Source of the DNA: Bacteroidota bacterium
Lineage (GTDB): Bacteria > Bacteroidota > Bacteroidia > Bacteroidales > JAGNHN01
Length of the DNA stretch: 64,000 bases
Direction: 5' to 3'
Assembly (NCBI GenBank): GCA_022710185.1
Contig: JAKLHK010000015.1
Coordinates: 1-64,000 of the forward strand
A model generated the notes under the pieces. The model saw only the letters and a program-made list of their open reading frames with translations. It searched no databases and was not told the DNA's origin. The position numbers and the translations under genes are program-made. Numbering within the stretch: position 1 is the stretch's first letter; every line of letters starts with the position of its first letter. Shown here piece by piece: positions 1-64,000 of this stretch.

Positions 1-18
1 GCCGGTAGACAAGCATTC

Positions 19-432
19 CTACCACAGCGCGAGGATCACCCCCGAGATGCCCATGAACAGCACGAAATACCCTGCATCGATAAGCCAGAGTGCCAGCGAA
101 CGTCGCTGGTACAGATAGTTGATCCCGACTGCAGTAGCCCCGAACGCCAGTCCCGTGACCACTCCGTGCCACAGGCCCAGCGACCAGCACATCTCCCCTT
201 CGTTGTGCCCCTGGATCAGAAAACCCAGGCCCAGCACGGCAACGAACATCAGCACGAAGCTGAGGCCGAAAATCAGCGCCATGTTAGACTCCTTCATGTA
301 CTCCTCGGTGAGCCCGAGCTCACGCTGCCAGACCTTCCCGAACAGCACAGGGCTGTACCAGAGGGCTCCGATAGCCCAGCTGACCAATGCGGCCACTACG
401 ATGGCCAGAAAGTTCAATTCTGAAAAATTCAT
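19..432 (-). CDS. DUF1761 family membrane protein
   Basis: A 137-residue integral membrane protein of the DUF1761 family; its function is not known. Four hydrophobic segments are visible (roughly residues 8-28, 52-75, 88-105 and 118-136). The N-terminal motif with a conserved Trp/Tyr pair (GALWYSPVLFGKVW) is the family signature. I chose the internal ATG at 432 because family members begin just before the first membrane segment; the upstream extension to 516 is polar and unlike the family. The gene stands alone: the nearest upstream gene in the same direction starts 156 bases away. Family call confident, role unknown. Confidence 0.85.
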   Translation of the reverse strand: MNFSELNFLAIVVAALVSWAIGALWYSPVLFGKVWQRELGLTEEYMKESNMALIFGLSFVLMFVAVLGLGFLIQGHNEGEMCWSLGLWHGVVTGLAFGATAVGINYLYQRRSLALWLIDAGYFVLFMGISGVILALW

Positions 433-588
433 AGGTTCAATAGATTGATGGTGAGTAAGATAGTGCAGGTTATGTCCCGCAAAGGACACAACGAGGTCAT
501 GGCAATATAAACCCATTCTGCCGGCCAGGATGTTATCGAAATGTTAACGCTGCTGACCGGAGCTTCAGCCCCTGCTGAATGGAACATC

Positions 589-771
589 CTAACGGTCCCT
601 GGGCTCCCAGAAACAGACCTTGGGCGATACGATCAGCCCCTCGGTCTTCAGCACCTTCATGGCTTTGTCCACCTCCTTGCGGTCGATGCCGCCTGCCTCG
701 GCGATCTGCCCTGCACTCATGGCTTTGGGCGATTGTTTCATGATGTCCAGTACCTTGTCTTTCGTTTCCAT
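589..771 (-). CDS. Small winged-helix (HTH) protein
   Basis: A 60-residue protein with the pattern of a single winged-helix DNA-binding domain: a helix near residues 4-13, a helix at 19-26 (AGQIAEAGG), a recognition-like helix at 30-44 ([16 protein letters not shown]) and a short wing. Similar tiny proteins in Bacteroidota are annotated as transcriptional regulators, but no target is known. It has no ligand-binding domain and no obvious partner. The ATG at 771 is the only sensible start. Whether it truly binds DNA is inference from the fold pattern alone. Confidence 0.7.
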
Positions 772-822
772 GGATATACTATAGGTTTCAATAAGATCTT
801 TAATTGGGGATGTGCTTAAGGC

Positions 823-1935
823 TCAGCGCTCTGCCCGGTGGGTTAGGGCGGTCAACCGCTCGTAAAGGGCAGCGTATCCGCTTACGCTGCGTTGGTGGTT
901 CAGGGGGCCTTGGATGCGTTCTCTGGCACCTTTACCCAGATATTCAGCAAGTTGCGGCTCGCGCACCAGGCGTTCCAGCGCCAGGCCCAGGGCGGCAGGA
1001 TTCCGGGGAGGGACTACCAGCCCGCTCACTCCTTCCTCTACCAGCTCCAGATTGCCGGGAATGTCGGTGATCAGCGGGGGAATTCCCAGGCACATCGCCT
1101 CGAGCACCGATTTGGTGATCGACTCCCCGAAGAGTGAGGGGAGCACAAAGGCATTGCAGGCCTTCACCACCCTGAGTACTTCGGGCACGAAGCCAGGGAA
1201 ATGCACCCGATCCTCATATCCGCTCCCCCGGATCAGCGCCCGGTTGCGCGGGGTGTCCATGTCACGGCCCAGCAGCAGGAGGTGCAGTGGAAGTCCGGGA
1301 CTGAGGTGTCGCAACGACCGCAGCAACCAGGGAACCCCTTTCATGGGGCGGTTATTGGCCACGCAGGCCACGGTAAATGCGCCTTCGGGGATACCGAACG
1401 CCTTCAGATCTGCAGGCTCAGTGCCGGCGTACCAGCTCAGGTCGTGTCCTTTGTTGATGGTAACCGCCTTTTCCTTGCGGAAGAACAGTTGGCGTTTAAG
1501 CAACTGTTCCACCCCCAGGGAGTTGCAGATCACGGCATCCACCCGGGGGTGGAGGTATTTCAGGTAGGCGGTGGGGTCATACCAGTGAATATTGCCGGTA
1601 TATCCCCGGTACAGTACCACCTTTACCGGCAGGCCCCGGGCGGCCCTCAGGCCGGTCACGATAGCCGGGCTGTTGAATAGCTGGAGGATATCGTAAGCCC
1701 CTTCCTTCAAGGCAAGCCTGACCCGCATGCACTCCTTGCGGTCGAACTTGTGCCTGGGATGAAAATCGATGACCTTCATGCCGGCCTCGGCAAAGCGCCG
1801 GGCGTATTCGCTGCCCCCGTATGTCATTACATCCACACCGAACCCCCGGCGCTGCAACCCCAGCAGGATCTCCGCTTCAGGTCTTACAGTGTGGAAGTCG
1901 TTGTAATTGCTTATGACCAGTATTCTGGGTTTCAT
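823..1935 (-). CDS. Glycosyltransferase family 4 (GT-B fold)
   Basis: A 370-residue retaining glycosyltransferase of the GT4 type. The N-terminal Rossmann half holds a glycine-rich stretch after the first strand (residues 25-45). The C-terminal half carries the diagnostic E-x7-E motif in FGESITKSVLEAM (about residues 266-278), followed by the PxNxELVEEGVSGLVVPP segment that contacts the nucleotide sugar. It lacks a signal peptide and is probably cytosolic or membrane-associated. Acceptor and donor cannot be told from sequence. It lies 42 bases after the carbonic-anhydrase-like gene and may share the nadB transcript, although no pathway link is apparent. Confidence 0.85.
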   Translation of the reverse strand: MKPRILVISNYNDFHTVRPEAEILLGLQRRGFGVDVMTYGGSEYARRFAEAGMKVIDFHPRHKFDRKECMRVRLALKEGAYDILQLFNSPAIVTGLRAARGLPVKVVLYRGYTGNIHWYDPTAYLKYLHPRVDAVICNSLGVEQLLKRQLFFRKEKAVTINKGHDLSWYAGTEPADLKAFGIPEGAFTVACVANNRPMKGVPWLLRSLRHLSPGLPLHLLLLGRDMDTPRNRALIRGSGYEDRVHFPGFVPEVLRVVKACNAFVLPSLFGESITKSVLEAMCLGIPPLITDIPGNLELVEEGVSGLVVPPRNPAALGLALERLVREPQLAEYLGKGARERIQGPLNHQRSVSGYAALYERLTALTHRAER

Positions 1936-1977
1936 GATTCAGGCGAGAACAGGGGTGGTAGCGCTCACACGTATGGT

Positions 1978-2511
1978 TCAGGTTCCGGGATCCGTGGCTT
2001 CGTCATACCAACTCGCGTACATAGTGTAGCTGTTGGCTATCCGCATCACTTCCCCCTGAAGCAGCTCGGGGCTGATCTCCCGGATCTGTTCCGCGGGCAC
2101 GCCGCCCCATACCGTGCCTGACTTCACCACCGTACCCTGCTTGATGAGGGCCCCTGCAGCCACGATGGAATGGCTCTCGATGACAGCCCCGTCCATGATG
2201 ATGGCCCCCATGCCGATCAGCACATTGTCGTGGATGGTGCAGCCATGCACAATGGCGCGGTGCGCGATGGATACATTGTTGCCTATGTTCACGGGGGCCC
2301 GTTGGTAGGTGCAATGGATGATGGCCCCATCCTGAATGTTCACATTATCGCCTATCCTTATGCTGTGCACGTCCCCGCGCACTACGGCGCCGAACCAAAC
2401 GCTGCAGTGGTCGCCCATCACCACATCACCGGTCAGGGTGGCGTTGTCGGCAAGGAAACAGCCCTTGCCCATGCGGGGACTTACCCCCTTTACCGATCGT
2501 ATCAGTGCCAT
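1978..2511 (-). CDS. Gamma-carbonic anhydrase-like (left-handed beta-helix) protein
   Basis: A 177-residue hexapeptide-repeat protein of the gamma-carbonic anhydrase/PaaY/YrdA group. Repeated [LIV]GxxxxI-type turns run through residues 20-150. The three metal-binding histidines of the family appear as HCTYQ and as the two His of SIAHRAIVHGC. The start at 2511 (MALIRSVKG) is favoured because the extension to 2649 lies inside the upstream nadB gene and is low-complexity. Members form trimers with a metal at each interface; many lack measurable carbonic anhydrase activity, so the activity is not certain. It follows nadB by 16 bases, suggesting co-transcription. Confidence 0.88.
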   Translation of the reverse strand: MALIRSVKGVSPRMGKGCFLADNATLTGDVVMGDHCSVWFGAVVRGDVHSIRIGDNVNIQDGAIIHCTYQRAPVNIGNNVSIAHRAIVHGCTIHDNVLIGMGAIIMDGAVIESHSIVAAGALIKQGTVVKSGTVWGGVPAEQIREISPELLQGEVMRIANSYTMYASWYDEATDPGT

Positions 2512-2527
2512 AGTTGTTTCAGCTTGA

Positions 2528-4126
2528 TCAGAGCTCGCTGGGATCCTCCACCGGATCCTGTCCTGCGGCCCTGGGATAATCGATATTGAAATGCAGTCCC
2601 CGGCTCTCCTTGCGGTCCTGCGCCATGCGGATGATGAGGTATCCGACATTGATGAGGTTGCGGAGTTCGCAGATGTTCACCGAAATGATGGAGCGTTTGT
2701 ACAGCTCCTCCGTCTCCCGGTTCAGGATGGCCAGGCGGTCGAGGGCCCGCTGGAGGCGTAAATTGGAGCGTACGATCCCTACATAATTGCTCATGATCGA
2801 CTGCACTTCCTTCAGCGACTGAGTGATAAGGATCATTTCCTCGTTCAGCACGGTGCCTTCAGCATCCCAGTCGGGAATTTCTTCGCAAAAACCGATGGAA
2901 GGCAGCTGGGCCATGGCATGCTGACTGGCCCGGTGTGAGAACACCAGGGCCTCCAGCAAAGAATTGGAAGCCAGTCGGTTGGCCCCATGCAGTCCGGTAG
3001 AGGCGCATTCGCCTGAGGCATAAAGGTTCTCGATGCTGCTGCGCGCCCATTCGTCCACTTTAATCCCCCCGCACATATAATGGGCAGCAGGGACTACCGG
3101 GATCATGTCGCGGGTGATGTCAATGCCTTCGCTCAGGCACTTGGCGTAGATGTTGGGAAAATGCTGTATGAGCTCCGATTTGTTGAGGTGACGGCAGTCG
3201 AGGTAAACAAAATCATCCCCGCTGAGTTTCATCTCGTTGTCGATGGCACGGGCCACAATGTCGCGGGGGGCAAGGCTGCCGCGCTTATCGTATTTCTGCA
3301 TGAACACCTCCCCCGAAGCGGTCTTCAGCACGGCCCCGAATCCCCGCATCGCCTCGGTGATGAGGAAGGACGGGCGTTCGGACGGATTATAGAGCGCGGT
3401 AGGGTGGAACTGGAAGAACTCCATCTTTTCCACCTGCCCTTTGGCCCGGTATACCATGGCTACAGCATCCCCGGTGGCCACCGGGGGGTTGGTGGTGGTG
3501 GCATACACATTGCCTGCGCCCCCGCCGGCGAGCATGGTCACCCGCGCCAGGATAGTATGGATCTCCTGGGTCTGGCGGTTAAGTACATAGGCACCGTAAC
3601 ATTTGATATAGGATGAACTGCGCTTGACCTCCAGTCCAAGGTGGTGCTGGGTGAGCAGCTCAATGGCGAAGTGGTTCTCCAGGATCTCAATTCCAGGGTG
3701 TTCCCTTACTTGCCGAAGCAGGGTGTTCTCGATCTCCTGCCCGGTGCTGTCCTTGTGATGCAGTACGCGATACTCCGAATGCCCCCCTTCCTTGGCCAGG
3801 GCATATTTGCCCCCATCCGTGCGGTCGAACTCCGTTCCCCAGGAGATCAGTTCCTTGATGCGTTCGGTGGATTCGGTGATGGTCATGCGCACGATGCGCT
3901 CATCGCTCAGCGCATCGCCGGCCACCATAGTGTCGCGTATGTGCTTCTCGTAGGAGTCCGGGGTGTACATCACCGCAGCGATGCCCCCCTGCGCATAGCG
4001 CGTGGCGCTTTCCACGGCCTCCGTCTTGGTCACGATGCACACCCTGCCATAAGGGGCTACCTTCAGGGCAAACGACAATCCGGCTATGCCCGAACCGATC
4101 ACCAGGAAATCTACCTTTTTGCGCAT
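2528..4126 (-). CDS. nadB: L-aspartate oxidase
   Basis: A 532-residue flavoprotein that oxidises L-aspartate to iminoaspartate, the first step of NAD synthesis from aspartate. The N-terminal FAD dinucleotide motif is VIGSGIAGLSFALK (residues 8-21). The SATRYAQGGIAAVM segment and the ASTGLHGANRLASNSLLEALVF block near residue 380 are typical of the succinate dehydrogenase/fumarate reductase flavoprotein family and, with the length, of NadB. No nadA or nadC is adjacent. A TACCTTTG box lies 22 bases upstream on the same strand. Product assignment is firm. Confidence 0.95.
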   Translation of the reverse strand: MRKKVDFLVIGSGIAGLSFALKVAPYGRVCIVTKTEAVESATRYAQGGIAAVMYTPDSYEKHIRDTMVAGDALSDERIVRMTITESTERIKELISWGTEFDRTDGGKYALAKEGGHSEYRVLHHKDSTGQEIENTLLRQVREHPGIEILENHFAIELLTQHHLGLEVKRSSSYIKCYGAYVLNRQTQEIHTILARVTMLAGGGAGNVYATTTNPPVATGDAVAMVYRAKGQVEKMEFFQFHPTALYNPSERPSFLITEAMRGFGAVLKTASGEVFMQKYDKRGSLAPRDIVARAIDNEMKLSGDDFVYLDCRHLNKSELIQHFPNIYAKCLSEGIDITRDMIPVVPAAHYMCGGIKVDEWARSSIENLYASGECASTGLHGANRLASNSLLEALVFSHRASQHAMAQLPSIGFCEEIPDWDAEGTVLNEEMILITQSLKEVQSIMSNYVGIVRSNLRLQRALDRLAILNRETEELYKRSIISVNICELRNLINVGYLIIRMAQDRKESRGLHFNIDYPRAAGQDPVEDPSEL

Positions 4127-4147
4127 GTGCTGAGGCTGCTGTAATTA

Positions 4148-4155
4148 CAAAGGTA
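4148..4155 (-). promoter_or_regulatory. Bacteroidota -7 box (TACCTTTG) for nadB
   Basis: On the minus strand this reads TACCTTTG, matching the TAnnTTTG -7 element of Bacteroidota sigma-A promoters, 22 bases before the nadB ATG. No TTG at the usual 19-21 base spacing was found, so only the -7 half is supported. Confidence 0.5.
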
Positions 4156-4287
4156 GTAAACCAAGCCCAAAGATCGGGGAGGGAAGAACGCGGAGGATAT
4201 GAAGTACCTGGAGCCAGGGGTACTTGGAGTTGCCTGGGATGCGATCGTACCCCGGGGCCGGAAAAACCGAGCGTTCAGCATTGATCC

Positions 4288-4677
4288 TCACCCACCCGAT
4301 TCATGCCGCTTCTTGTAATAGTGGCTGAGGATGAAGAGGATGCCGACCAGGACGAAGGGGAAGGTGATCATGAGCACAATGCCGAGACTCATCCATTCTG
4401 AATGGTTCATTCTGAAATTGTGCAGGAAGATTATGGGGCTGAATCCCAGACCGATCAGGAGGAAGATCCAGCCGCCTAAATATTCCCGGTACCAGGCAAG
4501 GATGAGCAGGGCCAGCAAAACGAAGGACGGAATGAGATGAATGAGGAAGGCAAGGATCTGTTGCCCCAACGGCTGCCCGGGGCCGAAGGAGTCCAGGGCA
4601 AAGAGGCTGATGAACAGTATGGCCAGGATGCAGAGGATCCTGGGGGTCCAGTGCAGGATGCTTATCCTTGTTTTCAT
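4288..4677 (-). CDS. Uncharacterised small membrane protein
   Basis: A 129-residue protein with four hydrophobic segments (about residues 12-28, 38-60, 65-84 and 98-122) and a short basic, His-containing tail (YYKKRHESGG). I do not recognise a characterised family; similar four-helix proteins are common and unnamed in Bacteroidota. The ATG at 4677 puts the first membrane helix near the N-terminus; a longer reading to 4809 overlaps the start of the divergent gene. It is transcribed away from the neighbouring outer-membrane protein, with a 117-base shared upstream region. Confidence 0.65.
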   Translation of the reverse strand: MKTRISILHWTPRILCILAILFISLFALDSFGPGQPLGQQILAFLIHLIPSFVLLALLILAWYREYLGGWIFLLIGLGFSPIIFLHNFRMNHSEWMSLGIVLMITFPFVLVGILFILSHYYKKRHESGG

Positions 4678-4794
4678 TCTGGTGTGATGGGTTACAGACA
4701 GAACAGCACAAGTTACGACCCATGGCTGCGAAATGCAAGGGATGAGAATCCCGGCTATGGCGTACCTTCGTTCCTCAGAAGAATACCTCATCCT

Positions 4795-5283
4795 ATGAAG
4801 CCTTCGCATTTTCCCCGGCTCATATTATTCACGGCCGTTCTATGTTTCACCCTCCCCTTGCTCGCTCAGGATCACGATCATCACGACCATCACCGCAATG
4901 AGCTTGGACTGGAGAATGCACTCATCTTTCTTCCATCCGAGGATGCGTTGGCTTATGGTATGCATTTTCACTACCTGCACAATTTCGAGGAGTCGCCCTT
5001 CGGGCTGGGACTGGCCCTGGAGCGGATCTTCGATGAGCACGGTCACACCACGCTGGGGATTGCGCTGGGATACAGGTTGCTGGAGCCTATGCACTTTTCG
5101 TTGACTCCCGGGATAAGCATGGAAGATGGTCACAGCTTCCATCTGAGCCCATCGCTGCACGCAGAAGTGCTATACGAATTCCTCTTCGGGCATATTCATC
5201 TGGGTCCGGCTTTGGGTGTGGGGTGGACGCAGGAAGATATGCACCTTGGCCTGGGTTTGCATTTGGGGATAGATATTTGGTAG
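4795..5283 (+). CDS. Histidine-rich outer-membrane/periplasmic protein
   Basis: A 162-residue exported protein. A signal peptide spans about residues 1-24 (hydrophobic core ILFTAVLCFTLPLLA). The mature N-terminus opens with a His/Asp-rich patch (DHDHHDHHR), and histidines recur through the chain. The rest alternates polar and hydrophobic residues with Gly, as in a small beta-barrel (LGLALER, TLGIALGYRLL, LGLGLHLGIDIW), and ends in an aromatic residue as outer-membrane proteins often do. The His patch suggests metal binding, which is inference. Start at 4795 is set by the signal peptide. A TACCTTCG near-match to the -7 box lies about 30 bases upstream. Confidence 0.7.
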   Translation: MKPSHFPRLILFTAVLCFTLPLLAQDHDHHDHHRNELGLENALIFLPSEDALAYGMHFHYLHNFEESPFGLGLALERIFDEHGHTTLGIALGYRLLEPMHFSLTPGISMEDGHSFHLSPSLHAEVLYEFLFGHIHLGPALGVGWTQEDMHLGLGLHLGIDIW

Positions 5284-5340
5284 GGAGAAGCGGGATGCGG
5301 GGGAGAGGGAGGGCGGATGTAAGTAAAAGATATTCAGTGA

Positions 5341-5844
5341 TTAAGCGAGGAGATCAAATGGGGAGCCCCGGTGTACACCGATGCAGACCGCAATATCGTG
5401 GGAATTCGGGGGTTCAAGGAACACCTTGCCCTTTGGTTCTTTAACGGGGTCCTGCTGAAGGACCACGCCAGCCTGCTTTCCGCTTCAACAGAAAATACTC
5501 AGGCCATGCGCCAGATCCGTCTCACTCGCATTCAAGAGATCGAGGACATCCAGGAAGTGCTGTGCAGCTATGTTCTTTAAGCAATCGATAATGAGAGAAA
5601 AGGGGTGAAACCCACGCTGAAGATGCCCCAGGAATTAAAAGTTCCTCCGCTACTGCAGAAATCTCTGGATGCCTCCCCAGCGCTCTCAGCGGCCTTTGAC
5701 AAGCTTACCCCTGGTCGACAAAGAGAATATGTGGGTTACATTGCTGATGGTAAGCAGGATGCCACCCGCACGAAACGACGGGAAAAGGTCATCCCCTGGA
5801 TCCTTAATGGCTGTGGGCTGAACGACAAGTACCGGAGTGGTTAG
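5341..5844 (+). pseudogene. Decayed DUF1801/YdeI-like gene with internal stop
   Basis: Reading one frame from 5341 gives LSEEIKWGAPVYT, then GIRGFKEHLALWFFNGVLLKD, a single TAA at 5578-5580, and then continuous coding to 5844 (KPTLKMPQELKVPPLLQKSLD ... GRQREYVGYIADGK ... KVIPWILNGCGLNDKY). Both halves match one DUF1801/YdeI-type protein. The residue at the stop is where relatives usually have Glu, so TAA for GAA is a one-base change. The N-terminal 30 or so residues are also missing: a TGA sits at 5338-5340 and no ATG precedes the homologous part. I infer an inactivated gene; a sequencing error could explain the stop but not the missing N-terminus. Confidence 0.75.
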
Positions 5845-5857
5845 GTGTCCCGAATAA

Positions 5858-6427
5858 CTATACCCTCAGTACGCCCCGGAACCCCCGGGCGGCATAATAG
5901 GATTCCGCACCATTATGGTATACAAAGGTCCGGCCGTACCTGAAATCTCCGAAGATGGCGCCTCCGAGCTTTCTCACCCCTTCAGGGGCAAGCAACCAAC
6001 TCGAAGTCTTGGCGTCAAACGTCCCAAATTGCTGTAGCAGATGGTATTGCGACTCATCCAGCATTTCTATCCCCATTTCAACAGCCATTCCAAGCGCACT
6101 CCCGCGGGGTTTGTGCTCCTTCCTGGACTCCAATGCGGCAGGATCGTAACACAGGCTCCTCCTGCCCGCAGGGCTCTCAGCAGAAGTATCGAAGAATAAA
6201 TATTCGTCCCTGACAGAATCGTAAGAGATCACATCCGGCTCGCCACCAGTTTCTTCCATTCTTGACAGCGACCACAGTTTACGCGGTTGTTGATCCAGCC
6301 TCTGCTGAATGTCCTCCCATATCAGGCCCGACGGTTTTCCCTCCCGCCGGGTAAACCGTAGCCTCAGCAACTGCAACAACTCATCCTTCTGCTTTCCAGT
6401 GAGCTCCCTATAATTTAATCGCTCCAT
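5858..6427 (-). CDS. DUF4256 family protein
   Basis: A 189-residue soluble protein matching DUF4256 over its full length. Hallmarks are the LWSLSRMEETGGEPDVISYD segment (residues 51-70), the YLFFDTSAESPAGRRSLCYD block (76-95) and the C-terminal GAIFGDFRYGRTFVYHNGAESYYAARGFRG region. The family is widespread in bacteria with no established biochemical role. No signal peptide or membrane segment is seen. It ends 14 bases from the decayed DUF1801-like gene on the opposite strand; the two transcripts converge. Confidence 0.9.
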   Translation of the reverse strand: MERLNYRELTGKQKDELLQLLRLRFTRREGKPSGLIWEDIQQRLDQQPRKLWSLSRMEETGGEPDVISYDSVRDEYLFFDTSAESPAGRRSLCYDPAALESRKEHKPRGSALGMAVEMGIEMLDESQYHLLQQFGTFDAKTSSWLLAPEGVRKLGGAIFGDFRYGRTFVYHNGAESYYAARGFRGVLRV

Positions 6428-6510
6428 AAACTCCTGTCAATCACATTAATAAACATCTTCACCCTTCTATTACCCCATTTCCCCAACCCCAAATAACACA
6501 CTCATAGCAT

Positions 6511-6642
6511 CCAACTTCCAACTTCCAACTTCTACCTCCAAGTATGATAAGTACTTTAAGTACTTTAAGTACTCTAAGTACTCTAAGTACTCTAAGTACT
6601 CCTAACTCCCTTAACTTTAGTCACTTTAGTCACTCTAGTCAC
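6511..6642. repeat. Clustered short tandem repeats (7- and 9-base units)
   Basis: Three adjacent arrays lie in a non-coding gap. Three copies of CCAACTT run 6511-6531. Six copies of the 9-base unit AAGTACTYT run 6549-6602 (two with TTT, three with TCT, the last ending TCC). Three copies of TTTAGTCAC or TCTAGTCAC run 6616-6642. The block ends directly against the stop codon of the small minus-strand gene at 6643 and lies 84 bases upstream of the DUF4256 start. On the plus strand it reads as Ser-Thr-Leu repeats, but no real gene is indicated. Copy number probably varies by slipped-strand replication. Confidence 0.85.
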
Positions 6643-6810
6643 TCAGGAATGCCCCTTCACGACGATCCGCATGATCTTGAAATTCAGCCGCAAAAAATGA
6701 AAAGCCTGCAACAGGAAATTGGTACGCCGGCGCTGTGTGGCCCGTGTGGGGACCGGAGGATAGAATTCGTCCTTGTATGCCCTGATGATCTTTTCCGTGC
6801 TCATATTCAT
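6643..6810 (-). CDS. Small basic protein downstream of SQR-like flavoprotein
   Basis: A 55-residue, strongly basic protein (MNMSTEKIIRAYKDEFYPPV ... RRRTNFLLQAFHFLRLNFKIMRIVVKGHS). The C-terminal half has an amphipathic, membrane-surface character (LLQAFHFLRLNFKIM). It starts 16 bases after the flavoprotein stop on the same strand, so the pair is probably co-transcribed. I do not recognise a family. Arginine-rich small proteins of this type sometimes accompany membrane-associated enzymes, but no function should be assumed. The ATG at 6810 is preferred; the next in-frame ATG is at 6804. Confidence 0.5.
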   Translation of the reverse strand: MNMSTEKIIRAYKDEFYPPVPTRATQRRRTNFLLQAFHFLRLNFKIMRIVVKGHS

Positions 6811-6826
6811 GTTTTCTTGTTGATTG

Positions 6827-8281
6827 CTATTCCGGAAGCAGCCACCAGAAGGGGTAGCCTTTGGCCTTGTGCAGGAACATATAATGGAGGAAGAGTTTGA
6901 TCCAGTGCCCGGCCAGGCCGATCTCCCCCACGGTGGCGTTGATGTCGCGTCCCCATTCCGGATACTTCTCCCAGTCGGGTACAACAGGAGATACGGTCAT
7001 GGTAGCCCCCAGGCCCTGGGTAAGGCTGAACCCAGCCGAAACAATACAGGCAGCACCCATCCGGCCCATATTGGCGGTATGCGGGTGCTCTTTGTGCCCC
7101 TTCCTGATCTGCTCCGCGATGTTCTGTGCCACGACCTTTCCGATGACCCCGCTGGGCATCCCGGTCCGTGGGGGCGCAGGGAAAATGGCCCGCCCGTTCG
7201 GCGACTGCATGGGCTTGGAGATAGGGTGGGGCGGGGCGAAAGCGATACCCGTAGCGTAAAGGTTGGCGTAGGCAGGGCTCTGGTAGGTCTGTGGCCAGTC
7301 GCGTATACTCCACTGTTCATAGGGACGGGGAGTATAGTCGGCATCCACCTTCATGAAGCCATTGGGGGCGAACACCTTTTCGGTAATCTCACCGCCCTGA
7401 CGGTCGTACGCCTGGATGCTCTGCCCTGCGAAAGCTGGAATAAGCATGGCGAAATCGAAAGCTACGCTGCCCTCGCTTCCGTCGAGGGTCTCGTAATGGG
7501 CCAGTCCGGGCTCAACCCGGGTTACCCCGGCCCGCTTGATCCATTGGATATTGTTCTCGGCGAACACCGACTCGGTAAAGACCTTGGTCGGGGTGATATA
7601 GCCCCCACGCTTGATGTAAGCCCCGCCCATCCCGAAATCACCGAGTTCATACTCGTTGGATATCCAGGTCAGCTCGGCCAGGTGCTCCAGCTTCCTGCGC
7701 TTCAGTTCAAATGCAATGTTGAGAATGTATTCGAAGGCCGCACCCTGACAGGTGGCCGTGGGGTGGCCCGTGCCGATGAGAAACCGCTGGCGCTCTCCCT
7801 GCTGCATCTTCGCGATGCTCCCCTTCAGTGCCTCCCAGGCATGGGCGGCATGGTCCCAACTGCATACTGACTCGGTATAGCCCCCGGGTCCCAGTCCCTC
7901 GGTGGCGCCGAAATTAAGACGGGGACCTGTGGCATTCACCAGGTAGTCGTAACGGATGCGGTCCGATTCCCCCTGCCGCTCCCTTGAAGTGTATTCAATG
8001 CTTACAAAGCCCTGCCCATCCCCGGCATCCCCTTCCGGGTGCAGGGCCACTGCCCTCGCCTGATGGAAGACGATGCCCCAGCGCCGGTATACCTTCTCCA
8101 GCTTGAAGCGTACCTGCTCCGGACGCATGCGTCCCACGCCCACCCAAATATTGGAAGGAATCCACTGATAATACTGACTGGGGGAAACCACCACCACCTC
8201 ATGCCGGCGGCCGAGCATCTTTTTAAGGAAGGCAGCGGCAGTATGGCCGGATATCCCGGCACCGAGAACAAGGACTTTCAT
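6827..8281 (-). CDS. FAD-dependent oxidoreductase, sulfide:quinone reductase-like
   Basis: A 484-residue flavoprotein of the NDH-2/sulfide:quinone oxidoreductase superfamily. It opens with the FAD motif VLGAGISGHTAAAFLKK and continues with SPSQYYQWIPSNIWVGVG, typical of SQR-like enzymes. Candidate redox cysteines occur in SVCSWDHA and TATCQGAA. The C-terminal segment LFLHYMFLHKAKGYPFWWLLPE is aromatic and amphipathic, consistent with membrane attachment and quinone access. The ATG at 8281 is preferred to an in-frame TTG at 8290. Donor could be sulfide, polysulfide or another thiol; the exact SQR type is not resolved from sequence alone. Confidence 0.8.
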   Translation of the reverse strand: MKVLVLGAGISGHTAAAFLKKMLGRRHEVVVVSPSQYYQWIPSNIWVGVGRMRPEQVRFKLEKVYRRWGIVFHQARAVALHPEGDAGDGQGFVSIEYTSRERQGESDRIRYDYLVNATGPRLNFGATEGLGPGGYTESVCSWDHAAHAWEALKGSIAKMQQGERQRFLIGTGHPTATCQGAAFEYILNIAFELKRRKLEHLAELTWISNEYELGDFGMGGAYIKRGGYITPTKVFTESVFAENNIQWIKRAGVTRVEPGLAHYETLDGSEGSVAFDFAMLIPAFAGQSIQAYDRQGGEITEKVFAPNGFMKVDADYTPRPYEQWSIRDWPQTYQSPAYANLYATGIAFAPPHPISKPMQSPNGRAIFPAPPRTGMPSGVIGKVVAQNIAEQIRKGHKEHPHTANMGRMGAACIVSAGFSLTQGLGATMTVSPVVPDWEKYPEWGRDINATVGEIGLAGHWIKLFLHYMFLHKAKGYPFWWLLPE

Positions 8282-8334
8282 AGGGCTCAATTGGTTAATA
8301 AATGTATCAATTATTCCACACAGGACCGGCTATT

Positions 8335-8741
8335 TTATTGCGCCTGTTTTCTCAGCAGCCCGATCATTGCTCCAAATCCGGTTCCAATGAACGCCCGGTC
8401 CTTGTTGATCTGTACCATGGGAGAAATGGTCAGACCTACTACCCTGGTAAACGGAAATTCAATATATGATCGAAATGAAGCTGGGCAAGTCCAAGGGTGA
8501 AAACACCGACTAATCCAGAGTTGAAGTCTTTAGGTTGTGATTTTGCTTCCCTTATATGGTTCGAATATCCAATTTGAAAAGAATATTTCTCGTGGAGTAA
8601 ATAGTTCAGGTTCAAATTTATCTCCAGATAGTTGCCAAAAGCGATCTCAGAGGTGGCGTATATCGCGTTCTTCTCTGAAAACTGTGCATTTACACTGAAT
8701 GAAGCAAAATACATAGAAATAGCAAGTAACACCTTTTTCAT
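8335..8741 (-). pseudogene. Frameshifted outer-membrane protein gene
   Basis: An open frame from the ATG at 8741 has a signal peptide (KKVLLAISMYFASFSVNA) and beta-strand-rich sequence (YATSEIAFGNYLEINLNLNYLL, SFQIGYSNHI), but stops early at 8439. Just before the stop, another frame continues with EFPFTRVVGLTISPMVQINKDRAFIGTGFGAMIGLLRKQAQ and ends at 8335, a typical C-terminal strand block of the same kind of outer-membrane protein. The switch falls near 8450-8460. The total is also short for the family I have in mind, so an internal deletion plus frameshift is likely. A sequencing indel remains possible. Confidence 0.6.
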
Positions 8742-8891
8742 CGGAGGGATCGTTGAGCCTATCAGCACGATCCAAGTTACGGCATACCCAATGGTTATGC
8801 AAATGGAATAAAACATTAGCTTTAGCACGATGTATCCGGACAACCCGGCATCCTGTCTCTCACTGATTCGGCCATTCAAATCCTATCCATC

Positions 8892-9677
8892 ATGATTAGC
8901 AGAAGTAGTGCCCACCGAATGAGGAACATAGCCCTGACTGCAGGACTATTGTTTTCACTCGCCCTTAACGCTCAGAATGATCAGCAGGTCAACTGGTGGA
9001 AAAGCCAGAAGATATTCCTTGGCGGGGGCTATGGCATGGGATGGAGCGAGAGGGTGGATCCGCATATGCAGTATACCCTCTCAGTGGCCGGTGGACCGGC
9101 CACCGGACCTTATGATTCCAAGTTCCAGACCTTTTTCGTTACTTTTTCCGGTTCGCTGAGCTATTATCCTTCGAGGTGGCTTTCCCTGCATGTGAAAGGA
9201 GGGCAGCAATCGCACAAACTGGAAGTCATCTCCGATCAGGATGGCAGGATACATATGCGCTTTGGCACGCTCCAGGCCAAATTCAATGTTTACCAGGCGG
9301 TCAGGAACCTTGGAACCATCCATAACATTTATATGGGCGGAGGGATCGGGACCTATGGATACGACTTCTGGAAAGAGAACGGAACCGTAAAAACTGAAGT
9401 AGAGTTCAAAAGCTCTGTTGGCCCTGGCTTCTCGATGGGCACGGAATGGATGTTCATGGGCAAGTCTGCCGATAAAATGAATATCCTGTTTTATATAGAA
9501 CTCACCGCGGACTTCGCTTCGTTCGACTTTGACTCGGCCACCGAGGGAGGAAACACCTACAGCATCGATGCCCTGCCCTATGATGACTGGAGGAAGGTGG
9601 GATGCAATGCTTTCGGGGCAGAGATGGGGCTGAGGTTTTCCTTGTTCAATAAACAGCTGCCGCTCGTTTATCATTAA
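8892..9677 (+). CDS. Uncharacterised outer-membrane beta-barrel protein
   Basis: A 261-residue exported protein. The signal peptide core ALTAGLLFSLALNAQ ends near residue 28. The mature part alternates short strands and Gly/aromatic turns (IFLGGGYGMGWSERV, IYMGGGIGTYGYDFW, LFYIELTADFASFDF) and ends ...GAEMGLRFSLFNKQLPLVYH, consistent with an eight- to ten-strand barrel. I do not recognise a named family. The in-frame ATG at 8919 would give a neater signal peptide and is an equally good start. It is divergent from the decayed outer-membrane gene upstream; the 150 bases between them hold no clear promoter. Confidence 0.7.
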   Translation: MISRSSAHRMRNIALTAGLLFSLALNAQNDQQVNWWKSQKIFLGGGYGMGWSERVDPHMQYTLSVAGGPATGPYDSKFQTFFVTFSGSLSYYPSRWLSLHVKGGQQSHKLEVISDQDGRIHMRFGTLQAKFNVYQAVRNLGTIHNIYMGGGIGTYGYDFWKENGTVKTEVEFKSSVGPGFSMGTEWMFMGKSADKMNILFYIELTADFASFDFDSATEGGNTYSIDALPYDDWRKVGCNAFGAEMGLRFSLFNKQLPLVYH

Positions 9678-9770
9678 GGGCTGGAACCGTGGCTGAGCAT
9701 GACAGTGTGCAGGGGAGCAGATTGAACCATCACCCCCTCTTCCTTGTTCATTCGGAAATACTTCACCGCC

Positions 9771-10016
9771 ATGAAATGTCCCGTATGCAGCAGCGTTGAC
9801 CTGGTTATGTCCGAGCGCCAGGGAATTGAGATTGATTACTGCCCCAACTGCAGGGGCATCTGGCTGGATCGCGGAGAGCTTGACAAGATCCTGGAACGCT
9901 CCCAGCAATCCCCGCCCCAGGCTCCCCCCTCCCGTCCGGAGCCCCGCTACGACAAAGATCATTACGATCGTGGCCAATACCGCAAGAAGAACTGGCTGAA
10001 CGAGCTCTTCGACTGA
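9771..10016 (+). CDS. Zf-TFIIB zinc-ribbon protein
   Basis: An 81-residue protein with one TFIIB-type zinc ribbon: MKCPVC at the N-terminus and YCPNCRGIWLDRGELDKIL (about residues 23-41) provide the four cysteines and the family-typical W-x-D-x-GE motif. The C-terminal half is charged and Pro-rich (SPPQAPPSRPEPRYDKDHYDRG) and ends with WLNELFD, a tail common in these proteins. Nucleic-acid or protein binding is expected but no partner is known. Start at 9771 places the first CxxC at residues 3-6 as in relatives. It converges with sucB 22 bases downstream. Confidence 0.88.
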   Translation: MKCPVCSSVDLVMSERQGIEIDYCPNCRGIWLDRGELDKILERSQQSPPQAPPSRPEPRYDKDHYDRGQYRKKNWLNELFD

Positions 10017-10038
10017 TATCTGACATAGAGATCCGATA

Positions 10039-11358
10039 TCAGATCTCCAACAGCGCCTCCCCCGGCTCCTTCCCCCCGGTCAGCATACGGGTGGGGTTTT
10101 CCAGCAGTTCCTTCACGCGCACCAGGAAGCTCACGCTTTCGCGCCCGTCGATCACCCTATGGTCATAGGATAGGGCCACAAACATCACCGGCCTGATCTC
10201 TACCTTCCCGTTCACGGCCACAGGCCGCTCCACGATGTTGTGCATGCCCAGGATGGCGCTCTGAGGGGGGTTGAGGATGGGTGTGGACAGCATGGACCCG
10301 AACACCCCTCCGTTGGTGATAGTAAACGTGCCGCCCTTCATGTCGTCCAGAGTGATCTTATTGTTGCGCGCCTTGTCGGCCATAGCTTTGATTCCGGCCT
10401 CGATCCCGGCAAGGCTCAGCTGTTCGGCATTCCGCAGCACCGGCACCATCAGGCCTTTGGGAGTGCTTACCGCGATGCCAATGTCGGCATAGTCGTGGTA
10501 TACCAGGTCTTCCCCGTCGATCATGGCGTTCACCGCGGGGAAGTCGTGGAGGGCGATGCTTACGGCCCGGGTGAAGAAGGCCATGAAGCCCAGGCCCACG
10601 CCATGCTTCTGGGCGAAGGCATCCTTGTATTTCCTGCGCAGTTCCATCACCGCCGACATGTCCACCTCGTTGAAGGTGGTCAGCATGGCGGTCTCATTCT
10701 TCACCGATACCAGTCGTTCGGCGAGCTTGAGCCGGAGCGTTGACATTTTCTTTCGCTCGGTGTTGCGGGTGCCTCCCCAAGCTGACATAGGCACCTGAGC
10801 TGTTCCCGATGGGGCTGCCGCCTGGCGGACGAAGGCTTCCACGTCCTCCCGCCCAACCCTCTGCGATTTCAGCCAGGCAACGAAAGCGGCCTCGCTGAGT
10901 CCTTGTTCCTTGAGCATTTTGCGGGCCAGGGGGGAAAAATGGGGGCCTTCAGCGGAAGTTTCGCTCTCAGGGGCCTTTGGTGTTTCTGCAGCCGTAGGTA
11001 GCTTAGCCGACGCCGCGCTGGATCCTGCGCCTGCCGGAGGCTCAGGTTTGCTGACTTCTGCGGACGGCTGTCCCATCGGCCTTGCACTGGCCTCTGCTTT
11101 CGGGGTCTTTGCTTGCCCTTCGGCTGAAGGGTCTATGGTGGCGATCACCGCGCCCACGGCGATGGTGTCGCCTTCCGAAGCCCCGTGATGCAATACCCCG
11201 CTTTCGGGGGCGCTCACGCTCAGGGTTGCCTTGTCGGAGTCGATCTCTGCCACTTCCTGGTCCTTTTCAACGTATTCCCCGTCGGCAGCCAGCCAGGAGG
11301 CCAGCTGGACCTGGGTGATGGATTCTCCCGGACTGGGGACCTTGATCTCTAACTTCAT
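10039..11358 (-). CDS. sucB: 2-oxoglutarate dehydrogenase E2 (dihydrolipoyl succinyltransferase)
   Basis: A 439-residue E2 component that moves the succinyl group from lipoamide to CoA. Domains in order: lipoyl domain (1-77) with the lipoylated lysine in [10 protein letters not shown] (Lys43); an Ala/Pro-rich linker (about 78-135); a peripheral-subunit-binding domain ([20 protein letters not shown], about 142-170); and the catalytic core with [15 protein letters not shown] near the C-terminus holding the active-site His and Asp. It starts 12 bases after sucA stops, so both are co-transcribed. The E3 (lpd) is not in the window. Confidence 0.96.
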
Positions 11359-11370
11359 GGGATGGGTTCC

Positions 11371-14205
11371 TTAGGGTTTGGTTGAGAAGGGCCTGAGCGT
11401 ACGTTCCTCTTCGGGCAGCAGCCGGCTCACGTATTTGTATTCCTTGGGGGCGCACACCATTTTGCATTCGCTGTTCACCCGCTCGCAGGTGCAGCCGCCG
11501 AAGGTCTTTTCCATAATCTTGGCCTGGCGCTCCTTGTGCAGGGTGGGGGAACCGGTGGCAGGGCTGCCGCTTTCTGGCCGGGCCACCAGCATGAGCGACA
11601 CCTCGTTGAACTTGCGGGCTACGAAAGACCAGGCGCCCATGTTGGCCGGTTCCTCCTGCGTCCAGAGGTATTTGTAGGCCTTGGGGTAGCGCGCGATGAC
11701 CCGTTCCAGCTGAAGGGTAGGCATGGGGTGGATCTGTTCCAGGCGGATGAGGGCCGTATCCCAGGCCTGGCGCCGTTCCCGCTCCTCCAATAGGTCATAG
11801 TATACCTTACCCGTGCAGAACACCAGCTTGCGCACGCCTTCAGGATCCACGGAAGCATCGTCGATCACTTCCCTGAACCCTCCCGAAGTGAACTCACGCA
11901 GGTCGGAAACGCAGGCCGGGTGGCGCAGCAGGCTCTTGGGCGTGAACACGATGAGGGGCTTCCTGAAGTCCCGCTTGAGCTGACGCCTCAACAGGTGGAA
12001 GAGGTTGGCCGGGGTGGTGGGGTTGACCACCTGCATATTGTAATCGGCGCTAAGGGTGAGGAAGCGCTCCATACGGGCGCTGGAGTGTTCCGGCCCCTGG
12101 CCTTCGTAGCCGTGGGGGAGGAACATCACCAGGTCGTTCATCACGTTCCACTTGTCTTCGGCGCTGCTGATGAACTGGTCGATGATGATCTGGGCCCCGT
12201 TGTGGAAGTCCCCGAACTGGGCTTCCCAGATGGTCAGCGTAGCCGGAGAGGCCATGGCATAACCGTATTCGAAGCCGAGCACTCCGTATTCCGAAAGCGG
12301 GGAGTTGTAGATGTCGAAACGCGCCTGGCCTTCTGAGAGCCGGGACAAGGGGATATAGGGTTCCCCGTTGTCCTCCTGGGTCAGCACGGCATGGCGGTGA
12401 GAGAAGGTGCCCCGTTGCACGTCCTGTCCGCTGAGGCGCACCGCCACGCCTTCGGTTAGTAAGGTGCCGTAGGCCAACAGCTCGCCCATGGCCCAGTCGA
12501 GGCGACCGCTGCCAAACACCATCTCGCGCCTTTCCTCCTGCAACTTCACGATCTTGCGGAAAAGCTTTTTCCCTTCGGGGATGGCGGTAAGCTGCCCGGT
12601 GATGGACTGAAGGCGCTCCAGGGGGACGCTGGTGTCGGGGGAGGCATCGAAATCGGCCGGCGTGGCCTTGCGGATGCCGGCCCAGGTGTCGGCCAGGAAG
12701 GAATGCAGCCGGGCTTTGCCAGTAAGCCGGGCCTCGGTGAGGGACTGTTCGAAACGTTCGTTGATCTCACGGGCGATGGCATCCACCTCCCCGGCATCCA
12801 CCCGGCCGGCTTCAGTAAGCTGTCGGCTGTATATCTGTAAGGGATCCGGGTGCTTCTCGATGATCTTGTATAACAGGGGCTGGGTAAAGCGGGGCTCGTC
12901 GCTCTCGTTGTGACCGTATTTGCGGTAGCACAGCAGGTCGATGAACACGTCCTTATTGAAGCGCTCCCTAAAATCCATGGCCAGGTTGATGGTGTATACC
13001 AGGGATTCCACATCGTCTCCGTTCACGTGGAACACCGGCGACTGGGTTACCTTGGCCACATCGGTGCAATAGGTGCTGGAACGGGCGTCGAGGTAATTGG
13101 TGGTGAAACCGATCTGGTTGTTGATCACCAGGTGGATGGTACCCCCGCTGCGGTAGCCTTCGAGCTCCGACATCTGTTGCAGCTCGTATATTATACCCTG
13201 CCCGGCGATGGAGGCATCGCCGTGGATGAGGATGGGGGTCACCTTGTCGGAGTCGCCCTGGTAAAGGTTGTCAATGCGCGCCCTCACGATGCCCTGTACC
13301 ACGGGTCCTACTGCTTCCAGGTGGGAGGGGTTGGGTGCCAGGGTGAGGCGTATGCTTCGTCCCTCGCGTGTCTGGCAGTCGGAGGTGAAGCCCAGGTGGT
13401 ATTTCACGTCGCCCAGCAGGGTCTCGTCCTCATAGCCCTTGCCTTCGAACTCGGTAAAGATATCGCGGGCCGGTTTGCGCAGGATGTTGGCCAATACGTT
13501 GAGCCGGCCGCGGTGGGCCATCCCGATCACGAACTCCACGCTGCCCAGGGCGGCGCTGTGCTCGATCACCTGGTCCAGGGCGGGGATGAGGGCCTCGGCC
13601 CCTTCGAGGGAAAAGCGCTTCTGCCCGGGGAATTTCTTGTGGATGAACTTCTCAAAGAGCACCGCCTCGCTCAGCTTATAGAGCATATGGCGCTGGTCGT
13701 CCACGCCGAACGCCGGACGGTTGCGCGTGGACTCCATGCGCTCTCGCAGCCAGCGGGCCACCTCGACGTTGCGGATGTAAAAGAACTCCGCCCCGACGTG
13801 GCGACAGTATGTCTCGTTGAGGTGGTCGAGGATGTGCTGCAGGGTGGTGGTACCCAGGCCCAGCTCCTTGCCGGCGTGAAAAGGCCGGGCGAGATCGGAT
13901 TCCTTGAGGCCGAAGTTCTCCAGCTCCAGGGTGGGCAGGTATTTGCGCCGGGTGCGTACCGGGTTGGTGAGGGTGAACAGATGCCCCCGCTGACGGTAGG
14001 CGTTGATGAGGTTGATGACCTTGAACTCCTCGGGCATCCCCTGCTCCTCCCCACGGGCTTTGCCGAAGTCGGTGCGGGCGAACTCGAAGCCCTCAAAGAA
14101 TTTCCTCCAGCTCTCGTCCACCGATGCCGGATCCTGCCGGTATTGCTGGTAGAACGCGTCGATCACCGCGATTTCCGCCTGGCTGAGGTAGGAAGCCTGT
14201 CTCAT
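11371..14205 (-). CDS. sucA: 2-oxoglutarate dehydrogenase E1
   Basis: A 944-residue thiamine-diphosphate enzyme that decarboxylates 2-oxoglutarate in the TCA cycle. The N-terminal tail ending in the FFEGFEFAR region is the usual OGDH start. HRGRLNVLANIL and the HGDASIAGQGIIYE segment (TPP/Mg binding) lie in the central domain, and LPHGYEGQGPEHSSARMERFL in the C-terminal transketolase-like domain is highly diagnostic. Length is normal for the family. It is first in the sucAB operon and transcribed away from the glucan locus across a 439-base gap. Confidence 0.97.
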   Translation of the reverse strand: MRQASYLSQAEIAVIDAFYQQYRQDPASVDESWRKFFEGFEFARTDFGKARGEEQGMPEEFKVINLINAYRQRGHLFTLTNPVRTRRKYLPTLELENFGLKESDLARPFHAGKELGLGTTTLQHILDHLNETYCRHVGAEFFYIRNVEVARWLRERMESTRNRPAFGVDDQRHMLYKLSEAVLFEKFIHKKFPGQKRFSLEGAEALIPALDQVIEHSAALGSVEFVIGMAHRGRLNVLANILRKPARDIFTEFEGKGYEDETLLGDVKYHLGFTSDCQTREGRSIRLTLAPNPSHLEAVGPVVQGIVRARIDNLYQGDSDKVTPILIHGDASIAGQGIIYELQQMSELEGYRSGGTIHLVINNQIGFTTNYLDARSSTYCTDVAKVTQSPVFHVNGDDVESLVYTINLAMDFRERFNKDVFIDLLCYRKYGHNESDEPRFTQPLLYKIIEKHPDPLQIYSRQLTEAGRVDAGEVDAIAREINERFEQSLTEARLTGKARLHSFLADTWAGIRKATPADFDASPDTSVPLERLQSITGQLTAIPEGKKLFRKIVKLQEERREMVFGSGRLDWAMGELLAYGTLLTEGVAVRLSGQDVQRGTFSHRHAVLTQEDNGEPYIPLSRLSEGQARFDIYNSPLSEYGVLGFEYGYAMASPATLTIWEAQFGDFHNGAQIIIDQFISSAEDKWNVMNDLVMFLPHGYEGQGPEHSSARMERFLTLSADYNMQVVNPTTPANLFHLLRRQLKRDFRKPLIVFTPKSLLRHPACVSDLREFTSGGFREVIDDASVDPEGVRKLVFCTGKVYYDLLEERERRQAWDTALIRLEQIHPMPTLQLERVIARYPKAYKYLWTQEEPANMGAWSFVARKFNEVSLMLVARPESGSPATGSPTLHKERQAKIMEKTFGGCTCERVNSECKMVCAPKEYKYVSRLLPEEERTLRPFSTKP

Positions 14206-14644
14206 GTGTTACCCGGAGATTAATTCTTCATTAAATATAAATATGCAAAATTAATGATATAAATCGGATACGCAGGGGGAGAAGGGGTGGGATTATCCCA
14301 GGACAGCGTGAGTATCACTTGGGGAATACCTTGTTCAGGGCATCGGTGCCACCAATGAAATATGGCACAACACATCGCGGAGCGTACTTCCTTGCCAATG
14401 ACCGGGTGCTCCCTCTTCCTTATTAAGTATATACAGTTCCCTGGAGTTACTCTCAGTATATCATCCTGGTATTAGTTGTAATGTACAGATAAAGAGATTA
14501 ATAGGCATAATGGATAGCCTCCCCTTGCCTGTGGACCACCATCTGTATATGTAATGTATAGATTCAGTTCGGATACTGAGTCTATATATTTACGCTGGGC
14601 TTCTCACCCTGAAAGGCTTACCGTACGTCTTAAACTGCCAAACC
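14206..14644. other. Intergenic region between sucA and the glucan operon
   Basis: A 439-base gap, visibly richer in A/T than the flanking genes, between divergent sucA and the first glucan-operon gene. It must hold both promoters. No perfect TAnnTTTG box was found; TATATTTA near 14584, about 55 bases before the glycosidase ATG, is the best -7 candidate on the plus strand. No gene is supported. A 17-codon minus-strand stretch (VPYFIGGTDALNKVFPK then stop, about 14318-14370) looks faintly like a TonB-domain fragment but is too short to call. Confidence 0.6.
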
Positions 14645-17600
14645 ATGAAGATCAAACCGAGACTGTTCATCCCGCTCCTGCTGAGCCTGAGTATTGCCTG
14701 GCCCGTTCTTTCGCAGGCAGACAAGGTGCTGATAAACAAGGATAAAGATGGTTTTTCCCTTAAGGTAGGGGTAGAAAGGTTCATGATCAATGGCATGAAC
14801 TGGGACTATTTCCCCATCGGAACGACCTATACCTATAGTTTATGGACACAAGCCGATGAGGTGGTCAAAGAAGCCCTGGACAAGGAGATGGCCCTGCTTA
14901 AGGAAATGGGTGTCAATGCGATACGCGTATATACAGGCATTCCACCCCGCTGGATCGAGTATATCCATTCCCGCTATGGCATATATACCATGCTCAACCA
15001 TTCCTTCGGGCGCTATGGCCTCAATGTAGGCGGTGTATGGAAACCGAACACGGAGTATTCTGATCCTCAGGTTCGTGAACTCCTGATCAAAGAAGCGGAG
15101 GAAATGGCGCGGACCTATAAGGGCACTCCCGGACTGCTGTTGTTCCTGCTGGGGAACGAAAACAACTACGGGTTGTTCTGGGACGGGGCCGAAACCGAGG
15201 ATATCCCGATGGAGGACCGTAAATCTACCCTCAGGGCCAAGCCCATGTATCAGCTGTTTAATGATGCGGCATTGAAAATCAAGGGTATAGATGATCAACA
15301 CCCCGTGGCCCTTTGCAACGGTGACCTCCTGTTCCTCGACATCATTGCCCAGGAGTGCAAGGACGTGGACATCCTCGGTGTCAATTCCTACCGCGGTATC
15401 TCCTTCACCGATCTTTACGCCAGGGTCAGCAAGGAATGCAGCAAACCGGTAATGCTGACGGAATTCGGCGCCGATGCCTTCAACGCCCTCACTTTCGAGG
15501 AGGACCAGGCTTCCCAGGCCAGCTACCTCCTGGGCAACTGGAAGGAAATCTATGCCCATGCCGCCGGGATGGGAGGCCTTGGGAATTCTATCGGGGGCTT
15601 CACCTTCCAGTTCAGCGATGGATGGTGGAAACACGGACAGACCTCGGACCTGGACATCCAGGACCACCACGCCTCCTGGTCCAACGGAGGATACCTGCAT
15701 GATTATGTGGAAGGGGAGAACAATATGAACGAGGAGTGGTTCGGCATCTGTGCCAAGGGACCCTCCAACGCCAAAGGCATCTATTCGCTCTATCCCCGCA
15801 CGGCCTATTACGTCCTCAAGGAGGTTCACCGATACCATCCCTACGCCCAGGGTGCCGGACAGGAGACCTTGAACCAGCATTTCGGGGGCATAGGGCTGGT
15901 TAATGCTGCCCTTATGGCCCGGAGCGACAAGGCAGCCCTGGAGACGGAGGGCCTGAAGAAGATCAGGCTCAGCAGGGTGAGCATGGAGCTTAGTACATTC
16001 AATACCGGAGGCAGCCTCATATCTACCCCCGAAAAGGCAGATCCCGATAATCCTGTTTACCCCGACCAGCTGGGATTCGACCATATGCAGTCGTTCTATT
16101 TCGGGGTGGAGGCCAATCCCGCGCCCAACGTCAGTGCGAATGCCGAGTTCAACGTACTGGGAAATGTGGCAACCAACCCCATCGACCAGATCTTCTTCGA
16201 AAACCGGGGACGACCGCTCACCTTCAGCAGTCCTTCAGGCCCACAGGAAGTGGAGTCTATCAACAGGATGCAGGTATACCGGGCCAGTTACCGCTGGGAG
16301 CACCGCTATTTCGATCTGGACGGGTTCTACCGTACCGGCCATTATCATTGGGGCTATGAGGGGGATTTCTTCGGGCTGTATCCTGAAGCCTATTACGGTC
16401 CGCAGATTGACATCTACAATGCCTCGGCACCTTTTGGTTTCGAGATGGAAGGGAAGAAGCAGTTCAAGGGCCTCAAGGCGGCCTTTGGCCCCCAGCTCTG
16501 GTGGGGAGCCAATCCCGCCTTGCTGCTCAAATATACCCGTGAACTGGGTAAGATGACGGTGACCGGAATATTTCACGAAGACATTGATCAGCAGGAGAAT
16601 ACAGAGAGTTCCTTCGCCATTCCCCAGCCGCAGACCCGCCGCCTCACCCTGCACCTGAACCGGGAATTCGGCAAGCTGGACATTGACCTCGGAGGCATAT
16701 GGGCCGGCAGGCCCCTGAACGGGAGGGAGTTCCAGCTCATCAGGGGGGAGACCGGGAGTTATACCGTATATAAAGACAAGATCAGTTCCTCGGACAACTG
16801 GGGTGGCAAGATCAAGCTGACCTACACCGGAGGCAGGGTCAACGCCTATGCGCAGTCGGCCGTGATGGGCCTGGTGGCCAACGGCGGTGCCGACCATACC
16901 AGGACCTTTACCGGATGGCGGCTCAAGGACAGCGGCAGCGGCAACCAATATAATTTCCTCAGCGGATTTACCTACACCCGGGGGAACCTGCAGGTTGCAC
17001 CTAACTTCCTCTGGCAGAAACCCATCGAGGGGCCTATCCCCGGTGATGTGGACGCCCCGGGCAGGCCCCGCAACATCCTCCAGGATCCTTTTGTGGTGAG
17101 GGCCAACCGGGAACAGGTATCGGGCGAGATCCTGATCACCTACGACCCTACCCCGGCCACCTGGATGTACGAATGGGACAGCGACCGTTCTGAGGATGCC
17201 GAGTTCGCACTCAGCGCCGGCTTTGTATTCCGTCATATGCCCACCACCCAGGATGCCGCCATCGGTATCCTTCCCGACGGGCGCACCACCTTCGCCTTCC
17301 CCGGGGCTACCCCTGCCGCCGACCTTTGGGAAGCCTATGTCAGAATGATATCCAAATCCAGCGGGGATTTTGGGTATATCGCGAACCTCTACGCCGGGGA
17401 TGCCCAGGCCAACGGCAGCGACGAGCGTATTATCCGGCGCTATGGCATTGACCTGAGGATGATGTACAGGGACCTGCGGATCAACTCCTTCTTGAGGGTG
17501 AACGATTGGGGCCCCTATGACTATCACCGTGATTACAACCTCACCTTCCCGCTGCAATGTATGGCCGATGTTTCGCTGGCCGTTGGAAAACCCGAGTGGA

Positions 17601-17791
17601 TTGACCTTCCCGGGACCCGGATTGGCATACGGGGTACATGGAGGTCGCTCGATAAGTACTCCCCCCGCTATATGCCCGCCCAGAAGCTCGACAATAGCGG
17701 CAACCTGGTGCCTGACCCGGATGCCGTGGGCTTCGATAATGGCCAGGAGTGGGAGATCAGGACCTATGTGCTCATTCATATCAGTAAATAA
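14645..17791 (+). CDS. Glycosidase (clan-A TIM barrel) fused to a C-terminal outer-membrane beta-barrel
   Basis: A 1048-residue exported protein. The signal peptide is about residues 1-24. Residues 30-400 form a GH2-like (alpha/beta)8 catalytic domain with the clan-A signatures GNENNYG (acid/base candidate Glu172, after Asn171) and LTEFGAD (nucleophile candidate Glu273). From about 440 to the end the sequence changes to long runs of alternating residues, aromatic girdles and Asp/Asn/Gly loops, ending EIRTYVLIHISK, as in an outer-membrane beta-barrel. So the enzyme looks anchored in the outer membrane by its own barrel. It is the first gene of the operon, 12 bases before the next. Substrate (beta-1,3-glucan) is inferred from neighbours; the exact GH family is unresolved. 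Confidence 0.75.
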   Translation: MKIKPRLFIPLLLSLSIAWPVLSQADKVLINKDKDGFSLKVGVERFMINGMNWDYFPIGTTYTYSLWTQADEVVKEALDKEMALLKEMGVNAIRVYTGIPPRWIEYIHSRYGIYTMLNHSFGRYGLNVGGVWKPNTEYSDPQVRELLIKEAEEMARTYKGTPGLLLFLLGNENNYGLFWDGAETEDIPMEDRKSTLRAKPMYQLFNDAALKIKGIDDQHPVALCNGDLLFLDIIAQECKDVDILGVNSYRGISFTDLYARVSKECSKPVMLTEFGADAFNALTFEEDQASQASYLLGNWKEIYAHAAGMGGLGNSIGGFTFQFSDGWWKHGQTSDLDIQDHHASWSNGGYLHDYVEGENNMNEEWFGICAKGPSNAKGIYSLYPRTAYYVLKEVHRYHPYAQGAGQETLNQHFGGIGLVNAALMARSDKAALETEGLKKIRLSRVSMELSTFNTGGSLISTPEKADPDNPVYPDQLGFDHMQSFYFGVEANPAPNVSANAEFNVLGNVATNPIDQIFFENRGRPLTFSSPSGPQEVESINRMQVYRASYRWEHRYFDLDGFYRTGHYHWGYEGDFFGLYPEAYYGPQIDIYNASAPFGFEMEGKKQFKGLKAAFGPQLWWGANPALLLKYTRELGKMTVTGIFHEDIDQQENTESSFAIPQPQTRRLTLHLNREFGKLDIDLGGIWAGRPLNGREFQLIRGETGSYTVYKDKISSSDNWGGKIKLTYTGGRVNAYAQSAVMGLVANGGADHTRTFTGWRLKDSGSGNQYNFLSGFTYTRGNLQVAPNFLWQKPIEGPIPGDVDAPGRPRNILQDPFVVRANREQVSGEILITYDPTPATWMYEWDSDRSEDAEFALSAGFVFRHMPTTQDAAIGILPDGRTTFAFPGATPAADLWEAYVRMISKSSGDFGYIANLYAGDAQANGSDERIIRRYGIDLRMMYRDLRINSFLRVNDWGPYDYHRDYNLTFPLQCMADVSLAVGKPEWIDLPGTRIGIRGTWRSLDKYSPRYMPAQKLDNSGNLVPDPDAVGFDNGQEWEIRTYVLIHISK

Positions 17792-17803
17792 CAAGACCGC
17801 GCG

Positions 17804-19678
17804 ATGAAAACGAACCATCTGCTTATCATATCAAGGTCCGTTGCCCTGGTATGTGCCCTGGCCTTTGTGGCCGGCTGCGAAAGGGATATCGAAGGACTGG
17901 AGCCTGCTACATATTCTACTGACCCCGAGGTGTTTATAGATGATTTTAGTGCGGGGCTCAACTATGCTGCTTTCGGAGGCTCTGTACCTACGGCCTTCGA
18001 TGTGGACAAGGAAGTCACCTACAACGGATCCAAAGCGTCCATCCGCTTCGAGGTCCCCGATTTCGAGGATCCCCGGGGAGCCTATGCCGGTGGGGTGTTC
18101 TTTACCAGCGTGGGCAGGGATCTCACAGGATACAATGCCCTGACATTCTGGGCCAAAGCTTCGCAGGCAGCCACCATCGATCAGATTGGCTTCGGCAACG
18201 ATTTCGGCGAGTTGAAATACCTGGTAGCCGTTTCCGGATTGAAGCTGAATGCGAGCTGGAAGAAATACATCATCCCCATCCCCGATCCCTCCCGGTTGAC
18301 CCAGGAGCGCGGCATGCTCTTCTGTTCCGAAGGTCCGGAAGACGGCCTGGGCTATACTTTCTGGATTGATGAGGTGAAGTTCGAAAAGCTCGGCACCCTG
18401 GCACATCCACAGGCAGCCATCCTGAACGGGGAAGACCGGGAGGTGACCGTGGAGAATGGTCAGGTTATCAACATCAGCGAACGGGAGTTCATCGTCAACC
18501 TCCCTGACGGCACCAATTTCAGCGCGGGCATCTCTCCCAGTTACCTCACTTTCATTTCCTCCAACCCTGCAGTGGCCAGCGTGGCCCCTGACGGAACGGT
18601 GAATGTGCTCAGTGCCGGGACCGCGACCATAACAGCACAGCTGGCAGGCCAGCCAGCGAAGGGTTCCCTCGCCATCACCTGCCTGGGCGAGCCCAACCTC
18701 CCCGCTACGGCGGCTCCGGTGCCCACCTTCGACCCCTCCAAGGTGATCTCCCTATACAGCAATGCCTACGACAATGTGCCGGTGGACACCTGGAACACCC
18801 ATTGGCTGTATTCTACTGCTGAGGAATTCTTTATCAAAATCAATGGGGACGACGTGATCCGCTACCGCAACCTCAATTTCGTCGGCATAGAGTTCACCTC
18901 CGAGATGATCGATGCCACGGCCATGACCCATTTCTACCTTAACCTCTGGACCCCGGATCCTACGGCCCTGCCGAAGACTTTCAAGGTAATGCTGGTAGAC
19001 TTCGGGGCGGATGGCGCCTATGGCGGGGGGGACGATAAATCGCACGAGATCGCCGTCACCAGCCCCACCCTGGTCACCGAAAACTGGATCACCCTGAACA
19101 TCCCCCTGAGCAGCTTCACCGGGCTGACCAATCGTAACCACCTGGCCCAGCTGGTGCTTTCAGGGGACCTTCCCAATGTATATATCGACAACGTACTCTT
19201 CTACACCAGCGGTACGGTGGTCACTGCCCCCACCACCCCGGCCCCGACGCCCACCTACCCCCCGGCCGATGTTATCTCCATCTTCAGTGATACCTACACC
19301 AATGTGCCCGGCACCAACCTCAACCCGGGCTGGGGGCAGGCTACCGTTGTTTCCCAGCTCCCCATCGGCGGAAACAATACCATGAAATACGCCGGCCTGA
19401 ACTATCAGGGCATTGAACTGGGAAGTGCATTGAATGTTTCATCGATGGTCTACTTCCATCTCGATTTCTGGACGGCTAACTCCACCAGTCTCAAGGTGTT
19501 CCTCATCAGCCCCGGTCCGGTGGAAACCCCCTACACCCTTACGGTGCCCACCACGGGCTGGTCATCGATAGACATCCCTCTTACCTCTTTCGCCCCGGTC
19601 GACCTGAGCAATGTGTTCCAGCTCAAGTTCGAAGGGAACGGGGATATCTATCTGGATAATCTGTACTTCCGCAAATAG
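17804..19678 (+). CDS. Modular glycan-binding lipoprotein
   Basis: A 624-residue lipoprotein: hydrophobic signal followed by lipobox FVAGC (Cys25). Domains in order: a jelly-roll, carbohydrate-binding-like module (about 43-200, ending in FWIDEVKFEKLG); a BIG2/Ig-like domain (about 215-292, with YLTFISSNPAVASVAPDGTVNVLSAGTATITA); then two copies of a roughly 155-165-residue repeat starting VISLYSNAYDNVPVDTW and VISIFSDTYTNVPGTN and ending in IDN/LDN-x2-F/Y. The same repeat occurs twice in the last protein of this operon. No catalytic motif is seen. A surface glycan-binding role, like SusE/F or SGBP proteins, is inferred. Confidence 0.75.
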   Translation: MKTNHLLIISRSVALVCALAFVAGCERDIEGLEPATYSTDPEVFIDDFSAGLNYAAFGGSVPTAFDVDKEVTYNGSKASIRFEVPDFEDPRGAYAGGVFFTSVGRDLTGYNALTFWAKASQAATIDQIGFGNDFGELKYLVAVSGLKLNASWKKYIIPIPDPSRLTQERGMLFCSEGPEDGLGYTFWIDEVKFEKLGTLAHPQAAILNGEDREVTVENGQVINISEREFIVNLPDGTNFSAGISPSYLTFISSNPAVASVAPDGTVNVLSAGTATITAQLAGQPAKGSLAITCLGEPNLPATAAPVPTFDPSKVISLYSNAYDNVPVDTWNTHWLYSTAEEFFIKINGDDVIRYRNLNFVGIEFTSEMIDATAMTHFYLNLWTPDPTALPKTFKVMLVDFGADGAYGGGDDKSHEIAVTSPTLVTENWITLNIPLSSFTGLTNRNHLAQLVLSGDLPNVYIDNVLFYTSGTVVTAPTTPAPTPTYPPADVISIFSDTYTNVPGTNLNPGWGQATVVSQLPIGGNNTMKYAGLNYQGIELGSALNVSSMVYFHLDFWTANSTSLKVFLISPGPVETPYTLTVPTTGWSSIDIPLTSFAPVDLSNVFQLKFEGNGDIYLDNLYFRK

Positions 19679-19692
19679 AAAGGACAAGAGCA

Positions 19693-20526
19693 ATGAGAAT
19701 CAAGAACATAGTTCAGGCATTATTTTTCCTCCCTGTCGTCATCCCCGCCCTGAGCGGATGCACCCCCGATGAGTACCAAAAGCTCGACGAACGGAACTGG
19801 GAGCTGGTATGGAGCGATGAGTTCGACGGGGATGCGGGAGTTCTTCCCGATTCCTCGAAATGGGCCTTCGACCAGGGAACAGGCCAGGGTGGCTGGGGCA
19901 ACCAGGAGCTGCAATACTATACCAACCGGCCCGAGAATGTTTCCCTCGACGGGGAAGGCCACCTGGTGATTACTGCGATCAGGGAGAGCTTCGGCGGTGC
20001 CAGCTTCAGCTCGGCCCGTGTGAAGACCCAGGGCATCTTTGAACAGGCCTACGGACGTTTCGAGGCCCGGATCATCACCCCTTACGGGCCCGGGATCTGG
20101 CCGGCCTTCTGGCTGCTCGGGTCCGATGTGGAGACCCTGGGCTGGCCCCAGTGCGGGGAAATCGATATCATGGAGCTGCGCGGCCAGGAACCCGATGTCA
20201 TCCATGGCACCATCCACGGCCCGGGATACTCCGGAGGGAATGGTATCACACGGGAGTATATTCTGGAGGATGGAAGGTATGATGCAGATTTTCATGTCTT
20301 TGCAATGGAGTGGACCGAGGACAGGCTTGATTTCTTCGTGGATGGATACCTCTACCACCGCATCGAACGCGAAGACGTCCCGGGCACCTGGGTGTACGAC
20401 TACCCCTTCTTCATTATCCTGAACGTGGCCGTGGGCGGGAACTATGTGGGCTTCCCTACTTCGCAAACCCCCTTCCCTCAGCAGATGGTGATCGACTATG
20501 TGAGGGTGTACCGCAGCGCAGACTAA
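19693..20526 (+). CDS. GH16 endo-beta-1,3-glucanase (laminarinase-like) lipoprotein
   Basis: A 277-residue lipoprotein with lipobox LSGC (Cys23) and one GH16 domain. The catalytic motif GEIDIMELRG (residues 155-164) supplies nucleophile Glu156 and acid/base Glu161; the extra Met in E-I-D-I-M-E is the beta-bulge form usual in laminarinases. WSDEFDG near residue 40, the IWPAFWLLG strand and HGTIHGPGYSGG agree with the bacterial GH16_3 laminarinase pattern. It would cut internal beta-1,3 (or mixed 1,3/1,4) bonds at the cell surface. It starts 14 bases after the binding lipoprotein. Confidence 0.92.
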   Translation: MRIKNIVQALFFLPVVIPALSGCTPDEYQKLDERNWELVWSDEFDGDAGVLPDSSKWAFDQGTGQGGWGNQELQYYTNRPENVSLDGEGHLVITAIRESFGGASFSSARVKTQGIFEQAYGRFEARIITPYGPGIWPAFWLLGSDVETLGWPQCGEIDIMELRGQEPDVIHGTIHGPGYSGGNGITREYILEDGRYDADFHVFAMEWTEDRLDFFVDGYLYHRIEREDVPGTWVYDYPFFIILNVAVGGNYVGFPTSQTPFPQQMVIDYVRVYRSAD

Positions 20527-20578
20527 TCGGAGACGCCAGGCCCGCAGGTATGGCATAAACGGTCCGGCTGGATAAAAC

Positions 20579-23500
20579 ATGGATATGATGAGCGATCCCG
20601 GGAACGCATCCCAGGCAAAGGAAGTGCCGCTGGACCTGGTCCGCCGGGGCAATGAACCGTTTTTCAGGATGTCGGGCTACGATAGCCTGCGCCCTTTCTT
20701 TATGAACATCGTGAGTTCTTCCAACCTCTGGGTTTTCGTTTCAAGCAATGGCGGGATCACCGCTGGAAGGATCAGTCCCGACTTTGCTCTGTTTCCCTAT
20801 TATACCGACGACAAAATCACCGAGTCGGCCGAAATTACCGGGAGCAAGACGATCATCCGTATCCCCCGGAGGGAAGAAACCCTGGTATGGGAGCCATTCT
20901 CGGTTCGCTGCAGCAAGAGGTTCAGCATCAGCAGGAATCTCTATAAATGCATGTACGGGAACAAGGTCGTTTTCGAGGAGGTCAACCACAGCCTGGAACT
21001 CTCCTTTGCCTATGAATGGAGCACCAGCCCGGAGTTTGGGATCGTGAAGCGGTCCTGGTTGCGCAACCATTCCTCGCGTCCGGTGCGCGTTTCGCTGCTC
21101 GATGGACTCCAGAACATCCTGCCATTCGGCATCGGCAGCGATATGCAGCAGAGTGTCAGTAACCTGGCCGACGCCTACAAGCGCAGCGAGCTGCATCAGG
21201 CTTCTGGTCTGGGAATATTTGCCCTCAGTGCCATCATCGTCGACAAGGCCGAACCCAGCGAAGCGCTCAAGGCCAACGTGGTCTGGAGCACCGGGGTGGA
21301 AAATGCCGTCCGCCTGCTGTCAACGCTGCAGCTCGATCAGTTCAGGAATGGCCACAACCTTCAGGAGGAAACCGACATCAAGGGAGAGAAAGCCGCCTAT
21401 TTCATCGGGGCTGGCCTTCAGTTGGAGCCTGGACAGGAAAAGGACTGGAGGATAGTGTCCGATGTGGCAAAAGACCATGCCCAGGTCATCCACCTCATCC
21501 GCCAGATAGAAGCAGGAAACAGCGCGGGTTGTGTTGTTCAGGACGATGTGGACAGGGGTACCCTGGAGCTGCTCAGGCTGGTGGCCGGTGCCGATGGATT
21601 GCAGTTCACCTCCGATGTACTCCAGGATTCCCGTCATTATTCCAACGTCCTTTTCAATATTCTTAGGGGCGGGATTTTTGATCAGGATTACCGGATCGAC
21701 CGTAAGGATTTCCTGGCTTATCTGAAGAAGGCCAGCCATGTGGCTTATGAAACGGGAAAGGCCCGGCTGGACAGCCTGGGTGATTATTTCAGCAGGGAAG
21801 AACTCTGCCGCCTGACCGATACTTTCGGGAACCCGAACCTCATCCGGCTCTCCAGGGGCTACCTTCCGCTGAGGTTCAGTCGCCGGCATGGGGACCCCAG
21901 CCGCCCCTGGAACAGGTTCAGCATCAATATTCTTCGCGAAGACGATGGGGCCAGGGTGCTCGACTACGAGGGGAATTGGAGGGATATCTTCCAGAACTGG
22001 GAAGCCCTGGCCTGGGCCTATCCTGATTTTGTGGAGGGCATGGTCTTCAAGTTCCTCAACACCACCACCTTCGAAGGATACAATCCCTACCGCCTAACCA
22101 AGGACGGCTATGACTGGGAGACTATAGAGCCACATAATCCCTGGTCCTACATCGGCTATTGGGGCGATCATCAGCTGATCTATCTGCTTAAACTGATGGA
22201 AATTATGGATCGCGTCGAGCCCGGGGCCTTCGAAAGCCTCTGGCAGCGGGAGTGCTTTGTCTATGCGGATGTGCCCTACCGGATCAGATCCTATGAAGAG
22301 ATACTGAAGGACCCCCGGAATACCATCGATTTCGACCATGAAGCCGATCGCTTCCTCCGCAGGGAAAGGGAAATGCACGGAGCCGACGGGACCTTGCTGC
22401 GCAATCTTCAGGGGGAGGTCCATCATGTGAACCTGATGGAGAAGCTGCTCGCTACCCTTCTTTCCAAGGTAAGCAATTTCATTCCTGAAGGGGGCATATG
22501 GATGAACACCCAGCGCCCGGAATGGAACGACGCAAACAACGCCCTGGTAGGCCATGGGGTATCCGTGGTAACCCTGGGCTATATGCGGCGCTTCGTGGCC
22601 TTCTTTGAACATGCGGTCGCCCGGGCCGGCTTCGGCGAAGTCCTGCTTTCCGCCGAGCTGCATGCCCTGTTCCAGGCCATCGCCGGTGCGCTGCAACGCC
22701 ACCTGCCGGAGCTAAGGGGCAGGATGAGCGACGAGGAGCGCCGGGCCATTGTGGATGAACTGGGTGCCAGCGGAAGCCAATACAGGCAGCGCATTTACTC
22801 CCAGGGCTTCAGCAACCAGAGGGCAGGGATTGACCGTGCCATGCTCGCGGCATTCCTTGAGACACTCAGAAGATATATCGATCATTCCCTGAAGGCCAAC
22901 AAGCGTCCCGATGGGATGTATCACACCTATAACATCTTAAACATCAGCGAGAAGGCCATGGGCATCGCCCCGTTGGGGATCATGCTCGAAGGCCAGGTGT
23001 CGGCCATCAGCAGTGGCTGTCTCAGTCCTGAAGAAGTCCTCAGTCTGCTCAACGCCATGCGGAGCAGCCCGCTCTACCGCCACGACCAGAACACCTATCT
23101 CCTCTATCCCAACAAGGATCTTCCGGGCTTCCTCGCCAGGAACCGGATACCGGAAGCCCTGGCGCAAGGCTCTGCCCTGATCCAGGCGCTCCTTCAGGCG
23201 GGGGATAGGTCCGTTGTGGCCCCGGACATGGACGGACTGCTGCATTTCAACGGTAATTTCCGGAATGTCAGCGACCTTAGGGTTGCGTTGGAGCGACTGA
23301 AGACCACCGACCTCGGGGGGCTGGCGGAAAAGGAGAGCGAGCTCCTGCAGGGGATTTTCGAAAGGGTATTCGACCACAAGTCCTTCACCGGCAGGTCCGG
23401 CACCTTTTTCGCCTACGAAGGCCTGGGTTCAGTATACTGGCATATGGTCTCGAAGCTCCATCTGGCCGTACAGGAGGCCTGTCTGAACGCGGCACGTGAA

Positions 23501-24064
23501 GCCAGGGAAGAGGGTGCCCATGCGGAAAGCCTGGTAGGATTGCGGGCGCAGTACTACGCCATCGGGGAGGGGATAGGGATACATAAACCGCCTGAGGTTT
23601 ATGGCGCCTTCCCCACGGATCCATATTCCCATACCCCCCTGCACAAAGGGGCCCAGCAGCCGGGGATGACCGGCCAGGTCAAGGAAGACATCCTAACACG
23701 CATAGGCGAACTTGGAATAGATATCAGGGATGGCCGGCTGTGCATCGATCCCCTGCTGCTGCGCAGGGAAGAGTTCATCGCCGAGGCCAGGGAGGTGGAA
23801 ATGATCGGAGTGGGAGGGGAAGCCAGGATGTTGCAACTGGAAGCCGACAGCCTGTGTTTCCATTTCGCTCAGGTCCCCGTGATCTTCTCCCTCGCTCAGT
23901 CGGGCGGGAGGCAGATCGAGCTCAGCTATTATGATGGACGTAAGGAACGCGCGGATTCCTGTTGCCTGAGCAGGGAACAAAGCCGGAAAATATTCGGCAG
24001 GACAGGGGAGATAGCGCTGATCAGGGTGTGGATCGATCCTAAAGATCTTGTATATGAGAAATAG
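20579..24064 (+). CDS. GH149-type beta-1,3-oligoglucan phosphorylase
   Basis: An 1161-residue cytosolic protein (no signal peptide) related to GH94 phosphorylases but of the length and pattern of GH149, which phosphorolyse beta-1,3-gluco-oligosaccharides to glucose 1-phosphate. It has an N-terminal beta-sandwich region (about 1-330) and a large (alpha/alpha)6 domain. Motifs include NPWSYIGYWGDHQ (about 520-531) and RPEWNDANNALVG (646-658), whose Asp651 is the likely general acid. The neighbourhood (GH16, GH30, GH17, sugar symporter) is what the reaction predicts. Two further ATGs at 20585 and 20588 are possible starts. GH161 is the main alternative, but the length fits GH149 better. Confidence 0.85.
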   Translation: MDMMSDPGNASQAKEVPLDLVRRGNEPFFRMSGYDSLRPFFMNIVSSSNLWVFVSSNGGITAGRISPDFALFPYYTDDKITESAEITGSKTIIRIPRREETLVWEPFSVRCSKRFSISRNLYKCMYGNKVVFEEVNHSLELSFAYEWSTSPEFGIVKRSWLRNHSSRPVRVSLLDGLQNILPFGIGSDMQQSVSNLADAYKRSELHQASGLGIFALSAIIVDKAEPSEALKANVVWSTGVENAVRLLSTLQLDQFRNGHNLQEETDIKGEKAAYFIGAGLQLEPGQEKDWRIVSDVAKDHAQVIHLIRQIEAGNSAGCVVQDDVDRGTLELLRLVAGADGLQFTSDVLQDSRHYSNVLFNILRGGIFDQDYRIDRKDFLAYLKKASHVAYETGKARLDSLGDYFSREELCRLTDTFGNPNLIRLSRGYLPLRFSRRHGDPSRPWNRFSINILREDDGARVLDYEGNWRDIFQNWEALAWAYPDFVEGMVFKFLNTTTFEGYNPYRLTKDGYDWETIEPHNPWSYIGYWGDHQLIYLLKLMEIMDRVEPGAFESLWQRECFVYADVPYRIRSYEEILKDPRNTIDFDHEADRFLRREREMHGADGTLLRNLQGEVHHVNLMEKLLATLLSKVSNFIPEGGIWMNTQRPEWNDANNALVGHGVSVVTLGYMRRFVAFFEHAVARAGFGEVLLSAELHALFQAIAGALQRHLPELRGRMSDEERRAIVDELGASGSQYRQRIYSQGFSNQRAGIDRAMLAAFLETLRRYIDHSLKANKRPDGMYHTYNILNISEKAMGIAPLGIMLEGQVSAISSGCLSPEEVLSLLNAMRSSPLYRHDQNTYLLYPNKDLPGFLARNRIPEALAQGSALIQALLQAGDRSVVAPDMDGLLHFNGNFRNVSDLRVALERLKTTDLGGLAEKESELLQGIFERVFDHKSFTGRSGTFFAYEGLGSVYWHMVSKLHLAVQEACLNAAREAREEGAHAESLVGLRAQYYAIGEGIGIHKPPEVYGAFPTDPYSHTPLHKGAQQPGMTGQVKEDILTRIGELGIDIRDGRLCIDPLLLRREEFIAEAREVEMIGVGGEARMLQLEADSLCFHFAQVPVIFSLAQSGGRQIELSYYDGRKERADSCCLSREQSRKIFGRTGEIALIRVWIDPKDLVYEK

Positions 24065-25607
24065 ACCGGACACCCCTCGCCGGCGCAATACATCCCTGTT
24101 GATGTGCGCGCTGGCCCTTGGTAATATCATGGCAATGATGGGATTGAACAGCTGCACATCGGATAGTGTGAACCTGAACGCTGAAGTCTACGAAACCTCC
24201 GCTTCGGGCAACCAGCTCAGCAGGATCACGGAGTATACTGCTTCGGAGAAATACGTGGATATCCATATCGATACATCCGAGAAGTACCAGGAAATCACGG
24301 GCTTCGGCGGGGCCTTCACAGAGTCCTCAGCCTACCTGCTGAACCGTTTGGGGGCGACCAACCGGGCCAGGGTGCTGGAAGCCTATTTCGGGGAAAGCGG
24401 CGCCAGGTATTCCCTCACCCGCACCCACATCGGCTCCTGCGATTTTTCCCTGGGCAACTACACCTACGCCCCGGTAGCCGGTGACCGGGACCTGCTCCAC
24501 TTCAGCATTGCGGAGGACGAGGAGGACATCATCCCTATGATCCGCGATGCGCAGCAGCTGAGCAAGGATGGTTTCAGGATAGTGGCTGCCCCATGGACCG
24601 CCCCGCCCTGGATGAAGGACAACAAGGATTGGGTGGGAGGGAAGCTCCTGCCGGAGTATTATGAAACCTATGCCCTCTTCATCCACAAATACCTGATGGC
24701 CTATAAGGAAAAAGGCATTCCAATCTGGGGAATAACTGCGGTAAATGAGCCCCTTGGCAACGGCAACAACTGGGAAAGCATGCATTTCACCCCCACTGAA
24801 ATGAACGACCTGGTGTCACGTTTCCTCGGACCCTTGCTGCGTTCGAAAGCCCCGGAAGTGAAGATCCTGGGTTATGACCAGAACCGGGAAGACGGGATGC
24901 GCGACTGGGTGGATGCCATGTATGCCGATGAGGCCATAGCCTCCTGGTATGATGGCATGGCCATTCACTGGTATGCCGGTACCGTTGATTATTTTCCCGG
25001 GATGCTGCTATATGCCCACAACAAGGTCCCTGGCAAGCACCTGATCCAGACCGAGGCCTGTGTGGATGCCGAAGTGCCACACTGGAAGGATGACACCTGG
25101 TATTGGTCGGAGGAGGCCACCGACTGGGGATACGACTGGGCTCCGGAGGAGCTGAAGTATCGCCATCCCAAATATGTTCCGGCTTTCCGCTATGCCCGCG
25201 ATATTATCGGATGCCTGAACCATGGGGTGGATGGCTGGATCGACTGGAATATGGTGCTGGACCGTCAGGGGGGGCCAAACTGGGCCTCCAACTGGTGTGT
25301 GGCCCCGGTGATCGCAGACCCTCAGGGGGACCAGGTGTATTTCACCCCCCTGTACTACATCATGGCGCAGTTCAGCCGCTACATCCGGCCCGGGGCGGTA
25401 AGGATAGGCCATGTTTTTGATGATCAGGACCTTATGATTACCGCAGCCCGCAATCCCGACGGGAGTGTAGCCGTGGTGGTGTTCAATCCAGAGGATAAGG
25501 AAAAGGGGATACGCCTGGGGATGGGCGGAAAGACATTCACATTCTCCATCAGCGCAAAAGCATTGTCCACAGTGCTTATTCCCGCCCAGGGAACTGTAAG
25601 GTTATAG
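24054..25607 (+). CDS. GH30 beta-glucanase/beta-glucosidase lipoprotein
   Basis: A 517-residue GH30 enzyme. An N-terminal basic segment and hydrophobic stretch lead to lipobox LNSC (Cys34). The GH30 signature GFGGAFTESSAYLL follows, with acid/base Glu232 in TAVNEP and nucleophile Glu334 in LIQTEACV; a C-terminal beta-domain (about 430-517) closes the protein. In laminarin loci GH30 members usually cut beta-1,6 branches or act as glucosylceramidase-like beta-glucosidases; the subfamily is not settled here. The ATG at 24054 overlaps the phosphorylase stop by 11 bases, so translation is probably coupled. An in-frame TTG at 24048 is less likely. Confidence 0.9.
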   Translation: MRNRPDTPRRRNTSLLMCALALGNIMAMMGLNSCTSDSVNLNAEVYETSASGNQLSRITEYTASEKYVDIHIDTSEKYQEITGFGGAFTESSAYLLNRLGATNRARVLEAYFGESGARYSLTRTHIGSCDFSLGNYTYAPVAGDRDLLHFSIAEDEEDIIPMIRDAQQLSKDGFRIVAAPWTAPPWMKDNKDWVGGKLLPEYYETYALFIHKYLMAYKEKGIPIWGITAVNEPLGNGNNWESMHFTPTEMNDLVSRFLGPLLRSKAPEVKILGYDQNREDGMRDWVDAMYADEAIASWYDGMAIHWYAGTVDYFPGMLLYAHNKVPGKHLIQTEACVDAEVPHWKDDTWYWSEEATDWGYDWAPEELKYRHPKYVPAFRYARDIIGCLNHGVDGWIDWNMVLDRQGGPNWASNWCVAPVIADPQGDQVYFTPLYYIMAQFSRYIRPGAVRIGHVFDDQDLMITAARNPDGSVAVVVFNPEDKEKGIRLGMGGKTFTFSISAKALSTVLIPAQGTVRL

Positions 25608-25631
25608 TGTTGAACCTAAAGTAGTTCTGTT

Positions 25632-27062
25632 ATGGCAAAATATTCAACAGCAGCGAAGGACAGGGTGCCTGTAATCCAGAAGGCGGCCTTTGGCGCAGGC
25701 CACCTGGTCAATAATCTTCTGCCCGGTTCCCTGGGCGTGTTTTCCTTCTTCCTGCTCACCGCCTTCGGAATGGACCCCTTCCTGGCAGGACTGCTTGGAG
25801 GGCTTCCCAGAATCTGGGATGCGATCACTGACCCCATAATGGGATATATCTCCGACAATACCCAGTCGCGCTGGGGGAGGCGCAAACCTTACATTTTTGT
25901 GGGGGCCATCATGAGCGGCGTCCTTTTCGCCGTGCTTTGGCAACTTTACCCCGACAACGGTCAGACCTACAATTTCTGGTACTTCCTCATTTTCTCCCTG
26001 ATATACCTGGTGGGCAACACCATTTTCTCTACCCCCCTCATTGGCCTGGGTTATGAGATGACCTTCGATTACAACGAGCGTACCCGCTTGATGGGCTTCT
26101 CCCAGACCATCGGGCAGCTGGCCTGGATGATCGTGCCGTGGTTCTGGGTGATCATCGCCAATCCTGACCTCTTCGAAACCCAGGCACACGGGGTGCGTGG
26201 ACTCTCCATTATCGTGGGTGGCGCCTGTATAGTGCTGGGGATGATGCCGGCCATCTTCTGCAAGGAAGTAGATCAGTCCAATCTCACCAACCGGGATAAG
26301 ATCACCATCAGTAGTCTGTGGTCCAACCTGAAGTCCTTGTACCACAATATGGTCAAGATCTCAAAGAACAAGCCATTTGTTAAACTCTGTGGAGCTACAT
26401 TTCTGGTATTCAATGGATTTCAGATGGTGGCCTCCTTCAGTTACTTCATTATTGTATTCTACCTTTTCAATGGGGCGTATGACCTGGCCGGTACCTGGCC
26501 GGCCTGGTTCTCCACCGTGAGTGCGCTGGTCACCGCCTTCCTTATCATCCCGGTGATTACCCGGCTTTCCAACAGGTTTGGAAAGAGAAGGGCCTTCATC
26601 ATCTCCACCCTGATCTCCATCGTAGGCTATGCCCTGAAATGGTGGGGATTCAACCCCGAGAACCCCTGGATGATGTTCATGCCCATTCCCTTCCTGGTCT
26701 TTGGCATCGGGGGGCTGTTCACCCTGATGATGAGCATGACGGCGGACGTATGCGACCTGGATGAGCTGGAGAACGGGATGCCCCGCAAGGAGGGGACCTT
26801 TGGGGCGATATACTGGTGGATGGTGAAGCTGGGACAGGGCCTTGCCCTGGTGCTCGGTGGTCTGGTACTCAAGCTGGTAGGCTTTGATCAGAATTCCGCG
26901 GTGCAAACGGCGGAGACCATTACCCGGCTGCGGCTGGCAGACATTACCATACCCGCCATTACTGCGGCCCTCGCCATCTGGATCATGTGGAAATATGATC
27001 TGACCGAGGACCGCGCCCGTGAGATCAAGGATGAATTGGTGAAGAGAAGGGGAGAGCTCTGA
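25632..27062 (+). CDS. GPH-family (MelB-like) sugar:cation symporter
   Basis: A 476-residue MFS protein with about 12 membrane helices. Features of the glycoside-pentoside-hexuronide:cation symporters are the ITDPIMGYISDNTQSRWGRRKPYI loop (Asp-rich helix 2 and following loop, residues 56-80), the GLGYEMTFDYNERTRLMG segment (about 139-156) and the DLDELENGMPRKEGTFGA loop near residue 373. It would carry glucan oligosaccharides or glucose across the inner membrane with H+ or Na+. It lies between the periplasmic/surface enzymes and the two cytosolic GH17s, 24 bases after GH30, matching an import role. Confidence 0.9.
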   Translation: MAKYSTAAKDRVPVIQKAAFGAGHLVNNLLPGSLGVFSFFLLTAFGMDPFLAGLLGGLPRIWDAITDPIMGYISDNTQSRWGRRKPYIFVGAIMSGVLFAVLWQLYPDNGQTYNFWYFLIFSLIYLVGNTIFSTPLIGLGYEMTFDYNERTRLMGFSQTIGQLAWMIVPWFWVIIANPDLFETQAHGVRGLSIIVGGACIVLGMMPAIFCKEVDQSNLTNRDKITISSLWSNLKSLYHNMVKISKNKPFVKLCGATFLVFNGFQMVASFSYFIIVFYLFNGAYDLAGTWPAWFSTVSALVTAFLIIPVITRLSNRFGKRRAFIISTLISIVGYALKWWGFNPENPWMMFMPIPFLVFGIGGLFTLMMSMTADVCDLDELENGMPRKEGTFGAIYWWMVKLGQGLALVLGGLVLKLVGFDQNSAVQTAETITRLRLADITIPAITAALAIWIMWKYDLTEDRAREIKDELVKRRGEL

Positions 27063-27112
27063 TGCCCCCCTCCTCAGCTGTCCGATAACATAAAAAATAA
27101 TGGCATTGAGCT

Positions 27113-28033
27113 ATGTCATACAGATCTGAAAGGTTCCTGCGCTACCATGGGGAAAGCGTTCCCTCACTTCCCTATCCCATCGACGACCGTTCTCCCGTGG
27201 AACTAAGGGATTTGTTCCTGGAGATATTGCACAACAAGGTCCACGGGTTTTGCTTCAGCATGTACGAAGAGGGTCAGCAGCCCGGCGATCTCATCCCAGA
27301 GGCCCAGGTCAGGAGGCGGCTACAGCTGCTGCAGCGGCATGCACATTGGATAAGGTCCTTCTCCTGCATCGAAGGCAATGAGAATGTGCCGAAGGTCGCC
27401 AGGGAACTGGGAATGAACACCCTGGTGGGTGCCTGGCTGGGGAAGGACAAGGAGAAGAACCGGCAGGAGATCAAGGCCCTGATCGACCTCGCCCGCCAGG
27501 GATATGTGGATATCGCCGCAGTGGGCAACGAGGTGCTCTACCGCAAGGACCTGTCGGAGGACGAACTGCTTCAGTACATCGATACCGTGAAGCAGGCCAT
27601 TCCGGAGGTCCAGGTGGGTTATGTGGACGCATACTACGAGTTCGTGCAGCGCCCCAGCATCGCCGCGGCCTGCGATGTGATCCTCACCAACTGCTACCCT
27701 TTTTGGGAAGGGACAAGCTTTGAGACTTCCCTTGATCATATGAAACAGATGTATGGACAGGCCAGGGAGGCCGGCGGAGGGAAGCGCGTGATCATTACGG
27801 AAACAGGCTGGCCAAGTCGGGGCGCAAGCCTCGGCATTGCCCTGCCTTCAGCCAGGAATGCCCTGCTCTATTTCATCAATACCCAGCTATGGTCCATGGA
27901 CGAGAATATCGAGGTTTTCTATTTCTCCTCCTTCGACGAGTCCTGGAAAACGGGTGCCGAAGGTGAAGTCGGGGCCTTTTGGGGAGTATGGGATATCCAC
28001 GGAAATCTGAAATATACCGGTGAACAGCTTTAA
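27113..28033 (+). CDS. GH17 beta-1,3-glucan hydrolase/transglycosylase-type enzyme, cytosolic
   Basis: A 306-residue GH17-family (alpha/beta)8 protein. Acid/base Glu140 is in AAVGNEVLY and nucleophile Glu230 in IITETGWPS, both canonical for GH17. The start MSYRSERF is polar and there is no signal peptide or lipobox, so it probably works in the cytosol on imported oligosaccharides. It overlaps the next GH17 gene by 14 bases. Activity could be exo-hydrolysis or transglycosylation of beta-1,3-gluco-oligosaccharides; sequence alone does not decide. Confidence 0.88.
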   Translation: MSYRSERFLRYHGESVPSLPYPIDDRSPVELRDLFLEILHNKVHGFCFSMYEEGQQPGDLIPEAQVRRRLQLLQRHAHWIRSFSCIEGNENVPKVARELGMNTLVGAWLGKDKEKNRQEIKALIDLARQGYVDIAAVGNEVLYRKDLSEDELLQYIDTVKQAIPEVQVGYVDAYYEFVQRPSIAAACDVILTNCYPFWEGTSFETSLDHMKQMYGQAREAGGGKRVIITETGWPSRGASLGIALPSARNALLYFINTQLWSMDENIEVFYFSSFDESWKTGAEGEVGAFWGVWDIHGNLKYTGEQL

Positions 28034-28976
28034 TGCATTGGGGATAAATGCCGGAAGGGCAATCTGCTATTCCGGCTTCCGCGAAGGCCAGCAGCCGGGA
28101 GGAAAGTATCCTTCCTATGCGGAGGTAAGGGAAGATCTCATGCTGTTGCACGGGCATTGGAAATACCTGCGGCTGTTCGATACCGATCGGCATGCCGAAA
28201 CGGTACTGGAGGTAATACAGCGGGAAAACCTTGATTTCAGGGTAATGCTGGGAGCCTACATAGAGGCCGAAATGAACAACTTCAACTGTCCGTGGAACAG
28301 CGGGGTATACACTGAAGCACAGCTGGAAGCCAACGCGATAAGTAATGAAAGGAAGATCAGTCGTTTGATCGACATGGGGAAGGCCTTCCCGGGGATCGTC
28401 TTTGCACTATCCGCGGGTAATGAGGCCCTGGTCGGCTGGACAGACCACTATGTGCCGGAGTCCCGGGTAATGGAGTTTGTGCGAAAGATCAAGGAACAGG
28501 CACCTCAGCCCGTGACCTTCTGCGAAAACTACAGTCCGTGGCTCGACCAGTTGAAGCACCTGCCGGAAGAAGTGGACTTCATTTCCATACACACCTACCC
28601 GGTTTGGGAATACAAGCACATCGATGAAGCAATCGCGTATACGCGGGATAACTATAATTCGGTGGTTTCCAGGCATCCCGGTAAAAATGTGGTGATTACC
28701 GAGGCGGGCTGGGCTACCAACTCCAACGGCAGGGGTATCGACCCGGGCAAGGTGAACGAGGAGTACCAGAAAGCCTATTATGAAATGCTTATGGAGTGGT
28801 CGGAGCGGGAGAACATCCTGACTTTCTTTTTCGAAGCCTTCGATGAACGCTGGAAGGGTTCCCCTGAACCCCTGGAACCTGAAAAACATTGGGGCCTGTT
28901 CCACACCAACCGTACACCCAAACTGGCCATAAGCGATCACCTCACTGTCCCCAAAAACCCCAGGCAAGGGGTATGA
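28020..28976 (+). CDS. Second GH17 enzyme, translationally coupled
   Basis: A 318-residue GH17 protein, clearly diverged from its neighbour. Acid/base Glu135 lies in LSAGNEALVG and nucleophile Glu228 in VVITEAGWAT. Compared with the first GH17 it carries a longer insertion after the third strand (about residues 80-105, with EAEMNNFNCPWNSG). The likely start is a GTG at 28020, inside the 3' end of the preceding gene (14-base overlap). No signal peptide is present. The pair suggests a tandem duplication followed by specialisation; both are expected to act with the phosphorylase on imported oligosaccharides. Confidence 0.87.
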   Translation: MNSFNALGINAGRAICYSGFREGQQPGGKYPSYAEVREDLMLLHGHWKYLRLFDTDRHAETVLEVIQRENLDFRVMLGAYIEAEMNNFNCPWNSGVYTEAQLEANAISNERKISRLIDMGKAFPGIVFALSAGNEALVGWTDHYVPESRVMEFVRKIKEQAPQPVTFCENYSPWLDQLKHLPEEVDFISIHTYPVWEYKHIDEAIAYTRDNYNSVVSRHPGKNVVITEAGWATNSNGRGIDPGKVNEEYQKAYYEMLMEWSERENILTFFFEAFDERWKGSPEPLEPEKHWGLFHTNRTPKLAISDHLTVPKNPRQGV

Positions 28977-29014
28977 AAAGATAAATTTTGTTAACCCTTT
29001 AAAATCAAATCATT

Positions 29015-30853
29015 ATGAAGAAGTACTACGTGGTTTTAATGTTGCTTTCGGCCTCATTGAGCTTTGCTCAGAATGCGCCGATCAATTTCGAGACAGGAGG
29101 ATATGGAGCATCCTGGACCTGGACTGTTTTTGAGAACTTCACCAACCCTCCGCTCGAAATCGTCGCGAATCCCAGTGCAACCGGGATCAATACCTCCGCT
29201 ACCGTGGCCAAATTCACGGCCCTGCAGGCCGGCAATCCCTGGGCTGGTTGCGAATCATTGCACGGTACCACCAACCTGGGATCCTTTGTACTGGACACCA
29301 GTAATTCGATCATCAAGATCATGGTATGGAAGCCCGTGATCAGCGATGTGGGGATCAAGCTTGTGGCGAACTCGGGCTGGGCGATGGCAGAGATCAAGGT
29401 AGCCAATACCCTGATCAACCAGTGGGAAGAACTCACCTTCGACTTCTCCGCTTACCCCAACCCTCCGGCCATCGAAGGTCCTTATGATCAGATTGTTATT
29501 TTTCCTGATTTTAATCTGAGCGGAAGAACCCAGAACAACATCTGCTATTTCGACAACATCACCTTCAATCCCCAGGCAGCCAGTCTGAACTGGCCTGCAG
29601 CCCCCGCACCCACGCCCACCCATCCGGCCGCCAGCGTGATCTCGATGTTCAGCAATGCCTATACCAATGTCCCGGTCGACACCTGGCTCACCACCTGGTC
29701 CGCAGCCGTACTCACCGATACCAGCGTGGCAGGAAATGCGGTTAAGCGTTATTCCCAGCTCAATTTCGCAGGCATCGAGACCGCCTTGAACCAACTGGAC
29801 GTTTCGGGGATGACCCATCTGCACCTTGATGTCTGGTCCGCTGATTTCACCTTCTTCGGAATCAAGCTCGTCGATTTCGGTGCCAACGGAGCCTATGGGG
29901 GAGGCGACGATGTGGAGCACCAGCTCAACTTCACGGCGCCTGCCCAGGGTCAGTGGGTCAGTTACAACATCCCCCTGAGCGATTTCACAGGCCTTACTAC
30001 CAAACAGCACCTCGCCCAATACATCCTCGTGGGCCAGCCTACGGGAGTGAATACAGTCTTTATCGATAATTTCTACTTCTATTCTGCCAGCACGGCCACC
30101 TTCCCTCCGGCTGCCGCACCTACCCCCACTTTCCCTGCTTCCGGAGTGATCTCCCTCTATAGCGATGCCTACACCAACGTTCCGGTCGACACCTGGCTCA
30201 CTTCCTGGTCAGCAGCTCAGTTGCAGGATACCAACGTGGCCGGCAATGCCATTAAAAAGTACTCCCAACTGGATTTCGCAGGCATAGAAACCGTGCTGAA
30301 CCAGCTCAATGTGAGCGCGATGACCCACTTGCATATGGATGTATGGTCACCCAACTTCACCTTCTTCGGGATCAAGCTCGTTGACTTCGGAGCCGATGGC
30401 GCCTATGGCGGGGGCGACGACGTAGAGCACCAGGTCAATTTCACCTCGCCTTCACAAGGTCAGTGGGTCAGCTATGATATCCCCCTGACTGATTTTACCG
30501 GCCTCGTAACCAAACAACACCTTGCCCAGTACATCCTGGTAGGCCAGCCCACCGGCCTGAGCACCGTATTTCTGGATAATGTATACTTCTATGACATCGC
30601 TGTCGGCCTGCCTGAGGGCCATGCCGGCATGGATGCAGCGATCAGTGTCTATCCCAACCCCGTGGTTTCCGGACAGCCTGTGAAGATCGGGGGACCGGTC
30701 AGGTCCTCTGAAGTATTGGATATGACCGGACGGATCCTTTGGACCGGCTCCACTTCCTCCATCCCCACTGAAGGGCTGGAAAGGGGAATGTACCTGGTTC
30801 GGGTGCTCAGCCCCGACCAGCGGGTATCCACAGTTAAACTGAGGGTGGACTAA
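29015..30853 (+). CDS. T9SS-exported protein with tandem glycan-binding-like repeats
   Basis: A 612-residue secreted protein. Signal peptide about 1-18 (VVLMLLSASLSFA). An N-terminal jelly-roll-like domain (about 22-190) is followed by two very similar 170-residue repeats (VISMFSNAYTNVPVDTW from about 208; VISLYSDAYTNVPVDTW from about 378), each with LVDFGA[ND]GAYGGGDDVEHQ and ending in a FIDN/FLDN-type strand. A type IX secretion type-A sorting domain follows (ISVYPNPVVSGQPV ... GMYLVRVLSPDQRVSTVKLRVD). No catalytic residues are recognised. The repeats match the lipoprotein second in the operon, so a laminarin-binding or cell-surface role is inferred. A terminator follows 17 bases downstream. 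Confidence 0.82.
   Translation: MKKYYVVLMLLSASLSFAQNAPINFETGGYGASWTWTVFENFTNPPLEIVANPSATGINTSATVAKFTALQAGNPWAGCESLHGTTNLGSFVLDTSNSIIKIMVWKPVISDVGIKLVANSGWAMAEIKVANTLINQWEELTFDFSAYPNPPAIEGPYDQIVIFPDFNLSGRTQNNICYFDNITFNPQAASLNWPAAPAPTPTHPAASVISMFSNAYTNVPVDTWLTTWSAAVLTDTSVAGNAVKRYSQLNFAGIETALNQLDVSGMTHLHLDVWSADFTFFGIKLVDFGANGAYGGGDDVEHQLNFTAPAQGQWVSYNIPLSDFTGLTTKQHLAQYILVGQPTGVNTVFIDNFYFYSASTATFPPAAAPTPTFPASGVISLYSDAYTNVPVDTWLTSWSAAQLQDTNVAGNAIKKYSQLDFAGIETVLNQLNVSAMTHLHMDVWSPNFTFFGIKLVDFGADGAYGGGDDVEHQVNFTSPSQGQWVSYDIPLTDFTGLVTKQHLAQYILVGQPTGLSTVFLDNVYFYDIAVGLPEGHAGMDAAISVYPNPVVSGQPVKIGGPVRSSEVLDMTGRILWTGSTSSIPTEGLERGMYLVRVLSPDQRVSTVKLRVD
29606..30600 (+). repeat. Tandem duplication of a 510-base coding module
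   Basis: Two copies of about 490-510 bases lie head-to-tail inside the T9SS-exported protein, offset by exactly 510 bases at the VIS[ML] codons (29636 and 30146). Long stretches are near-identical at the DNA level, for example around the codons for GAYGGGDDVEH and HLAQYILVGQPTG, indicating a recent duplication or gene conversion. Confidence 0.8.
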
Positions 30854-30869
30854 TCCTGCCCCGGGCGCA

Positions 30870-30904
30870 TAAAGAGCCGGCCGTTGCGGTCGGCTCTTTA
30901 TTCT
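30870..30904 (+). terminator. Rho-independent terminator ending the glucan operon
   Basis: AAAGAGCCGGCC pairs with GGTCGGCTCTTT (12 pairs, one G-U) around a GTTGC loop, followed by a short T-rich tail (TTTATTCTT). It lies 17 bases after the stop of the T9SS-exported protein and separates the operon from the regulator. Confidence 0.9.
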
Positions 30905-30912
30905 TATCTTTA
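30884..30912 (+). promoter_or_regulatory. Candidate promoter of the regulator, overlapping the terminator
   Basis: TTG at 30884-30886, an 18-base spacer and TATCTTTA at 30905-30912 form a near-match to the Bacteroidota TTTG/TAnnTTTG promoter, 28 bases before the regulator's GTG. The upstream half lies in the terminator stem. Weakly supported, since the last base of the -7 box is A rather than G. Confidence 0.35.
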
Positions 30913-30940
30913 ATAGCATATTTCTAAAACACTAATCCGC

Positions 30941-33643
30941 GTGCCCAGCATCCGTCGCGCCATTCTCCTGCTGCTGATCCTTCCGGCGCTCAGCCTTACG
31001 GCGCAGTCGGTCAGCGAGAAAGGCACGCCCCCGCTCCGGAACTATGCCCCCGCAGACTACCTCGACAAGGGGAAAATATGGGATATAGGTTCAGCTCCAG
31101 GGGGGATGGTGTATATGGCAGCCGACAAGGGCCTGCTGGAGTTCGACGGGACCACCTGGCGCTGCTATCAGGGGAGCGCAGGGATCATCCGTTCCATCCG
31201 GGTGATCGATGACACCCTGATCTACACAGGCTCCGATCTCGATTTCGGGGTATGGAGGCGCAACGCCGCCCTGGAGCTGGAATATGCCTCGCTCTATCCT
31301 CACCAAAAAGAAGTGAGCGAATTGAACGAGGAGTTCTGGAACGTTTTCCTCCTGAAAAGCCGGATCGCTTTCGTCTCCTCCCAAAATATTTATGTTTACG
31401 ATGGAAGACAGCTGACCAAGATTCCGGCGCCTGCGGGCTTCACCGGATCCTGCCAGTGGAAGGATACCCTATTCCTTACCGATGGGTCCTCCGGCCTGTA
31501 TGCCTTCAACGGCCGCTCATTGACCCGCCGATGCACCTTTCCCCCCGGCCCACCCCTCATGGTGGCCGGGGTATACCATGACGGGAAAAACCTGGTCGTG
31601 GTAACAAGGGACCAGGGCTTGTTCAGGCTGGAGGCCGGGGCCTTGCGGCCGTTAGACAGCGATCTCAGCCTGAGGCTGCAGCAAGCGAAGGTCTTCAGCT
31701 TCGAAAGGATTAACGATACTCTCCTGGCCCTGGGGACAGTGCTCAAAGGGGTATACCTCGTCCATAGGGAAGGAAAGCTCGTCCACCATATCAATAAGCA
31801 CAAGGGTCTGCCCAACAATACCGTGCTCAGCCTGCATGGCAGCGGCTCAGGAAAGCTCTGGATGGGCATGGATTTTGGCTTGTCGGTACTCGACCTTTCC
31901 AGCAGGTTTACCTTCTTCTTTGATCACAGGGGTGACTTTGGCACCGGATATACGGCGCTGCTCAACGGCGACGACTTCTTTCTTGGCACCAACCAGGGGC
32001 TTTACCACTCCCCCTGGGAAGCCATGAACGATGACCATGAATTTACCGCATTCAGCCTGATCAGCGGTACCGAGGGACAGGTATGGTCCCTGGCAGCTAT
32101 CGATGGACAGATGTTCGTAGGGCATGACCGAGGCCTGTTCATGATGCAGGGAAGGAGGATCGAATGGCTGATGCAGACCGATGGGGCCTGGACCATGCTG
32201 GAGTTCAGGGGGAATGTCCTGGTAGGTGGATACAACGGCATCAGCGTGATCCGTAAGGAAGATAACCGCTGGAAATACACCGGCAAGCTCGACCTCATCC
32301 TGGGCTCCTGCAACCAGCTCCTTCCCGGGCCTGATGGAGCGCTCTGGGTGAGGATACCCACTTTCGGGATCATCCGCGCTGTGCTGGACCACAATCTCTA
32401 CCCCCGGGAGCGCATCATATTCCCCGAGGCAGATTTCGAAGGGGATGATCCCCGGCTGGAAGTGGATGCAGAAGGGCTCCATCTGGTGACCAGCAGGTAC
32501 CGTTACACCTATCTCGGCAAGCAAAAACGCTTTACGACCGGGGTAAGGGATACGACTGCCATGCAACACCTGCAACCAGGTGCCTCCGCATTCCCGGGCC
32601 GCTGGGTGCAGCTGAGTGCAGACTACTCCTTCTACCCGGTGTACAACGGATTTGCCCTGGAAAACCTGCGCCGCGCCCAACCTATGGATGCGGGCAATTT
32701 CAGGGTGCTCTTCAGGAGTATGGTGGCGCACCGAAACCACGAAAGCATGGTGTTCTTCCCAGGGGACCTGATACCCTTCAGGCTCAATAACCTTGAGATC
32801 GCCTGTCTGGTGCCCAATCGCGAGGGAGTCCTCTATCAGTTCAGAATGGATGAGGACGGGGCCTGGAGCGATTGGTCCCCTTCCGGAAGCCTCAGGCTTT
32901 ACGATCTGGACCACGGCGAACATACCATCTATATCCGCAGCCGTATAGGGTCCGGGATGAGCGAGGTACTGGAGATCCCCATCCGTATCGAGGCTCCCTG
33001 GTACCGTAAAGGCTGGGCCATATTATCCTATGTTGTCCTCCTGCTTATGATGGCGCTGCTCCTTGTTCGTGCCCGTAAGCGGTTCAGAACAAGGCAGCAG
33101 CGGCTCATCATGGCGCGCGAGAAGGAGAAGATGCGCCTCCAGCAGGAAGAATACCGTCAGAAGATCATCCAGCTGGAGCAGGAGAGGTTGAGGATCGACC
33201 ATGATCAGCTCAAGCAGCAACTGAAGAACAAGACCATCGAATTGGCCAGTAAGGCCAAGGACAACGAGGATAAAAACCGTCTGCTGCTGACGCTCAAGGA
33301 GAAATGCGAAACGGCCCAGCGTAACCCGCTGTCCAGCCAAAGGAACTGGGCGGAGATGCAGCGCCTGCTGGACTCTTTCCTCAAGGTGGAGGACCGGACC
33401 TTCGATATACAGATGGATGAACTGCACCAGGAGTTCTTCCGCAAGCTGAGGGACCGCTACCCTGCCTTATCGGGCAAGGACCTGAGGTTCTGTGCCTATC
33501 TCAAAATAGGCCTGAACTCCAAGGAAATCGCAGATATCCTGAACATCCAGCCTTCGAGCGCCTTCATCAGCCGCTCCCGGCTCCGGAAAAAGCTTAGCCT
33601 CAGGCATGATGAGGATCTCTACGAGTTCCTGAACTCCATCTGA
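30941..33643 (+). CDS. Membrane-spanning Y_Y_Y/LuxR-type one-component regulator
   Basis: A 900-residue regulator. Signal peptide or N-terminal anchor (1-21), then a long beta-propeller-like sensor of two-component-regulator repeats (about 25-610; e.g. GKIWDIGSAPGGMVYMAADKGLLEFDG), a triple-tyrosine (Y_Y_Y) domain (about 625-683), one transmembrane helix (about 688-709), a coiled coil (about 710-790) and a C-terminal LuxR-like helix-turn-helix (NSKEIADILNIQPSSAFISRSRLRKKL, about 859-885). Unlike hybrid two-component systems it has no kinase or receiver domain, so signalling must pass directly across the membrane. GTG start at 30941. Position just after the glucan operon suggests it controls it, sensing a periplasmic glucan fragment. 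Confidence 0.85.
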   Translation: MPSIRRAILLLLILPALSLTAQSVSEKGTPPLRNYAPADYLDKGKIWDIGSAPGGMVYMAADKGLLEFDGTTWRCYQGSAGIIRSIRVIDDTLIYTGSDLDFGVWRRNAALELEYASLYPHQKEVSELNEEFWNVFLLKSRIAFVSSQNIYVYDGRQLTKIPAPAGFTGSCQWKDTLFLTDGSSGLYAFNGRSLTRRCTFPPGPPLMVAGVYHDGKNLVVVTRDQGLFRLEAGALRPLDSDLSLRLQQAKVFSFERINDTLLALGTVLKGVYLVHREGKLVHHINKHKGLPNNTVLSLHGSGSGKLWMGMDFGLSVLDLSSRFTFFFDHRGDFGTGYTALLNGDDFFLGTNQGLYHSPWEAMNDDHEFTAFSLISGTEGQVWSLAAIDGQMFVGHDRGLFMMQGRRIEWLMQTDGAWTMLEFRGNVLVGGYNGISVIRKEDNRWKYTGKLDLILGSCNQLLPGPDGALWVRIPTFGIIRAVLDHNLYPRERIIFPEADFEGDDPRLEVDAEGLHLVTSRYRYTYLGKQKRFTTGVRDTTAMQHLQPGASAFPGRWVQLSADYSFYPVYNGFALENLRRAQPMDAGNFRVLFRSMVAHRNHESMVFFPGDLIPFRLNNLEIACLVPNREGVLYQFRMDEDGAWSDWSPSGSLRLYDLDHGEHTIYIRSRIGSGMSEVLEIPIRIEAPWYRKGWAILSYVVLLLMMALLLVRARKRFRTRQQRLIMAREKEKMRLQQEEYRQKIIQLEQERLRIDHDQLKQQLKNKTIELASKAKDNEDKNRLLLTLKEKCETAQRNPLSSQRNWAEMQRLLDSFLKVEDRTFDIQMDELHQEFFRKLRDRYPALSGKDLRFCAYLKIGLNSKEIADILNIQPSSAFISRSRLRKKLSLRHDEDLYEFLNSI

Positions 33644-33668
33644 CCCACATTTCCCTATCTTTAGGGGG

Positions 33669-34283
33669 ATGAAACACCTCCTGTTATTGGTCGTCCTGCT
33701 TGGGGTCTTCATTCATGGAGGTTCCCAGACGCTGATGATGGGCATTGACCTGGGCGCCGGGGCCTCCAAACTGGAGCCCAGGCCTACCTCGCCCTACCTT
33801 CAGTATGAGCGCTTCCCTGCCCTGGTATTCGGTGCCCAGCTGGAATACCTTACCCGGCGTGCGGTGATGTCGCCCAAGCTGGGTTTCTGGATCGAGATCG
33901 GGGGTGAAGAGGGCCATCCCATCGGGGTAATGACCTTTCCGCTCATGGCCAAGGCCACCTTCGGGAAGAAATGGCGGCCCTACCTGCAGGGAGGGATCGC
34001 CGGTTGCTATGTGTTCGAACGCTCCAGAAGGTATCAGACCTCCGATTTCAGTACCATCTATGGTGTGGGAATAGAGCTGGGGATGAAAACTGGCAATTAT
34101 TTTTTTGCGGAATATGTACACCTGGCAGGGATCAGCAGCGTGTACGACCAGTTGATGAACGATGCGGGCTCCACCGTTCGGCTCACAGAGAACCACCACC
34201 TGCGACAATACCTTAGCTTCGGTGCCATGTTTTTCCTGGGCGGGAACCCACACTATATCAAACAGCGCTTGCGGACCGAATAG
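33669..34283 (+). CDS. Uncharacterised outer-membrane beta-barrel protein
   Basis: A 204-residue exported protein with a signal peptide (LLLLVVLLGVFIHGGSQ, cleavage near 20) and an OmpA/porin-like barrel pattern: alternating strands such as ALVFGAQLEYL, MAKATFGKKWRPYLQGGIAGCYV, GVGIELGMKTGNYFFAEYVHLAG and YLSFGAMFFLGG. No named family recognised. It follows the regulator by 25 bases; TATCTTTA directly upstream, five bases before the ATG, resembles a -7 box and would make a near-leaderless transcript. A link to either the glucan locus or the carotenoid genes is not shown. Confidence 0.7.
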   Translation: MKHLLLLVVLLGVFIHGGSQTLMMGIDLGAGASKLEPRPTSPYLQYERFPALVFGAQLEYLTRRAVMSPKLGFWIEIGGEEGHPIGVMTFPLMAKATFGKKWRPYLQGGIAGCYVFERSRRYQTSDFSTIYGVGIELGMKTGNYFFAEYVHLAGISSVYDQLMNDAGSTVRLTENHHLRQYLSFGAMFFLGGNPHYIKQRLRTE

Positions 34284-34319
34284 CGGTGAACCAAAGCAGG
34301 GGACAATCGTTCCTTAGTC

Positions 34320-35765
34320 ATGAAAAACGCACTCATCATCGGGGCGGGAGTATCCGGTTTGGCCACGGCCATACGCCTGGCGGCAGCCGGATGGGCCGTG
34401 GAGGTGCATGAGGCCGCGGAAGGCCCCGGCGGCAAGATGGGAAGCCTGGAGCAGGACGGCTTCCGCTGGGATACCGGGCCTTCGTTGTTCACCTGGCCGG
34501 CCCTGGCTGAAGAGCTCTTCCATAGTGCGGGGAGATCCCTGTCCGAATACATCCCCCTGCGCCGTCTCTCCCTGATCACCCGTTACCGTTTCGCCGACGG
34601 CACCCTGGTGGATGCCCCGTCCGAAGCGGAGGCCTTCGCCACCGCGCTGGAGCGCCAGTGTGGGGAGCCTGTGCGCAATACCCTGAACTACCTTGACGAC
34701 TGCCGCCGGCTGTTCGAGCTCACCCGGCCCGTCTTCCTCGAACATCCGCCGGGCATAGGCCGTATATTCTCAAAGGATTACCTGCAAGCTTACCCCCACC
34801 TGTACCGCCTCAGGGCATGGACCAGCCTCCACCGCCACCATGCCCGGGTGTTCCACACCCCCCAGGCAATGCAGCTCTTCGATCGCTATGCCACATACAG
34901 CGGTTCCAACCCCTATTCCGCGCCGGCCACACTCAGAGTGATCGCCCATCTGGAGCACAACGAAGGGGCATACTTCCCTGAACAGGGGATGTATGGCTTC
35001 GCCCGGGGCCTTTATCGCCTGGGCCAGGAGCTGGGAGTGAGCTATCACTTCAATAGCCGCGCACTGCGCCTGGTGGAACGCTCGGGGCGCATCGCCGGGG
35101 TGGAAACTACCCGGGGGTACCGGGAAGCCGGGGTGGTGGTGTCGTCTGCCGACGTGAGCGGCCCGGAAGGCTTCAGCCGTAAAGACCCCCTGCCCCCGGA
35201 ACGGCTCTCTTCCTCGGCCATCATCTTCTTCCTTGGGCTGAACAAGAGCTACCCCGGACTGGACCTGCACAATATGTTTTTTTCCGCCGATTACCAGAAC
35301 GAGTTCAGGCAGATGTTCAGTGAACTCAATCTGGCTCCCGACATGAGCATTTATGTGTTTGTCAGCAGCAAGCTGGTGCCCTCCGATGCCCCCCCCGGCC
35401 ATGAGAACTGGTTCGTCATGGTAAATGCACCCCCCGATGCAGGCCAGGACTGGGGACGTCTGGCCGCGGAAAGCCGGGAGCGTATCCTCGATAAGCTGGA
35501 GCAGTCGCTGGGTCAACCGATAAGGCCCCATATCGTAAGTGAAGCCCGCCTTCTTCCTACCGACCTGGCCACCACTAGCGGGGCATGGCGTGGGGCGCTT
35601 TACGGGCCGAACGGCAACAGGGCCATGTCGGCGTTCCACCGTCACCCCGTTCAGGGGCGCCGGAAGAACCTGTTCCATACCGGGGGTTCGGTACACCCCG
35701 GGGGCGGCATCCCCCTTTGCCTGCTCTCCGCACGCATTGCCACCGCTAAGATCCTTTCGCTATGA
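34320..35765 (+). CDS. Carotenoid desaturase, CrtD/CrtI family
   Basis: A 481-residue FAD-dependent carotenoid desaturase. N-terminal FAD motif LIIGAGVSGLATAIRLAAAG; the PGGKMGSLEQDGFRWDTGPSLFTWP block and C-terminal FHTGGSVHPGGGIPLCLLSA are family signatures. The middle QLFDRYATYSGSNPYSAPATL is closer to CrtD-type 1-hydroxycarotenoid 3,4-desaturases than to phytoene desaturase CrtI in my reading, which fits the hydratase next door. First gene of a seven-gene run with very short or overlapping junctions; it overlaps the next by four bases (ATGA). Phytoene synthase (crtB) is absent from the window. Confidence 0.82.
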   Translation: MKNALIIGAGVSGLATAIRLAAAGWAVEVHEAAEGPGGKMGSLEQDGFRWDTGPSLFTWPALAEELFHSAGRSLSEYIPLRRLSLITRYRFADGTLVDAPSEAEAFATALERQCGEPVRNTLNYLDDCRRLFELTRPVFLEHPPGIGRIFSKDYLQAYPHLYRLRAWTSLHRHHARVFHTPQAMQLFDRYATYSGSNPYSAPATLRVIAHLEHNEGAYFPEQGMYGFARGLYRLGQELGVSYHFNSRALRLVERSGRIAGVETTRGYREAGVVVSSADVSGPEGFSRKDPLPPERLSSSAIIFFLGLNKSYPGLDLHNMFFSADYQNEFRQMFSELNLAPDMSIYVFVSSKLVPSDAPPGHENWFVMVNAPPDAGQDWGRLAAESRERILDKLEQSLGQPIRPHIVSEARLLPTDLATTSGAWRGALYGPNGNRAMSAFHRHPVQGRRKNLFHTGGSVHPGGGIPLCLLSARIATAKILSL

Positions 35766-36400
35766 AAAAGCATATCCGCGGCATCCGGGTATTTCTCCTC
35801 ATTTACTTCCTGGCCGGGGCCCTGGGATTGAGCTTCAGCCCCGTGCAAGCGTACTTTCTTCCCCTGGTACCCTTTAGCCTGCTGCTGAGCTATGTGTTCC
35901 TTGCCCTGTTTCACGAAGGAAGCAGGAAAGCCCTGGTGTTCTTGCTCTTTGCAGGAGTGGCCATGACAGGGCTGCTGGTGGAAGCCATCGGAGTACATAG
36001 CGGCCTCATTTTTGGCGAGTATGCTTACGGCAGTACCCTGGGACTGGAGGTCTGGGGCGTTCCTCTGCTCATTGGAGGCAACTGGCTGATGCTTACCTAT
36101 TGCACTCACCTTATTCTCCACGACCTGAAGATCAGGGTGCTGCCCGCTCTGCTGCTGGGGTCCTTGCTCATGACCCTTTACGACTGGCTGATGGAACCCG
36201 TGGCTGTGCACCTGGACATGTGGTCCTGGGCAGGCGGAGGAATCCCCTTGCAGAACTATCTCGCCTGGTTCCTTCTCTCCTTCCTGTTCCTGGGCATTTT
36301 CCAACTTAGCAGGATACGCTATGCCAACCCCCTGGCCAGGGATATCCTGGTGATCCAGGCCGGCTTTTTTGCGCTCATGAACCTCCTTATTAATGTGTAG
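35762..36400 (+). CDS. CruF-like carotenoid 1,2-hydratase (DUF422)
   Basis: A 212-residue membrane protein with about six hydrophobic helices, matching the DUF422/CruF carotenoid biosynthesis family. Typical features are LVEAIGVHSGLIFGEYAYG (about residues 75-93), WGVPLLIGGNWLMLTY, and YDWLMEPVAVHLDMWSW (about 140-156). CruF adds water across the terminal double bond of a psi end to give a tertiary alcohol, the site later glycosylated. It overlaps the desaturase by four bases and is followed two bases later by the acyltransferase, so the run is one operon. Confidence 0.82.
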   Translation: MKKHIRGIRVFLLIYFLAGALGLSFSPVQAYFLPLVPFSLLLSYVFLALFHEGSRKALVFLLFAGVAMTGLLVEAIGVHSGLIFGEYAYGSTLGLEVWGVPLLIGGNWLMLTYCTHLILHDLKIRVLPALLLGSLLMTLYDWLMEPVAVHLDMWSWAGGGIPLQNYLAWFLLSFLFLGIFQLSRIRYANPLARDILVIQAGFFALMNLLINV

Positions 36401-36402
36401 CC

Positions 36403-37020
36403 GTGATCCCATCGCAACATAGGGAACCCTGGAATGCCCTGATCAGGGGATACTCCCGGCTCAGGCTGCACCTGCAGTTCGGACCGGTGCGCGTGCATGC
36501 CACCGGGGAGGCCCCAGCGGAAAGCGTCTTACTGGTCGGGAACCACTTCAGCTGGTGGGATGGTTTCTTCGCCCAGGAAGTCAACCGCCGGTTCTTTAAA
36601 AAACGCATGCATGTGATGATGCTGGAGGAACAGCTCAGGCCGCGGATGTTCCTGAGCTATGCCGGCGCCTTCTCCATCGCACCCGGAAAACGGAGCGCCC
36701 TGAATTCCCTGAACTACGCCAGCCAGCTCCTCAGGGATAAAGGACAGCTGGTGGTACTCTTCCCACAGGGTGAGTTGCAGCCGCTCTACCGCTTCCCCCT
36801 GGCATTCCAACAGGGTTGGCACCGCATACTGAAGGCTGAAGGAGTGGACGCGCCTTTGTGGTTCATGGCTACCCTGCCGGCCTTCGGCGATCGGCCCAGG
36901 GCTGGGGTGGATATCTTCATCCAGGCTGCACCGGAAGCGGTGCGCCCACACCCGGAGTACATTACCGGGGCCTACAACATTTTCCTTCAGCAATGTTTGC
37001 AGAAGTTGCCGCTGCTGTAA
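36403..37020 (+). CDS. PlsC-type acyltransferase (possible CruD-like carotenoid glycoside acyltransferase)
   Basis: A 205-residue lysophospholipid acyltransferase-family protein. The H-x4-D catalytic motif is NHFSWWDGFF (His at about residue 47) and the FPQGELQ motif (about 123-129) is the glycerol-phosphate-site equivalent. It starts with GTG two bases after the hydratase stop, and the GT2 start lies inside its last codons. In Chlorobi and Salinibacter-type pathways a CruD acyltransferase esterifies the sugar put on by a CruC transferase, so that role is inferred from context; a general lipid acyltransferase is the alternative. Confidence 0.75.
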   Translation: MIPSQHREPWNALIRGYSRLRLHLQFGPVRVHATGEAPAESVLLVGNHFSWWDGFFAQEVNRRFFKKRMHVMMLEEQLRPRMFLSYAGAFSIAPGKRSALNSLNYASQLLRDKGQLVVLFPQGELQPLYRFPLAFQQGWHRILKAEGVDAPLWFMATLPAFGDRPRAGVDIFIQAAPEAVRPHPEYITGAYNIFLQQCLQKLPLL

Positions 37021-38132
37021 TCCAGGGCTTAGCCTGGATCACCCTGGGATGGCTGCTGGTCCGCCTGGGGGTCGCCCTCGTCAATGCCCTTGGCAGGGTA
37101 CACCTGCCCCCGGCACCAGGCGGGGCCCAGAGGACGATCAGCGTGCTGATCCCCGCCCGGAATGAAGCCCGGCTGATCGGCGGTCTGCTGCAGAGGGTCC
37201 TCGCCATGGGGCCTGCCGTAATGGAAGTACTGGTTTACGACGATGGAAGCACCGATGCCACATGGGAGATCGTTTCCCGGATGCAGGGGGAGGATCCCAG
37301 GCTGAGGGGAATCCGTGGAGGCCCCCTCCCCGGCGGCTGGCTGGGGAAAAACCATGCCTGTCACCATCTGGCCCGGGAAGCCCGGGGCGACTACCTGCTG
37401 TTCCTGGATGCTGATGTGATCCCCGGGCCAACACTGGCGAGGGACCTGATCGATCGCGCCGTATCAAGGAACCTCGACCTCCTCTCCTTGTTCCCGGTGC
37501 AGGTAATGGAGAGCCAGGGAGAACGGAGGATCGTGTCCCTGATGAACTGGATATTGCTCAGCCTGCTCCCCTTGCCTGCCGTGGCCCGAAGCCGGAGGCC
37601 CTCGCTGGCTGCAGCCAACGGACAGTGCATGCTCTTTGCGGCCGAAACATACCGCCACAACACCTGGCATGCCCTGGTCAGGCAGGAGGCGGTGGAGGAT
37701 ATACAGATCGCCCGCAGCATGAAGCGCCGGGGCTACCGTATAGAGACCCTGCTGAGTGACGGCCAGATCGCCTGCCGCATGTACACTGGCTATGATGAGG
37801 CCCTGCAGGGTTTCGCCCGTAATATTCATCACTACTTCGGCGGGAATTATTGGACTATGGCCCTTTTTGGAATCCTCACCACCACCGGGCCATTCTGGGC
37901 CCTGGCCTTCATGGGTTGGATGGGTTTTGGGGCTTATTTGGCCGGGGCCCTGATGTTGCGCTGGGTCACCGCGCATACCAGCCGCCAGCCCGCCAGCAAG
38001 CAGGTCCTCTGGCATCCGCTGCTGCACCTGGGCATGCTGCAGGTGATGATGAAGGCTTGGAACTCAGGCCGGAAAGGATCGCTGCTATGGAAAGGGCGTA
38101 CCCTGGGAGAAGGGCTGAACGGAAATCCCTAA
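36993..38132 (+). CDS. GT2 glycosyltransferase (possible CruC-like carotenoid glycosyltransferase)
   Basis: A 379-residue membrane-associated family 2 glycosyltransferase. N-terminal helix (about 8-25), then SVLIPARNEARLIGGLL, VYDDGSTDATWEIV (nucleotide binding), FLDADV (the DxD-like metal site) and EDIQIARSMKRRGYR (the ED catalytic motif), with two C-terminal membrane segments. The ATG at 36993 overlaps the acyltransferase gene by 28 bases; an upstream reading is out of frame with any family similarity. In this setting it probably glycosylates a hydroxylated carotenoid. The donor sugar cannot be told. Confidence 0.8.
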   Translation: MFAEVAAAVIQGLAWITLGWLLVRLGVALVNALGRVHLPPAPGGAQRTISVLIPARNEARLIGGLLQRVLAMGPAVMEVLVYDDGSTDATWEIVSRMQGEDPRLRGIRGGPLPGGWLGKNHACHHLAREARGDYLLFLDADVIPGPTLARDLIDRAVSRNLDLLSLFPVQVMESQGERRIVSLMNWILLSLLPLPAVARSRRPSLAAANGQCMLFAAETYRHNTWHALVRQEAVEDIQIARSMKRRGYRIETLLSDGQIACRMYTGYDEALQGFARNIHHYFGGNYWTMALFGILTTTGPFWALAFMGWMGFGAYLAGALMLRWVTAHTSRQPASKQVLWHPLLHLGMLQVMMKAWNSGRKGSLLWKGRTLGEGLNGNP

Positions 38133-38141
38133 TTTCACCCC

Positions 38142-38876
38142 ATGGAATGGAATTCCCGTACCCGCCTGCTTATCGGAGATCCCGGCCTGGAACGCCTGAG
38201 GAAAAGCCATGTCCTGGTAGCCGGTCTGGGCGGCGTAGGCTCTGCCCTGGCCGAAAGCCTTTGCCGGGCCGGTGTAGGCGAGCTCACCCTTATCGACGGG
38301 GACACCATACAGGAAAGCAACCTCAACCGCCAGCTCATCGCCCTGCGCAGCAGGCTGGGCCAGCCCAAGGCGCAAGCCCTGGCGGAAAGGCTGCACGATA
38401 TCAACCCTGACCTCAGGGCCCACGTCTATACCGAGTTCATCCGCGACGAGCGTTCAGCCGAGCTGCTGGCTCAACCCTATGACTATGTGGCTGATGCCAT
38501 CGACACCCTTTCCCCCAAGCTGCACTTCATCCGTCTGGCCCTCGAAAATGGGCAGCGTCTGGTAAGCTCCATGGGCGCCGGGGGGAAGATAGACCCCACC
38601 CAGCTGAGGATCGCCCCGATTGAGGAATCCCACGGCTGCCGCCTGGCCTTCATCGTACGCAAGAAACTGCACCGCATGGGCATTCGGCAGGGCTTTACCG
38701 TGGTGTTCTCCCCTGAGCCCGTCCCACCTGAAGCCATGATGGCCGTCGACGAACAGAACAAGAAGACCAGGGTGGGCACCATCAGCTATATGCCCCCCCT
38801 CTTCGGTGGTTTCATGGCCTCCGTCATTCTTCGATACCTTATCCAGGAGTTGAACCCAGGAAAACCAAGCCTATGA
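38142..38876 (+). CDS. tcdA: ThiF-family tRNA threonylcarbamoyladenosine dehydratase (TcdA-like)
   Basis: A 244-residue E1-like adenylyltransferase. The ATP-binding VAGLGGVGSALAESLCRAGVG (residues 27-47), LTLIDGDTIQESNLNRQ and KAQALAERLHDINP match TcdA/CsdL, which cyclises the t6A37 base of tRNAs to ct6A. There is no C-terminal rhodanese domain, as expected for TcdA. It lies 9 bases after the GT2 gene and overlaps phzF by four bases, so a tRNA-modification gene is embedded in the carotenoid operon. MoeB/ThiF is less likely because the MoeB zinc CxxC motifs are absent. Confidence 0.85.
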   Translation: MEWNSRTRLLIGDPGLERLRKSHVLVAGLGGVGSALAESLCRAGVGELTLIDGDTIQESNLNRQLIALRSRLGQPKAQALAERLHDINPDLRAHVYTEFIRDERSAELLAQPYDYVADAIDTLSPKLHFIRLALENGQRLVSSMGAGGKIDPTQLRIAPIEESHGCRLAFIVRKKLHRMGIRQGFTVVFSPEPVPPEAMMAVDEQNKKTRVGTISYMPPLFGGFMASVILRYLIQELNPGKPSL

Positions 38877-39655
38877 ACATCCCCATCTTTCAGGTTGATG
38901 CATTCTCCGGTTGCCTCTTCAAGGGCAATCCTGCGGCCGTTTGCTTCCTAAAGGAGTGGATCCCCGATGCCCTCATGCAGAAGATCGCCAGGGAGAACAA
39001 CCTTAGCGAAACGGCTTTCTTCGTGGAGAGCGGCAACCGCTTTCACATCCGCTGGTTCACCCCCTACAGCGAGATCGAACTGTGCGGGCACGCCACGCTG
39101 GCCACAGCCCATGTCCTGTACCACCACCTGGGCTATGGGGAACGCAGCATCCATTTCCATTCGGCTTCCGGCGAGCTGACCGTAAGCCGGTCCGGCCCCC
39201 TCATTGTCCTCGATTTCCCTGCCCGGCCCGCAGCCCCGGCCGAAGCACCAGTGGAGCTCATCGAAGCCCTGGGCGAGGAACCCCTGGAAGTATACCTGGG
39301 ACGGGATTATATGCTGGTCTATGAACACGAGCGCATCGTCGCCGGCCTCCAGCCTGACTTTCGCCAACTGGCGCGCCACGCAGCACACGGGGTCATCGTG
39401 ACCGCCCCGGGGGAGAATTCCGATTTTGTCAGCCGCTTCTTCGCCCCGGCCATTGGGATCAATGAAGACCCCGTGACCGGATCATCCCATACCGTGCTCA
39501 TACCCTATTGGTCGGAGCGCCTGGGATGGAAGGACCTCAGTGCACTCCAACTCTCGGATAGGGGAGGGGAGCTGTTCTGTGAAGACCTGGGCGAACGTGT
39601 CCTCATAAAAGGACGCGCAGTCACCTTCATGAAAGGCGAGATCCTGATGGGATGA
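38873..39655 (+). CDS. PhzF family isomerase/epimerase
   Basis: A 260-residue PhzF-like protein of the diaminopimelate-epimerase fold. It begins with the family's PIFQVDAFSGCLFKGNPAAVCFL, has the catalytic-Glu segment NNLSETAFFVESG (Glu near 46) and ends with the NEDPVTGSSHTVLIPYW motif. Real substrates of most PhzF homologues are unknown, and no phenazine genes are present. It overlaps tcdA by four bases (ATGA) and the cyclase by four bases. A link to carotenoid synthesis is not expected from known chemistry. Confidence 0.88.
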   Translation: MNIPIFQVDAFSGCLFKGNPAAVCFLKEWIPDALMQKIARENNLSETAFFVESGNRFHIRWFTPYSEIELCGHATLATAHVLYHHLGYGERSIHFHSASGELTVSRSGPLIVLDFPARPAAPAEAPVELIEALGEEPLEVYLGRDYMLVYEHERIVAGLQPDFRQLARHAAHGVIVTAPGENSDFVSRFFAPAIGINEDPVTGSSHTVLIPYWSERLGWKDLSALQLSDRGGELFCEDLGERVLIKGRAVTFMKGEILMG

Positions 39656-40821
39656 ATATGGGAAAGCTGATGGACACCGACCTCCTGTTCGCCGGCGGCG
39701 GACTCTCCGGCCTTAGCCTGGCCTGGCATATCGAAACGGCCATGCCCGGACGCTACCGCATGATCATCGTCGACCGCGAGGCCCGCGTAGGCGACGACCG
39801 TACGTGGTGCTTTTGGGAAAAAGGCGAAGGCCCCTTCCAGGCTGCGGTGATCAAGCAATGGGACCGTCTTAAGGTGCTGGGCCCTGACTGGGAACGCATC
39901 CTGGATATTCCTCCCTATGCCTACCGCATGATCCGCTCCTCCGCCTTCTATGCTCTCGTCCGCGAAGGCCTGGCCGCGGCCCCGGGGATACAGTTCCTGA
40001 CCGCGGACATCCTCGGCCTGGAGAGCGAAAAGGATTCCGCAGTGCTCAGGTCCAGCATCGGAAACCTCCGCGGACGCTGGCTGTTCAACAGCGCCCTCCG
40101 CCCTGATATCCCGGCCCGGAGGACCCGCACCCTCCTGCAGCATTTCAAAGGCTACTTCCTCACCATGCCGCGTTCCACCTTCGATCCCGATGTTCCCCAC
40201 TTCATGGATTTCAGGGTGGAGCAGGGGAAGGATGTGCGCTTCGTGTATGTCCTCCCAATTACAGAGACCCGGGCCCTGGCCGAATTCACCGTGTTCTCCC
40301 CCAGGGTCTGGGAGCAGCAGGAGTATCACAATACCCTTCAGGACTATCTGGGAAATATCCTGGGAATCAAGGACTATGTCGTAGATGAAGAAGAGTTCGG
40401 GGTGATCCCCATGACCGATCACCCGCATCCCCTTCGCACCGGCCGGCGAATTCTCAACCTCGGGACCGCCGGGGGCAGGACCAAGGCCTCCACCGGCTTC
40501 ACCTTCGTCAACGTGCAGCGTCATTCCGCAGCGGTGGCACTCAGCCTTCAAAGCAAAGGGCACCCCTTCGCCAGGATGCCCTTATGCCATAAACGCTATT
40601 CGCTGTATGATGCTATCCTTCTGGATGTGCTGACCCGCAACCTTTATCCGGGACGGGATATCTTCAGCCATATGTTCCTCCGCAATGCACCGGTTACCGT
40701 ATTCGATTTCCTTGGGGAACAAAGCCGGTTCCATCAGGAACTGCAACTTTTTGCTTCCTTTCCCCAGGGGCCCTTCGTTCGGGCTTTCCTCCGCGTGGCC
40801 CGCCACCGGCTGGGCCTATGA
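39652..40821 (+). CDS. crtY: Lycopene beta-cyclase family protein
   Basis: A 389-residue flavin-binding lycopene cyclase-type protein. LLFAGGGLSGLSLAWHI is the dinucleotide motif; GDDRTWCFWE (about residues 44-53) and the GTAGGRTKASTGFTFVNVQRHS block are diagnostic of CrtY. It would close a beta-ionone ring at one or both ends of the C40 chain. With CruF-type hydration at the other end this predicts a monocyclic gamma-carotene-derived glycoside. ATGs at 39652, 39658 and 39670 are all possible; the first overlaps phzF as ATGA. Its last six bases overlap the convergent Arc-like gene. Confidence 0.88.
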   Translation: MNMGKLMDTDLLFAGGGLSGLSLAWHIETAMPGRYRMIIVDREARVGDDRTWCFWEKGEGPFQAAVIKQWDRLKVLGPDWERILDIPPYAYRMIRSSAFYALVREGLAAAPGIQFLTADILGLESEKDSAVLRSSIGNLRGRWLFNSALRPDIPARRTRTLLQHFKGYFLTMPRSTFDPDVPHFMDFRVEQGKDVRFVYVLPITETRALAEFTVFSPRVWEQQEYHNTLQDYLGNILGIKDYVVDEEEFGVIPMTDHPHPLRTGRRILNLGTAGGRTKASTGFTFVNVQRHSAAVALSLQSKGHPFARMPLCHKRYSLYDAILLDVLTRNLYPGRDIFSHMFLRNAPVTVFDFLGEQSRFHQELQLFASFPQGPFVRAFLRVARHRLGL

Positions 40822-40989
40822 GCGGGGATCCTTGGGTGTTTTCGGAAAACGTCCCGCCTCCTTCAGCGCACGGTCCACAATCCACTCGATCTGCCCGTTT
40901 ACGCTGCGGAACTCGTCCGCCGCCCACTTCTCCAACGCCTCCAGCAGTCGGGGATCTATTCTCAATGCAAAGGAACGCTTCTTGGTCAT
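40816..40989 (-). CDS. Arc-family ribbon-helix-helix DNA-binding protein
   Basis: A 57-residue Arc-like protein. The ribbon is KRSFALRIDP and the two helices are RLLEALEKWAADEF and VNGQIEWIVDRALKEAG, matching the ribbon-helix-helix fold; a Pro/Lys tail follows. Start at 40989 (MTKKRSFALRI) is set by the family; the upstream extension lies in the SPFH gene. It starts two bases after the SPFH gene ends, and this SPFH-Arc pairing recurs in Bacteroidota. Function of the pair is unknown; the small protein may bind DNA or may help SPFH assembly. Confidence 0.85.
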   Translation of the reverse strand: MTKKRSFALRIDPRLLEALEKWAADEFRSVNGQIEWIVDRALKEAGRFPKTPKDPRS

Positions 40990-40991
40990 GC

Positions 40992-41846
40992 TCAGTGGTG
41001 CAGGGTACCCGTATTGACCACGGGCGCAGCATCCTTGTCGGAGCATAGCACCACCATCAGGTTGCTCACCATGGCCGCCTTCTTGTCGTCGTCCAGTTCA
41101 ATGATGTTCTTCATCGAAAGCTGCTGCAGGGCCATCTCTACCATACCCACGGCCCCTTCCACGATCTTTACCCTGGCCGCAACGATGGCCGATGCCTGCT
41201 GCCGCCTCAGCATGGCACTGGCTATTTCCGAGGCGTAGGCCAGGTAACTGATCCTGGCTTCCAATACCTTGATGCCCGCAATCGCCAGGCGTTCCTCCAG
41301 CTCTTCTTCCAATACGGCGTTCACTTCCTCTCCCCCGGAGCGCAGGGTGATCTCGGCCCCTTCGTCATCAAAATTATCATAGGGGTAGTGCCCCGCCAGC
41401 TTGCGGATCGCCGCCTCGCTCTGGATGTTGACAAAATGTACATAGTCGTCCACCTCAAAGGCCGCCTTGAAGGTGTTCTCCACCTTCCATACCAGCACAA
41501 TGCCGATCATGATCGGGTTGCCTACCTTGTCGTTCACCTTGATGGGCTCGTTGTCGATGTTGCGCGCACGCAGCGAGACCTTCTTGCGCGTGAAAAAGGG
41601 ATTGACCCAGAAGAACCCGTTCTTCTTGATGGTGCCCTTGTATGCCCCGAACAGCACCAGCACGCTCGATTCGTTGGGGTTAACCACCACCATGCCCGGC
41701 ATCAGGAAGACTCCGGCCGCCAGCACTGGGATAAGCCATAGCCACTCGCGCGCGGCCAGCCCCCATATCGATAGGCCAACCAGGGCCAGGGACAGCAACA
41801 GGAAAGGATAGCCCGATAAGGCAGAATAGCTCTTTTCTTCTTTCAT
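40992..41846 (-). CDS. SPFH (band 7/slipin) domain membrane protein
   Basis: A 284-residue stomatin/prohibitin/flotillin-type protein. Two hydrophobic stretches near the N-terminus (about 10-28 and 32-50) anchor it, followed by VVNPNESSVLVLFGAYKGT, LRARNIDNEPIKVNDKVGNPIMIGIVLVWKVENT and the AAIRKLAGHYP segment of the SPFH domain, then a helical region (YASEIASAMLRRQQASAIVAARVKIVEGAVGMVEMALQQL). Such proteins oligomerise in membranes and organise microdomains or chaperone proteases. A well-formed promoter lies just upstream. Confidence 0.92.
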   Translation of the reverse strand: MKEEKSYSALSGYPFLLLSLALVGLSIWGLAAREWLWLIPVLAAGVFLMPGMVVVNPNESSVLVLFGAYKGTIKKNGFFWVNPFFTRKKVSLRARNIDNEPIKVNDKVGNPIMIGIVLVWKVENTFKAAFEVDDYVHFVNIQSEAAIRKLAGHYPYDNFDDEGAEITLRSGGEEVNAVLEEELEERLAIAGIKVLEARISYLAYASEIASAMLRRQQASAIVAARVKIVEGAVGMVEMALQQLSMKNIIELDDDKKAAMVSNLMVVLCSDKDAAPVVNTGTLHH

Positions 41847-41868
41847 GATTGATATTGTTATGATATCA

Positions 41869-41898
41869 CAAAGATACTAATATAAATCACGAAGTCAA
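41869..41898 (-). promoter_or_regulatory. Bacteroidota sigma-A promoter of the SPFH gene
   Basis: On the minus strand TTG (41896-41898), a 19-base spacer and TATCTTTG (41869-41876) match the -33/-7 consensus with correct spacing. The box ends 22 bases before the SPFH ATG. This is the best-formed promoter seen in the window. Confidence 0.75.
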
Positions 41899-41931
41899 GT
41901 GTTTTCGTTCGCATGTACCAAAACGAAATAC

Positions 41932-41939
41932 TACCTTTG
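41932..41939 (+). promoter_or_regulatory. -7 box (TACCTTTG) of the divergent outer-membrane gene
   Basis: TACCTTTG lies 27 bases before the ATG at 41967. The -33 position holds only TTTTCGTTC, a poor match. Together with the SPFH promoter it forms a divergent pair in a 120-base gap. Confidence 0.55.
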
Positions 41940-41966
41940 TTGTCGCGCGTACGCGCTGCCAAGTCC

Positions 41967-42842
41967 ATGTTACTGATCAGAAACTCTTCCGTGCTGACCT
42001 GCCTGCTGGCCCTCTGGCTCTCCGGGGCCCTGGGAATCGCACAGTACAACCCTTTTCAGAGCATCAAGGAATTTGATGAGAAGAGCAGCAAGCCCCAGAC
42101 CTATGATACAGTGGAGGTAAATGACCTCATCATGGCCCAGGAACTGGCGCTGCGTCGCTCCATGGCCCGGGATTCTGCCTGGAGCGCTGACCGGCATCGC
42201 CCTTCGGTTTTCATGAGGGTAGGTATGATCACCGGTCCGGGCAAGGCCAGGATGGAGTTCAACACCTTATACGATGAGCGGGTGACCCACCGTCGTTACG
42301 AGGCCGATATCTTTTCCTCATGGGCGCTCGGACTGGAGGCCGGGTTGCGGTACAAGGGATGGGCCGCAGGGGTGGTGCTGGGTTCCGGCATCATGATGTA
42401 TTCCGATTACCTGGAGTACTATACCCGCATTGACCCCAACAGCGGACAGGAGATCACCAACTACACCACGCATGGCGACTGGCCTTCGGGCCGGCTGTCC
42501 TATGGCGCCTTTGCGGAATATGGCTTCCGGCTGAGCCGCGACCTACGGCTCTCGCTGTTCGGGCAGTACAGCAGGTACAGGATACGCGGCGACCATTACT
42601 TCATCCGCTCCATCCCCCGCAGCGTGGCCGGCACCTTTACCGACACCTGGATGGCTGCCGCCGGAACCCGGCTGCGCTTCCTGACCGGGAACCGCCACGC
42701 CCTCTACCTCAGCTTCGCCTACCAGTCGTCCTGGTTCAATGCCCTGCCCTATTTCGATGATGCCGACCCTGGGTCCTATGAGATGTCCTTCAACCAATAC
42801 CTCCTCGGGCTGGGTTTCGAGTTCCTGCCCTTCAAGAAATGA
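41967..42842 (+). CDS. Uncharacterised exported protein, probable outer-membrane barrel
   Basis: A 291-residue protein with a signal peptide (VLTCLLALWLSGALGIAQ, cleavage near 24). A charged N-terminal region (about 30-70, with TVEVNDLIMAQELALRRSMARDSAW) precedes strand-rich sequence: SVFMRVGMITG, WALGLEAGLRYKGWAAGVVLGSGIMM, AFAEYGFRLSRDLRLSLFGQYSRYRI and YLLGLGFEFLPFKK at the C-terminus. The final strand resembles an outer-membrane insertion signal. Family not recognised. The ATG at 41967 is chosen for the signal peptide and its distance from the TACCTTTG box; an upstream ATG at 41913 lies before that box. Confidence 0.7.
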   Translation: MLLIRNSSVLTCLLALWLSGALGIAQYNPFQSIKEFDEKSSKPQTYDTVEVNDLIMAQELALRRSMARDSAWSADRHRPSVFMRVGMITGPGKARMEFNTLYDERVTHRRYEADIFSSWALGLEAGLRYKGWAAGVVLGSGIMMYSDYLEYYTRIDPNSGQEITNYTTHGDWPSGRLSYGAFAEYGFRLSRDLRLSLFGQYSRYRIRGDHYFIRSIPRSVAGTFTDTWMAAAGTRLRFLTGNRHALYLSFAYQSSWFNALPYFDDADPGSYEMSFNQYLLGLGFEFLPFKK

Positions 42843-42874
42843 GCCCATCCTGGGCTTTTCGCCTTGCTTTTTCC

Positions 42875-42882
42875 TATTTTTG
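42875..42882 (+). promoter_or_regulatory. -7 box (TATTTTTG) of the flavodoxin gene
   Basis: TATTTTTG matches TAnnTTTG, 28 bases before the flavodoxin ATG. It follows a short GCCCA/TGGGC hairpin with TTTT at 42843-42859 that may weakly end the preceding transcript. Confidence 0.5.
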
Positions 42883-42910
42883 ACCCCTGATCCCTTTACA
42901 CTCCACCATT

Positions 42911-43435
42911 ATGAAGAAAAGCCTGCTGATCTATTGGCCCAAGGGCGGGAACGTTGACCGCGCAGCCCATCGTATTGCCTCAAGCTTTGGCGGGGTTACC
43001 CTCCAGCTGGTCAGCGACGTGGACATCAGCACCCTGGCCGGCTACGATCTCATCATCCTGGGCGGCTCCACCGTAGGTGCCGAAAACTGGGAGGAAGCCG
43101 TGGAAAGCAATGCCTGGGGCCCCTTTTTCCACACCATGGAAAAGCAGGGCCTGAGGCTCGACCATACCTATGTGGCCTTCTTCGGGCTGGGCGACCATGT
43201 CCTCTATCCTGATCATTTCGTGGATGGACTGGGCCTGCTCTATGAAGAGTTCAGCAAGTTCGGCGCACGCCTGATCGGCCGTTGGCCGGCCAAAGGATAT
43301 GACTTCACCGGCTCCCTGGGCCTCGACGGCGATATGTTCGTTGGGCTGGCCCTGGACGAAGACCATCAGCCGGAGCTCACCGGCGGGCGCATCGACGCCT
43401 GGGTGGCCGGCCTGAAACAGGAGATGGGAGGGTGA
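42911..43435 (+). CDS. fldA: Flavodoxin
   Basis: A 174-residue FMN-binding electron carrier. The first loop, LLIYWPKGGNVDRAAHRIA, is the Bacteroidota-type variant of the flavodoxin phosphate loop rather than the usual T-x-T-G-x-T. The LIILGGSTVGAENWEEAVE (about 51-69) and YVAFFGLGDHVLYPDHFVDGLGLLYEEF blocks are the two flavin-contacting loops. It would replace ferredoxin under iron limitation and could serve the KorAB oxidoreductase encoded about 10 kb away, which is inference. It converges with the ompH genes across a bidirectional terminator. Confidence 0.85.
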   Translation: MKKSLLIYWPKGGNVDRAAHRIASSFGGVTLQLVSDVDISTLAGYDLIILGGSTVGAENWEEAVESNAWGPFFHTMEKQGLRLDHTYVAFFGLGDHVLYPDHFVDGLGLLYEEFSKFGARLIGRWPAKGYDFTGSLGLDGDMFVGLALDEDHQPELTGGRIDAWVAGLKQEMGG

Positions 43436-43550
43436 CGATTGATTATTTTTGGTTGATGGCTCAAAATGCCAGACTACCATAAACCATTATTGAAAGCGAG
43501 TAATCTTTCGTCAGGTTTAGGGATTATTCCATCCAAAATCAGTGCAAATA

Positions 43551-43587
43551 AAAAGGGGCTGTCCGCATCGGGCAGCCCCTCTTTTTT
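43551..43587. terminator. Bidirectional rho-independent terminator
   Basis: AGGGGCTGTCC pairs with GGGCAGCCCCT (11 pairs, one G-U) around a short loop. Six Ts follow on the plus strand and an A-rich run precedes it (AAATAAAAA), so it can end both flavodoxin and the convergent ompH transcript. Confidence 0.9.
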
Positions 43588-43598
43588 CAGGGAAACGC

Positions 43599-44114
43599 TT
43601 ACTGTATCCCCAGTTTCTTCTTCACCAGGGGCATAATGTCCTCCCCACCTTCATTGTACAGCAGCAGGCCTTCGCTGGCATTGAAGATATAGGTGAATCC
43701 GCCTTCCTTGGCCACTTCGTTTATGGCCGCGCGGGCCTTGTCGATCAATGGCTTGGTCAGTGCCTCTTCCTTGGCGTTGAGGTCCTGCTGGGCCGACATC
43801 TGGAACGCCTCGATGCGTGCCTGAAGGTCCTGGATCTCCTGTTCCTTGATCTTCTTGATCACGGCCGAAAAAGTAGCCATGTTGTTCTGATAGTCGGTGT
43901 ACTTGTTCTCGAGCTCTGCCTGCATGGCGGTGAGGGTGGTCCTCAACTCGGTGGCATAGGTCTCGTAGTTCTTCTGTATGGTGTCCTGACCGGGCATCAC
44001 GCTGTACAGCTCGGCAAAATTGATGTGACCGAACTTGGGGGCCTTCTGGGCCATCAGGGGGGCCGTACCGGACATGAGGGCGAACAGGACGAGGATCTTC
44101 AGGGTTTGCTTCAT
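43599..44114 (-). CDS. OmpH/Skp family periplasmic chaperone (second copy)
   Basis: A 171-residue Skp-like protein. Signal peptide LKILVLFALMSGTAPLMA; the mature part starts KFGHINFAELYSVMPGQDTIQ, the usual OmpH opening, followed by a long charged helix (TALRTTLTAMQAELENKYTDYQ ... IKEQEIQDLQARIEAF) and a C-terminal ...FTYIFNASEGLLLYNEGGEDIMPLVKKKLG. It would hold unfolded outer-membrane proteins for BamA. It follows a similar gene by 58 bases and has its own TACCTTTG box. Start at 44114 gives a proper signal peptide. Confidence 0.92.
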   Translation of the reverse strand: MKQTLKILVLFALMSGTAPLMAQKAPKFGHINFAELYSVMPGQDTIQKNYETYATELRTTLTAMQAELENKYTDYQNNMATFSAVIKKIKEQEIQDLQARIEAFQMSAQQDLNAKEEALTKPLIDKARAAINEVAKEGGFTYIFNASEGLLLYNEGGEDIMPLVKKKLGIQ

Positions 44115-44135
44115 TGCAGCGGGATTTGTTGGGTG

Positions 44136-44143
44136 CAAAGGTA
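44136..44143 (-). promoter_or_regulatory. -7 box (TACCTTTG) of the second ompH gene
   Basis: TACCTTTG on the minus strand, 22 bases before the ATG at 44114. It suggests the second ompH has its own transcript within the bamA cluster. No good -33 element. Confidence 0.5.
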
Positions 44144-44172
44144 GGGATTATCCTTTATGGAAAGGACTGATA

Positions 44173-44697
44173 TTATTGATTTTCCACCACATTACCGATC
44201 TTGCGCAGCACCTCATCGCTGAGGTCGAACTTGGGGCTGGCGAACAACATGGTCATGTTCCCGGCCTTGTCGAACACAAAGGCATAGCCCTTGGTATTGG
44301 CAATCTCCTCAATGGCGTTGTACACCTTGTCCTGTATGGGCTTGATCAGCTCCTGGCGCTTCTTGAAGAGGTCCCCGTCCTGCCCGAAACGCTTCTTCTG
44401 CAGTTCCTTGGCTTCGCGTTCCTTCTTCACGATCTCTTCCTCGCGCTGGCGCTTCAGGTCCTCGGGCAGCAGCACCGATTCGCTCTGATAGGCCTTGTAC
44501 AGCTTATCGATCTCGGAGAACTTCCCTTCGATCTCTTTCTGCCATTCTACCGACAATTCGTTCAGCTTCTCCTGGGCAGCCCCATATTCGGGGATATTTT
44601 CCATGATGTAGTCCGTGTCCACATAGGCGTACTTCTGGGCATAGGAGAAGAAGGCCGTTGCAGTGATGAAGATCACGGTCAGGATCAGATTTCTCAT
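44173..44697 (-). CDS. OmpH/Skp family periplasmic chaperone (first copy)
   Basis: A 174-residue Skp-like protein with signal peptide NLILTVIFITATAFFSYA and the opening KYAYVDTDYIMENIPEYGAAQEKLNELS. A long charged helical arm (EGKFSEIDKLYKAYQSESVLLPEDLKRQREEEIVKKEREAKELQ region) and a C-terminal TKGYAFVFDKAGNMTMLFASPKFDLSDEVLRKIG complete the pattern. It lies 86 bases after bamA and is probably co-transcribed with it. Two OmpH copies after bamA is the common arrangement in Bacteroidota. Confidence 0.93.
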   Translation of the reverse strand: MRNLILTVIFITATAFFSYAQKYAYVDTDYIMENIPEYGAAQEKLNELSVEWQKEIEGKFSEIDKLYKAYQSESVLLPEDLKRQREEEIVKKEREAKELQKKRFGQDGDLFKKRQELIKPIQDKVYNAIEEIANTKGYAFVFDKAGNMTMLFASPKFDLSDEVLRKIGNVVENQ

Positions 44698-44783
44698 AAT
44701 AACCTCCTTTTTTGTGGCAATGGATGCCTTATGGTTCGATGATTCACGAGTGGATTACCAAAGAGCGTACCAAAGTTTCAGGA

Positions 44784-47402
44784 TCAATCGATGGACTGGT
44801 TGATGGAGAAGTGGAACTGCCCCTTGCTGGCATTGGGAAGCCCGTAGATGTCGTCAACCCCATAGGCCCAGTCGAGACCCAGGATGCCGAACATCGGCAG
44901 GAAGACCCTGAGCCCGAAGCCCGCGGAACGCTTCACGTCGAAGGGGTCGAAGCGGTTGAACTTCAGCCAGGCGTTCCCGGCCTCCATAAAGCCCATAACA
45001 TAAATGGTGGCGTTGGGATTGAGCGAAACAGGATAACGGAGCTCCATAGTGTACTTGGAGTATATGGTCCCCCCAAGGTTGGAGTTCTTGTAGTACTCCG
45101 GGGTCACGCTTTCGTTGCTGTAGCCGCGCATCCCGATGATCTCGCGCCCGTCGAGGTTGTTGTAACCCGACAGCCCGTCCCCGCCCAGATAGAAGCGCTC
45201 GAAAATGGTCACCCCCAGGTCACGGTTGTAGGTGCCCAGGAAACCGTACTTGGCCCGGGTATGCAGCACCAGGTCGCCGGCCAGGCGTGTGAACCACGAT
45301 ACGTTGAACTTCCATTTGTGGTACTCTATCCATTTGTATTTCTCGGCATCCGAAAGCTCGTCATAGTCCTTGGGCCAGAGCAGGGAATAGGGTGGAGTAG
45401 CGGTAACGGCAGCCGACACCTCCGATCCGGAGCGTGGGTATATAGGGGCATCCACCGAGTTTCGGCCTACAGTAATACCGTAGCTGATGTTGTTGGACTT
45501 TCCGTCGCTGAAGGAGAAGATGCGCTGGTAGTTGTCGAGGCGGTAGCTCTGATAGCTCAGGCTGTGGTACCAGGTGAAGAAGTCGTCGGGCCACTGCAGG
45601 CGCTGCCCGAGCCCCAGGGTGATTCCATCGATGACGAAGGCCGAACGGTTGGTATCTCCACGGTCAACCCCGTTGGAATAGAGCGAATGGAAATAGGATA
45701 CGCTGAAGGCGTTGGGCTTGCGGCCCCCCAGCCAGGGCTCGGTAAAGGAGGCGCTGTAGCTCAGGTAGCCTGTGCCATAGCTCTGCATGCGCACGCTCAG
45801 CTTTTGCCCGTCACCCGAAGGCACCGGCTGCCAGGCGTTACGCTTGAACATATTGCGAACGGAGAAGTTGTTGAACGAAAGCCCCAGGGTGCCTACCACC
45901 CGGCCGTACCCCCAGCCACCACTCAGCTCAATCTGGTCGGCACTGGTCTCTTCCACTTCATATTCTATGTCCACGGTGCCGTCGGCGGCATTGGGGATGG
46001 GCACCGGGTTGATCTTCTCTGCATTGAAATACTTCAGCTGGGCCAGCTCACGCGTGGTGCGGATGATGTCGGCCCTGGAGAACAGCTGCCCCGGCCGGGT
46101 ACGAATCTCCCGCATCACCACATGGTCGTTGGTCTTGGTGTTGCCCTTGATGCTGACCTTGTTGATGGTGGCCTGCTTTCCTTCCCTCAGGCGGATTTCA
46201 ATGTCTATGGAATCGTTCAGCACCTGGGTCTCCACAGGAACGAGCTGGAAGAAGAGATAGCCGTCGTCGAGGTAAAGGGAACTTACATCATACCCGCTGG
46301 GATTGTAAGAGAGGTTGGCATCCAGCTTCTTCTGGTTGTATATGTCCCCCTTCTTGATCCCAAGCATGGCATCGAGGGTGGAGGCCGGGTATTTGGTGTT
46401 CCCTACCCAGGTGATGTTCCGGAAGTAGTATTTCCGGCCTTCTTCCAGAAAAATATGCAGGTCAACGGTCCCGTCGGGGTTCCAGCTAATGCTGTCGCCA
46501 GTGACCAGGGCGTCGCGGTAGCCCAGTTCATTGTACCGTTCCACCAGGCCCACCTTGTCCTGCAGGAAGTTGCTCTCGATGTATTTCGAACTCTTGAAAA
46601 TGCGGATCCGCAGGTTATTTCCGCTCTGTTCGGCCAGCCATTCCGAGGCACCGTCGCGCCCATAGTTCAACACCTTGCCCGGTCCCCTCCACAGCAGGGA
46701 ATCCAACAGGGCGAAAGGCCTGATCACGGCCTTGTCCTTGGTTTCCTTGAGGGCGGACTTCAGCCGCGCTTCACTCACTTCTTTATTGCCCTCGAATACG
46801 ATGTTGTCGATGCGCACCCGCTGGTGCTTGCGTATCCTGAACTCCAGCACCACGCTGTTGGACAGGGCGGTATCCCGCTCCTGGCGCACTTCGGCCTCGG
46901 CCTTGAGGAATCCTTTGTCAATGAAGTAGTTGCGGATCTTCTCCTGGGCACTCATAATGGTATAGGCCGTCACCACGTCGCCCCGGGCGATCTTGATCTC
47001 GTCGCGCAGATTGTCGGCTTCGGCCTTGCGCACCCCCTTGAAGCTGAACCGGCTCAGGCGGGGCCTTTCCTTAAGGCTGACCTCCAGAAAGGCCAGTTCC
47101 CCGTCGGTGCGCAGCAGGCTGATGCGTATGTCTTCGAACAGCCCCTGCTGCCATAGCTTATCAATGGCCCCGGTGATCTTCTCCCCCGGGATTTCTACCA
47201 CATCCCCCACGCTGAGCCCGGTCAGCAGGATGAGCACGTTATGGTCGAGGTACTCCACGCCCTGTACGGTGATCCCACCGATAGTATAGGTCTTGGGGCT
47301 GGCATAATCCACCTCCCCCTGGTCTCCCAGCTTGATCTGGGCGAGGGCAGCGGGCATGGCCAGGAAGAACGACAGGATGATCAGGAGATATGGGCGTATC
47401 AT
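44784..47402 (-). CDS. bamA: Outer-membrane protein assembly factor BamA
   Basis: An 872-residue Omp85 protein. Signal peptide about 1-21; then five POTRA domains (about 35-450; e.g. GGITVQGVEYLDHNVLILLTGLSVGD for POTRA1, and KVSIKGNTKTNDHVVMREIRTRPGQLFS for POTRA5); then the 16-strand barrel, with WLGGRKPNAFSVSYFHS and the FLGGDGLSGYN region before the lid-lock, ending GLDWAYGVDDIYGLPNASKGQFHFSINQSID. It inserts beta-barrel proteins, including those predicted in this window. It is between uppS (6 bases upstream) and the ompH pair. Confidence 0.97.
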   Translation of the reverse strand: MIRPYLLIILSFFLAMPAALAQIKLGDQGEVDYASPKTYTIGGITVQGVEYLDHNVLILLTGLSVGDVVEIPGEKITGAIDKLWQQGLFEDIRISLLRTDGELAFLEVSLKERPRLSRFSFKGVRKAEADNLRDEIKIARGDVVTAYTIMSAQEKIRNYFIDKGFLKAEAEVRQERDTALSNSVVLEFRIRKHQRVRIDNIVFEGNKEVSEARLKSALKETKDKAVIRPFALLDSLLWRGPGKVLNYGRDGASEWLAEQSGNNLRIRIFKSSKYIESNFLQDKVGLVERYNELGYRDALVTGDSISWNPDGTVDLHIFLEEGRKYYFRNITWVGNTKYPASTLDAMLGIKKGDIYNQKKLDANLSYNPSGYDVSSLYLDDGYLFFQLVPVETQVLNDSIDIEIRLREGKQATINKVSIKGNTKTNDHVVMREIRTRPGQLFSRADIIRTTRELAQLKYFNAEKINPVPIPNAADGTVDIEYEVEETSADQIELSGGWGYGRVVGTLGLSFNNFSVRNMFKRNAWQPVPSGDGQKLSVRMQSYGTGYLSYSASFTEPWLGGRKPNAFSVSYFHSLYSNGVDRGDTNRSAFVIDGITLGLGQRLQWPDDFFTWYHSLSYQSYRLDNYQRIFSFSDGKSNNISYGITVGRNSVDAPIYPRSGSEVSAAVTATPPYSLLWPKDYDELSDAEKYKWIEYHKWKFNVSWFTRLAGDLVLHTRAKYGFLGTYNRDLGVTIFERFYLGGDGLSGYNNLDGREIIGMRGYSNESVTPEYYKNSNLGGTIYSKYTMELRYPVSLNPNATIYVMGFMEAGNAWLKFNRFDPFDVKRSAGFGLRVFLPMFGILGLDWAYGVDDIYGLPNASKGQFHFSINQSID

Positions 47403-47408
47403 GAAGGG

Positions 47409-48161
47409 TCAGATGCTTAGTTGTCCGCTGATCTTCCCGAACCTGCGCTCGCGGCACTGGAAGTCGACGATGGCCTTGTAGAGGTCGTCCCGGGTAAAGT
47501 CGGGCCAGAGTTTGGGGATGAAGCAGAGCTCGGTATAGGCCATTTGCCAGAGCAGGAAATTGCTGAGACGGTACTCGCCGCTGGTCCGTATGAGGAGCTC
47601 AGGGTCGGGTATACCGGAGGTCTCGAGATAGGAGGAGAAGAGGTCCTGGTCAATGCCTTCAGGAGCCACCTTACCCTGGGCGATGTCACCGGCGAGTCGC
47701 TGTGCCGCCCGGGTGATCTCCCAGCGGGCGCTGTAGCTGAGGGCGAGGGTAAGGACCATGCGGGTGTTGGTGGAGGTGCGTTCCATGGCCCGGCGGAGCT
47801 GAAGGCGGCAGTCCTCCCCCAGGGATTCAATGTCCCCGATGGTGTTCAGGCGGATGCCGTTGTCCATGAGGGTGGGGATCTCCTTGTCGATGGTCTCCAC
47901 CAACAGTCCCATCAGGGCATCCACCTCTTCCTTGGGACGGTTCCAATTTTCTGTAGAGAAAGCATACAGGGTAAGGAAGGGCACCCCGATCTCCGCGGCC
48001 CCTTCGGCGGCTTCGCGCACGGCGGTCACGCCCTGCTCATGTCCGTAAACCCTGAGCTGGCCACGCTGCTGGGCCCAGCGCCCGTTGCCGTCCATGATGA
48101 TGGCAATGTGCTGCGGTAAACGCTCGGGATCGATCTTTTCCTTGAAACTCATCTGGCCCAC
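47409..48161 (-). CDS. uppS: Isoprenyl transferase (undecaprenyl diphosphate synthase)
   Basis: A 250-residue cis-prenyltransferase making the undecaprenyl diphosphate carrier for cell-wall and surface glycans. Signature HIAIIMDGNGRWAQQRG (residues 19-35) holds the catalytic Asp; YAFSTENWNRPKEEVDALM and the C-terminal RTSGEYRLSNFLLWQMAYTELCF and WPDF motifs are complete. It starts 38 bases after the DUF6089 gene and precedes bamA, the standard Bacteroidota order. An in-frame ATG three codons in (MSFKEKIDPE) is an alternative start. Confidence 0.96.
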   Translation of the reverse strand: MGQMSFKEKIDPERLPQHIAIIMDGNGRWAQQRGQLRVYGHEQGVTAVREAAEGAAEIGVPFLTLYAFSTENWNRPKEEVDALMGLLVETIDKEIPTLMDNGIRLNTIGDIESLGEDCRLQLRRAMERTSTNTRMVLTLALSYSARWEITRAAQRLAGDIAQGKVAPEGIDQDLFSSYLETSGIPDPELLIRTSGEYRLSNFLLWQMAYTELCFIPKLWPDFTRDDLYKAIVDFQCRERRFGKISGQLSI

Positions 48162-48199
48162 TTCCCCACTGGCGTGCGCTCAGGCGCACGTCCGCAGGA

Positions 48200-49063
48200 T
48201 CATCTCTCGTATATGTAATCTCGATAACTCTTGTTTCCCTGAAAATCCGAACAGGCCCCGTGATTCTTGCCCCGGATCTTGAAGGTGAGGAAGGCCCCCG
48301 CATAGGAGTACCAGTCCTTGTTCTTGCTGTCGCCGCGCTGCATGCCGGGCTCCACGGGGGGTTCCCCGCTGATCTGCACCGAACGGTCGGCCAGGAGCAT
48401 GGCGATCTCGGTATTTTCGGCAAGCAACACATCAGGATCGGCATACACAGTGCTCACATCGTCCAGGTAATCGGTGAAGGTCTTGCGCATGCCCCATTCC
48501 GCCCCGATGCAAATGCTGCGTGAAGCGCTGTACTTGAACCCTATCCCGAAGGGGAAGGCCACCTGGGTGAGGGCGTAGATCTTTTTATCAGGATAGGCGG
48601 TGGTACCCTGACCTTCGGTGCCCAGGGGCTGCAGCTCATACCATTCGCCGTCATATTCGGCTTGGGGGTTGAAGGAGAACAGCGACACCCCGCCAAAAAT
48701 GTAGGGGCTGAAGCGGCTTTTCTTGCTGCCGGTGAAATAGCGGAAGAAATTCAGCTCCATGTTGGCCCCGAACTCCAGTACATGGCTCTTGAAACTGAGG
48801 TTGCGCGAAGGGTTTTCCCCAACAGAGGAGGCGTCGTCCCCCAGGACTTCCCCGTATATGGCGTTCATCTTCAGCGCCCAACGCGGGTTCAGGTTGTAAC
48901 GGTACAGCAATCCACCGGCCGGCTGGGTAAGCCCGAAATGGCTCCTGTAGTTCAGGTCCCCCAGGTAATACGTGGTGCCAAGCGTGAGGCCGACCTCCGA
49001 TCGCTGGGCCGACAGGCTGGCGGCCAGCAAGCCGACCATCAGGGTCAAGAGTGCTTTTCTCAT
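48200..49063 (-). CDS. DUF6089 family exported protein
   Basis: A 287-residue protein with signal peptide (LLTLMVGLLAASLSAQ) and a strand-rich barrel-like sequence: EVGLTLGTTYYLGDLNYRSHFGLTQPAGGLLYRYNLNPRWALKMNAIYGEVLGDD is the typical start of DUF6089, and FGIGFKYSASRSICIGAEWGMRKTFTDYLDDVSTVY the typical middle. The conserved position between nadK and uppS/bamA in Bacteroidota suggests a role in envelope biogenesis, but none is proven. Confidence 0.9.
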   Translation of the reverse strand: MRKALLTLMVGLLAASLSAQRSEVGLTLGTTYYLGDLNYRSHFGLTQPAGGLLYRYNLNPRWALKMNAIYGEVLGDDASSVGENPSRNLSFKSHVLEFGANMELNFFRYFTGSKKSRFSPYIFGGVSLFSFNPQAEYDGEWYELQPLGTEGQGTTAYPDKKIYALTQVAFPFGIGFKYSASRSICIGAEWGMRKTFTDYLDDVSTVYADPDVLLAENTEIAMLLADRSVQISGEPPVEPGMQRGDSKNKDWYSYAGAFLTFKIRGKNHGACSDFQGNKSYRDYIYER

Positions 49064-49167
49064 GATGTTCAGGTTCTGGTGTTTTTCCTGCTCTTCCCTG
49101 AAAAACAGGGCGCTAAATTATTACATATTTCCTGCGCGGGCAAACCTCTTGAGTATTTTTAACAGTA

Positions 49168-50046
49168 TCAGTTCCTTGCATCCATGCCCCAGTTCAGCTT
49201 GTCGCGGATGGTGCGGTAGAAGTTCTGGTTGTTGAGCCTCACCAGGTTCACCACGAAACCGGCCTTGCGGAACACCATCTCACTTTCGGCCTGCAGCACT
49301 TCGAGCCGTGAATCAAGGCTCACATTGTACTCGTTGCCACCGCTGTCCACACGGATCCTGACCTCACTGGAGTCGGGGATAACGATAGGCCGCACGGTCA
49401 AATTGTGCGAGGCAATGGGGGTGATGATGAAATTGGAACAGGAGGGAGCAATGATGGGCCCCCCACAACTCAGGGAATAGGCGGTCGACCCGGTAGGCGT
49501 GGCGATGATGAGCCCGTCGGCCCAGTAAGAGTTGAGGAACATGCCGTCAACCCATGCCTGAATGCTGATCATGGTATTGGGCACGGCTTTGTACAGGCTG
49601 GCCTCGTTCAGGGCGAAGTTCAGGGGGCCGAAGAGCCCGGCACGGCTCTCCAGGCGAATGAGGCTGCGCGGGTCGAGGGCATAACGCCCGGCCAACAGCT
49701 CCCCCACGGCCTGGGTGATCTCGTGGCGGCTGGTGGACGAAAGGAAGCCGAGCCGGCCCAGGTTAATGCCGGCAATGTGGATGCCGGAGTCCCTTACCAG
49801 GGTGATGGTGTCCAGCAGGGTGCCATCACCCCCCACGGAAAGCAGCAGGGAAGTGTCGCGCCGCAGGTCGTCCTGCCCCGAAAAAGAGGAAACCTCGCTG
49901 CGGAACACTACCTTGTCATGAATGTATTGATGCAGGTTTTGAAAGACCTGCAGGCTGCACCCTGCATCTTCCAGCACATCCACGATCAGCTGCATGCTGG
50001 GAAAATACTCCGGGTTGAAGTTCCTGCCGTAAATCGCTATGCGCAT
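49168..50046 (-). CDS. nadK: NAD kinase
   Basis: A 292-residue NAD kinase (ATP/polyphosphate:NAD+ 2'-phosphotransferase). The GGDGT motif is in LLSVGGDGTLLDTI (about residue 77), the NE/D motif in NFALNEASLYK, and the TPTGSTAYSLSCGGPII glycine-rich segment is intact. Length and start at 50046 are normal. It follows the CBS protein by 35 bases, as in many Bacteroidota, and supplies NADP for biosynthesis. Confidence 0.96.
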   Translation of the reverse strand: MRIAIYGRNFNPEYFPSMQLIVDVLEDAGCSLQVFQNLHQYIHDKVVFRSEVSSFSGQDDLRRDTSLLLSVGGDGTLLDTITLVRDSGIHIAGINLGRLGFLSSTSRHEITQAVGELLAGRYALDPRSLIRLESRAGLFGPLNFALNEASLYKAVPNTMISIQAWVDGMFLNSYWADGLIIATPTGSTAYSLSCGGPIIAPSCSNFIITPIASHNLTVRPIVIPDSSEVRIRVDSGGNEYNVSLDSRLEVLQAESEMVFRKAGFVVNLVRLNNQNFYRTIRDKLNWGMDARN

Positions 50047-50081
50047 GGCTCAGGGATTGGGTTCAAGGGAGTGGTCATGGG

Positions 50082-50744
50082 TCACACATTGAGAAATCGC
50101 ATCAGGGATTCGTATCGTTCCCTGAGGTCATCGGTATACTCCCCCTCGGTGAAGGTGGCCTTTACCACATAATTGAAACGGCTGAAGGTCTGGAGCACCG
50201 GCCCGATGTCCATGCGGTTGAGCTTCAGGGTCACGTCGAGCCGGGTGGAATCCACGGGACTCCCGACATAAAGGCTGAGCACCTTGGCATCGTTCGATTC
50301 CACTATCCTGGCTATTTCCGAAAGCACCAGGTCGGTCTGGTTTACCTCCAATACGATGATGCCCCCTGGCTGATTGGCCGCACTGAGCCCGGCGAAATGG
50401 CCCAGCAGGTCCTGTACCAGGATACAACCCTGGTAGTTCTGGTGCTGGTCGAGTACCGGGAGCACGCTCAGCTTCTCCTCCCACATTACCCTGATGACTT
50501 CATAGACATGCTGGTGTTCAAGCACAAAAGGCCGGGGAAGGCTCAGACGGTGGTTGCCAATGGGTTGTTCGGGCTGGTCGAGGTCGTAAATGTCATCTTC
50601 TGAGATGAGCCCCAGGAAAGACTCATTATTTACAATGGGCAAATGACCGACCCGCGCCTCATCCATCAGCTGTATGGCCTCGATACCGGTGTTGGAGGTG
50701 CGGAGGACGGGAATGAGGTCGCTGACCAGGTCGCGTGCATACAT
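50082..50744 (-). CDS. CBS-domain protein
   Basis: A 220-residue protein with two N-terminal CBS motifs (ALV-type start [39 protein letters not shown], about 1-55, and [20 protein letters not shown], about 78-97) and a C-terminal ACT-like segment (about 125-205, [24 protein letters not shown]). CBS pairs bind adenine nucleotides. Its stable place next to nadK suggests sensing of NAD/ATP state, which is inference. The start at 50744 is set by the family; the longer reading runs through the promoter region and into divergent pdxJ. Confidence 0.88.
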
Positions 50745-50762
50745 GGGACCAAGGCTTTTCAA

Positions 50763-50770
50763 CAAAGGTA
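50763..50770 (-). promoter_or_regulatory. -7 box (TACCTTTG) of the CBS-nadK operon
   Basis: TACCTTTG on the minus strand, 19 bases before the CBS-protein ATG, in the 103-base gap shared with pdxJ. It forms a back-to-back pair with the box at 50821. Confidence 0.55.
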
Positions 50771-50820
50771 ACACAAATCCGGGGCGCGCCCTCCTGCCGG
50801 AAAGGCCCGCCAAAATGGCG

Positions 50821-50828
50821 TACCTTTG
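50821..50828 (+). promoter_or_regulatory. -7 box (TACCTTTG) of pdxJ
   Basis: TACCTTTG 20 bases before the pdxJ ATG at 50848. Its position argues against the upstream ATG at 50833, which would be leaderless. Confidence 0.55.
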
Positions 50829-50847
50829 CGCCATGAAAACGGAGAGT

Positions 50848-51573
50848 ATGACCAGGCTCAGCGTCAACATCAACAAAGTGGCCACCCTGCGCAATGCCAG
50901 GGGGGGCAATGTGCCCGATGTGGTCCAGGCAGCCATACGCTGCCAGGAATACGGGGCCCAGGGCATTACAGTGCACCCGCGTCCCGATGAACGCCATATC
51001 CGCTACCGCGATGTGCTGGACCTTCGGCCGGTGGTGCATACCGAATTCAATATCGAAGGCTACCCGTCAGAATTTTTCATCGACCTGGTCCTGAAAGTGA
51101 AGCCGGAGCAGGTGACCCTGGTGCCTGACCCCCCCGGTGCCCTCACCTCCAACGCCGGTTGGGATACCATCGCCCGGGCCAGTTTTCTGCGCGAGGTGAT
51201 TGGCCGTTTCAGGGAAGCAGGCATCCGTACCTCTGTTTTCATCGGCACCGAAACTGCGATGATTGAGGCGGCCGCGGACTGTGGAACCGACCGCGTGGAA
51301 CTCTATACTGAGCCCTATGCGGCGCTCTACCCCGCAGATCCGGAGGCTGCGGTGACGCCATTTGCCGAGGCAGCCCTCACCGCCAGGCGTGTCGGACTGG
51401 GCCTCAATGCCGGTCATGACCTCAGCCTGGACAACCTCGCCTGGTTCGTGCGTAAGGTACCGGGACTGCTCGAAGTATCCATCGGCCATGCCCTGATCAG
51501 CGATGCCCTCTACCTGGGCCTCAAGAACACCATAGCGGCCTATCTGGACGAGATCAGGAAAGGAACCCTATGA
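50848..51573 (+). CDS. pdxJ: Pyridoxine 5'-phosphate synthase
   Basis: A 241-residue TIM-barrel enzyme that condenses 1-deoxyxylulose 5-phosphate with 3-amino-2-oxopropyl phosphate to give pyridoxine 5'-phosphate. The N-terminal [57 protein letters not shown] and GLNAGHDL segments are typical. The ATG at 50848 (MTRLSVNIN) fits the family; 50833 is possible. Its stop overlaps the LRR gene start (ATGA). Confidence 0.96.
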
Positions 51574-52748
51574 GAACCTGGTACTTACTTCTAATGCTGC
51601 TGCCCGGCGTGCTCATGGGGCAGCCGGCACGCGACCCCGGGATCGCCTATTCCGTGGATATGGCCCTGCGCAGCCCCGCCGGGGTGCACACCCTGATGCT
51701 GTCCAATGTCAACGGCCTGGAAATCACCCAGGACCTCAGCCCCCTGATTGGGGTCCACACCCTTCATTTATCCCATAACCAGCTCAGCACCTGGCCCGAA
51801 GCCCTGCGCAGCCTTCCCGGCCTCCGGGTGCTCTGGCTTTATTATAACCAGCTCGACACCATCCCCGGTTGGATCACCGAATTCGAGGGACTGGAGGAGC
51901 TGAACCTCAGCGATAACCGTATCCGTCATCTCCCAGTCGCCCTGATGCGGATGAAGCAGCTGAAAGTGCTGGTGCTACGCAACAACCAACTCAGTGAACT
52001 GCCGGAAGGGATCGGCAGGATGCGGGAACTGGAAGTCCTTGACCTTTATGGCAACAGACTCGTGCAGCTGCCCGCCGCCATCGGGGAGCTGAAAAAACTG
52101 CGCCGCCTCGACCTCCACCGCAACAAGCTGGCCTCCGTTCCCCCGGAGATCGGCAGGCTGAAGGAGCTTGAAGAGCTGGACCTCAACTTCAATGAGCCGC
52201 TCAAAGACCTTCCCCTCGAAATAGGCCAGCTGAAGAAGCTGAAGAAGCTGGACCTATACAGGGACGTTTTCCACCGCATCCCTGAGGGAGTATTCGGCCT
52301 GGAAAGCCTCGAAGAGCTTAACCTGAGCAAAGACCGGATAACCCAGGTCCCCCCGGAGATTGGTAAGCTGCGCAGGCTGAAGGACCTCGATCTTTTCTGC
52401 AACCAGATCCGCAGTCTCCCGCCGGAATTCGCCCTTCTCACTGAGCTCAGGGTGCTCCAGTTGGGAAACAACACCACCCTTCGCCTTGGGCCCGAGATCG
52501 GGGGCCTGGTCAATCTGGAGAGGCTCCACCTGGCCAATGTAAAGGGCACCCCTCTTCCGGAAGAGATGGTCCGGCTGTCAAAGCTCAAGGTGTTGGACCT
52601 CAGGAACCACGGGCTGAGTGAATTGCCGTCCCATATCCTTTCAATGACCTGGCTGCAGGAACTTTACCTGGGCGGCAACACTTTTGATGAAGCCACCCGC
52701 GAACAGATCATCCAGGCACTGCCCGGGGTCAAGATCACATTCGATTAA
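51570..52748 (+). CDS. Secreted leucine-rich-repeat protein
   Basis: A 392-residue exported protein: signal peptide ([16 protein letters not shown], about 1-20) and then about 13 bacterial leucine-rich repeats of 23 residues (LxxLxxLxLxxNxLxxLPxxI), running from residue 40 to the end. Examples are [42 protein letters not shown] and [21 protein letters not shown]. No anchor or sorting domain follows. The fold suggests protein binding outside the cytoplasm, target unknown. It overlaps pdxJ by four bases, implying translational coupling with a cytosolic vitamin enzyme, and precedes the hydrolase by three bases. Confidence 0.88.
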
Positions 52749-52751
52749 AGT

Positions 52752-53543
52752 ATGGAACTGTTCTACAGGCATTTCGGCGAAGGCCAGCCCCTGATCATCC
52801 TGCATGGGGTGTTCGGGTTGAGCGACAACTGGGTCACTTTCGGGAGAAAACTGGCCGAACGCTTCAGCGTCTTTATCCCGGATCAGCGCAATCATGGGCA
52901 ATCGCCCCACAGCAGTGCGTTCGATTATGAGGTGCTCTCTGCTGACCTTCAGGAGTTCATCCAGCGTCACGAAATGGAAAGGCCGGTGCTGGTCGGACAC
53001 TCCATGGGCGGCAAGGTGGTGATGAAATACGCCCTGGAGCATCCGGAGGAGGTCGACCGGCTGATCGTTGTGGATATGAGCCCCCGCAAATACTCGCCCC
53101 GCCTGATCCATCAGCGGATGATCGCCGCCATGCAGGCAGTGGACTTCAGCCGGGTGGACAGCCGCAACGCAGTGGAGGAGGAATTGGCGCACACCATCGT
53201 TCAACCCGGGATCCGCCAGTTCATCCTGAAAAACCTCTACCGCCCTGAGCGCAGCACCCTGGCCTGGAGGCCCAACCTGGACGCCATCAGCGAGAACCTG
53301 TCCTCCATCTTCGATGCCGTCAGCAGTGCCCACCCCTTTCCCGGCCCTACGCTTTTCGTGGCCGGGGGAGAATCGGACTACATCACCGAGGCCGATCGAC
53401 CGGTCATCCGCAGCCTCTTCCCCAATTCCAGCATCGAGACTATACCCGGAGCCACGCACTGGGTGCATTCCGACGCCCCAGACGAACTGTGTGCCCTATT
53501 CAGCTGGTTCCTGGGTAAAGACTGCGATTTCCGCAATGCATGA
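52752..53543 (+). CDS. Alpha/beta-hydrolase, YbfF-like esterase
   Basis: A 263-residue cytosolic alpha/beta-hydrolase. Oxyanion motif LHGVFGLSDNW (residues 16-26), nucleophile elbow GHSMGG (Ser near residue 87) and catalytic His in the ATHWVHSDAPD segment near 235 match the YbfF-type acyl-CoA/short-ester esterases. The acid of the triad is probably the Glu/Asp in GGESDYI. Native substrate unknown. It begins three bases after the LRR stop and is the last gene of the pdxJ operon. Confidence 0.85.
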   Translation: MELFYRHFGEGQPLIILHGVFGLSDNWVTFGRKLAERFSVFIPDQRNHGQSPHSSAFDYEVLSADLQEFIQRHEMERPVLVGHSMGGKVVMKYALEHPEEVDRLIVVDMSPRKYSPRLIHQRMIAAMQAVDFSRVDSRNAVEEELAHTIVQPGIRQFILKNLYRPERSTLAWRPNLDAISENLSSIFDAVSSAHPFPGPTLFVAGGESDYITEADRPVIRSLFPNSSIETIPGATHWVHSDAPDELCALFSWFLGKDCDFRNA

Positions 53544-53685
53544 CCGTATAGTGCATATAAGCAGCCAGTTGCGACTGTGGTGAGGTAATTTCCTGGTTAT
53601 CAAGGTCTGGTCAGATCGAAAAATTTAGATGCTTTCCAAATTACCCCCTGAGTGCCGGATCGGACAGCGCAAGCTATATTACCCT

Positions 53686-53693
53686 TACCTTTG
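53686..53693 (+). promoter_or_regulatory. -7 box (TACCTTTG) of korAB
   Basis: TACCTTTG 22 bases before the korA ATG at 53716, supporting that start over the ATG at 53629. No TTG at the -33 position. Confidence 0.55.
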
Positions 53694-53715
53694 CCGAAAT
53701 TCAAATCCGGAAGAG

Positions 53716-55563
53716 ATGGGTCAAAGACCAGGTCAAGTTATTGAACTTGAAGATGTTGTCATTCGATTCGCGGGAGACTCCGGGGATGGCATGCAGCTCA
53801 CGGGCTCGCTGTTCTCCGATGCCGCCGCACAGGAGGGTAATGTTTTCGCTACCTTCCCCGACTATCCCGCGGAGATCCGCGCCCCTCAGGGGACCGTGGC
53901 CGGGGTTTCAGGATATCAGGTACACATCGGCTCCAAACCGATCCATACCTCAGGGGATCTTGCAGATGTGCTGGTGGCCATGAACCCGGCTTCCCTGAAG
54001 TCCAACCTGAAATGGACCAAGAAGGGCGGGATCATCATCGTGGATACCGATGCCTTCAACGACAAGGGTTTTGAACGGGCCGGATATGCGAAGGACCCGC
54101 TGGAGAGCGGAGAACTCGATGGCTACCGCGTGATCAGGGCCCCCATCACCAACCTGGTGAGGGAGAGCGTGAAGGACCTGGGAGTGGACCATAAAGTCGC
54201 TGGCAAGTCCAGGAACATGTTCGCCCTGGGCATGCTCTACTACCTCTTCAATATCAATATGGAAACCACGATGAGCTTCTTCGAGAAGAAGTTCAGGTCC
54301 AACCCCCTCATCGTGGAGGCCAACCGCAGGGTACTGACCGCAGGGTACGATTACGCCGACACCATTGAGGTAATCTCCAATACCTTCAATGTGGCCCCGG
54401 CCCCGCTGAACACCGGAACCTACCGCAACCTCACGGGCAACCAGGCTACGGCCTGGGGTTTCATGGCCGCTGCGGAAAAGGCCGGACGCCAGATCTTCCT
54501 GGGATCCTACCCCATTACCCCGGCTACGGAAATCCTGCAGGAACTTTCGTATCATAAACAGTTCGGAGTCAAGGTGTTTCAGGCAGAGGACGAAATCGCC
54601 GGGATCACTTCGGCCATCGGGGCTTCGTATACCGGCTCCATCGCGGTCACCACCACCTCGGGCCCGGGCCTCTCGCTCAAAAGCGAAGCCATCGGCCTGG
54701 CCGTGATGACCGAACTGCCCCTGGTGATCGTCGACGTGCAGCGCGGAGGCCCATCCACGGGACTTCCCACCAAATCAGAGCAGTCGGACCTGCTCCAGGC
54801 CCTCTACGGCCGCAATGGGGAAGCCCCGGTCATCATCATCGCCGCACAAAGCTCAGGCGATTGCTTCTACGCCGCATTCGAAGCTACCAAACTGTCGCTC
54901 GAGCACATGACCCCCGTCATCCTGCTTACCGACGGTTACCTCGCCAACGGGTCGGAAATGTTCCGCATCCCCTCCATGAAAGATATGCCTGCAATCCATC
55001 CTCCCATTGCCCAGGCGAACGATCCTGACTACAAACCTTACCTCCGCGATGAGGAAAAGCTACGCAGGCAGTGGGCCGTTCCAGGCACCGAAGGCCTCAG
55101 GCACAGGGTAGGCGGATTGGAGAAATGGGACATTACTGGCCATGTATCCCACGACCCCCTCAACCATCAGCGCATGTGCGAACTGCGCGAGGAGAAGGTG
55201 AACCGGGTGGCCAACTTCATCCCTAAACAGGAGGTGGTCGGACCCGAAGAAAACGACCTGCTCGTGGTGAGCTGGGGCGGCACCCGTGGGGTAATCCTCG
55301 AAGCCGTGCAGCAGATGCAGGCCGAAGGCAAAAAGGTGAGTATGATGCACCTGCGGCATATTTACCCCCTGCCGCTCAATGTGGAAGAGATCCTGGGCCG
55401 CTACAAAAAGATCATTGTCTGCGAACTGAACCTTGGCCAACTCGTGAAATACCTCAAGATCAACTTCCCTCAGTATAAGTATCATCAGCTCAACAAGATC
55501 CAGGGACTGCCATTCATGGTCAAGGAACTTGTGGACGCATGCAACGCCCTTTTGGAGGATTGA
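53716..55563 (+). CDS. korA: 2-oxoacid:ferredoxin oxidoreductase, alpha (fused gamma-alpha) subunit
   Basis: A 615-residue subunit: an N-terminal gamma domain (VVIRFAGDSGDGMQLTGSLFSDAA, residues about 14-190) fused to the pyrimidine-binding alpha domain (GNQATAWGFMAAAEKAGRQIFLGSYPITPATEILQEL, TTTSGPGLSLKSEAIGLAVMTELPLVIVDVQRGGPSTGLPTKSEQSDLLQA). The domain order and motifs fit 2-oxoglutarate:ferredoxin oxidoreductase. It makes succinyl-CoA and reduced ferredoxin (or runs in reverse). korB follows after five bases. The chosen start fits the family and lies just after a TACCTTTG box. Confidence 0.93.
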   Translation: MGQRPGQVIELEDVVIRFAGDSGDGMQLTGSLFSDAAAQEGNVFATFPDYPAEIRAPQGTVAGVSGYQVHIGSKPIHTSGDLADVLVAMNPASLKSNLKWTKKGGIIIVDTDAFNDKGFERAGYAKDPLESGELDGYRVIRAPITNLVRESVKDLGVDHKVAGKSRNMFALGMLYYLFNINMETTMSFFEKKFRSNPLIVEANRRVLTAGYDYADTIEVISNTFNVAPAPLNTGTYRNLTGNQATAWGFMAAAEKAGRQIFLGSYPITPATEILQELSYHKQFGVKVFQAEDEIAGITSAIGASYTGSIAVTTTSGPGLSLKSEAIGLAVMTELPLVIVDVQRGGPSTGLPTKSEQSDLLQALYGRNGEAPVIIIAAQSSGDCFYAAFEATKLSLEHMTPVILLTDGYLANGSEMFRIPSMKDMPAIHPPIAQANDPDYKPYLRDEEKLRRQWAVPGTEGLRHRVGGLEKWDITGHVSHDPLNHQRMCELREEKVNRVANFIPKQEVVGPEENDLLVVSWGGTRGVILEAVQQMQAEGKKVSMMHLRHIYPLPLNVEEILGRYKKIIVCELNLGQLVKYLKINFPQYKYHQLNKIQGLPFMVKELVDACNALLED

Positions 55564-55568
55564 AAGCC

Positions 55569-56600
55569 ATGGAAGGACAGATCAAAACCCAACCCGTTCA
55601 GCTGACCAAGGATGATTTCGTCAGCGATCAGATGGTAAAGTGGTGCCCCGGTTGCGGTGACCATGCCATTCTGCATTCTGTGGAGAAGGTATTCCCGGAA
55701 CTCGGGATCCCCAAGGAAAACTTTGTGGTGGTTTCCGGCATCGGATGCTCCTCCCGCTTCCCGTATTATATGAACACCTACGGCATCCACGGCATCCACG
55801 GCCGCGCCGCCGCCATCGCCAGCGGGGTGAAGATCTCCAACCCGGAGCTCAGCGTCTGGATGATCACCGGCGACGGGGACTGTATGGCCATCGGGGGGAA
55901 CCACTTCATCCATGTGCTCCGCAGGAACCTCGACATCAATATCCTGCTGTTCAACAACAAGATCTACGGCCTCACCAAGGGGCAGTATTCGCCCACCACC
56001 CCCATGGGTTCGGTTACCAAAACCTCGCCCCAGGGGACCATCGAGCACCCCTTCAATCCCGGCGAACTCGTCATCGGGGCCCAGGGCACTTTCTTTGCCC
56101 GGGTATTGGATACCAACCCCAAAATGATGACCGACATCTTCATGGATGCCGCCAGGCATAAAGGGACCTCCCTGGTGGAAGTGCTGCAGAACTGCGTGAT
56201 CTTCAATAATAAGGTGCACGACCTGATCACCAACAAGGCCACCAAGGACGACAACACCATCATCCTGGAAGAAGGCAAGCCGATGATCTTCGGCAAAGAC
56301 AACGACAAGGGCATCCGCCTCAACGGCCTCGCCCTCGAGGTAGTCCGGCTGGGGGAAAACGGCATAACGGAAAAGGACCTGCTGGTGCACGATCCCGACC
56401 ATTCCGATACCGGTATCCAGATGATGATCGCCGGGATGACCCCTCCGGCCTTCCCTATGGCCCTCGGAGTGATCCGCAGGGTAAAACAAGTCACTTACGA
56501 GGTATTGCTTGAAAACCAGATCGCCCACGCCAGGGAAACATCTCCCATCAAAAATATGGACGACCTCCTGCGCAGCGGCAATACCTGGTCAGTGGAATAA
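55569..56600 (+). CDS. korB: 2-oxoacid:ferredoxin oxidoreductase, beta subunit
   Basis: A 343-residue TPP-binding subunit. WCPGCGDHAILHSVEKVF (about residues 25-42) holds the first Cys pair of the usual cluster/TPP region; GIGCSSRFPYYMNTYGIHGIHGRAAAIASGVK and WMITGDGDCMAIGGNHFIHVLRRNLDINILLFNNKIYGLTKGQYSPTTP are the substrate and TPP-Mg motifs. The latter, GDGD...NNKIYGLTKGQ, is standard for KorB. The ATG at 55569 is six bases after korA. A terminator follows 29 bases after the stop. Confidence 0.94.
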   Translation: MEGQIKTQPVQLTKDDFVSDQMVKWCPGCGDHAILHSVEKVFPELGIPKENFVVVSGIGCSSRFPYYMNTYGIHGIHGRAAAIASGVKISNPELSVWMITGDGDCMAIGGNHFIHVLRRNLDINILLFNNKIYGLTKGQYSPTTPMGSVTKTSPQGTIEHPFNPGELVIGAQGTFFARVLDTNPKMMTDIFMDAARHKGTSLVEVLQNCVIFNNKVHDLITNKATKDDNTIILEEGKPMIFGKDNDKGIRLNGLALEVVRLGENGITEKDLLVHDPDHSDTGIQMMIAGMTPPAFPMALGVIRRVKQVTYEVLLENQIAHARETSPIKNMDDLLRSGNTWSVE

Positions 56601-56629
56601 AGACCCAAAACCAATCTTCTATATCCCAG

Positions 56630-56656
56630 CCCGGGCCGTGAGGTCCGGGTTTTTTA
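56630..56656 (+). terminator. Rho-independent terminator after korB
   Basis: CCCGGGCC pairs with GGTCCGGG (eight pairs, one G-U) around GTGA, then six Ts. It ends the korAB transcript. Confidence 0.88.
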
Positions 56657-56680
56657 TTGAAGTGAGTAGAAGTGATGGAA

Positions 56681-56731
56681 GTTGTCCGTAGGCTTTGCCT
56701 GCGGACAGGATAAATGGGAGGCTTTGCCTGC
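56681..56731. repeat. Paired hairpin words in an intergenic spacer
   Basis: GTCCGTAGGC-TTT-GCCTGCGGAC forms a ten-pair stem with a three-base loop, and a second copy of the core AGGCTTTGCCTGCG follows about 30 bases on. It lies between two convergent genes. It could be a short repetitive extragenic element; no function is supported. Confidence 0.5.
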
Positions 56732-56794
56732 GCAAAAAAATACAGGTTGAAGTGTTAGGGGGCAAGCTGGCGTAACATCGCGAGCCCCCAACGG

Positions 56795-59173
56795 CTATTT
56801 TCGAGACCAGATACGCACGCTAAGCCCATCAATCATCACCTCCTCTTCTCCCGTATTCCAGAAGAACACGCTGAGCTTTGCACCGGGAATTCCTTTACGG
56901 AAGTCGACTATGCTGATCATGTGATTCCAGTGGCGGCGATCGATCAGTTGATCATCAATGGAAGTTCCCTTCCAACGGACATTGCCTTCCGGGCCATCCA
57001 CCGAGATCACCAGCATAACCTTGCCGCGTCCGCGGTAATCCGGGGCCTTCACCCAGCCTTCGGCCTGTATCCTGAGTTCATCGGCATCCAGGGGGTCGAG
57101 GGGCAAACTGAAGGCTGGGGAGAACGCACCGCCGGGGAGGCGGATCCCTGTGCGGCCATCCATCCCGGCATCAGCAGAAAAATACGGTTCACCTCCTGTC
57201 CAGGGTGGAGCCAGGGGTTCACCGGGGTTCAGCTGGCTTTGAAGCAATAAGCTATCGGTATTCTCATCCAAAGGGCCGAAGAAGGAACGCATACCGCCGG
57301 AACCCTCAGGCCAACCCAGGGTTTCCCATCGAATTCCTATGCTGTCCGTCATCAGATGCTGTCCCGAGGCCCTGAACAGGATGCGCTCAACCTGCCGTTG
57401 CGCTCCGGTCCGGCACAGGTAGGGAGTAATCCAAAGCCCATCGGCAGCATTCCCGGGAACGATGCGGTACTTGTGCACACTGCCGTCATCCAGCCCCAGG
57501 TAGATCCAGAACTGCTCATCCTTGTACAGGAAACTTTTTAGCCTGCGCATCAGGGTTTTTGGGATATGGACCCTGGCCCTGAGCTGATCCGCTCCGGTTT
57601 CCGGCAAAGGGATCCATTGTCCCCAGGCAGCCTTGAGCAACCCCAGCTCCCGGTGTTGAAGGGTAATGGGCGCACCACGGTGCTCCAGCAGCAGGAAACG
57701 ATCGTCCTGCATCAGGAAGCGGTAATGCGTCATCACCGTTTCCAGCGTTCTGGGCTCGTCGTTCAGCAGATAGCGCTGGTCGATGCTGTTGAACATCCCT
57801 CCGTTGAGGTCTGGTGTGGACTTCTGCAACTCCCACAGGATGAAACGCGGGGCTTCCTCCGACCGGAAATGTTCCGCATTCTGCTCGTCGAGCCACGGTG
57901 TATAGGCGGCATAGCTCTGGATCACGACCCTCGGTTTCCAGTTCAGTCCGTTGGCGGCTATGATGGAATAGTCCCAGGGATACACATCCACAGTGGATTT
58001 CCCGATGGCCTGGCGCATATCGTGGCCCAGCCGCTGCCCGGCAATGGCTGCCTCGCTGGCCTCCCTGGCCTGCCGGCGGATGCCCCCGGGATCGCTCAGC
58101 CAGGCCTGAAGGTTCCAGGGGCCGTTCAGCTCATATCGTGCCGGCTCGAAGTGCAGGGCGTTGGGCATGTTCAGGCTGAACACCAGCAGTGCGCCCACTG
58201 CCAGCAAGGACTTCCATACCCTGCGCCCGGGCAGGAAAAGAAGCCACAGCAGCAGGACAAGGGAGAGTGAAATAAAGAAACTCCTGACATGATAGACGTC
58301 TTCCCTGGCCATACCGTGCTTCCAGAACGCAAAGAGGGGGAAGCCTGCCAAAGCCCAGTAGAAAATGGCCCTGGGGCCGGTGTCTATGATGACTAAAGCC
58401 GTTATAAGCAGGAAGAACGCGCCCAGCACCCACCAGTCGTTCTGAGGGTAAAGGGAGGCAGCGGAGGAGTTGTCCTGGGCCAGGTGCCATATCCCCAGGA
58501 GGTAGCGGGGAAGGCCCCACGGACTTCCGTAGAGCCCAACCCAGAGGATCAGCACCGCCAGGCCCATGAGCCCCAGGTCGCGGAGCGTAGTGCGCCAGCT
58601 CCGGAAGCGCAGGTACTGGTAAAGAAGGAAGCCGCCCGTGATGACGCCACCCATCACCGCAGTATACGATTTCACGAAGAGGGCCAGGGCCGTGAGCACG
58701 AACCCGCCGTACTTAAACCCCTCCCGGCCTGTGTGGTAATAAACGAGATAGCAGAGCAGCAGTACGCTCATCAGCAGGTGATGAAAGCCCGCAGTGAAGG
58801 AGACTGCGAAGCTCAGGGCGAAGGCCCCCAGCCAACGCAAGTCGCGGCCGGGCCCCGGCAACAGGCGGAACAGGCCCAGCAACAGGCTGACTTTGAGCAT
58901 GGCGTTCACCGTCAGGGTCGCCAGGATGTTGAAATACAGGGGATAAGTCAGGAAGGCCAAAGGGCCATGGGGAAAGATGATGTGTTCCCCCAGGCCGGGA
59001 TCGATCGCAATGAGATAGTTGAATACCCAGGAGAGCGGGGGATCGATGCCGGTGGAAAAGGCATAGTCGTTGGCCGGGAAGGTCCATACGAGCAGCATAA
59101 GGGAGAGGGCCGCGCCCTTGAGCACTTCGGCCAGCATGCTGAGGCGGTTATGTCGGAGGTCCCTCATAATCAT
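56795..59173 (-). CDS. Large uncharacterised membrane protein, glycosyltransferase-like topology
   Basis: A 792-residue protein. The first 370 residues hold about ten hydrophobic helices with a long first loop (DYAFSTGIDPPLSWVFNYLIAIDPGLGEHIIFPHGPLAFLTYP) whose acidic and His residues recall GT-C enzymes. Residues 380-520 form a soluble region with VYPWDYSIIAANGLNWKPRVVIQSYAAYTPWLDEQNAEHF; the C-terminal 200 residues look like a jelly-roll (LRIQAEGWVKAPDYRGRGKVMLVISVDG). I do not recognise a characterised family; a polyprenyl-sugar transferase is a guess. Start at 59173 overlaps the preceding gene's stop as ATGA. Confidence 0.7.
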   Translation of the reverse strand: MIMRDLRHNRLSMLAEVLKGAALSLMLLVWTFPANDYAFSTGIDPPLSWVFNYLIAIDPGLGEHIIFPHGPLAFLTYPLYFNILATLTVNAMLKVSLLLGLFRLLPGPGRDLRWLGAFALSFAVSFTAGFHHLLMSVLLLCYLVYYHTGREGFKYGGFVLTALALFVKSYTAVMGGVITGGFLLYQYLRFRSWRTTLRDLGLMGLAVLILWVGLYGSPWGLPRYLLGIWHLAQDNSSAASLYPQNDWWVLGAFFLLITALVIIDTGPRAIFYWALAGFPLFAFWKHGMAREDVYHVRSFFISLSLVLLLWLLFLPGRRVWKSLLAVGALLVFSLNMPNALHFEPARYELNGPWNLQAWLSDPGGIRRQAREASEAAIAGQRLGHDMRQAIGKSTVDVYPWDYSIIAANGLNWKPRVVIQSYAAYTPWLDEQNAEHFRSEEAPRFILWELQKSTPDLNGGMFNSIDQRYLLNDEPRTLETVMTHYRFLMQDDRFLLLEHRGAPITLQHRELGLLKAAWGQWIPLPETGADQLRARVHIPKTLMRRLKSFLYKDEQFWIYLGLDDGSVHKYRIVPGNAADGLWITPYLCRTGAQRQVERILFRASGQHLMTDSIGIRWETLGWPEGSGGMRSFFGPLDENTDSLLLQSQLNPGEPLAPPWTGGEPYFSADAGMDGRTGIRLPGGAFSPAFSLPLDPLDADELRIQAEGWVKAPDYRGRGKVMLVISVDGPEGNVRWKGTSIDDQLIDRRHWNHMISIVDFRKGIPGAKLSVFFWNTGEEEVMIDGLSVRIWSRK

Positions 59174-60063
59174 CCGATGACGATCTGTGCGCTGAGCCAG
59201 CTCCTGTACGCTGCGATCAGCCACAGGGCGAGAAGCACCATGCACCAGCGGATTCGCGGGCTCAGGGGAGGGGCATAAAGTTTGGCCCGCGGATCCTCTG
59301 GGTCTATGGTTCCCTGGGCATCCAGAAAGACAGCCTCCAGGTCCTGTTCGTGCAGGGAACGGCTGTGCGTGACCAGGGAGGCGATCAGCAGGAGGGGCGT
59401 GCCCAGCAGGATCAGATCGTGCAGGGGCAGGACCGGAAGCCGCAGGGCCAGCATGATCAGGCTGCCCATAAGCCAGGGTACCAGGAAGCGGCTGAAGTAA
59501 AACAGGGGACGATCACTCCCCCGGATATACCAAAGGGATGGGGCACTGCGCAGACCGATCGGGGTAAAGAGTATGCCCGCCAGCCCCAGCGCGAAGAGCG
59601 CCAGCAATGCGATGAAGAAACGGGCGGTCTCGTTCATGTACACCCATTTGGCAAACCAGGCGAAGCCCGAGGAGGTGAGCACCCCGGCCAGGATACTTCC
59701 CAAAGCAAGGTTGATCCCATGAAAGGCGATCCAGAAGAAGAGGTCGCGGCGGACCACCTCACGGCCACTCAGGCTGAGTGACCATCCGGCGAAGGCGAAA
59801 CCGGCCAGCAGGCAGGCCGCGGGCCCTGACACGAAGATCATCCGGATGGCATCAGCAGTCCAGAGGGTAGAGTAGTTGCTGATGGGAAAGCGTAAGCCCT
59901 GCAGGTCGAAGGTGATGGGAATGTGATAGGCGGAGGCCACCAGTACAGTGACGCCGCTGTGCAGGCCCTGGATGAGCAACAGACCAATAAGGTAACTGGC
60001 CACGCTGTTCAGCAGCAGAACGGGATAGGGCCCCAGGCCCCCGGTGCGTGGGGATCGTTCCAT
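59170..60063 (-). CDS. Uncharacterised polytopic membrane protein
   Basis: A 297-residue protein with six or seven hydrophobic helices and a cytosolic-looking C-terminal stretch (HSRSLHEQDLEAVFLDAQGTIDPEDPRAKLY, about 230-262) before a final helix. No family recognised. It is coupled to the larger membrane protein by a four-base ATGA overlap, so the two probably act together, perhaps in surface glycan or lipid handling, which is inference. It starts 52 bases after the LamG/dockerin-like gene stops on the same strand. Confidence 0.7.
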   Translation of the reverse strand: MERSPRTGGLGPYPVLLLNSVASYLIGLLLIQGLHSGVTVLVASAYHIPITFDLQGLRFPISNYSTLWTADAIRMIFVSGPAACLLAGFAFAGWSLSLSGREVVRRDLFFWIAFHGINLALGSILAGVLTSSGFAWFAKWVYMNETARFFIALLALFALGLAGILFTPIGLRSAPSLWYIRGSDRPLFYFSRFLVPWLMGSLIMLALRLPVLPLHDLILLGTPLLLIASLVTHSRSLHEQDLEAVFLDAQGTIDPEDPRAKLYAPPLSPRIRWCMVLLALWLIAAYRSWLSAQIVIG

Positions 60064-60115
60064 GCCAGCTTATACCTCGTTCATCGGATACGGTTACACG
60101 CCATGCCTTCCGGGA

Positions 60116-62614
60116 TCAGGGGAAAAGGGAGCCGTTGACATCGCCCGTCATCAGCCCCTGCAGCAGCAGCTGGGTCACGTCCTGCTGGCCAACAACCACT
60201 GGCAGGGCCCCGAACACCCATTCCCCGGCGGGAAAAGAGGGGATGAGCTGGGCAAAGCGCCGGGCTACCATCAGGGCATCGGTGGCATTCACGCTGCCGT
60301 CAGCGTTCACATCGGCGGCCTGCAGCTGCAGGCTGTCCAGCAAATGCAGCCCGCTGAAGCTGCGGGCGATCAGCAGGGCATCGGTCGCGTTCACTGCGCC
60401 TTCTGCACCCGTGAGTTCATGCATGGCCTGGAGTACATGAAGTCCCGTATCCGGCCAGGGATGAATGAAGCTGCCGTCCGCCACGGTGTTCAGCACCAGG
60501 GTGTCGCCCCCGGGCCCCACCACCCTCACCCTGGCCGAAGGCAGGGGGGGCAGCAGGGGATGGTGGTAGGCCACCCTGCCGCTGAACCCTGTGGGATCCA
60601 GGTGGAGCAGGAAGCGCACAGTGCTGTCACCGGCGGCGCTGCTGAATGCGTATGACGGAGTAGAACGCAGGTCGGTGAAGGAATGGGTAAAAAGGTCTTC
60701 CAGCCATATCCTGGCGCTGTTCCCCAATCCCGTGCACGCCTGCAATTGAAGGCTGTGGCCCCCGGGCGCTGCGGCATCCAGCGCCAGAGGGACCGCCAGG
60801 GAGTCCAGGAAGCTCCCCAGGTCATTCACGGCCATGGGGGTTTCCAGGCTGTCGGGGGCCAGGGTCCAAAGCTGGGGGACATTGGCGCTGCCGGAGAAGA
60901 GCTTGCTGGCATCGCGCAGGGGATCGTAGCCGGGGTTCCATTCACCGTCGAAGTTCATTCGGGCCTCATCGTAGAACCCGCTGGAATCGTGGCTCACCCT
61001 GAGGCAGAAGCCCGGAAAGCCTGGGTTGGAAACATTCCCCGCCGGGGCGTGCACGCGCACGGCATCGCGGAAGGTCACCTGGCCCTGGGATACCCCTGGA
61101 TCGACCCTGACGAAGAACCCCTGCATGGGCGGGATGAAGGCGCTGCCCCCGTTCACCCCGCTGCCGTTCACAAAGGTCCGGTAGTTCTGCTGCTGTGGAT
61201 CGTAAACATACAGGGCGCTGCCGATGCCCTGCCGCGTCCATCCTTCCCTGGCCTCCCAGTCGATGCCCGAAGGGTAAGGATTGCCGATAAAATTGAACCC
61301 CCGGTAGCGGGGATCGGCGGCGGAACGGGTCAGGAGGGCAGTGTTTACCTGCCCTGCGTTCATCAACCCGAAGATGAAGAGGGTATGGTTGCCGGTGGTG
61401 GCGGAAGAGGACCAGGTGGCATAGCCCCGGGTGGGTTGGAGCAGGTTGCCCGAAGAGGTGATGTAATTGCCCCAACCTCCTCCGGGCTCGTTGTAGGGCA
61501 GGAGCCAGAGTCCGGTGAACACCCCGCTGAGGGCCGTGCTTACCGGTGTGGAGAAATGGTGCCAGGTGTCGGCGGTAAGGTATTTGAGGATGGTGGCCGG
61601 CACAGCACTGCTGTACTCTATGAGCGATCCGGTCCCGGAGGGGCCGGATCGCAGGATGATGCCGTCCTGCCCGGGCAGGCTCTGCATCGCTTCGCTGACG
61701 GTGAGCCCGGCCTGGGGGTGGATCTCGATCTCGGCGTCCAGGCTCACAAGTACCGACAGCAGGCTGTCGGCGCCGTAGAGGTCCATGCGATGGTCGAGGC
61801 GAACCCTCGACCAGGGATGCAGGGGGCGGCCCTGCTCCCCTGGCCATACCGAGTCCTGGGCCAGGTCCCCGGCCCTGAGGGTGTGAAATGGCAGGGGGGC
61901 AGTGGATGGACTCCAGGCACTGCCGGGTCCCCCGCTGGTATCCAGACCCCAGAGCAGCCCGTCATTATGCTGTCCCGAACCATCGGCAAGCAGGCTGCCG
62001 CTGTCAGCATCCAATGAGTAACAGGCCGAAAGTCCGGGGGGAACAGGGTTCAGGGGCAGGGGCCGGTGGATGTTGCGCCTCAGTTCTTCCGCACCCAGCG
62101 CCCTCCGCCATACCCTCACCTCGTCCAGGAAGCCCTGAAAACCTGCCTGGGGATCCGTTGACACACCGCCCAGTTCGAGGGGGAGGTTGACGGCATTGCG
62201 GATGTATTCAGCACTGCTGGTAGCGACAGGGATGCCGTCAACCCAGAGGCATAAGGTATTCCCGTCGAAGGTGCCGGCCAGATGATGCCAATGTCCGGTG
62301 TCCAGGGGATGGGGCGACAGGGCCTGATGCATGCCCGTGTCGGCCACCCGGAAGGCGGGGAGGCCATCCAGCAGGTACAGCCCCCAGCTGGAGTCCGACT
62401 TCTGCAGGACGATGCGTTCGCCCGGCGCATGGACCGAGGGCTTCACCCAGGCTTCCATGGTCATCTGGCCGAAGACGCTCAGTTCCAGGGATGCACTGTG
62501 CGGTACGGACACCCCTTGCCCCGGGCCGGTGAACCTCAGGCAGCGGCCGGGCTGGGCGTACAGCAGGGGCATAAGCCATAAGGTCAGCAAAGTAATCAGG
62601 AAGATGCGGCTCAT
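60116..62614 (-). CDS. Secreted LamG-domain protein with dockerin-like repeats
   Basis: An 832-residue exported protein. Signal peptide about 1-20 (IFLITLLTLWLMPLLYAQ). A LamG/concanavalin-like domain (about 22-190) includes MTMEAWVKPSVHAPGERIVLQKSDSSWGLYLL and LGGVSTDPQAGFQGFLDEVRVWRRAL. The middle (about 270-600) is a strand-rich region seen in Bacteroidota surface proteins (PRYRGFNFIGNPYPSGIDW). Near the C-terminus two dockerin-like Ca-binding repeats occur: VNATDALLIARSFSG and ADVNADGSVNATDALMVARRFAQ. No T9SS tail is evident. ATG 62614 gives a clean signal peptide; 62638 is an alternative. Likely a surface or secreted adhesin/structural protein. Confidence 0.78.
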   Translation of the reverse strand: MSRIFLITLLTLWLMPLLYAQPGRCLRFTGPGQGVSVPHSASLELSVFGQMTMEAWVKPSVHAPGERIVLQKSDSSWGLYLLDGLPAFRVADTGMHQALSPHPLDTGHWHHLAGTFDGNTLCLWVDGIPVATSSAEYIRNAVNLPLELGGVSTDPQAGFQGFLDEVRVWRRALGAEELRRNIHRPLPLNPVPPGLSACYSLDADSGSLLADGSGQHNDGLLWGLDTSGGPGSAWSPSTAPLPFHTLRAGDLAQDSVWPGEQGRPLHPWSRVRLDHRMDLYGADSLLSVLVSLDAEIEIHPQAGLTVSEAMQSLPGQDGIILRSGPSGTGSLIEYSSAVPATILKYLTADTWHHFSTPVSTALSGVFTGLWLLPYNEPGGGWGNYITSSGNLLQPTRGYATWSSSATTGNHTLFIFGLMNAGQVNTALLTRSAADPRYRGFNFIGNPYPSGIDWEAREGWTRQGIGSALYVYDPQQQNYRTFVNGSGVNGGSAFIPPMQGFFVRVDPGVSQGQVTFRDAVRVHAPAGNVSNPGFPGFCLRVSHDSSGFYDEARMNFDGEWNPGYDPLRDASKLFSGSANVPQLWTLAPDSLETPMAVNDLGSFLDSLAVPLALDAAAPGGHSLQLQACTGLGNSARIWLEDLFTHSFTDLRSTPSYAFSSAAGDSTVRFLLHLDPTGFSGRVAYHHPLLPPLPSARVRVVGPGGDTLVLNTVADGSFIHPWPDTGLHVLQAMHELTGAEGAVNATDALLIARSFSGLHLLDSLQLQAADVNADGSVNATDALMVARRFAQLIPSFPAGEWVFGALPVVVGQQDVTQLLLQGLMTGDVNGSLFP

Positions 62615-62719
62615 GGGTTGGAACGGTCGGAAGTGCATGAAGATACGAAAAATCGGGGTGCACGGACAAGCCCGCCCTCGCGGCATCATTCAGCCTGACA
62701 GCGGCTATGGGCATTGTGT

Positions 62720-62727
62720 TACCTTTG
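62720..62727 (+). promoter_or_regulatory. -7 box (TACCTTTG) of tilS
   Basis: TACCTTTG five bases before the tilS ATG at 62732, which would give a leaderless or nearly leaderless transcript. It lies in the divergent gap with the LamG/dockerin-like gene. Confidence 0.45.
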
Positions 62728-62731
62728 GGGC

Positions 62732-64000
62732 ATGCTCTCCGCCTTTCAGCATCACCTCCGCCACGCCTGCGCTTACCAAGGGGAAGCCCCGCTCTGGCTG
62801 GCGGTGAGCGGGGGACTGGATTCGGTGGCCATGGCCTGGCTTTTTCACCGGGCCGGGTTGGACTTCTCCCTGCTGCACATGAACTTCTCGCTCAGGGGCA
62901 GGGAATCCGATGAGGATGAGGTTTTTGTGAGAGCATTGGGAGTTTCCATGGGACGTGAAGTCAGGGTGAAACGCGTGGACACCCGGGCCTATACCCTGGA
63001 AAAGGGGATCAGTATTCAGGAAGCCGCCCGTGAGCTGCGTTACCAATGGTTCACGGAGGTTTGCGCTGCGGAGAGTGGACTGGTGGCTGTGGCCCATCAC
63101 CGCGACGACGAGCTGGAAACCTTCTTCATCAATCTCCTCCGCGGTACCGGACTGAAAGGCCTCACCGGCTATGCCGCCCGTAGTGGAAATATCCTCCGGC
63201 CTATGCTTTTTACCGGTCGTCGCGCCATCGAAGCCTGGGCACGGAAGGAAGGGATCCGTTGGAGGGAAGACAGCAGCAATTCCAGCGATAAGTACCTCAG
63301 GAACAGGATACGCCACGATCTGCTGCCCTTGCTGGAAGACCTGCGGCCGGGTTCCCGCGACAAGATGCTGGAGAACATTGCCCGCCTCGCCAGCGAAGAA
63401 GCCTTGCTGAATACCTTCATTGGCCGTCCGGAGGGCGAGGGGGATAAGGAGTTCCGGCTTGCAGTGCCCCTGGGGATGCCGTCCGAAGCCCTTCCTGCTT
63501 TCCTCGCTTCTGTGCTGGGGCCCTTGGGATTTCCATTCAGTATGATGCTTCCGGTAGCCCAGGCCCTCCACGGGAACGAGGGCAAGCGCTTCCACAGCCC
63601 TACCCACGAGCTCTCGGTGAGCCGGGGCGGAGTACGGGTGCGACCGGTTCAGCCTGTAAATGAGGAGGTATACATTATTGTAGATGTGGATGATGTATCG
63701 TCCTTGCCCATTCCTCTGCGCATGGAATACGTGTCAAGGGAGGAAATTGGCCTCCTGGACCAGGGGCCTGACGTGGCGCTCCTCGATGCCGCCCGCCTGC
63801 AGTGGCCGTTGCGGCTGCGCCGCCGGCGGGAAGGCGACCGCTTTCACCCCCTGGGACTGCCTGGCAGCAAGACCGTAAGCGATTTCCTCATCGATCAGAA
63901 GATAAATCCCTTCGTACGCGACAAGCTGTGGCTACTGGAATCGGCAGGACACATTGTCTGGGTGGTCGGTTACCGCCTGGATCACCGGTACCGGCTGAGT
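62732..64000 (+). CDS. tilS: tRNA(Ile)-lysidine synthase (partial, cut by window end)
   Basis: The first 423 codons of TilS, which makes lysidine at C34 of the AUA-reading tRNA-Ile and is essential in most bacteria. The PP-loop SGGLDSVAMAW (residues 26-36) is the ATP site; LHMNFSLRG, VAHHRDDELETFFINLLRGTGLKGLTG and RPMLFTGRRAIEAWARKEGIRWREDSSN follow. The C-terminal TilS domain (RRREGDRFHPLGLPGSKTVSDFLIDQKINPFVRDKLWLLE) is present up to the edge, so only a few residues are probably missing. The frame stays open to the last base. Confidence 0.93.
   Translation, partial: MLSAFQHHLRHACAYQGEAPLWLAVSGGLDSVAMAWLFHRAGLDFSLLHMNFSLRGRESDEDEVFVRALGVSMGREVRVKRVDTRAYTLEKGISIQEAARELRYQWFTEVCAAESGLVAVAHHRDDELETFFINLLRGTGLKGLTGYAARSGNILRPMLFTGRRAIEAWARKEGIRWREDSSNSSDKYLRNRIRHDLLPLLEDLRPGSRDKMLENIARLASEEALLNTFIGRPEGEGDKEFRLAVPLGMPSEALPAFLASVLGPLGFPFSMMLPVAQALHGNEGKRFHSPTHELSVSRGGVRVRPVQPVNEEVYIIVDVDDVSSLPIPLRMEYVSREEIGLLDQGPDVALLDAARLQWPLRLRRRREGDRFHPLGLPGSKTVSDFLIDQKINPFVRDKLWLLESAGHIVWVVGYRLDHRYRLS

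Follow-up and report, generated by a model that had tools for sequence, protein, structure and literature searches.

A glycosidase fused to a predicted plugless outer-membrane barrel in beta-1,3-glucan gene clusters of Bacteroidota: a candidate single-chain glycan importer

Results

The window analysed here is a stretch of 64,000 nucleotides from a member of the Bacteroidales (contig JAKLHK010000015.1). On its forward strand, positions 14645-17791 form a single uninterrupted open frame of 1048 codons. As judged from this frame and from its homologues, the gene encodes a 1048-residue protein that joins a glycosidase to an outer-membrane barrel, referred to below as the fusion. The next gene (17804-19678, +) encodes a carbohydrate-binding lipoprotein with CBM11-like and Big_2 matches in Pfam and a lipobox (VAGC, followed by ERDIE). 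Further along the same strand lie a GH16 endo-beta-glucanase, assigned by its Pfam match and predicted from its lipobox to be a lipoprotein (LSGC; 19693-20526, +), and a GH149 beta-1,3-glucan phosphorylase with a 1580-bit match and no visible signal (20579-24064, +). By their domain profiles, the following two genes encode a GH30 enzyme matching, below the cut-off, the model of BT3312-type endo-1,6-beta-glucanases (24048-25607, +), and a GPH-type sugar symporter (MFS_2; 25632-27062, +). Pfam also identifies a GH17 enzyme in which no signal was seen (27113-28033, +), a second, GH17-like enzyme scoring below the cut-off (26.6 versus 28.2 bits; 28020-28976, +), and a CBM11-like protein with a T9SS sorting tail, likewise below Pfam cut-offs (29015-30853, +). 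Finally, a regulator with a LuxR-type helix-turn-helix, just below the Pfam cut-off, is encoded at 30941-33643 (+). In our survey of neighbours, 31 of 52 loci have a homologue of this regulator close to the fusion.

A previous reading of the DNA from its letters alone (the sequence-only reading) had regarded the locus as laminarin-type. This agrees well with our annotation, in which GH16, GH149, GH30, GH17 and the sugar symporter make up a beta-1,3-glucan cluster. The gene following the fusion is a homologue of the carbohydrate-binding lipoprotein in all 79 named loci. Among the loci with both flanks available (n = 52), GH16 is present in 52, GH149 in 46 and SusC/D in 2. Moreover, GH149 was found in 28/28 fusion genomes; conversely, 28 of the 51 genomes with GH149 carry an intact fusion, and none of the 245 genomes without GH149 does. 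Elsewhere in the window, positions 34320-40821 hold a carotenoid cluster (an amine-oxidase-type desaturase, a carotenoid synthesis protein, a glycosyltransferase and a lycopene cyclase), and a BamA/Omp85-like protein with several POTRA repeats is encoded on the reverse strand (44784-47402, -).

The fusion starts with a signal sequence (residues 1-23; 14645-14713, +) that is of Sec/SPI type by eye and has no lipobox. It is followed by a TIM-barrel catalytic domain resembling GH158 (residues about 28-400; 14726-15844, +), and here the frame, Pfam, a sequence profile, the structural model and fold comparison all support the clan-A glycosidase of the sequence-only reading. The sole Pfam domain of the fusion is GH2_C, at residues 75-284 (22.2 bits, cut-off 21). 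The sugar-binding and Ig-like domains that stand upstream of the TIM barrel in the GH2 layout were not found; the TIM barrel begins near residue 28. When clan-A families were compared through their structures, GH158 was nearest. A profile built from 27 TIM halves retrieved GH158 beta-1,3-glucanase structures first (E 1.9e-6 and 3.7e-5), and the TIM half superimposes on the GH158 fold with a Z of 27.2 (rmsd 3.0, 292 residues; best Foldseek E 1.2e-13), the GH157 and GH2 folds being about one Z unit or less away.

The two glutamates pointed out in the sequence-only reading are correctly placed: Glu172 in GNENNYG is the predicted acid/base (15158-15160, +), and Glu273 in LTEFGAD the predicted nucleophile (15461-15463, +). 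Both are invariant in two alignments, of 23 and 53 homologues. N171-E172 and E273, which show no variation, align with the GNE and TEWG/TEFG motifs of GH158 structures; in BuGH158, the catalytic residues are N136, E137 and E220 (PMC7157763). The fusion thus shares with the GH158 enzymes (BuGH158, PDB 6PAL; GH158(Pro), PDB 9ORO) a clan-A TIM barrel, the NE and TE(F/W)G motifs, and a beta-1,3-glucan context. However, identity over the fold is about 20%, the signal peptide of BuGH158 is of type II, and an outer-membrane barrel occupies the place of the C-terminal Ig-like domain of BuGH158. No Ig-like C-terminal domain is present in the AlphaFold2 model, where helices at residues 386-437 lead into barrel strands. 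Altogether, sequence comparison indicates that the enzyme half is a clan-A TIM-barrel glycosidase of predicted activity, nearest to the GH158 beta-1,3-glucanases.

A linker helix (residues 418-437; 15896-15955, +), evident from the models and from conservation, contains the strongly conserved motif ARSDK (ARGDK in the consensus). Beyond it, residues 441-1046 (15965-17782, +) are predicted from models and structure matches to form a plugless outer-membrane beta-barrel. The AlphaFold2 model of the whole protein reached a pLDDT of 77 and a pTM of only 0.64, with 24 membrane-type strands counted; residues 415-1048 modelled alone from 76 sequences gave a pLDDT of 80, a pTM of 0.77 and again 24 long strands. 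Hence both models have the even strand number that the sequence-only reading had expected of its C-terminal barrel of about 600 residues. With strand positions taken from the model, hydrophobicity alternates along the strands more strongly than in 2000 shuffles (2.45 versus 1.42 +/- 0.21). In a structure search with the barrel model, outer-membrane barrels came out on top (AlgE, the OprD family, the FimD usher and LptD). AlgE is the best fold match by Z (16.5 over 274 residues) and OprD-type porins align over about 270 residues, while the FimD/PapC usher barrels (Z 12-13, 353-373 residues aligned) cover nearly the whole model. The Foldseek matches include BtuB, OprC and the sucrose porin, with some TonB receptors among them. 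A fold of jelly-rolls or beta-sandwiches is ruled out by both models and by these matches. Pfam has no family for the C-terminal half, with no Plug, carboxypeptidase-like, usher or autotransporter match, and a profile of the barrel found nothing meaningful among PDB sequences (best E 1.2). We therefore regard the C-terminal half as a predicted 24-strand plugless outer-membrane barrel, whose closure and lumen size we infer from the structural matches.

Conservation is higher at lumen-facing than at membrane-facing positions of the barrel (0.75 versus 1.35 bits, P 2e-4), a difference that is supportive only, because the side of each residue was assigned by hydrophobicity. The inward-facing positions are polar as well as conserved, and some outer loops are also strongly conserved, including predicted extracellular loop 3 (residues 563-596, beginning RTGHYHWGYEGDFFGLYPEA; 16331-16432, +; conservation 0.93). 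On the predicted periplasmic side, residues 834-854 (17144-17206) form a long, strongly conserved turn, DPTPATWMYEWDSDRSEDAEF. This turn and the ARGDK motif of the linker helix could touch the enzyme domain or shut the pore.

Loop lengths are informative about the orientation of the protein. The 12 loops after odd strands have a mean length of 23 residues, and the 11 turns after even strands, mostly of two residues, a mean of 5 (P 1.6e-4). An even number of strands, combined with short turns on the side where the barrel begins, places both barrel ends in the periplasm. Since the enzyme precedes the first strand, it should be periplasmic too, probably at the inner mouth of the pore. This argues against the surface enzyme of the sequence-only reading. 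That arrangement, with the enzyme outside the cell and the barrel serving as anchor and entry pore, would require the chain to be threaded through or beside the barrel as in EstA, with linker helix 418-437 in the lumen. Like EstA-type autotransporters, the fusion carries an N-terminal enzyme and a C-terminal outer-membrane barrel in one chain, and the conserved helix ahead of the first strand would suit such a threading. In addition, the free-standing related enzymes are lipoproteins and possibly surface-located in Bacteroidota. However, the classical autotransporter barrel, which exports its passenger, has 12 strands, far from the 24 that are predicted here over about 600 residues, with lumen and loops conserved. 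Pfam gives no autotransporter family match, and the loop-length topology keeps the N-terminus periplasmic. Thus, we consider a surface enzyme unlikely and favour the periplasmic location.

The full-length fusion is present in 28 of 296 sampled genomes of the phylum, at about 57-67% identity. When 84,980 species genomes were scanned with two peptide patterns of the enzyme half, at least 584 relatives were found. The best 80 were retained, and all 79 of these that do not run into a contig end are full length, although this way of selecting favours full-length copies. These 79 intact homologues rule out a false fusion or a frameshift; the two-domain layout is the same in all of them, and the split into separate genes that could have undone the sequence-only reading was not seen. 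A barrel without the enzyme was not found in the 296 genomes, where every match of the barrel profile lies in a fusion gene or in one of two broken copies. Hosts of the fusion are Flavobacterium, Cloacibacterium, Epilithonimonas, Algoriphagus, Winogradskyella, Saprospiraceae, Balneolaceae, Kapaibacterium and a Bacteroides finegoldii record, and Flavobacterium, Algoriphagus, Winogradskyella and the B. finegoldii record represent culturable hosts. The latter record (L168; NZ_OY725931.1, 'plasmid 29') carries the fusion, the CBM lipoprotein and GH16, together with rpsA and mazG; this gene content suggests that a piece of chromosome was deposited as a plasmid.

The enzyme occurs alone in four genomes. 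Three of these enzymes (genomes G104, G119 and G123) group inside the fusions, with Balneolaceae, and from this nested position we consider it most likely that they kept the enzyme and lost the barrel. In G119, a broken fusion copy (L162:2025-3464) retains the enzyme and a 55-residue barrel remnant. Genome G235, which has no GH149 match, holds another broken fusion (L163:1271-3225), with internal stops and remnants of both halves. A lipobox is present in the enzymes of G104, G123 and G242, and the lipobox pattern is absent from 77 of the 79 named fusions. In this sense, the lipid anchor and the barrel look like alternatives at the sequence level. Distant relatives, at about 25% identity, are also lipoproteins and are encoded within glucan clusters. 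Two distant TIM-domain proteins with about 26% identity, of which at least one has a lipobox, adjoin GH149 and a sugar transporter (L180:11496-12977 and L181:11606-12949); their genomes belong to a different family, and no SusD lies near these genes.

Glycan passage in Bacteroidota normally uses SusC/SusD, which the fusion had been suggested to replace in this locus. By profile match, the contig of the window encodes neither a plug of a TonB-dependent transporter nor SusD, and the partner lipoprotein has no SusD match either; none of the 23 plug-domain matches of the genome is on this contig. In the whole genome (assembly 92% complete) two SusD loci were detected, both on other contigs, one being a starch-like system and the other standing beside peptidase and PKD genes; neither looks specific for beta-glucan. 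Few of the large proteins left unassigned in the 52 loci have a TonB plug domain, and true SusC proteins in related loci match plug models strongly. SusD was found within 20 kb of the fusion in 3 of the 28 fusion genomes (5-6 kb away), and five have no SusD match at all. Comparable GH149 genomes that lack the fusion served as a control (n = 19), and 18 of them also lack SusD within about 20 kb. Therefore, a missing SusD is by itself no evidence that the fusion transports, and the idea that fusion and SusC/D exclude each other found no support as a contrast. The fusion-less GH149 loci have other gene sets, so they were not counted against a pore role. A gain of SusC/D upon loss of the barrel in G104 and G123 found no support either, as fusion keepers of the same genus (G022 and G112) hold the same SusD elsewhere (79-82% identity). 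Replacement of SusC/D by the fusion is plausible: in its favour stand a locus without the pair and a genome in which no beta-glucan-type SusD locus was detected, and against it the control genomes and the three fusion loci with SusD.

Discussion

In this study, we describe a protein in which a GH158-like enzyme precedes a predicted outer-membrane barrel. With a probability of roughly 55%, we propose that it imports beta-1,3-gluco-oligosaccharides across the outer membrane as a single chain, the import and its substrate being predicted from gene context and structure. The surface GH16 lipoprotein would cut a laminarin-like glucan, and the carbohydrate-binding lipoprotein encoded next door would hold the glucan chains. 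Oligosaccharides would then cross the plugless 24-strand barrel, and the tethered enzyme would cut each chain as it emerges on the periplasmic side. Such cutting would block the return of the chain and keep the gradient inward without TonB. GH30 and GH17 would trim the products further, the symporter would take short sugars into the cytoplasm, and GH149 would phosphorolyse them. Both the order of these steps and the coupling of cleavage to uptake are what we infer from the parts.

An alternative explanation is that the barrel mainly anchors the enzyme at the outer membrane, and that the sugar enters through another porin or a TonB receptor. Generic TonB receptors encoded elsewhere in the genome could indeed carry it, and other GH149 loci do without a nearby SusD and without the fusion. 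Moreover, the barrel-less relatives mostly carry a lipobox, that is, another anchor. On the other hand, a predicted 24-strand barrel whose polar lumen is strongly conserved, and whose outer loops are conserved too, far exceeds the needs of an anchor, and barrel and enzyme stay together in every intact named copy (79/79). We therefore find a mere anchoring role rather improbable. A barrel releasing self-made beta-glucan, with the enzyme trimming or transferring chains, has also been considered. Polymer export with a trimming enzyme is familiar from AlgE with AlgL and from PgaA with PgaB, AlgE is the best fold match by Z, and transglycosylases are known among clan-A enzymes. However, the gene cluster is degradative (GH16, GH30, GH17, the GH149 phosphorylase and the sugar symporter), and no glucan synthase is found among the scanned genes beside the fusion. 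An exporter thus seems very improbable, and import of beta-1,3-gluco-oligosaccharides is the reading that we prefer.

Several known systems resemble the proposed importer in part. Like SusC/SusD importers, it has a large outer-membrane barrel whose partner, encoded in the same polysaccharide locus, is a glycan-binding lipoprotein. Unlike them, it has no plug, a partner that gives no SusD match in Pfam, 24 predicted strands instead of 22, and an enzyme fused in front. The sugar and polymer porins (AlgE, the OprD family, chitoporin and ScrY) are related through fold matches and the conserved polar lumen predicted here, but they have 16-18 strands and no fused hydrolase. The FimD/PapC usher has a 24-strand barrel, the strand number predicted here from two models; in contrast, the fusion has a TIM barrel at its N-terminus and lacks the usher N-terminal, plug and C-terminal domains. 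Laminarin loci also contain the GH17-MFS fusion FbGH17b (PMC6246565, PMC10108472), which likewise unites an enzyme and a sugar transporter of the same pathway in one chain. Nevertheless, FbGH17b belongs to the inner membrane, whereas our fusion is predicted in the outer membrane, and the parts are unrelated. In G119, a protein that joins an MFS symporter and a GH17 domain (L162:8617-10968) resembles the published FbGH17b, and an MFS protein of similar length (781 residues) is encoded in another GH149 locus (L170:14508-16853, G076). An unclassified 'GH0', conceivably the same protein as the fusion, is reported as expressed in laminarin polysaccharide utilization loci (PMC10108472).

The locus fails the strict definition of a polysaccharide utilization locus, as it holds CAZymes without a susC/susD pair. 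It is instead what PMC5827456 and PMC10108472 call a CAZyme cluster. Clusters of this kind that contain GH149 and no susCD have been described (PMC5827456), with the same enzyme set and the SusC/D pair absent, and the sections that we searched in that source make no mention of an outer-membrane barrel in them; the fusion is a candidate for this component. In the open-access literature we found no report of a large outer-membrane barrel joined to a glycosidase, in keeping with the sequence-only reading, which was aware of no characterised protein of this architecture. The parts are of known kinds, their combination is undescribed in the open-access literature searched, and the barrel matches no family model. 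One annotated record names the fusion only 'glycoside hydrolase family 2 TIM barrel-domain containing protein', so the pore half was overlooked there.

Tentatively, and at somewhat less than even odds, the fusion may represent an undescribed class of glycan importer: a TonB-independent outer-membrane pore with its own hydrolase at the inner mouth, in which cutting drives net uptake, paired with a glycan-binding lipoprotein and serving throughout the Bacteroidota for beta-1,3-glucan in clusters without SusC/D. Among the major products of algal photosynthesis is laminarin, for which Bacteroidota are one of the main groups of consumers, and the SusC/D importer is missing from many of their beta-glucan clusters (PMC5827456). 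In this context, the fusion offers a concrete and widely conserved candidate for the outer-membrane crossing in such clusters, and it may constitute an unrecognised route for the uptake of storage sugars.
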